This document shows positions 1 to 64,000 of a stretch of 64,000 nucleotides of DNA, in pieces (within the stretch, counting starts at the first letter, position 1; each line of letters starts with the position of its first letter). Below the pieces are notes generated by a model. The model saw nothing but the letters and a program-made list of their open reading frames with translations. It had not been told where the DNA came from and made no database searches. Source of the DNA: Gracilariopsis chorda (taxonomy: Eukaryota > Rhodophyta > Florideophyceae > Gracilariales > Gracilariaceae); NCBI GenBank assembly GCA_003194525.1, contig NBIV01000136.1, forward strand, positions 124,001 to 188,000, written 5' to 3'. The translations under genes and the position numbers were made by a program.

Positions 1-1950
1 TTCCACAGAAGACTTCAAAAAGAAGCACTTCTCTCGCTTCAGGGTTAGGCCAGCATCCTTCAAAAGTTGGAGGGCGTCTTTCACATGCGTTAAGTGCCCT
101 TCCACGGTGCGCGAGTAGATTATGGCGTCCTAAATGTATACCAGGGCGAATTGACACTCCAAATGTGACAGGATTATGTCGACTGCCCACTGGTATGTGA
201 CAGGCACGTTTTCCAATCCGAAATGCGTCCTTAGGAATCTGAATATGCCACAGTGGGTGGTGAAATTTGTCTTGTCTTTATCTTCGTCGTCTATCTCGAT
301 TTCCCAGTATGCAATATTGGCGTCCAGAGTAGAGAATACCCACGCATCGCCTAAGGAGTGAATACATTCATCCATGCGGGGTATCTGGTAGAAATACTGC
401 ACGGTTTCCTCATTCAGGCGCCTATGGTCGATACAAAACCTCAAAGATCCATCTTTCTTCTTGGCGAACACCGCTGGAGAGGCCCATTTGGAGGTAGATG
501 GCTCCACCACGCCCTGGTCCAACATGCGTTGGATCTCCTCACGCTCGAAATGGAGTGCATGGGGTCAGGCTCTGCTTGGTTGATTTACCTGTTTTGCCTC
601 AGGTGTTAATTTAACCCGGTGTTTGGTTAAGATCACTTGGTCCAAAACGACCGGACCACATCTCCTTAAAGGCGGATAACATTTCTATTATCCTTTGGCG
701 ATACTTTTCGAATTCTTCGCCACTTTGGAGCTTCTTTTGCCATGGGGCAGTGGATGTCTCCCTACGAGCCGTCGGTGAAGAACCAGTCTCCATTGCCGTG
801 ACAGTGTTCTGTACTGTGAGGTATTTTTTCGGCGGGATCTGGCCAATTATATAGGAGCGGGCAGAGCTATCCCCAATACGGTGTCCTTGTGGAGTCCTAA
901 AAGAGACTGTTTATGGTTTGCAATGACAATCCTGAAGGGAATGGTTGGCACTATTTCCATGACACCATCCACCAGCATGGATTGTTACTTCGTAGTACTA
1001 TCAGGGCTCGCCTGCAAGAAAGAAAAGCCTGAGGTGGATGATTGCAGCCACACTTCGGCGTGGCTCCTCGCCGGTATCTGAACACTTTTCACCACGCGTA
1101 GTTTGTTTGACTGCGTCTGCCCTGGAAGTCTACCCACTTGACGCGAATTTGCGTGTGGTACCGGAGATACAGGTACGAAACTTACAGGGGCGGCATTATG
1201 AAGTTTCACCTTTCGCAGGTGTGGGTAGATGGCACGCACATACCGGTCTACAGAAGAAGTCCCCGGTATGCAGCGTGCGGCCAAGTTTGTTGCCACCGGG
1301 AACCACAATCTTACCTTTAAGGATCTGACACGGAGATATAAAGGCAGAGCCCAGAGGATGTTTAAAGTTCGCCACGAGGCATCGCGCAGTGTTGGCAATT
1401 TTTCCGTTCCTCAGGAGTTCAGGGCCGACCTGGGGATCATGTCAAAATGCACCAGGTTTGGACCAGCCCCTGCGTCCGAAATGGCACGTGCGGTCACAGA
1501 TGCGCGCATCCTAAGGAAACAAATACTTTATAGTTCTCGCGTCGGAGCAGATATACTGATTCCTCGAAAGTAGTGGATAGGTCCGCTCAATATGGCGGAT
1601 CCAATGGTTTCGTTGCATTTCGGCGTGGGCCGTCCACCAATTCCATTGCAACTTGCAACACGGGTTCTACCCTTTTCCTATAGGCGACTTCCGTTGGACT
1701 GAGGCTCGACTGAGAGGAGCCACGCAGAGCCTCTATGCGCGGTCCTGAGCGTTTTCTTGAGTAGAGGGTGTCGGAGTTCCAGGCGCTGCGTTCGGTTGCT
1801 GCGGTGCAACTGAGCTCGCAGCGTTTCCTTGCAAGGTGATAGGAGCTGGAAATGGGGCAGTCGCAGTCGGTCCTTGCGTTGGTGATACCGGGACTGGTTG
1901 AGCGGCTTTCCCTATTGAGATGCGGTATCCATAACGAGCTTGGCTGCAAT
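1..1950 (-). mobile_element. Ty3/gypsy LTR-retrotransposon relic, cut by the left window edge
   Basis: Read on the minus strand, this holds a gag N-terminal-like stretch (about 1.6-1.95 kb), a protease-region fragment (about 1.0-1.4 kb) and a reverse transcriptase N-terminal half (about 0.53 kb down to the edge). The RT part shows the gypsy-type WASPAVFAKKKDGSLRFCID block and an FSTLDANIAYWEIEID block. The protease-region fragment shares a VDRYVRAIYPHLRKVKL-like stretch with the element at 56.7 kb to the right edge, so the two are one family. Most of gag is missing, no LTR is seen here, and the coding parts are broken in several places: an old fossil copy. The remaining pol part would lie outside the window. 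Confidence 0.85.
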
Positions 1951-2053
1951 TGGCTCTCTCCCCAAAGGACATAGCAGATTGGCGAGCTTTAAGCGAGTGT
2001 CTTGGCGTGCAGCAGCTCTTAATTAGTCTACGCTGCATAGGTACAGCAAACAC

Positions 2054-2814
2054 TTGCAGCATTTCTTGACGTGGTTCAACTCTTTAAGCGAATCGGAACG
2101 GTGGTTTCGCACTGTGGGAGAGATCAATCGGTTGTTAGCACGATATTTTGCGTACTGCTTTAACGAGAACCGTGATTTAAAGTCCTATGGAGCGGCTCAG
2201 ACGAAGGCTGCTTTCGAGTTCTATATGCCGCATGTTCAAGGACAACTGACTCCGTCTGAGCTAGTTGTGCGGTGATGGGCTGTGAGCAGACCTATATCTT
2301 ACCATGAAGTGTGCTGTAACATATTGGTATACGCCCTTGCATATGACATGGTGAGAAATGGCCGAGCGAGTTTTGGAATTCGTATGGTGGTGCTTTTCTA
2401 CCTAAAACTAGGGAACATACTACCGCTAAAGGTTTGTGATGTCGTATTTTTTTATTTATCAAGCCTCTTCCACACTGCGCAACGATAAATGCCAAAATAT
2501 TAAAGAGAGAGCGTAACGAAACTGTGACTATCCGACTCTATCGTCTTACAAGGCCTTTAAGTAGATTTGTAGAGCTTCGAAAAATTCTGAAGCGCGAATG
2601 TCTCTTACCATACGCTCCAACCAGGTTTCGGGCGATTCTAAGGCGTTTTGTAGACCGATTAGTATTGCTTTTTGAAATGACGTCACACATGTTGCCATGT
2701 AACCAGGCCGGTGGCAGAAGGACAAAAATTTCAAGTTATATATCCACCTTTACATGCTATTCAATAGCCCTGATGCCCTCATTATACAGAATTGCAATCG
2801 GTTTGAGGCGATAG
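2054..2814 (+). pseudogene. Probable tyrosine recombinase (phage-integrase fold) relic, possibly from a mobile element
   Basis: Three plus-strand stretches in series look like parts of a tyrosine recombinase. The first (about 2060-2270) is a helical segment containing EINRLLARYFAYCF, resembling the N-terminal SAM-like core-binding domain. The second (about 2290-2450) contains FGIRMVVLFYLKLGNILPLKVCDVV, which matches the pattern of the catalytic domain around the first catalytic arginine (long helix, then L-x-L-x-x-x-D). The third (about 2520-2815) contains FRAILRRFVDRL followed by a TSHML box resembling the H-x-L-R motif. The open frame is broken and no flanking repeats are visible. It could come from a Crypton-like, DIRS-like or host-captured recombinase; the sequence does not decide. 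The call rests on pattern recognition only. Confidence 0.4.
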
Positions 2815-2829
2815 CTACCATTTAAATAC

Positions 2830-5490
2830 CACGTTTCAAAGCATCATTGCCAAATTGGGCTGCGGGTCTAGCGAATCTTGCAGTCTTGTCTTGAGTCCAA
2901 TATGGAACTGGAATTTGGAAGAACTCGTCTTTATGGGAATCTGGAAGTAGTTGTAGTAGTAGATCAATGGTCCTGGTCCGTCCGTGTGTAGACGTGTTGC
3001 AATGGATAGGGTCAGGAGTCTGAATTGGGAAGGAGGCGCATGGGTTCGGGGAGGAGACATGTAAAATGATTGAATTTCGTAGATAGATGGAGAAACTTGG
3101 TGATGATTTGGGCGGTTTTCTAAATATCTTAGGATTGTACAAAAGTCAAATGTTGTTGTCAAGAACAATTGTATGCAAACTATTCCTTTAGTTGTCTTAG
3201 AAACTAGTGTATACCCTCAGTCCTTGAACAAACGTAGTGAGCTGGCGAGGTTTTCAAGTAACAAATGAATATTCTAGATAACCTGCAATAAGCACAATTT
3301 CTGCCGCCCTCTTCACGCTTTGACTATCTCTCTTGTTTACTGTGAACATTTTTAATCCTCTTTTAATACTTTTTTTGCGCCTTCTATCTCTCCTCATACA
3401 ATTCTTTGGTGTGACCTCTTTTTTATTTCAGCTATTGCAGCGCGTCACGATTAATTCGAGTGTGTGCCTCTGTTCAACTACGAAGTCTGATATCAATTCG
3501 CCACATAAGCTTCTTCTCACAGTCCCCTCAGTCTAGCTATTCTAAGTTCAACTCTCACTCAAGCTATCTTCGTTGGTCCTTTTCCTGCTCTGGATACGCT
3601 TACATGTCATACATGTCTATCGTATACCTGTCGTTAGCTCTCAAATTCTCTCTTTGGATCATCTTTCTTCTTCTACAAATCCGTATTACAAATAATATCA
3701 AATTTCATTGTTGAATATTTTAATTGTGGTTGTTCAAACCGCCAGACAGGTTGCAATTTCTTTGAATCTACATAAGCCTGTCAATCTTTTTTGGACTAAA
3801 AACGTTTCCGGATACGTTGTACGATGTATCTTAGTATTTAATCATGTTCTTCGTATAGTATAGTTATCTTGTAGCGCAGTGCCTTAAAAAAACCAGTATT
3901 ATCTCGTGAGTCATCGAACAGTTGTTGAAGAATGAAAGCAAGGCATTCTTGACGTAGGACCGTTCGTCATCAGCAAATGCACATGCCAAACCTTTCGCAC
4001 CATATCTGAATACTACAAACTCTCTTATTTATGAATCAACCAATCGATGATGTGGAATATGTTTCTGTCAGGGGTGGAACTTTTCGACCCTACCAACCTT
4101 CCCGGTTGTTGGTAGTCTCTTACGTTTTTGCTTTTGAAGCATCTGAAAATGTGAATATGGCTACAAGTTATAATTGTGGTGATCTTATAAATCGCCAAAT
4201 GGGGGCCATGCAGAACAGTTCAGACAATGAAGTAGTCACGTAAAACCTTTCCGGAAGTTGAGAGCTTGAAGCCGTTGGCAGGCCGATGACATGCGCGACG
4301 AATTCGATTTATGTGCAAAAATGGCCCCGTTTGACGCTGTCTATTGTTCTTCTTCACTGTTCTAAAGTACTACGCGGTTCGTATTCAAACTTTTGTGTCT
4401 CTTTCTTTGCTTGAAAAGGTTTTATACGGACTCTAAAGAGTGTAAATTGTACTTCTATAAATTGCGTTTGGGATTCTGAGATGTCGTCAGACAGCAGAAT
4501 GGAGCGGACCCGACGAATTATATGTTGAACGGTTAAGGCTCATCCAAACCTGCAATCTCTACTAGAGTAAGTCAGATGCGGCTCTCGTGGCATGAGCCTA
4601 GGCCACAGTAGCAAAGTGTCACTACCAATTTAAAATAATTGAAAGAATTAGTACTCTGATTGGTCAGCCACTCCAACCCATGTGGCATACTAACCAATAG
4701 GTACAGAGCGCGTTGCACTAGCCATGTAGTCAGATATCACTGTTTTACAGAGTTCTCCAGAGCGGAGAATATTTGATTTGTGTTCACTCGTTTATTGAGA
4801 CAGAAGGTAATATATCCTTTTCGAAAAACATTTCTCCTAACATTAAAAAGTCAGTGGCAGTAGTAGTCATTCTCTCAAACGGTGCACAGCTGAGCGTCAA
4901 GATTGAGCAATATTGTCGTGGCATTATGGACACAGGGAGTGCATGGCATGTTTTTAGAGTATGTTCTCTTGTCAAATATAGTGTTTTCATATGTTCCTCT
5001 ACGTCTTCAACGGTCGGAGGTCTTTTCGAAGTGGTTTGGAAAGCAAAGAACCGGAAATTGATGGATGTGTGTGTTATAGCTTGCTGCTGTACATGCAGTA
5101 ATCTTTCTCTAACAAGAATTGCGGATAGGGTCATTTTCATACTGTTTGCGTATATACATATCTCTGTGTGATTATCTCTATGTGACAATGTGCCTTGAGT
5201 TTGGGGCAGAGAGGCAGTTGTAGATGCAATGGTTCGGCAGTAACAAGTGTAGTTGCATAAGAGTGACTTGATGACTGCATTGCCGTCTCCATTTACAAGT
5301 AACAATGCAAGTTATCAGAGTTTGTGCGGCTTAGGGTAAGGAAAGAGCACACATGTGCACAATAATGGTGTGGGTTGTTGAGTTTCAAGGACAGTTGCTT
5401 AGGCCGGACATATGTGGGTGTGGTGTACGGGTAGAGTGGGAATGCAGGTGCGAGGAGGAGGGATCCAGCGCCGGAGGTCAGCTATGGCAA
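2830..5490. other. Stretch without a recognisable gene
   Basis: From about 3320 to 3720 the plus strand is rich in T and C, so reading frames there are Leu/Ser/Phe-rich and not convincing. Overlapping open frames occupy about 4773-5305 on both strands (132 codons plus, 173 codons minus); neither contains a motif I recognise and neither has a supporting promoter, so I do not call a gene. A 70-codon plus-strand frame at 4031-4243 is likewise unrecognised. Confidence 0.5.
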
Positions 5491-5640
5491 GTGCTGATAC
5501 GCATCAAAGCTAGGCAGTGCCCTAGACCGTTGTTTGCAGAGCGTAGAGCTGACAAGGAAATCCAAAATCCCAGGTGCTGATACGCATCAAAGCTGGACGG
5601 CGCCCCAAGACGTTGTTTGCAGAGTAAAAAAAGAATCCCA
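5491..5640. repeat. Two-copy tandem repeat, period 83 bp
   Basis: The 20-mer GTGCTGATACGCATCAAAGC starts at 5491 and again at 5574, and the two units continue to match through a CCNNGACCGTTGTTTGCAGAG-like tail. The second unit then runs into unrelated sequence. The unit does not resemble any of the elements in the window. It lies about 460 bp before the gypsy insertion at 6099. Confidence 0.85.
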
Positions 5641-6098
5641 AGCTCGGCGGTGGAGCTGAGCGTGCGCATACGTGGTCGCTGGTGTTGCCAAGGCGAGTGG
5701 GTGCTAGAGCAGTGGCACTGCGACCACAAACGCTGGCATTGGTGTTGAAAAACACCAGCTGCTCATTTCGCTGCCAAATAGATCCACTTTAGCGCTCTTT
5801 AAAGTACCAGTACTGATTTAATATAGTATTAGGCTACAAATTTTAGACAACTGTTAATGACGACCGCTTATTTCAATTCATATGTTTGAATATCATTCAA
5901 AAATATGAACTCTCGGGGACATGCCTACAACATGCAAGAGTCTCATAGCAAACGACAGGAGCAGCAAGATTCATCGTTGCAGTGTGTAAATGTGAACTTT
6001 AATTGTTATCCCCTCTCCTCTCTTATAACTAAAGGTACCTCGGGAATCTGTCTTCGTTTCCATGCAAAGCAACTCTCAAGATTGGCCAATGTGGTATA

Positions 6099-6342
6099 TG
6101 CAACAACACAACATTAGCATAGTAGTTCACCCCATACCACAACCACATCCTTCGTGTCTCGCCGCTTCTCTAGGAAGCTACATGCTGGATCAAGCCAGGT
6201 ACGCAGCCCTAGCTTGATCTAACAACTTCTATAAATAAAATCCCGCCCCAGGCTGATAGCTTAGAGGGGGCGGTTAGACCTTGTCTCCGACTCTTTAGTC
6301 GTATTTCGTGCGAAGCATCTACCCTACGACTGCTTTGTTACA
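6099..6342 (+). repeat. 5' LTR of the 6.1-kb gypsy element
   Basis: Begins TGCAACAACACAACATTAGC and ends TGCTTTGTTACA. It contains an AATAAA-bearing stretch (ATAAATAAAATC) near the middle, a candidate polyadenylation or promoter signal. A short TGGTAGCATC stretch 2 bp after the LTR end is the candidate tRNA primer-binding site. Confidence 0.95.
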
Positions 6343-9300
6343 TCTGGTAGCATCTTTGGTCTTTCTCTGACCGCTGATTAACGCATACTTCCATTCTCTA
6401 TCCCCTGCACCCCGCTCCATCCTCGTTCTTGACATGTCGTCCAACCCGCCGAACATCCCGAACCCGCCGGTGTACGCCAGTGAACGAGAGTCCTCCGCAA
6501 CTCCTGACGCGCTTGAGAGCCTCCAACTTCAGGCCAACAAGCTCCAAGACATGATTTATGGTATGCAGACCACTCAAAATGCGCTCCATTCCCTTCTGAA
6601 CTCGTTCATGAAGGACCACATGGCTACTTCAGACGAAATCAAACGTGCGTTCGGCACCCATGCACAGGACCTCTAAAAGCTCAAAGAGGCCTTTTCTACG
6701 CTGATGGCACTTCTCCGGAACTCACAGGCCGCCCCACAACCCGTGGACATACATCCTGCCACACGAAGCCCACACACGCCACCCCTCACCCGTGACTTCC
6801 CCGAACATGCGAACATATCCCCTCCGTCGGCCCCGGCTCTGAGTGTGCGTTCGATGCCGCCACTGCCATCCAACTCTACCCTACCCCAAACGGGCAACAA
6901 GGGACGACCGTCGTTGGCATCACTCGTTAAAACCGCCACACTGGAAGCATTCAGTGTCAAAGCAGATGAACGCTCTTCGATCCGTATTCGCAGATTTATC
7001 GCATCTATACGCCGTACGATGCGTGTGGCAGGTGTGGAGCACCACCACGAGATGGTGGATGTCGCCAAGTGCTTTCTGAAAGGAGCGGCGAGTACATGGA
7101 TTAACCGAGAATAGGCACAAGGCACTGAATTTTCCAACCTCGACGCATTGGAAAAGGCCTTAACCGAGGAGTATGTTCCCGATAACGAAGACGCCCAAGC
7201 ACGTTCGAAGCTCATGCGTCTTCAATTCAAGTCCAACTTGGAGCGCCACATGTCCGAGTTTCGTGACCTCATTGAAGTCTGCGGACCCCATCCTGGCGAC
7301 GCTTACAACTATTTCTTCATGAGCCTACCTGACGGGTAGAAGGCAGAGCTCGCTCAGCGTTTTCCCAAGGGCTCTACGGACTTGAAGGCCGTCTAACATT
7401 TCGTGCGTAACCTCGAAGTCGCACAGTCCTGGCGGGCACCATCCGCCCAACCCCCACGCCGTCGATCATCCAATGGGTCCCCCCGCAGATCATCCAGACA
7501 CACCGGCGCCACCAACTCTCGCACAACTACCCCCCAACATGACCCAGCAGCCACTTCATGGGGCCCGTGCGACAAGTCTAACGAACTGTAACGCTAACGC
7601 TACCGGTCGAGCGATCGCTGCATGGCATGCGGAGGCGAAGGTTGGAGCAAACCAACCCATGTCTGCGACCTCACCGCCAAGGACAGCGCCGGAAATCCAA
7701 AAAACTAACGCCGCCGCCTTGGAAGGCGGCGAGCCCCCGGGTACCGATCCCCATTTTCTATTGCGCCTCACAGGACTCGAATCAGATGATACGGAGTTCC
7801 ATTATGATGCATTTCTCAATAATTTTAACGTGGTGGCAAATATAGATCCGGGCGCGTCACACGCATTTGTGTCGCCCGTGACTGCCGCCGCGTGTGGCCT
7901 CTCGGTTACACCAGTGACCGACGCATATGTTGAGCTGGGAAATGGACAACGCATCCCCGTTCAAGGTTCCGTGCAGGCCCCTCTGCGGCTGGGCACTTCG
8001 GACCACCTTTTGTCGGCTTTCGTAATTGACATGCCAGACGATATGGACGCCCGGCCTTACATCATCGTTGGCCGCCAGTGGCTGCGCGCATGCGCACCAC
8101 ATATCTGCTGGAGTACTGGGGATTTACTGCTAAGGGGCCCTGAAGGGACATAACGTCGGATTAACACCCGACAGCGACCTCGATCCAGGCGTCCACCGGG
8201 ACTTACCTTCAGACTGATCTCTTGGAAGTGTGCCGCTCGCGGTCTCACGCACAAACGCAAAGGCTGTGAGCTTTTCGCCATCAAGCTCCGCCCGGAGGTA
8301 CTGACAGGATCCACACATCCTAACATCCTTCCACTAGTGGAGGAATTCGCCGATATCTTCCGATCCGAACTTCCACATGAACTACCCCCAACACGCTGGA
8401 TGGACTTCGCTATTCCCCTCAAGTCCAATATTCCCTCACCAGTGCGACCGGTCATCCGTCTTTCGGCAGAGGAGCTTCAAGAGCTAAGGCGTACCCTCCA
8501 CGAACTCCTAGACAGAGGCTATCTTCGCCCCTCGACTTCACCATACGGCGCCCCATTTTTCTTCGTAAAGAACAAGAACGGCGAGCTTCGCCTGGTCTGC
8601 GACTACAGGGCTCTCAACCGCATTACCATTCCACATGCCACCCCGCTGCCACTCATCTAAGAGGCTTTCGATCAACTCGCAGGCGCAACCGTTTTTTCGC
8701 AGATTGCCCTCGTCGGCGCATACCATCAGATGCGCATCCGCGACAAGGATTGCCACAAAACCGCAATAAGAACACGTTATGGTTCATTCGAATGGACCGT
8801 TCTTTGTTTTGGCTTAACAAACGCGCCGGCTGCCTTCTCCCGACTCCTCGCATCCCTGCTTCGCGATCTCAATGGGCGATTCCTCATTCTTTACTTGGAC
8901 GACATCTTGGTATACAGCCGCAACATGGAGGAGCACCAAGCTCATTTGCGGGAGCTATTCACCATCATGCGTAGGTAAAAACTGTACATTCACCCTACAA
9001 AGTCCCATTTCGGAGTAGCCGAAGTCGACTTTTTGGCCCACAGGGACTCCTCTGCGGGTATTCAAACCCAAAGCCGCCTAATTGATGCGGTAAAGAACTG
9101 GCCCACTCCCACCTCAACCAAAGAAGTCCAACAATTCGTCGGACTAGCCAACTACTATCGCCGCTTCGTAAAGGCCTACGTGGACATCATGCGCCCAATC
9201 ACGGACTTATTACGCCGCGAGGCGTTCAACTGGACAGCGGCACAAGCCGAAGCATTCCGTGCTATCAAACAAGCCCTCACTGCCGCTCCGGTCCTCGCAC

Positions 9301-11256
9301 TACCTGCCGCCGACAAGACGTTCGTTGTGTCCACAGATGCATCACAACACGCCGTCGGCGCCACTCTGGAACAAGATGAACACCCAGTTGCGTACCTATC
9401 CCATCGCTTATCTCCAGCAGAGTCACACAGGGACACCGGGGCCCAGGAGCTACTCGGGTTCATTATTGCCTTGCGTAATTGGAGCCACTACCTCAGGGGA
9501 AGACGTTTCATCTTCTGCACGGACCACCGCCCATTGCAGTATCTCCAGTCCAAGGCCACTCTCTACGGCAGGCAATGCCGGTGGCTAGATTTACTTCAAG
9601 AACACTCCTTTGAAGTAAAACACGTCTCTGGCCCTTCGAACACGGTCCCGGATGCCTTGAGCCGCCGCCCAGACCACCTTGCGGGAACCCTTGCCCGATT
9701 GATGATCAGTTTACAACCCTTCCTCCAGCGCATTCGAGGTGCATATGAGCAGGATCCGTGGGCCAAAGAGATGATCACCGCCCTACAACACCCACAAGAT
9801 GCCTCCCCCCCCAGTATACAACGCCAACGCGCTCTGTTTTCTTTCGACAACTCCTTGCTTCGTTGGATTGGATTTCAATCCTCCCGGCTATATATCCCCA
9901 AGCTCCGCCGTCTGCGACGAGATGTCGCGTTTCATTTTCACGGCTTGGGCCACCTCGGTACCGACAAGACGTTTTCCGCCGCACACCGCTACTTCTACTG
10001 GCCCAACATGTACCGAGACATTGTAGGGTTCCTGGCTGCTTGTCATCAATGCCAGGCAAACAAACACTCCAATCGCATCCCAGCAGCCCCCCTTCAACCG
10101 CTCCCGATCCTTAACGAGTGCTGGGAGGTTATAGCGGTCGATTTTCTATCAGAACTACCTCGCTCCGTCAACGGGAAGGACATGATCATCGTCATCGTGG
10201 ACAAGCTCTCCAAACGAGACATCTTCGTTCCGGCATCAAAGACGGCCACCGCGGTGGACGTTGCTCAGGTCTTCACGGATTTGGTCTTTGCGAGACACGG
10301 GGTTCAACAGACTATCATCTCTGACCGCGATGGGAAGTTCACCTCAGCCTTCTGGCAAGAACTACAGCGCATCAACAACGTCAAACTCAACATCGCCACG
10401 ACCGGACACCCTCAGACCGACGGCCAGACAGAGAACCTCATCCGCACCGTCTCATCTATGCTTCGCTCTACAATCCAATCGTCTCCGCATAACTGGGATA
10501 CACTTCTCAGCGTGTTTGAGTACGAATAAAACGCCGCCAAACATCACTCCACGCAGTTCTCGCCATTCGAGATCGATCTTGGACGCGTACCACCCTGACA
10601 CGCAGCACGCGAGATATCCCACAACATTCTTTCCCAGAAAGCTACCGACTACGCCGCACAGCATGAAGCGTTCCGCCTCGCAACACGCGACAACCTTTTT
10701 TGCGCTCAGGAACGCCAGAGGTTCTACGTAGACCTCCGAAGATCCCCTTTGCCTTTGTTGCCCGGAGACTTAGTTCTTTTACAGGTAGCTGGCCTCTCTA
10801 TGGAAAGGCGCACGGATCTGCCGCAGAAATGGAGGCCTAAATTTGTCGGCCCTCTCCGGATCTGCCGCAGAAATGGAGGCCTAAATTTGTCGGCCCTCTC
10901 CGGATCCTCGAAAAGATCAGCCCCGTAGCGTACCGTCTGGAACTTCCCCCCGATATGAAAAAGGCGCATAACGTATTAAATGTCGACAGAATACGCCGCT
11001 ATACCCCGGATGATACTACAGCCTACGTCAATGTGGTCGTGGACGCAAAAGGAGGCATTGAACAGGAAGTCAAAGCTATTCTCCGCCATCGCGGTCCCAA
11101 GACTCGTCGCCAATTTCTAGTACAGTTTTTGGGAGTAAGACCAAATGCCGCGCTTTGGCATGCTCGAACAGATCTAAAACACTGCCATGATCTGGTCTAC
11201 AAATACGAGAAGTCTCTGACGACGTCCCGGAGGACGTCTTCTAGGAAGCGGGTGAG

Positions 11257-11500
11257 TGCGACAACACAACATTAGCATAGTAGTTCACTCCATACCACAA
11301 CCCCATCCTTCGTGTCTCGCCGCTTCTCTAGGACGCCCCATGCTGGATCAAGCCAGGTACGCAGCCCTAGCTTGATCTAACAACTTCTATAAATAAAATC
11401 CCGCCCCAGGCTGATAGCTTAGAGGGGGCGGTTAGACCTTGTCTCCGACTCTTTAGTCGTATTTCGTGCGAAGCATCTACCCTACGACTGCTTTGTTACA
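11257..11500 (+). repeat. 3' LTR of the 6.1-kb gypsy element
   Basis: Same length as the 5' LTR, with about six substitutions, all in the first 100 bp, and no length change that I can see. A purine-rich AGGAAGCGGGTGAG stretch directly before it is the candidate polypurine tract. GTATA follows immediately, matching the sequence before the 5' LTR. Confidence 0.95.
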
Positions 11501-11505
11501 GTATA

Positions 11506-14500
11506 GTTGTCGGTGACCAGGCGATTACAATCCGCATTTAGCCAGGTATTATATTATTTTGAAATGCCAGCCTGTCCTAGGAGCCGCCATAAACGGTCCC
11601 CCTCGAGCTTTTCCAAAGCTTTCCCAACATGACCAACTCTTCCAAGTTCACCAAGCCCTTGTGTCCATCAACGACATGCGACAGTCTGCCCACCTTAACC
11701 ACGCCTTCCTTTGGGATGTGCACTTCCAATAGCATCGCCTACATTGCAAAACTACTGAATAATGGCATTTCGGGAGGAGGTTACATGCGACCCTTTCCCC
11801 GGAGGTTCGCCCTACGATGTCACCTGCTTTGGTTGTAAGAGCTCTGATCAACGTTGCCCAAGTGCCCCTTACAAGCGACGACCCAACCAAATCGTTCTAC
11901 GCGCTGCAGTAGACACATGAAACATCTCTAACCCATTGAAATCATTAGAATAGGGCTCTTGGCAGACTGTTATGCTATCTTCGGAGTGCAAACACGTTCG
12001 CTGGGGACGGTAAATCATATGCAACCGTCGAAGTTCGAGGAGACCACATATTGTGCACTGAGAGTGTGGAAAACACGATGTTGCGACAGAGAATTTTAGG
12101 ATTTGACCCGTCAGTGCACTATTTGCTCAACAATGCCACGTTCGAGTGCACAAGAAGTCCAGTGTGATCGTCAAGTCCAAACGAACAGAACTCCATAGAG
12201 CGATTGGAAGCTTTTCAACCTGCTATGCGTTGTCGTTGTTGACCAAGCCAAAGCCGGAATGGGAATTACCAATACCAGGGAGGTACCGTTTCTAGAAATG
12301 ACATGACAATTCGCAAGAAAACAGGTAGGTGCAACTTTGCGTACCTGAAATAGGGATAGTAATACGATAGTAGCATTCCGTGGCGGTGTAGCCCCTTTTG
12401 GAGAGTCTTACAACAGACGCAACATAGCCATATTGATGCATTACGGATGTGAGAATGGACATTCTCAATTGTGAGATCTGAAACGAATTTTGTGAGCCGT
12501 TTGGGGACCCGAGAAGCTCCACTCTGTAGCCAAAACCACGGTCAAGGTGTCCTAGAGGTCGGAAGGCACAGAAACAAGGTGAGAAGACGATAATGGTTAA
12601 TCGTGGAGCCGTAGAAGGTGAGGAAGTTGCTGAGAATGAACACGCCAAAACAAACGCGCACCATAGAGTACAGAGACGGCAATAATCTAAACTAAGCGCA
12701 TAAAACAAAGGAGAAGGGACGCGTGCTTCGATTTCTCAGGTAAACTCGGGCACGATATTGGTTTCAACCAAACGGGAAGAAAAACTTTTCAACTCGGAGC
12801 CGTTCGGATCTCGAGACCATGCAATTTCCTCGTAAGTCCATCTGAATGTAGACAATTGGCACAACTTCAGAAGGTAAGATGTGATCATATTTTTGAGCCC
12901 TAGACAGGCCGCTTGTAGCACCGAATTCGATGGTTTGCAGATTAATATTGAACAATTTGCGGCCGATCATCGACTGATACGTTTTTGTCTCAAGATGAAA
13001 GTTTGTCCACCGGAAAAAAAGTAGCGATGTTAGACAACACAACACAATACTAATTGCTTTACACTTCGATGCGCCCCCCTTCCCTTCCCTCCCCTCCCCT
13101 CCCCACCCCACCCCTCCCCTCGCCCCCCGGCCCTCCGCTCTCTTCGAAATGCAGCAGAGCGTAGTAACCCATTAAGTAGGCCTCCTACGGCCGAGAAGTA
13201 GCATTAGAACGACAACAGCTCGACGTCATTAAACGAATATTGCATTACGTACACAAAGAAAGAAAGTGCAATACAAAATATGCACAGTTAAAGAAGGATT
13301 TGCACAGACAAAAGGCTGACAACGTTCAAAACGACACCGTACCCTGCATGAAAATAGCAGGGAGACATGTCTGCGGTTCGGAATTTGGTATCAGAAGACG
13401 CTTCACAAGAGTCCATCGCTAAAATCCATTTAATCATCGAGAATACCACGCGTTCATATGGTAAGCCATAGAATGAGGTTGTTTGTAAATTCAGCAACCA
13501 GAATTAGTTCCAAAAGGAAAGAAAAGGGTTGTAATGGGCTCAGTACTGCTACGAACGCAAAATGATGGTGAGTGCACGCACTCATAATTTCTCTACTTTG
13601 CAAAATCCTTGTGAACTTAAGACCTGATAGATGCCCAAGTTTAGTACTGGTTGTAAGCAAGACGTTACAAGGTTACGAGTAAAATGCATACTTTCCTGAC
13701 AAAAGTCGTTGTAAAACAACACAGTGGTCTTGAAGAAGCTCATATAATAATTTCGGGTCCACAGGGTTCAGTCTAGCTGCACATGAAGAGATCACGTAAT
13801 ACTGTTGTGGATAACCTTATAGATACTCACTTTGATCTCGTGTTTCTTGGCAATGAATTGGATGTTCACGCTTCGATCAAGTTGAGAGCACATGCAGTTT
13901 TCGCTCTGGCTTCTTCAACCTTGAGAACAGAGAGGAATGAAGGAGCATATGGTCATCATACACCCTTGCAACATCTCAATACCAGGGAAGCAAAAATAAT
14001 CAGTCAATGGGGTCTCAAGTGATGTTAATTTCGATGTGCAGACTGTGTACTCCAAGCGGATAGAGAATGAGATGCGTATTCGAATGGCGTTGCAATCCAC
14101 GCTTGCGGGCAAAACCGAAATATGATCCTACTTCTTATATTCTCCCTTTCACATGAAAAGAACCACTTGACTATTTGAACGGATATATTGACTTCCTGTT
14201 GTTATATTTTATATGTATAACTCTATAGTGGTTCTTGTCCCAATCATATATGCACTAAGAATCCTCTGACTATTTCGGAACTAACTATTGTTTTTTTTGT
14301 ATCTTTATCTCACTGATAGTTTCTCGTAGTGATATTTGCCTATTGATTGTTATACTGTTTCAGGTCTTCAAGACTATAGTTCGCTAAGCTTCCGTTGTCG
14401 TCCTGGTCGCTCTTCTTGTTCTTTTGTGGGCTTTTTTCAGATATTTAAGAACTAAGAACGAAAGCTAATCTCCAACTGACAAATCTTCAGCTTGTCATTC

Positions 14501-15100
14501 GTTAATGGGCTTAATGTTACAATCTCAACGCCGCGTAATGACACTACAAAAACAAAAACCACCTCAGGAATGGCCAGCTCTCTGGATACAGTCAGTCAGT
14601 AAGACATGTGAGCAAATCTGGTGCTCTTGTGCTGCTTGCCAGTACGATCCCTTGCATCTTTTACACTCACTGAACTAAAGCACATGGCCGTGAACTGCTT
14701 CAGATGAGAGGAGCAACATATCACAACTGCCAAAACGATACAATGTGCCTTCGGCAAAGAGCTGGGCAGGTCCTCTTGATTCCTCATTACAGTACATCCA
14801 TACCCAACACTCCTGACCTTCACAGGCCAGGTCTGTCACAAACTTGACACTTCGAAATCTTCGAAATTAATACCCTCGGAGCAGCACACGTGAAAATGGT
14901 AAGTCTGGGTCGGTGCTGCAGGAGAAAGCGCAAGCGAATTGCTTTGTAAAGCAGTGGTAACAACACAAGCTGGGATCTAGTCTTTCGAATGAGAGAGTGT
15001 TTACTTAGTTTTTCTCTTCTATCAAAGTGCTATCCGTCTAGGTACATACGAAGCAGTACGTTGTGAGTGACACGTTGGCGTAAGCGGGCTCGCAAACCTC
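11506..15100. other. 3.6-kb stretch without a recognisable gene
   Basis: Open frames here are short (longest about 138 codons, minus strand at 12292-12708) and contain no motif I recognise. A pure C/T tract of about 70 bp lies at 13070-13142 on the plus strand. The sequence becomes more AT-rich from about 14.1 to 14.5 kb. No tRNA, rRNA or element terminus was recognised. Confidence 0.5.
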
Positions 15101-15125
15101 ATCTGCGTTACATGAAACATCAGCA

Positions 15126-15623
15126 TTAATGTTCAGTTATGGCGATCGTGCGAGCAGAAATCTTCTTTAGCGGGATGACCATGCTCAGTACTCCATGATT
15201 GTAGTCTGCCTTGATCGCGTCCTCGTCAACAGTACTGCCGACCTCCACCTGCATCTTGTACACATGACTGGGTTTCGGAGATTGAGTTACGTCCGCATCG
15301 TTCTCTGCTGTGACTTGTGTACTCTGTTCCGGTTTCTGAGAGCCTGATTCAGCCTGAGATGGCCTGAAGCGACGCGCGATGATGGTGAGATTTCCGGTGT
15401 TGATCTTGACGTCTATGTGTTCCTTAGCTACACCAGGTAGCTCCACTTGCAGGTGAAAGTTGTCATTGTCCCGTTGGTATTCGTAGTTCGGGACTTGGTA
15501 GGTCGTTCCGTCGGCGTTTGGACGTACATTGATTCGATTGGCGAGTCGCAAGAGCGAGTCCATGTCTCTGTCGAAGGACGAGAGCGGGAAGAGAGGGTCG
15601 TAGACATTGCGTGAAAGAGCCAT
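15126..15623 (-). CDS. Small heat shock protein, Hsp20 / alpha-crystallin family
   Basis: A 165-residue intronless protein, the usual length for a cytosolic small heat shock protein. Such proteins are ATP-independent holdases that form oligomers and bind unfolding proteins during heat or oxidative stress. The alpha-crystallin domain runs from about residue 48 to 155. It carries the first consensus region (VELPGVAKEHIDVKI, about 60-74) and the second (ADYNHGVLSMVIP, about 139-151); a C-terminal IAI at 160-162 is the I-x-I motif used in oligomer assembly. Residues about 88-118 are an insertion rich in Ser, Gln, Glu and Lys between the two halves. No targeting peptide is seen, so a cytosolic or nuclear place is likely. 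I chose the internal ATG at 15623 because the open frame upstream of it is leader-like, and a TATA box lies 126 bp upstream. Heat-shock-element-like sites lie further upstream. Confidence 0.95.
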   Translation of the reverse strand: MALSRNVYDPLFPLSSFDRDMDSLLRLANRINVRPNADGTTYQVPNYEYQRDNDNFHLQVELPGVAKEHIDVKINTGNLTIIARRFRPSQAESGSQKPEQSTQVTAENDADVTQSPKPSHVYKMQVEVGSTVDEDAIKADYNHGVLSMVIPLKKISARTIAITEH

Positions 15624-15748
15624 TTGAGATCGAATGTAGAAGAGCGGGTGAAACGTTATGCACGGTTGATGCTGTGTGAAGCTGACGTTAGATTTTTGTC
15701 GTTGGGTGCAGAGAGGGAGGGCGAGAGAAGAGGCCGAGTGAGCATGGC

Positions 15749-15756
15749 CTTTTATA
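15749..15756 (-). promoter_or_regulatory. TATA box of the Hsp20 gene
   Basis: TATAAAAG on the minus strand, 126 bp before the chosen ATG. The same octamer stands 112 bp before the peroxidase ATG, which supports both as core promoters. Transcription would begin roughly 30 bp downstream, giving a pyrimidine-rich 5' leader of about 100 nt. Confidence 0.7.
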
Positions 15757-15892
15757 GACTTCACGGTTTGAGGTATGGTTGGGTGATATCTCAGTACCGA
15801 TCATTCTTCATGTGATTTGGATGGAATTGGGGACATCTGGAAGTGTGTAGAAGTGTGCATGAGGAGTATAGCGATCGTGAAGGGAGCTCGAA

Positions 15893-15915
15893 GATGTTTC
15901 TCGAGAGTTCCCGGA
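15893..15915. promoter_or_regulatory. Heat shock element, proximal
   Basis: Alternating 5-bp units GAt-nn-TTC-nn-GAg-nn-TTC-nn-GgA (lower case marks mismatch to the GAA/TTC consensus). Two units are perfect and three have one mismatch. It sits about 140 bp upstream of the Hsp20 TATA box, the usual position for binding of heat shock factor trimers. Confidence 0.6.
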
Positions 15916-15987
15916 GGATAGTGGCGAGAAGAATGTGCGGAGAAGGTGGTTGGACTGGACGCGACGAGGAGTTGTCCTGGTGTGGCA

Positions 15988-16010
15988 TTCTGGATTTTTC
16001 GAGATGTTCC
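15988..16010. promoter_or_regulatory. Heat shock element, distal
   Basis: Units TTC-nn-GAt-nn-TTC-nn-GAt-nn-TcC: five in phase, two of them perfect. It lies about 95 bp from the proximal site, farther from the Hsp20 gene. Two phased arrays upstream of an Hsp20 gene make heat-inducible control likely. Confidence 0.55.
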
Positions 16011-16448
16011 CAGCCAATCCCGTCACTTTCCGCAGTCTCCAGTGTGTATGGTCACGCATTGCTCAAGCGTGACGTTTGATTTTTTGCTTAATCTGAGGTG
16101 CCGGAGGCAAATTGTACAAGTTGCTTCATTTCGAATGCGGTCAGAAGTCACTCCGAGGGTGCACCCCGGCGCTGAGAGTTTCTCGATGACGGCCCGCAGA
16201 TGATACACATATTGGCGCCTGCGTCATAACTTAAAGACCGAAGCGGGGATTTGAGACGGACTAGGTTTGCCTTGACGCAATATTGGCTTTCATAAAATGA
16301 AGTAACAGATAGGCTGCATGTAACGCAGACGTACCTGTGGGGCCACGGAGCTCAGTCGAAGACAGACTACAAGCTCTGTCTCCGACGTGAGTGTCCCGTA
16401 CTGTAGTGTTAGGATCTTCTAGATGTATCGATCGTAGGCACTAGACTC

Positions 16449-16795
16449 TATAAAATAAGATGAAGTCTGGCGTTCTTTCCTCAGAACCAACTAGACCTTC
16501 CATCGTACCGCTTCTCCAGTTTCAGCGTTACAATGCAGTCACACTTCGGGCGATCTATTGACATAACCATACGCGCCGCATGGTAAACGTCTTCATTCCT
16601 TGAAATGTGGAACAATCCAGTAGCAAGCAAGGCATGACATCATCTTTCATCCCCGTTACAAATAAGCAAGCATCGCCGGTTAGAGCCACAGAAGTTCTTG
16701 GCCTTCCTGAAGAGAGAAAGCTCTTACTGAAGGCTCTCCTGCAGCTTAGTAAAGGAAAGCTGTTGACCACAATAGAGAGGAAGATCGCTGGTTAG
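16449..16795 (+). other. TATA-like box and a 53-residue small open frame, function unknown
   Basis: TATAAAAT at 16449-16456 points away from the Hsp20 gene. An ATG at 16634 opens 53 codons to 16795. The product is Lys/Leu-rich towards its end (LLKALLQLSKGKLLTTIERK), suggesting an amphipathic helix. Several short ATG frames lie before it. I recognise no family; this may be chance. The surrounding 16.2-17.4 kb shows nothing else. Confidence 0.2.
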
Positions 16796-17432
16796 CACCT
16801 TTTTAACCGACCAGCAAACGTTCAAATGCTCTTTCGTCTGGGTGCATAGTTCATATGAGGCGTGCTGATTTGCAGCACACAAATATCCAACCATAACTGT
16901 AACACGGTTGAGCTATTACTAAAGCTCTGTGCTAGTTCAGTGTGCTGCATTGCCTATGTTTTGTATTAGAAGATACTCCTTTGATAGGAGGACCTGCGCC
17001 TGAACAGCAGATAAACTGTGGAAATGCCGTGAAAGTCATGTTTCGGCCAATCACGCACATGCAAGTAAAACGACTGAGCAAAAGACTGCGAAACTGGCGC
17101 TCTGTTTCTCATCTTGAAAGATTTAGCACTGGCGATTCTTGAAGACCTGTTTGCGATGCTGCTGTCATTGTAGATACGCTGTGAAGGTTTTCACTATCAA
17201 CTTCTACAACTACAGAAAAGCAAAGAACGGCAAGCCAGTTCTTGAAAAACTATTCCTTTGAGGTGGTTTCATCAGATGTTGTTTGTGCACATTGTCAGAG
17301 CATATGGGTTTATAGTTCAGTGTTAAATGTCAGAATACTTATTAGTATTGAAAGTCATTTCTGCTCACACCTTGCACTTCAAACGGGTAGAGGAGAGTAA
17401 AGGGTTACCTCTGTACTGCTTAGGTTGCCAAG

Positions 17433-19202
17433 TTAAGTCCTAAAAGCGCTGCGGCGGTCGTTGAGGTTTCGGGATGCAATGGAAGTGGTTCGTAGAATAA
17501 TTGAGTTGAACAGAGGACGGTTGCCGAAGATATCTCGCTCCACATCGCTCAGCTCTTGCAGCACTTCGGATGGAATCTGGTTGCGCCTCTCGTAAAAGAA
17601 CCGATCTCCATCGCGGAGACGGCCAAATTCTACCTTCAATAATTCTGCGAGAGTTCGACCGACTCCTACACCTCTGTTCTTGTCTTCAGCAACGAGCCCA
17701 ATCCAAGCTTCGACGTTGTCCACGTCGCCGTACGCTTCTTCAAGGTTTGCCGCAGTTGTCGGGTCGCTGGAGATATCTCGGAAGCTTCTCGCGGGAGAGC
17801 CGAGGAAGAATCGTCGAAGCTCGTTGAACTTGGGCACATTGTGATCCCGGCTGCGTTGCAAGTTGAGCGCGACGAGGTCAAAGCCTTCTTCCTCCTCCAC
17901 ATTCTCGAACAAAAAGTTGCGAAGAGTGTCCACAACCTTCTCGTCGAATTCTTGAGCTCTGGTCACGGAGGCGGCGCGAAGCACGTTCTCGATTTCATCA
18001 GAGCTGATTTCGGAGCTCGGGAGGAAGAACATATCTTCGGCTGGGATAGAACGAAGTGCTCTTCCATTGTTGTCGACGCGAGGCACGTCTTCGCTCACCA
18101 AAGTGTGTCCAAGGCGGAAGCCGGCTGTTGTGAATTCCAAACTGATGGTCGGGTTAACACTCGGGTTGTAGCCTCTGTAACCTGGGAGCCTTTCGCTTCC
18201 CAGAATAGCCGGCAGCCATTCTTCATATATGATCTTTTGGTACTCTGCAATGTTGATGGCTCGTGCCGCCTCGTACTGCTGTTCCGGGCTGAACTCTGGG
18301 AAGGATTCCTCGAGAAGACCGCAGATCCTGTTGTGCTCACGAAGCCAAATGGTGTGCATGGCCGTCAACATAGGGGTTTCGTTAGCTCGAGGATCTCCAG
18401 CGATGAAGAGGTTCGCAGATGTGGACGGCGCGTTGACGAAGCCTGCTGTGTTGAGCGGTAAGAGGTTATCACCAGATGTCTTGAGCAGACATGAGTTCGG
18501 CACCCTCAAAAATTCATTGAGATCCTCATTACTGCCGTACACATTGCTCAGATCGAGGGCAGAGGTGAGAATAGTAATGGGACGAACAACTGGTGAAGAG
18601 GTGCTCACTTGGGCACGCTGCGATCGGACGAACTCGAGGAACCGAACGGAAAGCTCGGGGTCATCCTCCGGTACTTCGATTTCAAAGCTCTCCTCGGGAT
18701 CACTGAACGGCGATAAGGCAAAGTCGTGATCGATGAACTGTCCAAAGTAAGTAAACATTTCGTTCAGACCTTGGGAATTAGACGTGCGACCACCCTGATC
18801 GCTGACAATGTTGGAGATAGCTCGGGCACTTTGCAAGCCCGCATCTTCCGGCTCTTCGTTGCTGACTCCGAGGTAGCTGAATTGCGGGCGACGGGCCTCA
18901 CCGAGGGTTGGATCCACTTCGGAGGTGCATCTTCCAGTTATGGTACGAATGGTAATCGCGGCACACTCTGGGCTGACGTCCCCCACTTCGTCTCCGCCGG
19001 CACTGTTGCCACGACCTCTGCCATTGCCTCGGCCTCGACCGTTGCCGCGGCCTTGACCACGACCTCTGCCGCTGCCGGAATTACCACGAGGCGGAGCAAG
19101 TGGATTCATGTTATTGCTTCCTCGACCCCGGCGTCTGGGGGCTTGTGCAACTGCCGAAGAGACCAGTGCGGCGAGAACGAGAAGGAAAAAGAGCTTGAAC
19201 AT
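17433..19202 (-). CDS. Secreted animal-type haem peroxidase (peroxidase-cyclooxygenase superfamily)
   Basis: A 589-residue intronless protein. Residues 1-19 or 20 are a signal peptide (hydrophobic run FFLLVLAALVSSAVA), so it is exported. Residues about 22-68 are a Gly/Arg/Asn-rich tract dominated by GRGRGN repeats. The peroxidase domain spans about 80-575. Family residues, named by comparison with myeloperoxidase, are all present: Asp158 and the distal His159 in GQFIDHD, the catalytic Arg272 and haem-linking Glu275 in AGDPRANET, the proximal His366 in FRLGHTLV, and the SRDHNVPKFNELRRF block at 451-465. The position after Glu275 is Thr, not the Met special to myeloperoxidase. It should use H2O2 to oxidise halides or organic substrates outside the cell or in the wall; in a seaweed this would fit oxidative defence or halogenation, but the substrate is inferred. 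The domain appears complete and the gene intact. Confidence 0.95.
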   Translation of the reverse strand: MFKLFFLLVLAALVSSAVAQAPRRRGRGSNNMNPLAPPRGNSGSGRGRGQGRGNGRGRGNGRGRGNSAGGDEVGDVSPECAAITIRTITGRCTSEVDPTLGEARRPQFSYLGVSNEEPEDAGLQSARAISNIVSDQGGRTSNSQGLNEMFTYFGQFIDHDFALSPFSDPEESFEIEVPEDDPELSVRFLEFVRSQRAQVSTSSPVVRPITILTSALDLSNVYGSNEDLNEFLRVPNSCLLKTSGDNLLPLNTAGFVNAPSTSANLFIAGDPRANETPMLTAMHTIWLREHNRICGLLEESFPEFSPEQQYEAARAINIAEYQKIIYEEWLPAILGSERLPGYRGYNPSVNPTISLEFTTAGFRLGHTLVSEDVPRVDNNGRALRSIPAEDMFFLPSSEISSDEIENVLRAASVTRAQEFDEKVVDTLRNFLFENVEEEEGFDLVALNLQRSRDHNVPKFNELRRFFLGSPARSFRDISSDPTTAANLEEAYGDVDNVEAWIGLVAEDKNRGVGVGRTLAELLKVEFGRLRDGDRFFYERRNQIPSEVLQELSDVERDIFGNRPLFNSIILRTTSIASRNLNDRRSAFRT

Positions 19203-19313
19203 TGTGGGATGTTGAAATCAGGGAAGCACTGAACGGTGAATGAGTAGATTGCCAGTCAGATGAGTTGGTGCGGAGGAGAGTGGATGAAGCAAGAACAGAA
19301 ATGTATCGACGAG

Positions 19314-19321
19314 CTTTTATA
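19314..19321 (-). promoter_or_regulatory. TATA box of the haem peroxidase gene
   Basis: TATAAAAG on the minus strand, 112 bp before the ATG at 19202. The octamer and spacing are close to those at the Hsp20 gene. I saw no heat-shock-element array next to it. Confidence 0.65.
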
Positions 19322-19770
19322 GTGTACCATGAGGCACAGACTGCGAAAGATGTAAAGGCACATAGGAAGCAATGCATGAAATGCTTCGCCACCGAGAGCG
19401 CACAGTGTCACTCAAACAGGAAAGCTCTTTCCTTCCATGGGAGAACATGGTTTCGGCACGCATGTAGTCGGGCAACATATTCTGCGTCGCAATACCCTCG
19501 AGTAGCCTAATTCATGACTTGGACGGTTTTCTGCGGTGGAATTCGTAAGCTTTGAAAACTCTCAACTGTACCATCGGTACAACAAATCAGAGCTTCGTCA
19601 TACCACTCAAAAGGATAGCAATCTACTCTTGAATATCAACTGCCAGCAACAATAATGTTCCGCTTGTACCCTTCCTGTTTTACGTGGTGTATTGGATACT
19701 TGACATGGTCAAGAACAAATCAATGGTTCACGTGAAGTTTCGCCATCACGTGCTCGTTCTCTGTCTCTTA

Positions 19771-19848
19771 TTGGACCACATATGGCAGTACAGCAATGTA
19801 CACCTACCGTATAATATTATGCGGTAGGAGTACATTGCTGTTGTCCAA
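19771..19848. repeat. Long imperfect palindrome (hairpin)
   Basis: Arms at 19791-19809 and 19822-19840 match at 18 of 19 positions around a 12-nt AT-rich loop. A second pair, TTGGAC (19771) and GTCCAA (19843), extends the symmetry. It could be a small inverted-repeat element or a transcribed hairpin. It lies about 450 bp beyond the peroxidase promoter. Confidence 0.6.
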
Positions 19849-20021
19849 TTGTAACCAAAATTAGGTAATATGATAGACGTCAGTGATGATTCCGCGCAGC
19901 ACGAAGGTGTTCATGGTTTAGCTTGACAACGAGTTTCACCCGTGCGCTCATCAGTATCTTGATAACAAGGTACAGAGAACGTCAATCTTGTACTTGTACA
20001 GTTATGTGGATAAGGGGATTG

Positions 20022-20051
20022 AAGGCTACCATGCGCTCTCCAGGTAGCCTT
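20022..20051. repeat. Short perfect inverted repeat
   Basis: AAGGCTACC and GGTAGCCTT, a 9-bp perfect stem with a 12-nt loop. Nothing nearby explains it. Confidence 0.45.
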
Positions 20052-20289
20052 TATAGTTGTTGGAGCAACTCTCGGCACGCGATGATGAACAAGTCAGGTC
20101 ACGGCGCTCCTTCGGCGAATGGAGGTGCCACTGTACCAAGGGTATGAAGTGCAGACCAGCTTCCTTTTCTCCGTCCTTGGATGGAGCACAATTCTAGGTA
20201 TATGCTATTCTTAGGCAGAACTTGCAACAAGATTGCTCGCTTCAATGATATCTATGCTTTGCAGCCAGATGTTTTAGCTTGGTTTTGTT

Positions 20290-21090
20290 TTGGCAGAAAC
20301 TGATATGCAGAGCATACAGCTGCAGGAAAGAGTGGTGGGACAGACGGCCCTTTCGGCTCTTGTTAACACACTACCAACAATGGGTAGCGGGATCAATACC
20401 AACAGCGGTAGGTGTAGCGAGAAGACAACGCCGCTGATGCGTCCATGCGTGCTGGTAATTGCTCCAATGCACTGATGAGCTGTGAATTTCTTTACGTTTT
20501 AGCTGCAGCAGCAGCAACAGCAGCAGCAAACCTTGAAGCTGATGAGCTGTTGCTGGACCTTCTGCTGCCGCTGGGCACATTGGCTTTGTACTCTTTCAAG
20601 TGGCACAGTGCAGTACAAATTATTTTCGTAATACCATAGCCATTTAAAGAGTGCCGCAATACATGCCGTGGCGCGAAGCGCTGCTTACGCAAGAAGATGC
20701 AATACGGCGATCGAACACCGCCGTAGTGCAACTCCACGAACTCGGCCCGCAGTTACGCTTGCTGGCCAGGACATCTGCTTCTGTTGAAATCCTACCAACT
20801 ATTGTTACCGGTTTTAATACAAAAGGCGGTCGGTGTGGCGGGAAAAATGTCTCTAATGCTTCTGCGTGTGTTGTAATTGATGCAGTACACTAGCGACCTG
20901 CAAATGTTTCATGTTTTAGCAGCAGCAGCAAAAGCCACTGAGAGCGAACGCAGCATAGCCAGTCAAAGAGCGCAGCACAACGCGCCATGGCGCACGGAGC
21001 TGCCTGCGCAAGATTTTTCTTAACGGGGGGCTTCAGAGGCCGTATACCAACTCTTTCACTGCAGCGCACAGCAATCATAGGCCGCTGTTG
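20290..21090 (+). repeat. Degenerate CAG-rich duplication, period about 0.3-0.4 kb
   Basis: Segments at about 20371-20530 and 20791-20930 can be aligned: both begin CTACCAAC, pass through GCGGT(A/C)GGTGT(A/G)GCG, and end in a TTTTAGC(AGC)n run. A later part also pairs, at about 20645-20700 and 20965-21020 (TGCC/CATGGCGCG, then TACGCAAG/TGCGCAAG). Interruptions make the spacing unequal. No open frame spans it. It ends close to the Hel-1 terminus. Confidence 0.5.
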
Positions 21091-21374
21091 TTGTAACGAT
21101 CTCCTTTAGGAATCGATAAGACGAGCGGAACAGAGGGGCTGGATCCTCCTGTAGGGAATCCTTAATCGGTGCCAATGGGAGCATCTGTGCTGCTGCCCCC
21201 GTGTGCTGCGGTAAATGCAGCGCCCGTGTGGCAATTACAGCAGCAGCGGCATACGACTGCGATGATGATTGGCGGCTGTTGCCGTGTTTGCTGCGGCTGC
21301 CAACCATTGACTGTGCTTTTTCCACGGCGCGTAGATCAAACCAAATGGTTAATCCAATGTCCGCATTACAAGAG

Positions 21375-21424
21375 CTAGCGGCCTTCGGCCGCGTGCGGCG
21401 CTCCGCGCCGCGTTGGAGGAGTGA
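21375..21424 (-). other. Helitron 3'-terminal double hairpin (Hel-1)
   Basis: On the minus strand the end reads GCGGCGCGGAGCGCCGC, then a spacer, then GCGGCCGAAGGCCGC directly followed by TAG, so the last hairpin base plus TAG gives a CTAG terminus, the CTRR end known for Helitrons. Recognisable counterparts stand at the same relative place in Hel-2 (37674-37720) and Hel-3 (about 30725-30765), with weaker stems. Confidence 0.7.
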
Positions 21425-22930
21425 CAAACAGCGGTGAGAAGAAAAAAGGGTTAAGAAAACAAAAGCAGAAAAGAAGGTAGTTTAATTATATAAATTAAGA
21501 ACGCAAGAAATATGATTATGGTTGTGGAGAGATGCAAAACTGAATGGTTTCACGCATCACTGGGTTGACCATAGCCATAGGCATAGGATGAATTATGTAC
21601 GCATTTGAAGAAGTAAACTGCGGGTCATGCAGGAGCACCACAGGGTTGTTTCTTCGAACGCGCGACAATGCGACATACATATGACTGGCACACAACAACT
21701 AGGATCGCACATTCACAACCAAGCCATCCGATGTCCTACCTGGTCATTTGTGAACGGTAGCTGCAAATGCGAGACAAATGAAGAACTGTTTTTGAATCAT
21801 GCAACTATCTTCAAAAGAAAACTCAAATTCCATGCAATGTACGAGCTTGTGTTCCAGAACTTGTCCGTTTTTGTCGATTTGAGCCACCTGCATCTAAAAA
21901 TGGTGGACAAACACGACTAAGAGTAGTTTCCCGTTGACTACAGCAAGATGCGGCACGTTCCGAATTTTTTTAACTGTCACAACGATGTTTAAGTCCAAGG
22001 TATGATGTGGTACTTCAGTAAGCGCATGCTGATATTCAAACCCGGGAAAGATAGTACTGGCAATGTCAGAATCTGTGTTCTGTCCACGATCAGGTTGCAC
22101 GTTTGTCGCTGACAGAAAAGTGAAGCGCCCACCAGGAAATAGATATAGCGCTGCCGCATTATGTTTGTCGACCAGCTGGTTTGTGGACGCAATGATTATT
22201 TTGCTGATATCCACATCCTCCTTGCGTCGTTTTGTGGGCCATTTCCACAGGACTTGGTAGGCCGTTTGCATGCTACCGGTACATCTGCGTGGTAGTGGAA
22301 AATTTCTGGATATTTTGTTGCGTGCAATGGAACGTAACAGCGACGCAATGTTGGATCATTGGCTTGACGTACTTTTTCAGTGACTTACAGCATTTGAAAC
22401 GAGCACAATGCCCACAGATCATCTTCCACGGCAATTATTTGATAATCTTTGTGTACATTTGCCTCAAAATTCTACTTGGCTAGGTCTCCAGGTATACGTG
22501 CGGCACCACTGGAAGCAGCTGGGAGTACTCGCCTGATAGAACGATGGTCAAGCGCCCAAACAGAGGAGGGTTTGTCATTCCACTGCAGCAAAGATCTTTG
22601 AAAAACGCATCCAAGAGTTCGAAGAGCTTTCGTGAGAGCATGGACGCCTCATCCAAGACGAGCACTTGTATTTTGCGTAGCAGTTCTGCACGTTGAGATC
22701 GGGGACCGTATTTTGACAAAGTGGCTGCAGTGCTGCTTGTATTGTCCTTGTCAGCTACACCCAGTCTGATCAGGCTATGTAAAGTGCGGCCACCTTTGTA
22801 AAACGATGCTGCAATGCCTTTTGTAGCAGTAATTTCGGCGAGCATTCCTTCCGACTCAGCGATACCCCAAAGGAGGTTTAGCACGTATGTCTTTCGGGCT
22901 CCTGCGGATCCTTGCACAGAAAACACGTTT

Positions 22931-23829
22931 CTAGGTGTAGTGCACGCCTTTCTCAAGGGGGGGATTCCAGGCACTGGTTCATAATTTCCGATACATCGGG
23001 GATGACACTTACTACACTGTTATGAACAGGAGCAATGCGGCGACAGTGGGCATACACGTGGTGCACGGCATAGCCGGGAATGCGCCGTGGCAACGGCTCG
23101 CTCACGTGTCACACGGGTGATGGTACTGTAGTGGATACATGGTTAGAAATATTCTATTTATTTATTTATTTATTTAGTTTTTACATTGGGTAGTCTACTG
23201 TACTTAGTGCAGCGGCAACCGCCGCTGCACCTCAGTAAACTTCCCCAACAAGGGTGTTCCTGCTTAGAATCTTCCCGAAGAAGGGGGTCTAACCAGGGAC
23301 TTGGCTCCGAACATTCACGCCATCGGCGGTGCTCGACTCCACCACGGAGAGGTATCCCGTTGTATACGGTTTGTTCAACCCCCTTGCTCGCTTAACAGAA
23401 CCCATTTCTGGGATACCAGTCTACTCACAGTTGTGGCTTCGCCTTGCATACGGTTTCATCCGGCCCTGCCGATATCCATCGAGTCCTTCTTGTGACTCGC
23501 TCCCTTTTTCCTCACTTCCCTATTCCTTTTCCTTTTCCTTTTCACCTTTTTTGGTGGGCCCCGCTATCCGCGGCTCATACTGACTCATTGTCGTGTGCGC
23601 CACCGTTTGGACTGGTGCCTCCTACTTGGAGCAATACATCGTGTGGACGGAGCTTCTCTGGTTTGCCAGCTACCCCTTCCTATGCAAGTCGTGAGGGCTG
23701 ACCTCGGCTTACAACCGACCTAGTCGTGTCATCCCTGGAAGGGCTCTGCTACTGCGTTCACCTTGACAAGGGAAGATCCCGAACGTCTTCGTGGTGTTCT
23801 CCCGTCGCCGGGCATTGCACCACACTAGG
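22931..23829 (+). mobile_element. Solo LTR of the 56.7-kb gypsy family, inserted in Hel-1
   Basis: LTR span 22936-23824 (889 bp), starting TGTAGTGCACG and ending GCATTGCACCACA, flanked by CTAGG at 22931-22935 and 23825-23829. It aligns with the 813-bp LTR at 56687 (shared CCCCAACAAGGG, AACCCCCTTGC-type and ATCCGCGGC-type blocks) but is clearly more diverged than the solo LTR in Hel-3, so an older insertion or a sister subfamily. It contains a (TTTA)n run at about 23154-23176. It lies immediately before the helicase P-loop in the Helitron frame, in the opposite orientation. Confidence 0.9.
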
Positions 23830-26800
23830 AGTGATTGTTCGCTCCTTCAGTGCCTGTTGTTGTTGAAATGCGGCAATGACGGTGTCAATGGCTTGTATTT
23901 TGCGAGTTTTTAAGGAGGCGTACCTTGACTGCAAAGTTGAGAATTTTTGCACCAATCCCGCGTCTCGACTTGTTGTAGCTTGATTCGCCTCATTCAATGC
24001 TGCATGGTCCTGCTGTAGGTGTTGGGAGAAGAATCTGTGATCGCGAAGCGGTCGTCCTCCATGCCATTCTGAGATCTCCAACACACGTCGATACATTTCT
24101 TGCTTTCGTTGCTGCTCATCTCCTTTATGTTTGTCGCTACAAAGCGCCTCCCAGTTTTCGACGGCCATTGTCTCTGGGTCTGCGCCTTGTTGGTATGGTG
24201 TAACAACCAGACGTCGTAGCTCGGAGGGCGCGCTGTAGATCTGCACTGCTTCTTGAAATGGGGTATCAAACTCGGATCCGTCCGCGAGCAGTCCGCTTAC
24301 AGTCGCAGTTTCACGATACGTTCCATACTGCTGTCCATTGAAAGTCCTTGCGTCTCCATAAGAGCTCGAGCCGTGATTAATGAGCAGCAAGCGCAGAGCA
24401 AAGAGCTCAATGCCCGACATTGAAACACCTCTGAGCCTTGCAACGCACTGCTCGTCTTCCGTGCGCTCTAACACTTACATGGGCGGCTAGCAGTCGCCAA
24501 TGGGCACCTGAGTGCTGTCTCCGTCGTATTGGGTGAGCACGCTTGCTGGAAGCGTGCGATACAATCGAACTTTTTCAAAGTACGAAAATTAGTCGAGGTT
24601 CGCATATGCTTCGTGCCTTCCAAAGTATCTCTCCAACGTAGACGGTGGCGATGTGGAACGGATTTGATTTGGACATCTGAGCCGAAACCTTTGCTCTCCT
24701 TCCAATCGAATGGCCAGTCGCTATACGTTTGGTACGATTTGAACATGACAAAACTCGAAAATTCTCCAAGCTGCATTGACAGCGCCCACCACATGCGCTC
24801 GCATGTATGCACGACTGTCGTTCTGTGCCTGCAGCTCTTGTTGATGCTCGTTCTGTTTGCCTGTTTCATTAGCACCACTCACATTGAGCACCACCTCCTG
24901 AGCTTTGGGCTGCTTAAACGCGTACTTCATCAGATAAGCCACTGCACCACGTCTTTGCGTGCTTTTTACGTTGATATGAGAGCGGTACTTCTTGGTCAGA
25001 GTTGGGTTGTAGGGCACAATCTTGAGTTCATCTTGCCTTCTTCTGCTGTAGATCACGCGATTCGTGCCTTCTTCAATGTACGTCTCTGGCACAATCATGT
25101 TGCGGCCGTATCCAAACTTTCGCCACCCAGCGCGATTCTGGCAATAGGGGGAGTGGCGGTGCCTGTGCATGGAACGAATGAGGGCAAGCAGCGCGTCTTC
25201 TTTACCGGGAAGGGGAAGTTCTCCACCAATCAGCTCTTCTAACACATCAAAGTCTTCAATCACGCCTCCTTCGAGCTTCACGAGTTTTTGGTGATGAAGC
25301 ACATTGTCCTCTTGAAACTCGAGCTTTAGTGCAAGCCCCAATCACTTCAATCCAAAGATATGCTCCGAGTTCCTCTCTTAATCCTACATGAAGTCATTTG
25401 CGTACTGGTTGTACACCCTCGCAATCAGATCCGGTTGGTCAAACGGTTGAGGGCGGTTACTCTGTGCCGTAAATGCGCTCCGATTGCTGGTATCCATACC
25501 AAGACGCTGGAGGTCTTCTCTCCAGATTTTCATGGTGATTGTAATGAAAATAGAAGGCAGTCTTCTCCGCACTACGAACTCCTGTACATCCATGCGCTTG
25601 TTCTTTCATTTCGCTGCTGAGTTGACCGAGTCATCGGGCAGAAATATGCGTCCCATTTGTGCGAACTATGATGGTGACAAAAGACCTGATTGCTGTTTTG
25701 CTTGCTGGAGCTCTTGATCTTGGGCAATACGTGCCTGTTCTTCTCTCACCAGCAAACCTAGTCGCATATCCTCAATCTTTGTGTGCGTGCGAAGCATCCA
25801 CATCTGCATCAACGGTCCACTGTTTAGGATGATGTTGTCTGAGTACAGACCTCACTTCGCGTCCTCAGCCCGGGTGAGCTTTCGGAGTTTCCACTCGTTG
25901 ACGGTGAGACCTGAGCTATGCTGTGTGGAGTTCCTTGCATCCAGAAACAGGCCGATGTCAGACGATGCGTGCTGATCACCGTACGGGTAGAGAAAAGGGA
26001 AAGTGCCCTTCTCTGCAAGTTTGGATGCCGGTTTTAGAAGTTAGTACCGCACTTGCGCATTATTTGGGGCATTCTCAGTCGCCCCTGCTCCAGCAGCAGC
26101 AGCAGAACTCGTCACTTTATCGACCTCTTCAATTACGGTTCCTTCTACGAAGCGCGGTACCTGAGACTCCACTCGGTACAGGCCAGTGGGATCAACGACG
26201 AGCGTTCTCATCATGGTTGGCCCTCCACCAAGAACAGCTTCAGGGAGAAGGCCAGCACCTGCATGAGTAGCACTGGCTGTAGCACTTCGGGTTCCTTTGT
26301 ACCCACGTACGTCTACTCATTGTTCCGCTGCTTTCACGCTGATATCCACAGCAGTCTCCGCATTTTGTTGTTGTTGTTGCTGCTGCGTGCTTAGCATGGA
26401 TCGGTAACGTTCACGCATCACGTATGACTTCGGCCCAGTCACCTCGTACAGCTTGGGTACGATGTCTCTTGCGCTGATTTACTGAATGAACGCACGCATA
26501 TCGGCACGAGCATAGTGAGATGGATCCAAGGAAGACGGACCGGTACCCCACAGAAATCTGTAGCGCGTGTTGTTCTGGTTCTGCGTGAGCAGAGCAAGAG
26601 CGGCGTTGCCCTCCAGTCTGAGACAGGAAGGACCGCCTCCCGTCACATACGACATGTCCATGAACACTTGTGTCGTCGCGAAGAGCGTATTGAAGTTGAG
26701 GAAATGGCTGTGAAAAGCTCTCAGGTTTTAAACACTGCGAACCAACTCACTGCTATGCCTTCAACAGAACGTGACGCCCCATCCTGAAATTCTTTTCATT

Positions 26801-27137
26801 GCACAGCACACTCCATTGGTCTCTTTGCCAAGCAAAACGCATCCGGAGTACCTGCAGCTATGAATTATCCATGTGCAGTCCGGGTACGGGGAGGAGGAGA
26901 GCGTGTGTGCGTGCTCACCGTATCTTCCGCACCGCCTTTGACCCGCAGTGGAAAGCGTCTCAAACTCTGGAACGCTTGCACGGATAGCTGGATCATTCCA
27001 ACCTTCGTCAGCCGCAGTATCCCACGCATAATACACGAGATACAGTCCTCGATCCGGACGTCCAGCACACTGCATGATCGTCGTATCAAGCTGCTGCTGT
27101 GGGTGCTGCGGCTGCTGCGGCTGCTGCTGTGGTGGGT

Positions 27138-27440
27138 GTAAGGGGGCAGGAGTGATCTCATCTTCTTCAACTTCCATGGGAACTGGCATCTGCTCTTCTT
27201 ATTGTTCGGCTTGTGGCATACCAGGTTGCTGTGGCGGCTGTGAGGGGGCGGGAGTGATTTCATCTTCGTCCATTTCCATTGGAATGGGCATCTGTTGTTC
27301 TTCTTCAATTTGCCGCAGAGAAGGCTGCTGCGGCGGCTGTGAGGGAGGAGGATTGATCTCGCCCTCTTCCACTTCCATCGGATCGGGCATCTGATCTTCT
27401 TATTCAACTTGCGGCAGAGGGTGCCCTTCTGTCTGCACGG
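27138..27440 (-). repeat. Three tandem 99-102-bp repeats inside the Hel-1 gene
   Basis: Units begin at about 27138, 27240 and 27339 on the plus strand. On the coding strand each gives about 33 residues of the type PxPMEVEEDEITPAPSQPPQQ. Hel-2 holds a shorter version near 42.5-42.7 kb. Confidence 0.8.
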
Positions 27441-27699
27441 TTGTGTGGCCCTCATTATCTACAGCAGGCGCAGGCATTGATGGGAGAGATGGAGGCATAG
27501 GAGAGGAAGTTGGTCTTGATGTGGGCCTGGAACCAATTGCCCCAGCAACGCACGTAGGTGCAGGAGTAATTTCGTCCTCATCCACGGCTGTAACAATGGG
27601 TCTTTGCACGTGCACTCTGCTCTCATCTACCGGCATGTCATCTGGAGCGGGAGGAACTGGCAATTGTCGAGGTCGCCCAGCTCCTGGCCTTGCGCCGCC

Positions 27700-28062
27700 T
27701 GATTTCAATCTGGCCACTGCCAAATTGGCTCTATCACCACCGGAGTTGGCTCTGGCCCCTCCTGAATTGGCTCTGGCCCCTCCTGAATTGGCTCTGGCGC
27801 CTCCAGCGTTTGCTCAAGCACCTCCAGCATTCTGTCTGGCGCCTCCAGAATTGGCTCTAGTACCTCCAGAATTCTGTGGAGCACCTCCGGCATTGGCTCT
27901 AGCACCCCTGGCATTGGCTTTGGCACCTTAAGAATTCGCTGGGGCTCCGGTATTGGCTCGTCCATCTCCAGAATTCGCTAGTGCACCTCCAGAATTCGCT
28001 CGAGCACTTCCACAGTTCGGTGTAACCCCACAAGAGTTTGGACGTGGCACTCCTCGCGTCAT
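27700..28062 (-). repeat. 21-bp repeats encoding (GGARANS)n at the Helitron protein N-terminus
   Basis: On the minus strand the frame from the ATG at 28062 reads near-perfect seven-residue units GGARANS or variants (GGARQNA, GGAPQNS), roughly 14 to 16 units, then GGARPGAGRPR. The plus-strand frame across this stretch (Ala/Pro/Leu-rich) is its shadow. Hel-2 has a shorter, more diverged array at about 43.01-43.17 kb. Confidence 0.85.
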
Positions 28063-28725
28063 TTTAATTCAACAAAAAAAAAACCATTCAACTCAATTTT
28101 TTTGAACCGCTGAACAGTTTGACAGGGTCCCAGAATAATTTCCAATATAACAGAAAGTTGAGAGTGAAAAATTGGTTGCAGTTTGTTGCTTTGCATCCAC
28201 CGGGCCTAGTCTCATGAGCAATTAGAAAACATTTGCTGCAAGACTTATATTTACCCGATGCAGTCATGCGCAGCACAGGGACTCTTGACACACTCCTGTT
28301 GGATTATGACGGGCAGAGTGTGCCCAGCCGGTTTTCAAGCCGTTTGATGTTTAACCTGCGTCCGGTTGCAAGGATTGGTTTGCCTTTACTTACACACTGA
28401 AGTGTGCTTTCCGGCCCCAAGAGTTACGACATGGCGGCCGCCCCGGACCCTGCACAGCAAGCTCGTATTAGGTCCAGGAAACCCTCAGACTTCCTGGATC
28501 GCTTCCAAACCACCAGTATACCATACAGGAGCACCTGAACAATCCGAGATCCACGATAATTATTGGGTTACTCTTGTGGCGACCTGCATACGAGCTTGGG
28601 CTTTCCTACCTCCCAGGCCAGCAACAGTGCCCAAAGTAGCAAATGGTTACGACACTTCGCTACTGGCCAAGCCTGAATGCGATGCAAAATAGTGGTTAGG
28701 GCCAGCAAGCGAGATGCATTTGGCA

Positions 28726-29062
28726 CTGCGCCAGTGCAGTATATATGCTCTGTGCATTGTGGGGCACTGGCGCAGAAGAAAAAGGCATTCGCGTGTCGTG
28801 CAAGCCAGCTAATGCTGAGTGGCTGGCACTGCAGTCATTTACTTTAGTGCCAGTCACTCAGCAGCTGCGGCAGTCATCAAACAGCAGCAGCCAATAAGGT
28901 TCGAGCTTTGCTGCTGCTGCTGCTGCTGGTGAATTTTTTAAATGGCAGGTAGGCGTTGCGCCAAAAGAGGTTGTTGGACGCGCTTAAGGAGGCGTGCAGG
29001 CGTGTTTATTGGCGCAATGCCTCCGTTCAATCAACGTGTACGCCTTCATACGCTTATGAAGG
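28726..29062. repeat. Cluster of four inverted repeats with CAG/CTG runs
   Basis: Stem pairs: 28726-28737 with 28764-28775 (12/12, CTGCGCCAGTGC); 28814-28830 with 28856-28872 (16/17); 28951-28963 with 29010-29022 (12/13); 29043-29050 with 29055-29062 (8/8, CCTTCATA). A (CTG)6-7 run lies at about 28910-28930. There is no open frame. It lies just beyond the shared 5' part of Hel-1, so it may be its terminus or an independent fold-back element. Confidence 0.65.
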
Positions 29063-29069
29063 TATAGAA

Positions 29070-30700
29070 TGGAAAGGTCATTCAAGTCATAGTATAATAA
29101 TTTATATCCCTAACTTTTAGCAAGCCTACCAGAGACCGTCGCAATCACTCATAAGCTTAAAAGAATAACAAAATATTCGTTCATGTATGGTTCTGAGTAG
29201 TAACAATTAAACTTTTTTTCTTTTATACATTAACATAGCTTGCATGATCTAGTTCACTGTTCTGTTTCAGTCATTAATATATCAAATAAACCCAATGAAA
29301 ATGGTTTTCAAAATGACGTATTGCAAACGTCTCAGGTTTCTATCGTTTTAATATGAAAACATTGCATTTTTCGAACTGTAGCAAAAATATTTAGTAATTG
29401 TACACTAAGAAAAATCTTCCAGTTTGTTCTGTACGTATTCCTCTTTACGGGCCAAAAAGTGGTCAAAAATACACCAGCGATTATAATACTCAATCCGTTT
29501 AACAGAGATAAAAAACATAATATCATCACAGTTGTCTGCACATTGTTAATACAAAAACAGTTACTTTCTTCAATATATCATGACAGTATTTAAAACTGGT
29601 GAATTTGTAATTGACTTAGTTTACAAACGTCCCGTTCAAACAAAAAGGATTAAAATTGTACTTTGAGGCATTTAAAACAATTACAAATTTTTATAAATCG
29701 TTGTATAGCTTACAAGTGTTCCTTTCTCACTTTAAAGTATTATGTGACTGATAAAAAATGATGCTATGCTTTGCGCACAAAAATCTTCCTTTCAAACAAA
29801 TTCCTGAAGAAACGCAAACGTGCACAAAATAAGTTTTGAGAAAGTGCTGGACGCTTTTTGTCTCATTCAAAACTGTTTTGGTTAACCAAGCACCCTATGT
29901 TGAACGCCGAAGTCAATTTTGTACCAATTATTTTCGGATTCTTATGTTCAAACTGTATAGGTGCGTCGTGGTCTGCCACTCATGTTGGAAGTGTTGATCA
30001 TACTAGTATGAAATTTATACAGCTGCACTGGGCGAACGAAAATATTATTGTACTACCGCGTATAAGTGTTTTAGGGCATGAAGTAAGAATGGTAGATGAT
30101 GAAACCAGCGTCTTGAGGGATTATATATACTGCATTGTATAGACGTGAAGATCATGTTCTTCGACATAACCAAACTTTTAAGAAAGTTTTCGCACCGCGT
30201 ATCTTTCACAGCCATTTACTACCACGGGGTAGGCCAGACGTCGCTTTCCTTGAGTGTAGATTTAAGCTGCAAAATTTAAGGGTGCAAGACAGCTGTAGAT
30301 AGCGATTCGAAGGCTTTCGAAGTGAAAAAAGAAATGACAGATTCAGGTAATCGAGGCAATTGTTTCAAAGGTTGCGGTATTTTATGCTACTAGAAAGCCT
30401 CTTTAGAACTCAGTTTTGCAACAGGTGATGAATTTATGCAATATCTCAAATGACGCTATCATCACAAACAAAAAAGCTGACGTGTTTTAAGTTCTCTTTA
30501 TAGACCTGTAACAGAATAGTTTCAATACTCAGTTTCATAACAACCAGAATATGTTTGCAGTATAAGACAAGGAAACTTCTCGAGTCTCTTTCTACAATGA
30601 GACAAAGGGAGATATTCTTGCATAGACATTTTACGGTTGCAGTTTGAATTCGCAATTCAAACTGAGTTAATGTCTTAATCTCATTCCGTCCGTATTTAAA
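29070..30700. other. AT-rich stretch without a recognisable gene
   Basis: A 94-codon plus-strand frame at 29858-30142 (begins at a TTG) contains FVPIIFGFLCSNCIGASW and might be a decayed coding fragment, but I recognise no family. The rest has only short frames. It separates Hel-1 from Hel-3. Confidence 0.4.
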
Positions 30701-30919
30701 GTCATTATGCTACAACAAGTAAAAGCAACCTTCGGCGGCAGGCGGCGCTTTGCGACGTGGCCGAGATTTTGCATCAGGTATCCGCACAAATTTTTGTTTC
30801 CGCATAAACTAAACTATATAAAATTAATGACGCCCCTCTGCAAAGTCTATAGCTTCTTTAAAGACAGTGGTTTTGGTGCTTACCGGCATTGGATGGAAAT
30901 AATGCAAATGTTGGGGCGT

Positions 30920-33900
30920 CTAGTCTTGACTATCATTCAGTAGAACATCAACAGATGTTTTCACACGCGAAAGCTCAATATAGACTTGATCAGGCGAAAA
31001 AAGGAATGTTCGAGAGTCAATAATCATTTTCTTCAGCTTTTGTCCTTGCGCTTTATGCGGAGATACTGCAAATACCAATCTGATGCGAAACTGTCGACGT
31101 TTGATTTTCGCATCTGCAAACTCAAAGACGAAGTCAATGCGGTGCAGTAAAACGCTTTGCTGAATTTCCTCATGTTCATCGATGCCGGAAACTCGAATCA
31201 CTCTGCAAGAAATGCTGGTAACGATAAACATTTTTCCATTCAGCAAATGCGGATGTACTACATTTTGAATCACCATAACAGGAACACGCAAATTCAGTTT
31301 CAAATGATGGTGCGGGACTCCAGTAGGAGCGTAATTATACGTTAGTTCAGGTCCAATGATACTATTTGTGCGAAAGTTTTCACCGTTTGGCCTTCGATTT
31401 GGAACGATCGTCATTGCAGACTTCAATTCAAACATCTTTCCTGGGAAATACTCCAATGCGTTCTGTTTGTATTCCTCCATGCATTGATTGATTGGCGCAA
31501 CAATCAATCGGTTAAGCTTGAAAACTTCCTTCTTCCGTGTTGTAAACCATTTCCACAGCAACTTGTATGCTTCGTGTACATCTGATGTAGATATGATTCG
31601 AAGCCTTGCAAATGCAGGAAACGTCCCACAACAAATACTAAGCAATCATTTGGCAAAAACCGGATCATTGTTGTTGACGAACTTGTTCTGTAAGGCAAAG
31701 AACTTTGACTCTTCTGTCGCAAAGCTCGCCAGAATACTATGGAAGCTCCCGTAGGAGACTCACTGGAATAACACGAATTTTTCCATCTGTTTTGGATACT
31801 GTTCTCGTCCTTGGAAGCACTGGAAGCTGTTGCATATAGGCGCCGGCCATAACTACGACCAAGCCTCCGAACTATTTCATAGAGTGTTTGAAGTCCTTCA
31901 GTACGGTGTTCACAATCTCGAAGACTATTTTCGGGCACATTGAAGCTTCATCAAAAACCAGCAGAACAGTATCCCGATTAGTTCTGCTCTCTGTGATCGT
32001 GGTCTGTACTTGGAAATTGTCTGACGCTCTTTACGTCTTGAATCATTGTTGTCATGGACTCCCAATCCAACCAAACTATGCATAGTTCTTCCGCCTTCAT
32101 ATACGTCAGCAGCAATACCTGCCGTGGGTGTCATCTCCAACATTAGGCCTTCGTGCTCAACAATATCTCTCAGCAAAGATAGAAGATAGGCCTGTCCCGC
32201 TCGTCTTTGTAGGAATAAAACGCTTCCGTGTGTGTTGAGTGTTTCATACTCTCCCGTTCTCTCTCGGTATTTTTTTCTCTTATTATTTTGTCAAAAAGTT
32301 GCTTCTGGCATTATTTCAGATAATTCTATCCCCCTTTTCACCGTGGCCTGGACCTTAAAGAAGAGCTGCGACGTCTGTTGTGCAATGCCCCAAAGGGGAA
32401 AAACACCGAAAGACGTCCGGGATCTTCCTCTCACGAGGTGAACCCAGTTGGGTAGAGCCCTCCCAGAGGTGTCACGGCGAAGCCGGTTTGTAAGACCAGG
32501 GACACCTGTCGCGACTTGCGCAGGGAGGTGAAGGCGAATAATCGGTATCCGCGTGAGCGGGGTGTGATCCTCAGTAGAGGTATGTTTCCACGTAAGTGGG
32601 GAAGTGTGAGCGGGTGCACACAGGAGGGGCCGCGGGTAACGGGATGTACTACCCTGAAAGGGGGAAAGGAGGAGAGTGAAGGGAAAGGAGGAAGAGTGGG
32701 CGAGGGTGAGTCGCGAGAGCGACGAACGAATACGGCAATGCCGGTGGACAGGACTCTCTATACAGGGCGAAACACCAATGTGATTGGAACAATTATACTC
32801 CCAAAGATGGGCCTCTTTAGATGTGCAAGGGGGTTAGATGTCCCGTGGTTTACGGCGTTTCCCTCCAAGGAGGAGTAGAGCACGCGCGGAAGCGGTAACA
32901 ACTAGAGCCAATTCCCCAGGTTAGGGTCCCTTGTTGGGGAAGGTTTACTGGTGCGACGGCAGTGCGCCGTCGCACTAAGTACTAGCTTCCGAGAAATGGG
33001 TGTGAAAATAATAAATATATCAACTAAAATACTCCACATTTCGTGGAAACATCCACTACTGTGGCCAACTGCCAACTGACCCAAAACCGTGTCCCACGTG
33101 TCCATATCCACCATAATGGGGCATAGTTCATATACACACTACACAACCGATAATATCGGGAAAGCGTTCAAGTACCAAGAATCCCTCCCTGAGAGCATTG
33201 CACTACAACGTCCTTCACCTCATTTGTCTGTTAATTGCAGTTCGCTCTCTCTGAGGTGAAGTTGTGATACAGTATGATCAAGTACGGGATTATTTCTGAT
33301 GAGCCGATCATCCAGTCTCCCCAAAATCTCAATGATTCTTCGAAGTAGTTCTTCTCTTCTTTTTGCTCTGTTTTTCTCGGTTATATCTGCAGTTAGAACT
33401 CGTTCGTGGTTTTCAATCACAGTTTTAGGAGTTACCCCTTGTTCAAAGAATGTGACCACCATGTAACGCAGCTCAGCAGGAGTAAAATGGTATCCTACTC
33501 CCTCATCAAAAGCCGTTGCATACTCGTCACGATGTATATATAGTTCACGGGCTACTGTCGCTCCTCCACAAGTTGAGAAAGATTCGTTCCCAACACGTTT
33601 CGAATCAGCAAAGTAGCTGAATGCAGAGTTCATAAGCAATATTCGAAGAGCGAAGAGTTCGGTGTTTGCAGAGGAAGCCAATCTAATTCGATTCACAGTT
33701 CGATCGTTTTCTGATCGTTACACGACGTACATTCGTGGACGTCATCCATCCCAAGTAGATTCAGACTCTGGTAAAGAGCAGACTAGATTATCGTATATAC
33801 CTACCGTCTCCTAGAATGTCATGTAGTCCAGGTCCATGTACTGGGAGGGTCGTTTGAAATACCTTTCCATCCGGGAAGACTTCAGACGTCTAGGAAGTCT

Positions 33901-36576
33901 TACGTTTCGAATCAAAACCTGTCCCTCTCCACGTAGATGTAGGGCAAGTGCCTCTACAGTTGGATTGATGCGAACATGTTTGAACTCAAAGAGGTTCCAT
34001 GCAGCTTCAAACGCGACCACCTCTCTCGCTGTCATGTACGCCTTGTTCTCATTTTGAAGCATGTCGCTCTGTGCACCTTATTGGCTTTCCGTTCGATTTG
34101 AGACGACCAGATCCTGTTCTTTGGCATTCTTGAAAGAAAAATTCATGCAATATGCTACAGCGTTGCCATCTTGGGTTCTTTCAACATTGATATGAGCCTT
34201 GTACTTCATTGTGAGATCTGGATTGTACGGAACCACTTTCAAATATTCTTTCCTTCTTCTTTGGTAGGTCACTCTGTTTTTGTATTCATTTATCATTGTT
34301 TCAGCCACAATTTCTTGTCAATCATACCCAAATCGGCACCGCCCGCCTGAGGTACAACCACGGCTATATGGAGAGTGTTTGTGCATATTGAGTTTCTTCA
34401 CCAATAATCGGAGCTCTTGGTCTTCAGGCGGGTCACCCAGAAGCAGTTCGGCTTTGATCAAAATGTCAACGATCTCAGGATATTCAATTACGCCCCCCTC
34501 CAACCAAAGAAGAATGTGTTGATATGGAATATTTCTCTCCTGGAACTCAGGTTTGGCAGCAATCCCAATGCATTTCAAGCCAAAGAGTTGTTCTGAATTA
34601 TTCTGTAGATCCTTTATGATTAAACTTGCGTACTAGTTGTATACTCTTACAATAAGATCCGACCTATCAAAAGAACGGCTTCTGTCTCCCTCTGGACAAA
34701 ATGTTCAAGTGTTTTCATTGTTTATAATAGGTCTTTTCACATCTTCCCACCATATGTTCGTGGTTACTGTGATGAAAAGCGTCGGAGAGCCCAGTCGAGT
34801 GACCATTGCTTGCACATCCAGTCTTTTTTTCTCCTGTACGATGGAGGGTTTTTGTGATTACCTGGAAGGAAGAATCTACCGGGAGGGCCAAGTTCATCTG
34901 TTCCGGTATGGGTTGCAACCCGCAGCTCACGTTCTTCAAACATTCTCATCTGTTCTGTTTCCAAGAAACGAAGTCTCAAGTCTTCAATGTTTGTGCTACT
35001 ACGAAGCAACCATTGGTGAAGAGCAGTGACAGAGTTCAGGAGCAAATTATCGGTACACAGTATTCGCTTAGAGTGTTCTGACCACGTTAGGCTCCTTTCG
35101 TCTCCCTTGTTGGCATCCCTTGATGAAATACATGTTGCTGTATAATACGGGGCATGAATCTCACCGTAAGAGTAGAGCAGTGGAAAAGCCTCTTTCTCAG
35201 GGTCCATTATGTCAGGCTTTGAATGCCTGTACTTGACAACTTGACGTCGACGATTTCCGGTTGACATATGATGGAACTCTCTTCTTCCTACCAGCTGGGC
35301 ATCTGAGGCTTCTGACCTGAACAGTCCACTTGGCTCTATGACAAAAGCTCTCATTGGAAGAGGTCTGCCTCGGCTGTCTTCTGTTAAAGATTCTGCACCA
35401 GAGCTCACCTCGATTCGGGCTTCATGGGCATCTTGATAAGTTTGGACAGCTATTTCTTCCTGAACAGCGTTTGCAGAGATTTGCAGAGTAGACTCATCTG
35501 TGTTTGATCTCCTCTGAAGACTTTTGTCTGGTCCGACTAAATCTTAATACCTCTGTCAGACAATGTCTGGTCTTGTTTGCAAGGGATCGTATATGTTTGG
35601 AACCAAGTATCGAATATTCGGTTTTGACACCATTCGTTCCGTGAAAGAAGAACAATAATCCCGTGATTGAAGACTGGGAGGACCTTCCGACCACAAATAT
35701 GTGTACCGGACGTCCTGGAATGGAACAGAAAGAGACACATTGCCTTGAAGTCGAAGAAATGACGGACCTCCACCCCAAACATACTTCATATCCATGAATG
35801 TGAAATTTGCAAATAACCCATTTAAGTTTGTTGATAGCGTTTGAAAAGAACGTCAACAATATATTTCTTCAAGTTGCGATTTGATATGGACTAGTTCCAA
35901 AGAAACGCCGAGCGATCTGGAGATTTTATGTCCACAGCATGTTCGTTCCATCTCTGCACCAAGCAAACCTGCGCCACAATACCTGCACATACAAATACGA
36001 AGCACTAACCCCGAATCTTTGAATGGACATCGACTTGCTCGATGGCCGTTTGCACTGCACTTCCCACAACACGCTGGAAGTGTCCCAGTGATCGGGTGGT
36101 ACTACGGAAATGAAGATGTTGGACGTGCGAGGCCTTGAGGAATACTTTCTGTTCTTGCATTCCGGATATATTTTGCTCCATACTGAATGCCTTGACGAGA
36201 TCTCCCAGCAGACTGCATAAACGTCCTATCTCGGTCTTGTTGAATGCCACAAGAATGAAATGCGTTCAACTAAATATCTTCAGGGTTATGACGCTCCATA
36301 ACATTTTCAGGAAGCTCGGTTCTAGTTCCTACGTCCACCTGCGCAAGCTCATCGGTTATGTATCGATGATGCACGGGCTGTATATTCTCTCTTGGACGAA
36401 GGCCTGCTCCTGACCAGAGTTCACCACGTCGGGATGGCGGTCGATGCGAAGAAAAAGTCATGTCTGACTGCGGGACCCGGAGAGATATTGAGAGATTTGG
36501 TTATCTCCTATCGATGGAACATGTACCATCTCTGCCGCTTGAGTAGAGAACTGGTGTTGCACAGTAGTTTCCTGCA
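30920..36576 (-). pseudogene. Helitron Rep/helicase (RepHel), Hel-3 copy, decayed
   Basis: N-terminal zinc-finger-like motif CRYCGAGLLGAEMERTCCGHK-type at about 35895-35990 (first Cys pair CRYC, second CC). Helitron N domain at 34.76-35.86 kb (EAFPLLYSYGEIHAP, LRLRFLETEQMR). Rep at 34.08-34.8 kb with TLFITVT, ERNIPYQHILLWL and CRFGYD; its two-tyrosine box reads YCMNF at 34138-34152, so the second Tyr is Phe. The helicase has VFDEASM (Walker B), a decayed P-loop region, and a good 241-codon C-terminal stretch at 30920-31645 containing FAVSPHKAQGQKLKKMIID and YIELSRVKTSVDVLL (motifs V-VI). Several frame breaks and a solo LTR interrupt it. Hel-3 best preserves the C-terminal helicase; Hel-1 best preserves the tyrosines. 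Confidence 0.85.
32371..33212 (-). mobile_element. Solo LTR of the 56.7-kb gypsy family, inserted in Hel-3
   Basis: LTR span 32376-33207 (832 bp), flanked by ACGTC at 32371-32375 and 33208-33212. Read on the minus strand it begins TGTAGTGCAATGC and ends GCATTGCACAACA, a near-perfect terminal inverted repeat. It is clearly closely related to the LTR at 56687 along its whole length, much more so than the Hel-1 solo LTR. Solo LTRs arise by recombination between the two LTRs of a full element. It is in the same orientation as the Helitron gene. Confidence 0.95.
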
Positions 36577-36699
36577 TTAAATTTTTTCGTCATTGTCTCA
36601 AGATATTCCTGAAACCAGCAGTACAATGATTGATTATGTACGTAGTACTTTACTAAGTACATATGCTTTGCATTTTTATTCAGTATTGGTTTCATACGT

Positions 36700-36995
36700 C
36701 AATACATATCGAGTAAGATTTTACCTACGTATGCGGCGTATAGTTAATTCCTGTTCGTGTCAGAGGGTTCTATGGTTGTAGTACTGTGTGGCCTGAGTAT
36801 GAAATGCATAGAGTAAAACTATTTTTGTTAGAAGGGTAAACGTTTGCAGTACTGCGCAACCTACGTATGCAATACGTAAACTATTACTAATTTTGATAGA
36901 AGAGTGAAAGTTTGCTGTACTGCGCAGCCTACTAATGTACTAAAAAAACTATAACTATTTTTATTAAACGGGTAAACGTATATGGTACTGTACGA
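36700..36995 (+). repeat. Imperfect tandem repeat, period about 70 bp, at least four units
   Basis: Successive AT-rich units share GTTTGCAGTACTGCGCAACC and CCTACGTATGCAATACGTAAAC variants, then a CTATTTTTATTA-like stretch and a GGGTAAAC junction. Unit starts near 36775, 36842, 36912 and 36978, with a partial unit before them. It lies between Hel-3 and Hel-2. The following 37.0-37.67 kb holds no recognised gene. Confidence 0.65.
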
Positions 36996-37673
36996 AGTTT
37001 ATTTCGTTGGTTGAGTAGGATACGTTTTTATTTTTCCTATTGTCTAAAGTGCTGACGATTGTTTACTTAAGCTATAATGTACTCTAAAATTGCAGAAAAC
37101 TTTTCTCGAGGCAGCCACCTACAATTTATTTCACTCTACTTGCTTCTTCGTTTCAAATATCGTCTAAAGCCATGGCTAATATGTCCCAAACAGAGATTCA
37201 GTACCTTCAACTATGCTGTTTCCGTGACCGTAAAGATGCTATTCTACGGCGCTTGTGCAAAACTATTGGAAAAAATGTCCATAATACAGGCTGTATTGAA
37301 CCACATTGATGTGTACCGTGGCAGTTTCACTTGGTTCCTTTCGAGGAAAGTTTGTGCTCCAGTGGCCCAAAGATTAACACTGTGTACACGGAATTTGAAG
37401 ACTACCGCTTGATTGGACACAGAAAGGATTTGCCTGTTAGTTGGCCGTCAGAGATATCCAGGTGTGAGACAGATTCGAGGGAGCTGATAGAAGTTGAGGC
37501 GGTCGAGAGTGACAGATCTTACACGTGCTTGACCAATTTGCGCCAGTAGGATAAATCGTTTGATTACCACTAGCTAGTCGTTTGGCGGGAAAGAAAGTGC
37601 GTTCATTCATGTATTCTAAGGAGTCAACTTGCTCGTTGTCAGAGAAATCATTAGGTAGGTTGGACAAAAGGAA

Positions 37674-40600
37674 CCGGCTTTCAGCCGCGGGCACAGCTGC
37701 GCGTCATGTTGGGGGAGTGATAAAAAGTGGTCGGAAAAATGCGTGGAGAAAGCAAAAGCCCAAGGCAAGTAGTTTAATTCAAGCAAAGAGAAGCACATAA
37801 AAGATGGTTACGTCTTGGGGTGAATGCAAAACTGGATGGATTGAGGCAGCACTGGTTTTTTGGTGGCCACAGGCATGAGATGAATGGTCTGTGCAATCCC
37901 AGGAGCACGTTTTGGGTCATACAAAAGCAGCACATGATCATGCCTTTGAACGGAACAATGCTACGTATAACTGATCGGCGCAGAAAACGTTGGGTTGTGC
38001 ATTCACTTCCAAGCCTTCCAAAGACGTTCCCTTTTTTTTGTGGACGGTTGCTGCAAACTACAAGTGAATGGGGAACTGCCTTCCAAACATGCGAATGTCT
38101 GCGAAAGACAAATCGAAGTCGATAAGATGGAGAAGCTGCCGTTCTGGTACCTGTCCGTTCTCTTTGAATAAAGCCACGCCCATCGTAATCTGATAGACGC
38201 GCATGACCACGAACAGCTTTCCAATGACCAAACCGAGATCTAGCACGTTCCGAATGACCATAATTGGCACACCAATATTCATGTCCAAGTTATGAGGCGG
38301 TACTCCAGTAGGCGCATACTGATATGAAAACTCAGGAATGATATAACTGATCATGTCAGACTCTGGGTTCTGTCCACTATCAGATTGTACAGTCGTGGCT
38401 GAAGGAAAATTGAAGCGCTCACCACGAAACAGATCCAGCGCTATCGCATTATGTTCATCGACCAACTGATTTTTGGACGCAATGAGCATTTTGATGAGAT
38501 CAAAATCGTACTTTTATTGTGTTGTGAGACACCTCAACAGGAATTTGGAAGCTGTTTGCATGCAACTGGTAGATCTGAGTGGTATTGAAGCGTTGTTGGA
38601 TATTGTGTTGCGTGCAATGTAACATAAGAGCGACGCATATACCGCATTATCTGCTTGGTGTACTTGCTTGGTAAATTACCGAACTTGAACCGAGCACAAT
38701 ATCCACAGATCACTCTTCCATAGTAACAAGTCGGGAAAGTTTATGTACTCTCGTTTCACATGTCCACTCAGCCCACCCTCCATGTATACCGGCGGCACAA
38801 CTGGAAGCAGATGGGAGCAGTCGCTGCATTGTATGATTTTCAAGCCCCTAGACGGAGGCAGGGTTTCTATTTCACCGCAGCAAAGACTTTGAAGCAACGC
38901 ATTCATAAGTTCAAACACAGTTCATGAGAGCAAGGGTTCCTCATCCAAGAAGAGAAGTTGTATTTCGCGTAGCACTTCTGCACGTTGAGCTCGAGTACTG
39001 TGTCTGGACAAAGTGGCTGTAGTGCTGCTTGTACTGTTCTTTTCCGCTACACCAAGTCCAAGGAGGCTATGGAATGTGCAGCCACCTTTGAACAAAGATG
39101 CATCAATGCCTTTTGTGGCAGTCTTTTCGGCGAGCATGCCTTCCGACTGAGCGATATTGCGAAGGAGGTTGAGCACTTATGTAGTTCTGGTTCCTGCGGA
39201 TCCTTGCACAAAAATAACCTTCCTAGGAGTTTCCTTTCACTCCTGCAGCACTTATCGTTGTTATAATCCAGCAATGGCGGTGTCAATGACTTGTCTTTGG
39301 CGAGTATTTGAGGTAGCGTACCTTGACTAAAACGTTAAGGCATTTCACAGCACGCGCACGTTTCGAGTTGTTGTAGCTCGATTAGTCTCCGTCAATGCTG
39401 CATCCTCCTGCTCACTGTGTTGGGAGAAGAAGCTGTGATCGCGTAGCAGTCTTCCACGGTCCCGGTCTGAGATCTCCACCACAAACCGTTCTATCTCTTG
39501 CTTCTGTTGCCGCTCATCGCCTGTATCTACTTCGATACATAGCGCCTCCCAATTGTCGACGGCCATATTCTCTGGGTCTGCGCCTTTTTGGTATAGTGTA
39601 ACAACCAAGCATCGTAGCTTGGAGGGCGTGCTATAGATCTGCATTGCTTTTTGAAACGCGATATCAAACTTGGATCCCTTCGCAAACAGTCCGCTTGCAA
39701 TCGCAGTTTCACGATACGTTTCATACTTCTATCTGTTTAAATGTCTTGCCTCTTTACATTTTTATAAGAGCTGAAGCCGTCATTCATGAACAGTACGCGA
39801 AGAGCAAAGAGTTCGACTTCGGACGCTGGCACACTTCTGATCCTTGCGACGCACTGATCGTCTTTCATTAACTCTAAAACGTATATCGGCGTATCACAGA
39901 CGTCTGTGGGCACTTGAGTGCTCTCTCCCTCGTGTTTATTAAGCAAAATTGCAAGAAGAGTGCGATACAAACGCAACTTCTCAAAATAAGAAAGGTAGTC
40001 GAGTTTTGCATATGCTTCGGGCCTCGCAAATTATCTTTCCAGCGTAGAGGGCTGCGACGCATAAAGGATCTGTTTTGGACTTCTCAGCAGAAATGTTCTC
40101 TCCCATGTCAAGTGGATTGCCAATCGCTCTGCTTTAAGTACGATGAGAAGATGGCGAAACTCAAAAATTCTCCAAGCTGCGGTGACGGCGCCCACCATAC
40201 GTGCTCGAATATATGCACGAATTTCGTTCTGAACCTGCGGCTCTTGTTGCTGCTCGTTCTGCATGCCTGTCTCATTAGCGCCACTCACATTTAGCATCAC
40301 ATCCTGAGCTTTGGGCTGCCTAAACGCGTGTTTCATCAAATAAGCCACTGCGCCCCCCCTATGCATGCGTTCTACGTTGTTATGGGATGGGTAGTTCTTG
40401 GTAAGAGCTGGATTGTACGGCAAAATCGTGAGGTCTTCTTGCCTTTCGCTGTAGTTAATCACGCAATTTGTGCCATCTTAAATGTACGTCTCGTCATAAT
40501 CATGTTGCTGTCCTATTCAAACTTGCACAGCCCAGCGCGATTGCAGGAATGAAGGGAGTGGAATGGCATTGTGAATGGAACGAATGAGATCACGCAGCAC

Positions 40601-43600
40601 GTAGTCTTCTTCTGGAAGGGCAACTTTGTCACAAATTTGCTCGTTGTTCACACCCACTACTTCAAGCGCGTCTCCTTATAGCTACGCGAAAATGTGGTAA
40701 TAAGACAGAATGCGTTCTTGAAACTCACGCATTGATGCAAGCTCCAAGCACTTCATGTCAAGGATTTGCTCCGATTTCTTCTCCAATCCCTTCATGAAGT
40801 TATTAAAGTACTGGTTTTACACCCTCGCAATCAGGTCCAGTGCGTCAAACCGTGGAAGGCGGGTACCCTGTACTGCAAAAGCGTTACGACTGCTGGTGTC
40901 CACCCCAAGGCGGTGGATGTCTTGTCTCTAGATTTACATTGTGATTGTAATGAAGAGAGAAGGCGGTTCTCTCTGTGCCAAGATAGTCTGTAATTCCGTG
41001 TGTTTGTTCTTATAGTACGCTTTTGAGTTGATCTGGTCATCTGGCAGAAAGAATTGCCGCATTCTTGGGGACTGGAATGATGATACTTGACGAGTATATT
41101 TTTGTGCTTGCTGGATCTCTAGCTCTTGTACAATGCGTGCCTGTTGTTCTCTCTCCAGGAAATGAAAACTCATGTCCTCAAGGTATGTGTGTGCGCGAAG
41201 CATCCACATCTGCATCAGCGGTCCACTGTTCAGGACTATTCTGTCTGGGTACACACATCGCTTTGCATTTTTAGCTCAAGTGAGCTTTCAAAGCTTCCAT
41301 TTGTTGACACTGAGACCTGAGCTTTTCTGTGTGACGTTCCTTGCTTTTAGAATCAGGCCAATTTCAAACGGTTTGTGCTGGTTGCCGTACGGGTAGACAA
41401 TACGGAAAGTGCCTTTCTCTACAAGTTTGGATGCCGGTGTTAGAAATCAGTACCGCACTTGTGCATTGGTTGCAGCATTCCCAGTCGGTCCAATTCCAGC
41501 ACCAATAGCACCAGACGTTACTACGGCAAGCTCTTCTGTTCTGGTTCCTTCTACCAAGCGCGGTACTTGAGAGTGCCCTCTGTATACGCCAGTCGGATCC
41601 AAGACGAGCGTTCTCACCATGGTATGCCCTCCGCCAGGAGCATCTTCAAGGAAAGTAACTTCTCTTGCATGAAGAGCATCAACTGTGGCACTTCGGGGCC
41701 TTCGTATCCACGTACAACAATTCCTTGTTCCTCTCCCTGCGTGGTTATATCCAAAACGGTCTCCGCATTCTGATGTTGTTTTTGCGTGCTAAGCATGGAT
41801 CGGTAACGCTCGCGAAACACTTTGGGCTTGGACTTGATCACATCCTATAGCTTGGAAACGATTTCTCGTAAGTTGAGGTCCTGAATGGATCTACGAAGAC
41901 TCGCATGCACGTGGTGAGATGGTTCCAAGGAAGGCGGTGCGGTAGGCCACAGAAACCTGTAGCGCGTGATGTTCTGATTCTACATGGAGAGAGTGAGTCT
42001 TGTATCACGTCCAATTCTTAGAAAGGACGCACATCCTTAAATAACGTAAGACATGTCCATGAACGCATGTGTCATCACGAAGAGTGCTTTCAAATGGGGA
42101 GAATGAGAGCGAAACACTCTTAGGCTATACACACTGCGAATAAACTCCTTTCCATGCCTTTTGCGGAAGGTGATACCCCATTCCAACATTTTTGTCACTC
42201 TACAGCACACTCCGGGTATCTTCTTCCCAAGCAAAACACAACTGCAATACTCGCAGCTATCACTTCTCAATGTCCGGTCCGGGAGCTGGCAGGAAGAGAG
42301 CGTTTGTGAGAACTCGCCGCATCTTCTGCATCGCCCTTGACCCAAACTGGAAAGCGTCTCAGACTCTGTAACGTTTGCACGGATTGCTGGTTCATTCCAA
42401 GCTTCAGCTGGAACAGGATAGTATGCATAGTACACGCGATGCAGTCCTCGATACGGAATTCCAGAGCAACGCATGATCGTTCTATCAAACTGCTGCTGCC
42501 CAGGCTGCGGCTGCTGCTGTCGCAGGTGTAAGATAGCAGGAGTGAACTTATCGTCTTCAACTTACATGGGAATTGGCATCTGGTCTTCTTTTTGTTCAGC
42601 TTGTGGCAAATCATGCTGCTGTGGCGGCTGTGAGGGAGCAGGAGGGATCTCATCCTCTTCTACTTCTATTGGAAGGGGGATCTGTTCTTCTTCTTCCACT
42701 TGCGGCAGAGCACGGCCATCTGCCTCCATGGTGTGTGTTGCCCTCATCATTGACAACACGCACACGCATTGGTGGGGGAGATGGAGGTACAGGAGAGGAG
42801 GTTGGTCATGATGTGGGCCTGGAAGCACTTGCCCCAGCGACGGACGTAGGTGCAGGAGTAATTCCGTCTTCTTTCACAGCTAGAACAATGGATCCTGCAC
42901 GTGCGCTTCGCTCTCATTTACCAGCATCTCATTTGGAGCATAAGGAACACTGGAAATCGTCGAGGGTGTGCAGATCTTGGGTTTGCGCCGTCTGATTTAA
43001 CACTGGCTACCTCCTGTACTGGCTCTGGCACCTCCAGAATTTGCTCTCGCTCCCCCTGAATTGGGTCTGGAACCACCAGAACTCGGCGTGGACCCTCCAA
43101 GATTCGGACTGGCACCTCAAGAATATGGTCTGGCCCCACCAGAGTTCGGAGGTGGACCTCCTAGTGCCACATTATTTTACAAAAAAGAACAATCAATTTT
43201 TTATACACCTAACATTTCTGCCAGAGTTCCAGAATAGTTTCCAATTTAAGAAACATTGTAAGGTAAAAAATCTGATTGCAGTTTGTTCACTGCACCCATC
43301 GCGCCTGGTTGCATAAGCAGTTAAAGAACTTGCTGCAGGAGTTATATTTACACTCTGCAGTCGTACGCAAAACAGGGACTCTCGACACACCCTTGTTGGA
43401 GTTTGACGGGCAGAGTATGCCCAGCCGGTTCTCAAGCCGATTGATGTTAAACCCACTTGAGCTTAAAAGGATTGATCTGCATCTACTCACACGCCGAATT
43501 TTGCCTCCGGCCCCAAGGGGTACGACACGGTGGCTGCCCTGCACCCTAGACATCAATCTGATATTAGGTCCGGGAAACCCTCAGATTCCAGGTCAAACGA

Positions 43601-43672
43601 CCAGCATACCAAAGAGCACCACCTGACCTTTCCCACACACAAGGTACTCAGTGGGTTACTCTTGTGGCGACG
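37674..43672 (-). mobile_element. Helitron-like DNA transposon, Hel-2 (same family as Hel-1)
   Basis: About 6.0 kb. The 3' end keeps a decayed double hairpin (CGGCTTTCAGCCG at 37675-37687, then GCACAGCTGCGC) followed by GTTGGGGGAGTGA, matching GTTGGAGGAGTGA in Hel-1. The 5' part aligns with Hel-1 from the protein start region outward to GGGTTACTCTTGTGGCGAC at 43653-43672. No LTR insertion interrupts it. In place of the Hel-1 CTAG terminus it has CGGT. Confidence 0.85.
37810..43170 (-). pseudogene. Helitron Rep/helicase (RepHel), Hel-2 copy, decayed
   Basis: Same order as Hel-1: short GGARxNS-type heptads (43.01-43.17 kb), acidic/proline repeats (42.52-42.72 kb), Cys cluster CEYCSCV and GVCC (about 42.2 kb), Helitron N domain (40.93-42.03 kb), Rep (40.03-40.99 kb, PSLFITITM, LPYNPAL, tyrosine box YLMKH at 40328-40342), linker (39.35-39.98 kb) and helicase (37.8-39.3 kb). 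The P-loop reads GSAGTRTT, the Walker B region LFLDEEPLLS, and the C-terminal part contains APTGVPPHNLDMNIGVPIMVI and FAATVHK. It is more decayed than Hel-1, with many stops and frame changes. Confidence 0.8.
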
Positions 43673-43699
43673 AGCACATGACTTCGGCCTTGCCTAGTA

Positions 43700-45130
43700 T
43701 AGTGCATTCATTTTGCTGGGAATGTTACTACGTTTAGCTACCACCGGCACGTGCTCTCAAGTTCTGTAAGTAACGTCGTTCCATTTTTTGACTGGCCTTG
43801 CAGCCGTTTGGTTCCTTGTTGCTTTCTTCTTTTTGCCTCCCGTGAGCGGATCTGGTCTTGTCTGTGTCACTGGTTTGTATTGTCGTTCGTGGCCATTTTT
43901 AAGTAGGCAAAGGATTTACGATCTGTTTATTTTGCTTTCTATCAGTTTTTGCCCAAAATCGAGGTGTTTACCTTACCTGGTTGTTTACGATATCAGCAGG
44001 AGGTGGTACTTTGATTTCATCTATTTTAAAAGATGAGTTGGTGGTCGTTGGGTTTCTGTATAGACAGAAGTCTATTAAAGAGCTGGCTGCTTTTGTCATC
44101 TTTTGTAATACTACTATCTTATTGTCTTTGGTGGCTTGAAGGGCCCTGGTTGGTCATTCTTGCTTCCCAGTGCTTTACAATGGGTTTAGGAGCAAGTCAT
44201 ATTTTATTTAATTGTGGATTATTGTTGCCGTGCTGTTCTATGCCCACAATAGTGTCTTCAAGAAACATTAAGATTTATTCAAATACGGCAAGTTTGGACA
44301 GTAAATGTTTTTGAGCTACAGTCAGATAAACATCCAAGAGAATTAGAAAACAAATTAAATTAGGTCATAGTTTTGCATCATTACCAAAACTGTGAACATT
44401 CATTGATGAGCATTGAACCATCGTGATACTGATACACAAAATGAGCCCAGTTTTTTCCACAAATAATCACCAGTTGCGCGTTTTAGATTACACATCAAAG
44501 CACACTCTCGCATCAGCTCTGTAAATCCACCTCCAATGAGAAAGACGCTTTTCGTACGGGTTCTTCTTTGCGTATCCTAAGTGCTGCATTTCTTTTGTCT
44601 CGTTACCCGATTTAATGTTCTATCATTGATGATGATCAAACTTCCTCCTGGACTCGAGGCGTGGGTGGCAAACATCATCAACTGTCATTGCTCCGAATCC
44701 GCACGAAACTTTCTCAACAACAACACTGACTGAGCGGCTCCTAAAAACCAAACTGCTTGTTTGGTGCGAGTACCAAAATTGACAGATTCGTCTCAGCAGT
44801 CTCAACGAACTGGTCACTGAAATTCACCACTAAAATTGGAAGAAAATGATTTCGTGGGTATTTTCGATGTGCTTCGTACTTTGCGTTCAGCAGTTCCGAC
44901 CATGGCAAATCTACACTATTTATCGCATTCTGATCGCACTCAAAAATACTGAATTTGGTGAATTTGCATACACGCCCTTCGCAAAAAGGAACTTTTGGAG
45001 TTTTCCACTATCTACAAAACATGGCCAAAACTAAAGAGAATCATACAGACTGCTCTGTAGTGTCTTTTATATGGAATGAGCTTCCCGAAAGAAATAAACG
45101 CCATGTTTCCCTGCCATTTGCTAATTCAAA
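43700..45130. other. Stretch without a recognisable gene
   Basis: T-rich sequence with a 93-codon frame from a true ATG at 44033 to 44314 whose product is Leu/Trp-rich with two hydrophobic segments. Its ATG overlaps the stop of another T-rich frame. I see no family match and expect chance. The rest of the stretch shows nothing. Confidence 0.4.
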
Positions 45131-45137
45131 TCAATAA

Positions 45138-45459
45138 TGACAATTTCTCCGATGGTGGGCCCTTCTGCGCTGGCACGACGGTAAGCGTGCTCCTAAAGGT
45201 GTAGACTGAAACGGTAAATAGAACCTGTAGTTAGGATAGACTTCGAAGACCAGAGCTGTCAACAGCCTCTGTGCGCAGCTGGAATACGGGCAACCGTATG
45301 GTCCTTTACTGCTTATCTTCTACTCGTCTATCTTTTTCATCTAGGGTAGAGACCAGTGTGGTGTAGTAGCTAGCCTGAATAAATTCTCTAACTACCAGAC
45401 CGGTCGGTCAGATTCCACCCGTGTGGGAGCTCACGTGAAAGTAGGCTTACAGCCACACA
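45138..45459 (-). repeat. 3' LTR of the copia element
   Basis: 322 bp. On the plus strand it begins TGACAATTTCTCCGATGG and ends CAGCCACACA. About 350 bp separate it from the end of the RNase H reading. Confidence 0.92.
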
Positions 45460-48400
45460 ATTCAAACTCCCTCCACTTTCATGGGAGCTCCAAAAGGTGT
45501 TCGATGAGAAAGTAAAGTGCTATAGACCGATGCGGTGCTATGGTCCGTTGACCATCAATAGTAGTCACTACGGGGAATGGAACCCAAGACCTCCGGACTG
45601 CACCCGACACGTGTATTGTGGCATATAAATACCATGCGGTAACCCCCCAGTGGGCAGTGAGAACTGACCTTCGTCGACAGACGTGGTGGGCGCGGACGTG
45701 CTTTGCTATGGTGCCCTTACACGGGTACTGCAGAATTGAGGGGTCTGGCGAAAGCTAGATAAGAGGGGCTTTTCGGATTTTGTGCCGTACGCCTCCGTTC
45801 TTGGTGATTCATTTTTCACTCCCGTGCGGTGGTGCTTCCCGTTTTTGCCAGTTGTAGTAACCAAATGGTCCTGCCGTTTGGTTACTCCAAGCGGATGATA
45901 TATTGCGCGGGCCTAAAATGCCACTTTCCTTGAAGGAGAACCGACGAAGCGGTGTGCAGTCAGTACTTTTGGTCAAGTGGTCCGCAAGGTTTTGACCGCT
46001 GCGAATAAAACCGATGTCGGAGATATGACCCAAGCGGAATCCTTCACGGGCGATAGCAATATCTATCATCAACCGTTTCTCAGCTGTGCGTGACCCCTTG
46101 TGGATAATGTCGAATAGCGACTTAGAGTCCGTAAGGAGACAAACCGATAGTGGTGGACAGTTGAGTAGAACCCCGAGTTCGGTCGAAAGCGTGTATGAGA
46201 CATCAAAAATGTCAGCAAAGGCTATGAGTTCTGCCGCAAAAGCCAAACGGGTGACCCTACGAGCCTTATAGGACTTAAAACCAATGGGTAATACGGTTCC
46301 AAAGCGGTCAGAAAGGAACAGAATATAGCCCAATTGGGAGGTCAGATCCGCGTTGGTGGCGAACGATGCGTCCGATACACCAAGGATGTGTATCGAGCCG
46401 ATGTCCAATTTGGGGAACCCGAGCGATACATCATGCTGTTTCACCACCTCAGGGATATCATGGACTTCTTTCAGTATCCTTTTACGGTCGGTACCAAATC
46501 TTTCACTGGTGACTTGTGTAAGCGGCAAGACCTCATAAAGGATGTCGATGCGCTGGGTAAGCCAGGCCAGTTTTATGCGAACTGAAGCGAATTGCTCAAA
46601 GGTGTAATTGGCCGATAACGGTGGGAGCTTTTCAATATACTTCCGCTGCGTGATGCGGGGCCGTCCCATACACTCTTCCTCAATCTGAAAACTTGTGAAG
46701 GTGCAGGGCAATTCTGAGTCTGGTTTTGTTTCAAACCGTTCTCGGGTCCGTCCACAGAGTTTTCGAAACTCATCTGTCCCAGTGCGGAGTAGGTCATCGA
46801 CATATGAACCTGATATACCTATAAGGATTCCTTTGCGGATTAGATAGTAGAGGGCTGGGTCAGAGCGTAGTGCTTTCATACCCACGTCCGAACGGTGATG
46901 CTTATCCATCGTGGCGAACCAAAGGTCTCCTGACTCGCATAGACCATAAAGGGGTTTAAGAAGCTGCAAGCACTGATGAGGCTCAAGCTCGAATTCCTCA
47001 ACGGGTTCTGCGATATAGAGATCGCGTGAGAGTGGTTCCATTGACTGCAAGTATGCTTGCGTTATGTCATTGGTCCAAACTTCGTATCCCACAAGTATCG
47101 AAAGTGCAAGGATAACCCGAACGGTCTGTGGCTGGAGTGTCTGGCTGTAGTGCGCCAGAAGGTGTTTCATCCGATCTCGGTTGCCCCCGATAACATATCG
47201 GGCTTTGAACCTTTCTTGACCGTCTTCAGTAGACTTGATGGCTAAAACAAATCGGCCTGGCAAGACATTACCGTCTGGTGGAATGTATTCCTTCAGGATA
47301 ACTTTGAAGGTACCGCGATGTAAAAGTCCATGCAATTCGGCCTTTTTTGCGTCTGTCATCCGGGGATCTTCTGCGCGCGGATCGCCAGCACTGAGAATCT
47401 CAGTCAAGTAGATGTCATTGACTTCCGATCGGTATTTCAAGAACACATTAAGGATTTCACACAGGTGAGTGTGCGATACCTCTGAGAGGCAGACATAGGG
47501 TTTGACTTGTGCAAAGCTGAACGATCTCAGATCCGAGTCGGGAGATAGACGCAATTATACCAGCTTGGCACTATTATCCACAGTATTCACATCAAAGGGT
47601 CCAATCCATTCTCCAATACGGTTTGCAATTAGCTTCTCCCTCCAGACGAGGACTTTATCACCAGGGTGGTACGCAATATTGGCCGATGGTGGGACATTAT
47701 GACGCAGGGCTCGTTGAACGCGGAGCTTTCCCATATGTTGTTCCATCTCCCTCCGTGCGGTGCTTGCCAATTTGGCTCTCTCGTCCAGAGTGGACTTTGA
47801 AATTAAGTCTTCACCGATCATTCGGAGTGAGGGAAATTCCCCAAATACCAGTACGGAGGGAACTAAACCTTATGGTCCGAGAGTGTTGTTCGTCGTATAA
47901 ACAGTGAATGCCAGTAGCATGTTGGGGTCCATATTTGGTGAGGCCAACTTCAACTTCCTAAAGGTCTTCCGAAGAGGGTCATGGTAGCGTTCACCAATAC
48001 CCATAGAGGAGTGGGACTCAAAACCCGTGCGGACGACATCAATGTTCGAAGCCTTGGAAAGGGAAATGAAGCTGTTCCCAAAGGCCGAGCCTTGTTCCAC
48101 CTTTATACGGTTCGGTATACCATATCATATCAGTATCCAGCACTGGACAATACATTTCCATATGGTCTTAGTGGATACATCTGATAAGAGCCGAGCGGCG
48201 GAGAAGTGAGTTTGTGCATCAACCATGTGAGGCACCGGTTTCCCATCGAGGTACATGATATCAATGATCACTTCCTCATTGAACCGAATGTTTTCGGTAC
48301 TAAGGGAGACTTTAAACCGAGTTGGTCCGGCTTGGATCCTTTGACATGGGTCACAAGAGCGCCTGATCTCTTCGAGTTGTTTCTGCGTCTCCGGGGTGGT

Positions 48401-50879
48401 GTCTTCTGACGAGCTTTCCTCAGGAGATTGTACAACTTTTCCGAAGACGGATGGAAAAACTGTCGATGCAGTTTGGTTAACTGCTGTGTAGTGAACAGTG
48501 TTAAGACCGGAACGGAGTATTTGGCATAGAGGTGTCCATCTAACCTTCTCAACGGTATATGCCAAACATCCATGGCGTAGGAGTTATCTCCATCATCCAC
48601 AATGGTCCGTTTGATAAGCCGATTGGTGACGGTGCACGGGCTCAACGAGTGTTGATCGAGCACATCCATTCCCATTAGGGCAGGAACATCGGCTGATATA
48701 ACATCGAACAAAACCGGTATGGTGGGTACTCCAGGCGGTGTGTCCAATGGGATCATTACTCTTCCTAAGGAGTCGTATACCGAGTCGGCAAATCTGAACT
48801 TGCAGTTAGAACGGAGTAGTCGTAACCTTTTCCCAATGCGGTGGTATATCCTACGGGCTTCTTTAATATCGAGTACGCAGCGCGATGCGCCAATGTCAAC
48901 GCAAAAGCCAGCGCGGTATCCTTTTTCCGTCCGCTTGGTGAGGAACGTGCTGTAACCAGGAGTAAAGTCTACGACTTCTTTCCGATGCCGGTTACACTTA
49001 AAGAGTTTGCGCCTGGGGACGGTGCTGCGGTGAGTAGACAAATTATTCGGATGTATAGGAGCAAGTGCACCTTCTAGGCATCCTGACGAAAATTCGAACA
49101 GCCTTCGAAGCGAACCTGTTTCTTCGGCACGATGCTAACCGTTAGCGGAGAGGAAAGTGTGGACGACAAATGCGTCTGAAATTCCTTTTCGTACATATGG
49201 TTCGTCAAGTTAACTTCCTCTTAGGTGTTGGGTTGATCCAAGTGGTGACTGGACGTTAAGTCGTAGAACGTTTCCAGATCGGTTACCTCTTGGTTGTCCG
49301 GGTCGGAGTCAGATGAAGATTCTTCATCCCTGAGGGCATTAACAACCTCTGAGAGGACATGGATAGCTGGGGTACCCTGCTTAAGGGATTGAGCTACGCC
49401 ATTCCGAATGCAGTTGAACCTTGAACCAGTGTGGTGGTCCTTGGCAAAGTGGTCTTCGCTGCGCATATATGGCACTTCATACGCTTGCCGTCTTTCCCGA
49501 TAAGGTTGCAGCGCCTGTACGGTGTACTAGACCGCCCCTTGTAGCGGCTTGGCGGTACGCCATATTGCTGGTAGAATGTACCTGCAGCGGGGGATGAGGC
49601 ATTACCAGAAAGGGTTTTCCTTTCTTCCTCCAACTGGATCTGTTCTCTGAGAGCGGTCACAAACCTATTGAAGGTGAACCAAGCGGTGGTCATTTGCGAT
49701 ATGGGCGTCTCTGCCCATGACTGGGTGAGAACAGCCTTACGCCAAAATAGTTTCTTATGCTCATCTGAACGGAACTGCGGGGGGGCCTGAGGAGTAAGAG
49801 CGTTGATCTTATCCACCAGTTGAGTCAAACCTGAATCGGAGTCGGTCAAGTCCTTGTCCTTCATAACCTGATCGATGGTGATACGTTCCAACTCGGCTTG
49901 CGCAGCAAGCTGACGAGCTTTATTGTCATACTCGTTGAGCATGACCTTGACCATTGCCTGAAAGGACATATCCGGAGCGGTGTTCTCAAAGAAAAATTCC
50001 CGAGCGGGTCCACCAAAGGCATTCACAAAGAACTCCCATTCACAAAGAACTTCTGGCGCTGTTCTTGTGAGAGCTCAAATTTGTGAGCACACACTTCATA
50101 ATCCCGAAGGGCGTACCGAATGAACTGTTCCTTTGAGCCGGTAAACTTCATGTCTTTGAAATAAGTGGCAACCGAAGCATCCTTCTTCGAAGTGTCCCTA
50201 GTTAGGTATCCAGGTGTAATCGAAGCGGTGTTGTGTCCTGAAGGTGGTAGGGTACCTTGAGGTATTTCCTGTGCGGTCGTTGCACTTCCACTTTGGTTTC
50301 CTGTCTGGTCATTCTGCGCTACCGATTGCGGTTAGAGCGCGTTTTGGACATAGAATGACTGCGGAGGTTGTAGAGGAGATGGATACTCGGGCGGTTGTGC
50401 GTAATATGGATTCGAAAAGCAAATCTTCTTGTACGCTTCCACCATTTCGAGAACCTGATTCTTCTCGTAACCGTAAGTGGAAGATATCCAAACAAAGGCC
50501 ATGATAGTTCGACTAGCCCGGTCGGCTAGAGACAAAGAGTCCAATACGGCGGTTGGTGTCGGAAAGGCGTTGAAAACCCCTCCGGTGTCATGTAGCAGAA
50601 CTACTGCATAAGCACCGTGTCGGAATGTTTCTCGGCTGAAGATGAGGACCGATGCCGGAAGGAATGACTCGATGTCCGTCTGTACCTTTTGTACGTCGTG
50701 TGACCCGTCGGCTAGGTACACGTTCTGCATATATTTTGCTAGGTATGAAACGGAGCTCGAAATATAGTCACGAGACTTGAAGATCTCGAGAAGTTTTAAC
50801 AATGCGTCACGTTGCGCATTGCGCGCGTTGCTTGAGCTGCCCGCCATGAGGTAGTCCTACGAAGAAACCAAATCGAGAT

Positions 50880-51201
50880 TGACGATTTCTCCGATGGTAG
50901 GCCCTTCTGCGCTGGCACGGCGGTAAGCGCGCTCCTAAAGGTGTAGAATGTAACGGTAAATAGAACCTGTAGTTAGGATAGACTTAAAAGACCAGAGCTG
51001 TCATCCGCCTCTGTGCGCAGCTAGAATACGGGCAACCGTATGGTCCTTTACTGCTTATCTTCTCCTCGTCTATCGTTTTACTCTAGGGTAGAGACCAGTG
51101 TGGTGTAGTAGCTAGCCTAAATAAATTCTCTAACTACCAGACCGGTCGGTCAGATTCCACCCGTCCAGGAGCTCACGTGAAACTAGGCTTACAGCCACAC
51201 A
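50880..51201 (-). repeat. 5' LTR of the copia element
   Basis: 322 bp, the same length as its partner with about 20 substitutions and no length difference. It begins TGACGATTTCTCCGATGG on the plus strand. The gag start lies about 30 bp inside the element from this LTR, so any leader is very short. Confidence 0.92.
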
Positions 51202-52320
51202 TTCACAAAGAAGCTGGATTCTGTGACACACACTAATTCCTACACCTTTAATTTCTGTGGCAGCAAGTTCTATAGCAGTTTGGTGGTGACTTTCCGCTAT
51301 CAATATGTACGTGTTGCGAAAGATTTTGTTTCGCGTACCTTACTATTGGGTCCTCACCGCGGTTATTTGCGAAAAAGCAAGAGATACATAAGAGGTTAAA
51401 TTATCTCAAGCAACAAATGAAGCACTTCAAAAACGGTACTTTGTCCGAAACATCGAGTATATAAGGCAATGCAGCTATTAACGAATTCAAAGCTTTTTTT
51501 ATCTTGGGATCCTCTTTTTGACTGGGTCTGAATCTGTAGATGGAGTTTGTGGAAGCTATGTCTATGCGGCATACAGTACACTCTTGAAGTTTTCCTAAAT
51601 TATATCTACAAAACAATAACTTCCAGGTTCATCAGAGAGAGATTTCATGCCACTGTTCTTCCTTTTTCTGGATCCGGTCAAAAAAGAGAGAGACGCATTG
51701 GAAGCAGAGAAAGAGATGCTACTATTGTTGAACTCTCAGAATTCAATTGCGAATTTGCCTAACCATGTCTGTCAGGGTGTAATATGACGCACTTAGATAT
51801 TCTACTCTAGAAGTTCTCGAGATTATTGCACCTTTGAACTCTATATGAGGAAGAGAACTAACTGCTCAATGAATATTTCTGTGAACCATTGTCGAGTACA
51901 GATTACAAGGAGTGCGATCGAGTTATTGCGGAGGTTTTCGGAGTTTCGGGTAGTCGAGTTGCACGTGCGATATTGGAAGTTCTGGATCTCATTAATAACC
52001 CCACCTGTTTCTTAAGCAATCAAAGAGCACCGGCACATCGCATGGAAAAATTCTCTAGTACCAATCACCAGGGCAGGGCAACAAAATCTTTGAAAATCTA
52101 CATGACAGCATTACACAAACACCCGATATGAAGACCAGAGCAGATCAGTCTGCCACAGATGGAACCGTAATCTATCGGTTGTATGATCATTCTGGTGCCA
52201 CGTACAATTAGATAAAGGGCCTGGTACAGAGGCAGCTACTCTCACAGTTTGGGATATAAATTACGAGCATGTTATCATCAACTTTCCGTAGAGTGTCGTG
52301 ACGTAGACGACAGTTTCAAC
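51202..52320. other. Stretch without a recognisable gene
   Basis: Only short frames. One of 80 codons at 51889-52131 (starts at TTG; contains VFGVSGSRVARAILEVLDLI) has no match I can name. Confidence 0.4.
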
Positions 52321-52322
52321 TG

Positions 52323-52376
52323 GACTCAACCGGATTCAGTGCGATTCAAAAATAAAAACTGATTCAACGCGATTCA
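52323..52376 (+). promoter_or_regulatory. Phased GATTCA array upstream of a TATA box
   Basis: GACTCA or GATTCA starts at 52323, 52333, 52343, 52361 and 52371, i.e. mostly every 10 bp. TATAAAAG follows at 52521-52528 and an AATAAA-like stretch about 20 bp later. The array is probably the upstream control part of the gypsy element that follows; its function is inferred from spacing only. Confidence 0.35.
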
Positions 52377-52499
52377 AACTTGAGTCTCACATGGTCCCGT
52401 TTGGGGAACCGTGACTGTACTAGAATGGAATTTTGTGATTCACTGCTACGCTCACCCACGCATTTGAGTATGCGCTATACTGTAGATAGTTTCCAGATA

Positions 52500-55400
52500 A
52501 CTATAGCAGCCGCTGAGCCCTATAAAAGGGGTTACACCGGCCCCGTAAAATAAAGAGGGAACGTCAGGTGTCTGATGTAACACCTCGTTGAATGAGCTCA
52601 CCCACAACGTGGGATAAGACCCGCAATAGCGGGGATAGCTCGATAACGTGACTACCCATTAGCGGTACGTGTATGGATGGCAGGTGAGCTGGGCAGTTGA
52701 GCTCCCGCTTAGGCTGGGTGAGCTCGTTTTGATGTGCTCGGTAGATCACTACCGTTCACTAAACAGAATAATATTTCTGTTTACCACACGGCAGTGCGCC
52801 CTTAATCAGATAAGTTCTTTGGTTCGGACAACGTCCGAACAGAGGAACTGGTTCGATCCTTATGCGGTCCCCCGGATAGGACTTGGACTGCAACTGTAGG
52901 ACCGATCAGCTTCGCGGGCCGCGAGTTCATGTTTGTGTAGTACTTAGCCACAGACCAAGCTGGTCTGAGTAAAGGCATCGCGCACGCGGATGACATTCGT
53001 GCTGAGCGACATTGCCTCTTTGTGCTTTCGCTCCTTCACAACCATTCTCTTTAATTCCCTACTGGAAACTACAGTACCTATCCACGCCTACGCGTTAGCG
53101 AACAACACAAGTTGTTACACTGATTGAACTTCCTCTTCTCTCTTCTGACAAAAATTTCTTTCAATCGATAACCCAACTCACTTTCTCTTGGTATTCAGCA
53201 TGGCCGAGACACCGTCTAGCATGATGAAAGCCCTGCTGCGAAGACAGGAAATCGAGATGCATTCCCAATCGGCCTCGTTTTTGAATTTTGAAAGGGAGTA
53301 CTATGAGCTTGCAGCCGTTGACACGACAACGCTGGATTCAACTCAAGGTGAGGAGTATGAGAGGAGATTAGAACGTGTGGAGAGAGACCGTGATGATGTT
53401 CTCAAAGACATGGAAACTGCCAACCGACGAATAGCGGCTACCCGCTCAATTATAGCTATGTCAAGTACAAGAACCGATGGCAGTGAGGCACCGACAGAAC
53501 GCCGCGGAGCGTCACATCGCATCCAAGCGCAACCATGGTTTCAAGGAGCCGACTCGAATGCCATCAGAGACCCATTTGAAGTCCTTGGAAAGGTAAAAGA
53601 AATTATTTCAGGCAACGAAGTACGGCAAATGCACTGGTTACCAGCACTCCTTACCATCCTGAATGGGTACGATCGCCAGTGGGCGGAGATGAAACTCAAA
53701 AGATTGCAATGGAAGAATATCCATGCCACGTTCCAGCACCATTTTGAATCTCCGGCGATAAGAGACAAGCTTATTAGGGAACTCATGATTATTCGCCAGG
53801 AAGAATCTGAATAACTGCAAGAATATAGCGATCGATTTACGAGTCTCATGACACGCACGGGACGGAACGGTGACGAAAAGACAGTCTTTGCAATGTACAT
53901 CGAAGGCCCTGACTCTGGTCTGCACGACCTTATGCACGTAGCACGAGCAGCAACGCCCAACATGTGGAAACGAACAAGCCAAGGAACACCTCCAGTCTCG
54001 ATCTCTGATGAGATCTCGAGCGCCATTACCCTTGACTCTTCACGGTCTTCAAGAAAGAAGAAAGAGCATATTAGCAGTGCTGGAAAGGAAGAAGCGCAAA
54101 AATGGAGCGGCAACAAGAAAAAACGCTGCGCGATATGCAGTTCGAGCACTCACCCGACAAAAGACCACCGGGGGAAGCAAGGAGTATGAGCTCAGGGGAA
54201 GGGCAAACCCCTGGAACACCCGACGAGGGAGGAGCTTAAGAAGGAAGCCAAGTGTTTCAACTATAAGGAACCATGGAAGCTGGAGCATAAGTTTACCCAT
54301 GATGCGTAAAAAGCCCCAAGCTGCCAACCTGCACGTAGAGGGCTCCCTCGAACCGACAGATCCTCCGAGCGAACTACAGTAGCCTACATGGGCCAACAGA
54401 GAACTGCACGCCTTGATGGGCTATGAGGAATTTGACCCCGAATCGAAGCTGGTCGCAGACATGTTGGACAACGACATTGGGAGAGACCCAGCCCTGAACG
54501 CCCTGTCTGCGGCTCCGGACGATGCTAAAGAATTACGTTACACCCCGATTCATCTGAATGATGTACAACGATTGGCCATGGTGGACTCTGGAGACACATC
54601 AACGTTCATATCAACCAAGTTTGTGGAAAAAAAAACGGCATAGCATCAAAGAAACGTCCGGGAACATCCGTGACGGTCGCGGACAAGTAATGGGAGAACG
54701 TAAAGAGCTCGCGACAGTCACTGTCAAGAATGGGACTCGTACCGCGCTCGTCAAAGCCGAGCTAATGCGAACTCCACCTAAACGTGTCATGATTGTCGGC
54801 CTGCTGCACGTCACCGTGTTCGGGTATTCCATAGGAGGAGTACCACAGACGGTCGCCCTGGAATCAGACGAACAGCAACCCACGCGAAACCGCGTGGCAG
54901 ACGAGGAAGACGCCGCACCAGAAAAGCGGCACACCCTTTCGAGCGTTTCTCATGAAGTGGCGGCAGCACTCAAGCGAGACCAGAGACTCCCGCTGTCAGC
55001 CAGATGTATGCATCCTCTTGCAGTACTCCGCGTACAGCCCAAAGCAACATCTCCCATCTCGAGTCGTGTTAACGTCGTTTCACATAAGGACAAAGAACGA
55101 GTCAACTCCGAGATCAACCGATGGCCGGTGGTAAAGTAATCGAAACTGCACTGGCAGCCTGCGCAAATTCGTTTCCTATCCTAAGTGTTCCCAAGAAGGA
55201 CGGTGATGGAAAGAAGGTTGATGTGAGACCGTGTGTAGACTTACGTCGACTCAACTCACTCCTGCCCTGCTAGACTCCGAGTGCCCTCTATCAAAAGTAC
55301 AGGACATCCTGGACTATATTGGATCGGTCGCAGGACCAGAAGCTGTTTTTACGACACTGGACATTAGGGATGGATACTTTCGGTTTCCAATCCCTGAATT

Positions 55401-56300
55401 GACCGAAACTGGGTTGCTTTTCGCTAGACAGGCACCGATTACAGAATTTGCGCGGCATCGTTCGGTACGAAGATCATGTATGCAACGTTTCAGGAATTGA
55501 TGAACAAAATCTTTCGTGATATCCCGTACGTAGAAGTGCACATTTATGACATAGTCGTTTTTTCAGCCACCATGGCAGAGCACGCAGAACATGTTAGGAG
55601 CGTCATCGAAACGCTTACACAATGGAACATCCCGATTAGAGCCGACAAATGTCGGTTTGGACAGAAGAAGGTTAACATTCTTGGCTTCATAGTCACTGGA
55701 GCAGGAATCAAGAAAGACCCAACTAAAGTGAAGGGCATCACCAGGTGGGAGCGTCCCCAAACCGTGAAGCAGCTCCTCAGCTTCTTCGCGGCAGCTAACT
55801 ACTACCGACAGTTTATTCCACGCTTCTCTCATTTTTCAAAACACCTCGATATCGCCCGCAAGGGCCGACGCCCTCTACAGTGGACACCCAAAATGGAGGA
55901 TGCATTCCATCAAATCAGAAAAAATATGTCTGAGGAGACAACCCTAGCCTACTCGGTAGAGGATAAGGAATTCTTGGTTGGAACCGACGCTTCGGACTAC
56001 GGTCTTGGGGCATGGATTGGACAAAAAGCTAGACTCAACCGACATTCGTTTTTTAGCGTTCGCATCTTGCTCGTTGTCAAAATCTGAACAAAACTACGGA
56101 GCAACAAAAAAAGGACTTCTTGCAATAGTATGGGGATTGGAAAAGTTTCATTGCTACTTACTACGGCGCAAATTTGTCTTGTACACAGACCAAAGTGCCC
56201 TAACGTTTTTGCACACTGTGGGCGCCATCACAAAATGGTGACGCAGGGGGGCCAAACTTAGCAATAAAGTAGGCTACAAATGGTGTCCTAGTAGCTAAAA
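52500..56300 (+). mobile_element. Incomplete Ty3/gypsy LTR retrotransposon
   Basis: A promoter-bearing, non-coding 5' part (about 52.5-53.2 kb, TATA at 52521) is the candidate LTR and leader; no second LTR is in view, so its limits are not fixed. Then gag (about 53.2-54.2 kb, coiled-coil start MAETPSSMMKALLRRQE, later a CAICSSSTHPTKDH zinc-knuckle-like motif), protease (about 54.5-54.7 kb, AMVDSGDTSTFIS), reverse transcriptase (about 55.1-55.7 kb, TTLDIRDGYFRF) and RNase H (about 55.8-56.24 kb, VGTDASDYGLGAW; NYGATKKGLLAIVWGLEKFH). No integrase or 3' LTR is seen before the next element. It is a third gypsy family, distinct from the other two, and is broken in about six or more places. Confidence 0.85.
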
Positions 56301-56686
56301 GCCCCGTAGAGATGAAAATGATAAACAGAAATAGCGAAGAAATGGAAATGCAGGGACCAAACGGAGTCAACCTGCTAAGCAAATATGACAACGAAAAGGA
56401 GAGCAAAAAATCTCAATCCTAGAAAATTCTTTCAAAACTTTTTGAAACGGCTCGCGACCAAAGACTTACGTCAATGGGCACTAGAAGTCAGACTCCCGGC
56501 TTCCAGTCATATAATTCGGATGTGTAGCGATTTCTGCAGCCTATCTACTTCTACAATAACCAGAAGCAATCGCGCACAATCCTTATAGGGCTTCCAAAGG
56601 AGAGTTACTAACGGCGGGATATGCTTTCACTCTGTATCCAATCTGGCCCTTTGCAGGAAAGGTTGTACGGCACGTCGCCTGCGGAC

Positions 56687-57499
56687 TGAAGTGCAACGCA
56701 CTCAGGGAGAGATTCCTGGTACTTGATCGTTTTCCCGATATTATCGGTTGTCTAGTGTTTATGTGAACTACGCCCCACAATGGTGGGTATGGAAACGTGG
56801 GGAACGGTTTTGGGTCAATTGGCGGTTGGCTACAGTAGTGGATGTTGCCATGAAATGTGGAGTATTTTAGTTGATTTTAGTTATTATTTTCACACCCATT
56901 TCTGGGAAGCTAGTACTTAGTGCGACAGCGCACTGCCGTCGCACCAGTAAACCTTCCCCAACAAGGGACCCCAACCTGGGGAATTGGCTCTAGTTGTTAC
57001 CGCTTCCACACGTGCTGTACTCCTCCGTGGAGGGAAACGCCGTAAACCACGGGACATCTAACCCCCTTGCACATCTAAAGAGGCCCATTCTTGGGAGTAT
57101 AATTGTTCCAATCACAGTGGTGTTTCGCCCTGTATAGGGAGTCCTGTCCACAGGCATTGCCGTATTTGTTCGTCGCTCTTGCGACTCACCCTCGCCCACT
57201 CTTCATCATTTTCCCCTTTCAGGGTAGTACATCCCGCTATCCGCGGCCCTCCTGTGTGCACCCACTCACACTACCCCACTCACGTGGGAACATACTTCTA
57301 CTGAAGATCACACACCGCTCACGCGGATACCGATTCTTTGCCTTCATCTCCCTGCGCAAGTCGCGCCAGGTGTCCCTGGTCTTACAAACCAGCTTCGCCG
57401 TGAAACCTCCGGGAGAGCTCTACCCAACTGGGTTCACCTCTTGAGAGGAAGATCCCGGACGTCTTTCGGTGTTTTTTCCCTTTGGGGCATTGCACCACA
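56687..57499 (+). repeat. 5' LTR of the right-edge gypsy element
   Basis: Begins TGAAGTGCAACGC and ends GCATTGCACCACA, forming an imperfect terminal inverted repeat. The limits were fixed by alignment with the two solo LTRs, whose ends are proved by target duplications. TGGTCTCCCAACC, 3 bp after the LTR, is the candidate primer-binding site. It holds a hairpin at 56920-56944 shared with the solo LTRs. Confidence 0.9.
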
Positions 57500-60400
57500 A
57501 AGTGGTCTCCCAACCTAGAATCGGTTTTTGTTTTCCCTCTTACGAGGTTTGTTTTCATTCACCGGAAGTTCCGTCATCGTTTCCCGTCGTAACAGTATTT
57601 TCTCATGTAGAGAAATCCTTCCGATGCGGAGCCAGTGGTGACGCGTAGTCATTCCCACGACAACGCGGACACTTCCGAAGTTCGGTTCGTACCCCGTATC
57701 CCTATACGGACAAGTTCCAGCCGTGCTGGCGCCGCTTCATCGCGGAATGATACCCCCGACCGGGAACCCCGGAACCTCCTTTTGCCCTCGTTATCACCCC
57801 CCAGGGGAATGCAGCATCGACTCCGGCTGTTGCCGCAGTGCCCCAGGCACCCGAGCCTACTCCCGCTGTCGCGGCTTCAAACCCCTGTGGAACGGGCGAT
57901 ACCACCGCCCAGGGGACTTCCCTGGAATCCCAGGTCCAAGCTCTGTCGAACGCCCATGACAGCCTTGTAGGGAACTAAAATCCCTCCAAGAGGTGTTCTT
58001 GGCAACCCCCGTAAAGGAGGTTGCCGAGAAACTCCGTATTCTACGGTCTGACGTCAACTCCGTGTTGGAGAGTTTGGGACAACCCGCCACCCTCATCGAA
58101 GGAGTTGAAGCCTGATTTGGTCGGATTGGTGCCCGCCTGGAGAAGCTAGAGCAGTTCGTCCTGATGGACAAACCATCCCCGGATGATCCGGTAAACGAGG
58201 CATCGCACAACGACCAGCTTGCTGGGAAGAAGAAACGCCGTCATCGACGGAAACACCACCGAAAATATTCGGACTCCGATTCTTCGACATCGTCGGACTC
58301 ATCCCGAAACCATTCGGTTAGCTCGAGCTCCTCGGACTCCGACTCGGAGGACGAGAAGCGAGGCTACTCCTCCCGCTCGAAGCGGTCATCGGCCACTAAA
58401 GGTGTGATCCGAACCCGCCAGAAGGGGAGAAGACACCCCGGTCTCCGGGAATTGAAACCGACAAACCCGGATTACCGGAAGCTTTTATCATACCGGTACT
58501 GCCGGCTCGAAGATTCGTCACTTGGACGTACGCCCCGTGGTACGGGAAAGGTGTGAGAATGCATTAAGCGAATGCAGCTCTCGCTCCGCAACCAGTATTT
58601 TACTGGAGAAGACCCAGTCCTAGTACTGGATTTCCTATCCCGCTTTGTAGCGGAGGCCGATATCCTCGGTATGAATGAGGGACAATCCTATTTGGCTTTG
58701 CCGTATTTCTTACAGGGAATGGCGGAGGACCAATACAACTCTGTCAGAGGATCTTCTCGTGCCTCCGAGGGAGGGGTTACTTGCTGGCCGGAGGCTGTGC
58801 AGTATCTTCTGCGCTCCTACGCCACAAACACCGCTATTCAGCAGGCTATCCTCGCTTTGCGAGATACACGCCAGCGTGCTGGAGAGACCCAGACCGATTA
58901 CTCGGTGCGCCTTAACAAGGCTGTCCACAGATGTGGTAACGTATACCCCGCTGGGGAGCGCAGTACCATGTTCATCGATGGTCTTGACCCGGCATTCCGG
59001 AGTTTAGTTACCCGTTATCGGGAGTACAAGCGGAGGATCACATATCTCGAGCTGGTCCAACACGCTCGAGCGGAAGGGGATGCACTTCGTGCAAGAACTC
59101 CGAACAATCGGTCTGAATCCGCCACGGCGTTGTTGCTAAAAAGCGAAGCTTCCTCACTCCCGCTCACCGCGGATGGGAACCTGGACAGGGATTTGATACC
59201 GTGCATTTAGTGCAGGGGGATGGTGTGTCGATATCCACCAGTTATTTGCCGTCGACGACAGAGATGACCCATGATACGGGAACAGAAGATCCTGTTCTAT
59301 AAGGTGGTAACGGTCAGGTCCAACCCCAACGACTCCCGTTTTCAAAAGGTCAATCCCGTTATCAACGGCCTGGATGGACTGACACCCGCCCTGCGGTTCG
59401 CTTCTCCGATACTCGGAATAATAACCCGCGTGTCGCGGTGTTGGCTCTCATTTGCCACTTTTGTTTTGCCCATGGCCATACCTCGCCTCAGTGTATCTGC
59501 TCACTGAAGGATATGACCAAGGTGGTGGCAAACGACGAGGCCTTCACTCCAGAGGAGAAACTTTCCGTCCCGACGGCTTCCTACCTCCGTGCTAAAACGG
59601 ACTTTTCCCATGCCCTACCACAGACCATGCGTGCGCGGCAAGCTTCATACACCCCGATTCGGGAGATCACGCAACCATCCGTTGCAACCCCCGCTTATGC
59701 GGATAGAAACCCCCGTCAACGGGATGAAGCACTGGTTGTCGAGGAACCCAACCCACCGCCGAAGGCGGAAAACTAACTGAGGGAGTCTCCCCTTTTGGAC
59801 AGGCGTCCTCAGACAAGAGGCTGTTGGCGCCCGAGGCGTCCTCGCCTCGCCCCCCGGTGAAAGTCCTCTCGAGGAAAGACACCGCTGACGCGGACTCTGC
59901 GCACCTCGGTGTGTTGCGTCGCCCGTGGATACGGAGTAAAAATCCCTGGATTCCCGGTAGAGTCTTGGTCTTGGCCAAGCGCAATTACAATGTCTATGCC
60001 GACCGTGGCCTTGATCCCCAGTTTATGGTGACGTTTCTCACCGTCCTCGATACAGTTGCAGGCCCCAACTTTGTTGTGGAATCATTGTTACCTCCGCTTT
60101 TGCGCTCTTGTATCCGCTCTGACGCGGTCCCCGACATTTCGGATGCGAACAACATTCCGTTACAAACGGTGGGCACAGTGGACCTCATCGTAAGACTTGG
60201 TAGCTCTGTGGTGAAGTTGGATTTCATCGTTTGCCGTTTATTGGCAGCACCAGTCATACTGGGATGTGATTCCTGCGACAGATTTGTCGACGCAATCAGG
60301 CCCCGCCTCAGGCATGTAGAACTTGACAAAAGATCGTCGGTTCCGATTGTTTGCCGCTCGCTAAAGCGGTCCTCTCGGAAACAAGTTCCGCTCCCTACTG

Positions 60401-63400
60401 CACAGGAACCACCGTCTGCATCCCGCGAGTCCACCAAGCTCCGCGTCGCTGCCTCGGTTCCTATACCACCTCAGTCCCAAGTCTGGGTGCAGGTAAATTC
60501 CCGTCAACATGGTCTTCGGGTTATACAACCCCTGGCCCCATTGTACGAGAAATCCCATCTGGCGCTGGCTAATGGAATTGTCTCCATTTCCCAGGATGTT
60601 CCTTTCCGGATATTGATTGCCAACCTTGGCAAACACCCCCAGTATCTGGTAAAACACCAAGTAATTGGGAGTGTAATCCCCTATCCTATGGGAATGCTGC
60701 CAACGAAGATGACAGCCGCCGATGTACTCGTGGTTACCACCTCTTCTGAGGAGTTCGCCCCGCCGTCCGAAGACGTCAAGTCTAAGGAGGGGGAGGAAAC
60801 CGCTACTTCAGCGTCGAACATACCGAGTATCTCGGAATTGCGAACCACATCTGTTCCACAGGACAATGCTCCATCGAGCAACGACCAGATTGATCCGGAA
60901 AAGGCACTTTAAGCGCTGGACTTCAGCCACGTGCCAGAGTCGCACAGCGACAAACCCCGTACAATGTTACGGGAATTCACCACAATGTGGGATGGCTCGC
61001 TTGGCGAGATTAATGCAACGGAACACCGGATCGATTTATTCCCCGGTGCGCGACCGGTTGCACAACCCCCTTACAGGGCAGGTCGGAAAGCTCGGGAAGA
61101 GGAGCAGTCCCAAGTGGACAAGATGCTCCGCGCAGGTGTGATTGAGCCTGCTCAATCACCCTGGGCATCCCCCGTTGTACTGGCTTTGAAGGCCGACGGA
61201 ACCTGGAGGTTCTGTGTCGACTACCACCGGCTCAATGCCGTGACTGTTAGGGACACGTACCCTAACCCTCATATGGACGAGTGTATTGACTCCCTCGGAG
61301 ACGCCACCGTTTTCAGCGCTCTCGATGCCAATTGGGGATATTGGCAAGTAGCTGTCAGACAGGAGGATCGCGACAAAACCGCATTCACCTGCCACGCAGG
61401 AACTTACGGCTTCAAGTGGATGCCGTTTGGGTTAAACAATGCCCCCGTCACCTTTCAGCGTGCAGTAGATATTCTGCTCAACCGCTTTAAGTGGCGGTGT
61501 TGTCTGGTCTACCTTGATGATATTATCATCTTCTCCAACTCGTTGGACGACCATCTCACTCACGTCCGAGATGTGCTGACCGTACTCTGCGATGCAGGAA
61601 TTACCCTCAAGTTGAGTAAATGCGAGTTTTTCACAGATACTGTGAAGTGTCTGGGTCACATTATCCGTCCTGGACGGTTAGCGATCAAGAAAGCTCGAGT
61701 CAAATCCCTCGTTGAGGCGAAAGAGCCACGTACTCAAACGGAACTGCGCTCCTTTTTGGGGTTGTTCAACGTCCATAGACGGTTTATCCCGAACTTTCCG
61801 GACACCGCGGGGCCCCTGAACGCGTTGTTGCGAAAGGGGAACCCCCCAAAACTGGGAACATTTACGCCCGAGCAATCGGAAGCCTTTAACTCCTTGAAGA
61901 AGGCTGTCACATCAGCACTAATCCTACATCTCCCAAAACTTGGGTTGCCATACTCCGTAGAAACGGATTCGAGCGACTACCAGGTCGGGTGTGCTCTTTT
62001 TCAAACCACCCCCGAGGTGGAACGACATCCAATTGGTTATTGGTCGCGCTCGCTCAATGTTCATGAGCGGAACTACTCCGTATCGGAGAAAGAGTGCCTC
62101 GCCGTCGTATGGGCGATGAGCACTCTGCGCGCCTACCTTATGGGAGTTCACTTCACCGTGTACACGGATCATTCCTCATTGAGGTGGTTAATGAATATCT
62201 CCGACCCGTCGGGACGCCTCATGCGCTGGAGAATCCGCCTCGAGGAATATGACTTTCAAGTCATTTTTAAAAAGGGCGCGCAGAACACCCAAGCTGACGC
62301 CCTGTCGCGGTTACCCACAAGTGGGGAAGCATTCCCAACGTAGGATGATGAAGTCCCATGTTTCATGGCCAGAGACCCGGATGATCCGGAATGTGCCGTC
62401 GAGGCTGGGCCAGAAAACTGGGACGAGGATGCTGACTTTGACGAACTACTCGCATCGCGAGATGAATCTGAGAACCCGTTACCGGGAAACTTTGTACCGG
62501 TATCACCGAAAGAAATCATCCGAGAACAATTTGGCGACCCATTCTGTACGAAGGTTCGTGCCCGTATCAACGGTGGTGAAGATCTCCCTTTCTGGGTGAA
62601 CGACAAGTGTTATCTCGTAAGGAAGGTCGAAGCCCGCCCACAGATTGTAGTACCTCATTCTCTGCAGTCGCGGGTGTTACATCTATCACACTACGCCCCC
62701 ATTGGAGGTCACCCAGGTGGGAGGAAACTCTACCTAACCTTGCGAAGGGATTTCTATTGGCCTGCCATGGCGGTGGATTGCTACGCAACCGTGCGGTTTT
62801 GTAGCGAATGCGCGAAGAATCGCGTGAAACTCCGCAAAAATGCGAAGAAGGTGAAACTATTCCACGAAAGGGCGCCGCTCGAGTTTATCGCGATCGATAT
62901 TCTCGGACCACTACTCACCACGAAACGTGGAAACAAGTTTCTACTTGTCATTACCGACCGCTTTTCTAAGCTGGTAAGGACTGTCTCTCTTCGGAGGATA
63001 ACCGCTCTCACGGTGGCCCATGCTCTGGTGACGCACTGGATTTTCGTCTACGGTCCCCCTGTGGAGGTGCTCTCCGATAACGGGAAGCAGTTCGCGAGCA
63101 AGATCTTCAAGGATGTTTGTCGCATCCTGGATGTCAAGAACTTGTTCACGACTACCTACCACCCCCAGTGTAATGGGCAAGTTGAACGGTTTAACCGGAC
63201 GTTACTCGCGGCGTTACGTTCCTACGTCGCTGACCACCCAACGAATTGGGATCTCTACGCTGATGCGGTAACCTACGCGTACAATACGCAGGTACACCAA
63301 ACTACCGGAGTTTCGCCATTCGAGTTGGTTCTATCTAGAACACCCCCGCCTGTGGCGCTGGAACCCCAAGCTACCTTGGACAATTTTCCATCTGTGGGTT

Positions 63401-64000
63401 TCTACCGGAAGCAATGGAAGCAATGGCTTTCCAAGCTGGTCCCCGCTGCGCGGATGTCGATGGCATGGGCCCAAGCCGCTTACAAGCGGGATTTTGATGC
63501 TCGCTTGCGAGGGAAACCGTCCCCAATTCGGGCGAATAACTACATCTTCATAAGGAAGGAGTACTACAACCCAGAACGGGAGAAGCGCCATAAACTCTCG
63601 CCTGTGGCGGATGGACCATTCAAGGTCATCTCTGTAAACACCGACACTGTCGTGGTAGAGATGGGCGACACGCACGAACGGATTTCCCTTGATCGTGTTG
63701 TCCTTGCCACTCCTCCCTCGTCATAGGTAGTCCTGGATCCAGGCAACCCCGTTTCTACGGACTCTGCAACACCGGAATCATCCGAGAGTACTAAGCATAC
63801 GGTACTACCACACCCCAGCCGGGGACTGTTAGACCTACCGACCCTGTCAGACTCACCGGCTCAGCCGGGTAATTGGTGCCTCTCAGCGCCCGCCCCTACC
63901 ACGCCCGCCCCCCTGGCGCGAATTTATACCCACCAGGCGGGGAATTTTATCCCTTATCCCGCCTCTCCGTCTAAGGAGGGGGAGGAGAACACTCGTTTTC
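56687..64000 (+). mobile_element. Large Ty3/gypsy LTR retrotransposon, cut by the right window edge
   Basis: An 813-bp 5' LTR (56687-57499), then gag (about 57.6-59.8 kb, with a Ser/Asp/Arg-rich stretch at 58.2-58.4 kb and a capsid-like region at 58.57-59.2 kb, DPVLVLDFLSRFVAEAD), protease region (about 59.9-60.35 kb), reverse transcriptase and RNase H (60.93-62.34 kb; WASPVVLALKADGTWRFCVD, YLDDIIIFS, ETDSSDYQVGCALFQ), and integrase (62.37-63.73 kb; H2C2 finger, FIAIDILGPL, LSDNGKQFAS, HPQCNGQVERFNRT). The pol part is open over long stretches; gag has a few breaks. The 3' LTR lies outside the window, so age cannot be read from LTR divergence. The two solo LTRs in the Helitrons and the relic at the left edge belong to this family. 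Confidence 0.95.

Follow-up and report, generated by a model that had tools for sequence, protein, structure and literature searches.

Helitron transposases are large proteins, and their N-termini are poorly understood. The Rep/helicase gene of one Helitron of Gracilariopsis chorda, here called Hel-1, opens with a row of near-identical seven-residue units, and this raises the question whether the units are an inherited part of the transposase and what they may contribute to it. The window analysed is the whole stretch of 64,000 nucleotides from contig NBIV01000136.1 (forward-strand positions 124,001 to 188,000), and positions without a locus name refer to it. For comparison, the genome (91.3 Mb, 1,081 contigs) was searched. 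One phycobilisome-type match is in line with a red algal origin. According to the available parts of earlier publications, Helitrons usually have a zinc-finger-like N-terminal motif (PMC5148889), and the red alga Gracilariopsis lemaneiformis is listed with 1.71% Helitrons (PMC5970526). A heptad tail of this kind is not mentioned in these parts, nor in those of PMC10380284. A literature search of open-licence full texts without figures yielded no Helitron with such a tail, which is weak evidence of absence.

Anatomy of Hel-1

Hel-1 is a decayed autonomous-type Helitron on the minus strand (21369..29077), delimited by the points at which the homology of its relatives stops and by comparison of the ends across copies. 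All its features are on this strand. The 5' end (29077) reads CC, where most relatives have TCTCTCC; at the 3' end (21369) a hairpin is followed by CTTG, with T as the next base. The reading frame begins with an ATG at 28062 and the protein start MTRGVPRPNS (28033..28062), and then runs through 17 heptads of the form GGxRx(N)(S/A) to 27700, matching the N-terminus that a preliminary description had placed at 27700..28062. The array itself (27700..28053) is interrupted by two in-frame stops and has lost one codon. Its units are near-identical as described, but 17 were counted instead of about fifteen, with divergent first units and one unit minus a codon included.

The array is followed by the sequence GGARPGAGRPR (27667..27699, from the translation), here termed the cap. 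The cap pattern is recurrent in the genome, with 180 exact matches as compared to 0 for the reversed pattern. The AT-hook core consensus is RGRP with flanking proline and basic residues. With AT-hooks of the HMGA type the cap shares a GRP followed by basic residues and the position in an N-terminal tail, but its core is GAGRPR, without the first arginine of RGRP. The AGRPR patch reported behind the heptads is therefore present as part of the cap, and is AT-hook-like rather than a canonical AT-hook.

Three 33-residue acidic, proline-rich repeats of the EVEEDEI type lie at 27123..27405 (translation; TRF period 99 bp, 2.8 copies), before the Rep region as described. A cysteine-rich, zinc-finger-like stretch was found by translation at 26782..26940; Pfam reported no family for this type of stretch. 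The Rep region (24916..25911) matched Helitron_like_N (PF14214, 3.1e-13) and has the two-tyrosine motif YLMKY. A PIF1-type helicase region (21992..22956; PF05970, 2e-28) is directly preceded by an insert of about 0.86 kb (22957..23817), which has no counterpart in the relative L014 and appears as a gap in tblastn and blastn. Array and start of Rep are in one frame, since a single tblastn alignment with an 887-residue relative spans 28062-25414 at 70.5% identity. Hel-1 is a dead copy, as indicated by the stops and the lost codon in the array, later stops, a degraded HUH motif (LHHQK versus PHHHM in an intact relative) and a degraded Walker A motif (GSAGARKT).

The window contains 12 matches to the heptad DNA pattern at up to one mismatch (nine in Hel-1, three in Hel-2), versus 0.01 expected from shuffles. 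Hel-2 (38282..43161, minus strand) is a decayed relative and carries the shorter array attributed to it, about eight degraded units with a stop at 43161-43000; its cap is hardly recognisable.

A complete relative and the Helitron ends

An uninterrupted frame of 1,807 residues was found in L124, a member of the low-divergence lineage. It encodes, in this order, six heptads, the cap, the acidic block, the cysteines, PHHHMLVW, YLMKY, GSAGTGKT and DEAS, and matched PF14214 (Helitron_like_N, 2.1e-26) and PF05970 (PIF1, 3e-38) in Pfam. Altogether, six Rep domains were detected by the Pfam search in open frames of 1,807-1,809 residues, L124 included. Placement of the array outside the gene was ruled out by the in-frame arrays and by this complete frame, in which heptads, Rep and helicase are continuous; the heptads are thus not out of frame in an intact family member, a case that the preliminary description had named as decisive. 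The carrier of the array is a Helitron Rep/helicase with an HUH and two-tyrosine Rep and a C-terminal PIF1 superfamily 1 helicase, and the identity proposed earlier holds both for Hel-1, by its PF14214 and PF05970 matches, and for L124, by intact motifs.

The array passes into the cap, GGARxGAGRP. The net charge of the tail was +21 over 134 residues in L014 (long array) and +12 over 57 residues in L124 (short array), and the block behind it is acidic (-30 and -31, respectively).

The left end was TCTCTCC in 7 of 10 copies compared, Hel-1 having CC and two others G/T variants. The right end was CTTG followed by T in 10 of 16 copies, and the remaining six were variants; a hairpin of the GCGGCCGAAGGCCGC type is located about 10 bases before the 3' end. 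The canonical 3' end of Helitrons is CTRR. Except for the last 3' letters, the ends of the family fit canonical Helitrons. Helitrons of the HLE1 type insert between A and T and leave the target unduplicated. At the occupied sites compared here, T follows all ten CTTG ends; where the left end does not border on another element, the base before it is A in Hel-1 and L011, and L020 is ambiguous. In three places (L022:6735, L024:4891, L021:7318) a Helitron 3' end abuts the next 5' end, with no base or only a few between them, for example as CTTG|TCTCTCC, as if insertion used the T after an earlier 3' end.

The family thus shares with Helitrons of the HLE1 type the HUH/two-tyrosine Rep, the PIF1 helicase, the cysteine-rich N-terminal stretch, a 5' end that is mostly TC, a 3' hairpin near the end and the T behind it. 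It differs by the heptad array with cap and acidic/proline repeats, and by CTTG instead of CTRR. In the same genome, another Helitron group (L060, C91:68000-71000) also has an arginine-rich repetitive N-terminal tail before Rep, but this tail is made of RRAESSEQQAERRRRNRER-type repeats without Gly-Gly heptads; differently built basic tails therefore coexist in the Helitrons of one genome. Members of a second group stand in head-to-tail rows on contigs C389, C838, C793, C887, C921, C86, C440 and C66, where Rep matches lie on one strand at a spacing of mostly about 6.1 kb; ten are listed for C389. The rows may be an assembly error. Helitron rows are known from other cases, according to the available part of PMC5148889.

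Heptad arrays across the genome

At the DNA level, the 501 N-terminal bases of Hel-1 gave at least 44 genome matches (40 of 296 candidates scored), and a protein search with the array at least 163 (150 of 459 candidates scored). The loci fetched were 20 of up to 10 kb, 19 of 1 kb and 14 N-terminal regions, three of the latter (L048-L050) from the array search and 11 from a Pfam search for Helitron_like_N. Nine of these 11 Pfam-selected loci (L051-L059) have the array; the other two, L060 and L061, belong to another Helitron group, the start being covered for L060. In total, 53 arrays were measured, including the two window copies; L001-L008 were left out as repeats of the same places, and the near-identical pairs L012/L013 and L023/L024, perhaps assembly duplicates, were retained. 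Many genome copies carry the heptads, so that the array is inherited, as had been claimed, and is neither an expansion in one copy nor restricted to one locus.

The arrays comprised 5 (one copy), 6 (eight), 7 (two), 8 (one), 10 (two), 14 (two), 15 (eight), 16 (eight), 17 (nine), 18 (six) or 19 units (six). The length was a multiple of 3 in 41 of the 53 and an exact multiple of 21 bp in 40; 24 arrays kept the frame and had no stop. The far end of the array was placed by the cap DNA (at most 10 errors in 30), and hence the presence of the cap in 53/53 is partly by construction. The ATG was kept in 47 of the 53 copies, and an in-frame stop was found at most 10 codons upstream of it in 49 (absent in L014, L032, L038 and L040). 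The tail therefore begins, as a rule, at residue 4.

Selection on the heptad peptide

Units were compared with each other within 24 copies, which had been chosen as in frame and stop-free and which share ancestry, so that they are not 24 independent tests. The ratio dN/dS was 0.18 in the coding frame, and 1.15 and 1.53 in the shifted frames. The coding frame gave the lowest ratio in 24/24 copies, and 17 of these were recomputed. In ten long-array copies, the first two bases of the Gly, Gly and Asn codons differed in 3-9% of unit pairs, and the third bases in 39-56%. The first base of the arginine codon changed in 49% of unit pairs (AGA/CGA) with arginine unchanged; in ten long-array copies arginine is present in 155 of 159 units, through six different codons. 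Counted over 14 long arrays it occupies 205 of 215 units, and over 10 short arrays 61/61, while positions 3 and 5 are variable. Silent sites differ most, and in the coding frame only; it is therefore the peptide GGxRx(N)(S/A) that is kept, and not a DNA minisatellite alone. In the region behind the array, dN/dS was 0.27-0.36 in seven of eight pairs, and 0.76 for L014 versus L019, which are of one lineage.

Chance, or a minisatellite alone, was ruled out by the window shuffles and the frame test. A neutral 21-bp minisatellite, with the tail as tolerated disordered filler and the heptads without function, would agree with unit numbers that vary from 5 to 19 between copies, with the 40 arrays that are exact multiples of 21 bp and with the contraction of the least diverged lineage to 5-7 units. 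It is nevertheless very improbable, given the great excess of silent over replacement differences between units in the coding frame only and the arginine in every short-array unit while positions 3 and 5 vary. The array is a real, inherited and selected N-terminal module of a Helitron family.

History of the array

A tree was calculated from the 1.7 kb behind the array for 34 sequences, some of them shorter, and was midpoint-rooted; support was low at several nodes. Under this rooting Hel-2 branches off first. L049, with 10 units, clusters with copies of 15-18 units, Hel-1 among them. The shortest branches belong to the lineage with 5-7 units, and this lineage is nested inside lineages with 15-19 units. 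From this nesting, the long array is probably old in the family and has shrunk in the least diverged branch. Growth of the array in the newest elements is disfavoured by the same nesting, some supports being low.

Hel-3 (31674..36461, minus strand) is a more distant Helitron with 35-55% identity to L014. It begins with MTFSSHRPPSRRGELWSGAGLRPRE, that is, with a cap-like stretch and without heptads; the lack of heptads had been described, whereas the cap-like start had gone unmentioned. Its family starts with MSSSSHRPPSRRGGRRSGAGRRPRE, and the cap-like stretch, intact or altered, was present in 8/8 fetched copies, in L016 and in the window copy, none of which has a heptad array. The heptads may have been amplified from the first half of the cap. 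Long arrays are thus dispensable: 5-7 units suffice in the least diverged lineage, and the Hel-3 family does without any.

Phage counterparts of the tail

A viral pattern of two heptads plus the opening residues of another, with the cap left unnamed, was run on IMG/VR. Its third GGAR may already belong to the cap, and no fewer than two heptads can match. Five contigs matched, and in 5/5 the two to five heptads are ended by a cap (GAGR or GSGP form). The reversed pattern gave 0 matches in IMG/VR. Four of the five contigs have a NusG domain, and one matches a terminase small subunit. A second pattern, one heptad plus cap, matched 47 IMG/VR contigs (L065 being in both sets) and, when reversed, none. 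A rough sorting by four-residue words in common placed 41 of the 47 in three groups (29, 7 and 5 contigs). With one representative examined for each group, a terminase small subunit was the best match in groups 1 and 3; in group 2 a family of unknown function was best and the terminase small subunit weaker (6e-5). The terminase-like representatives matched phrog_18735, phrog_641 and phrog_309. Beside L086 and L099, the remaining six contigs comprise L065, which is NusG-like, and L077, L104 and L105, which had no family match when scanned.

In the phage small terminases, with starts of the MAGVKGKSGGARPNSGGARPGAGRK type, a GGARPNS heptad stands directly before GGARxGAGR near the N-terminus, as in the Helitron tail. 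In many cases a methionine stands eight residues before the motif (MAGVKGKS), with phage starts assumed and not annotated; on this assumption, the Helitron start MTRGGPRPNS...GGARPGAGRPRR has its N-terminal counterpart in the 47 viral contigs. The terminase tails differ in having mostly one heptad, two in a few, and no Rep/helicase, and the stretch is too short and repetitive to show homology or to be placed phylogenetically. In the NusG-like proteins (L062-L065) two to five heptads end in a cap like the Helitron tail, but a NusG domain follows (PF02357), with a match to the antiterminator family phrog_6386 for two of the four. The heptads are therefore not unique to the Helitron element, because phage proteins that match the terminase small subunit and NusG families are preceded by such units and cap as well.

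Viral pattern 1 gave three matches in a collection of prokaryote genomes, none of them a comparable array with cap. An IMG/VR protein search for Helitron relatives confirmed none, and tblastn of the array against phages with the low-complexity filter on gave no match. The tail had no match in NCBIfam or Pfam, and none among solved structures beyond a chance one at E 8.2. The array of L014 matched phrog_25538 at 8.5e-8, perhaps by composition only; this is a phage family of unknown function.

Proposed function of the tail

Since the tail is basic and conserved at the protein level, a role in DNA contact is the best reading. We propose, with a probability of roughly 0.55, that it is a flexible, disordered, basic DNA-contact tail that holds the transposase on its substrate, with the acidic, proline-rich block behind it. 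At the extreme N-terminus of the Rep/helicase, evenly spaced arginines would contact DNA with little sequence preference, and the substrate held might be the donor strand, the single-stranded intermediate or the target. The cap would work like one AT-hook-type contact, and the heptads, as tandem copies of its first half, would add avidity. The grip on DNA might be weakened or undone by the acidic, proline-rich block, whose net charge is about -30. The preliminary description had suggested DNA condensation during rolling-circle transfer as a further possibility; any such role would have to be filled by 5-7 units in the least diverged lineage. Unit number would drift within loose limits through unequal exchange, while selection would act on the Gly-Gly, Arg and Asn of each unit. 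An N-terminal AT-hook with the core GRP is described in the available part of PMC10380284 for Sf6 gp1, a phage small terminase (EPKAGRPSD), and also for E. coli YffO.

Two other roles were also considered. Gly/Arg-rich tails also bind RNA or serve as localisation signals. A tail for nuclear localisation or protein-protein contact, with importins, arginine methyltransferases or a host factor, and not DNA, as the partner of the Arg/Gly repeats and of GAGRPRR, would suit the basic GRPRR cluster after the array, the extreme N-terminal place and the Gly/Arg composition. We consider it unlikely, as 17 copies are not needed for a nuclear signal and as phage proteins, for which nuclear import is not expected, have the same heptads and cap. 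An RGG-like tail that binds RNA and tethers the transposase to its own transcript, or that forms condensates in which the protein is enriched together with host replication factors, would fit the low-complexity Gly/Arg/Asn/Ser composition; a basic block combined with an acidic one is also a composition able to phase-separate. This appears quite unlikely, because the repeat is not RGG, which occurs just once in the tails of L014 and L124, within MTRGG, and because the phage counterparts mostly resemble DNA-packaging proteins.

As a wider form of the DNA-contact reading, the heptads and the GGARxGAGRP cap could be a portable DNA-tethering module of phage terminases, NusG-like factors and the algal transposase, gained by horizontal transfer or by repeated origin, with unit number tuning the grip; this is conceivable but doubtful. 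The resemblance to phage packaging proteins suggests a short peptide rule for DNA-holding tails, namely GGxRxNS repeats closed by GAGRP. Lineages with 0, 5-7, 10 and 15-19 units within one genome constitute a natural series on the role of the basic tail.

Other elements in the window

A frame of 589 residues with an animal-type haem peroxidase domain (2.1e-119) is located at 17436-19202 on the minus strand, and its start overlaps a short tandem repeat. Retrotransposon remains were found on both strands, with an RVT_2 reverse transcriptase on the minus strand (45809-47551) and RVT_1, RNase H and integrase domains on the plus strand (7473-10526, 55476-56084 and 60931-63723).
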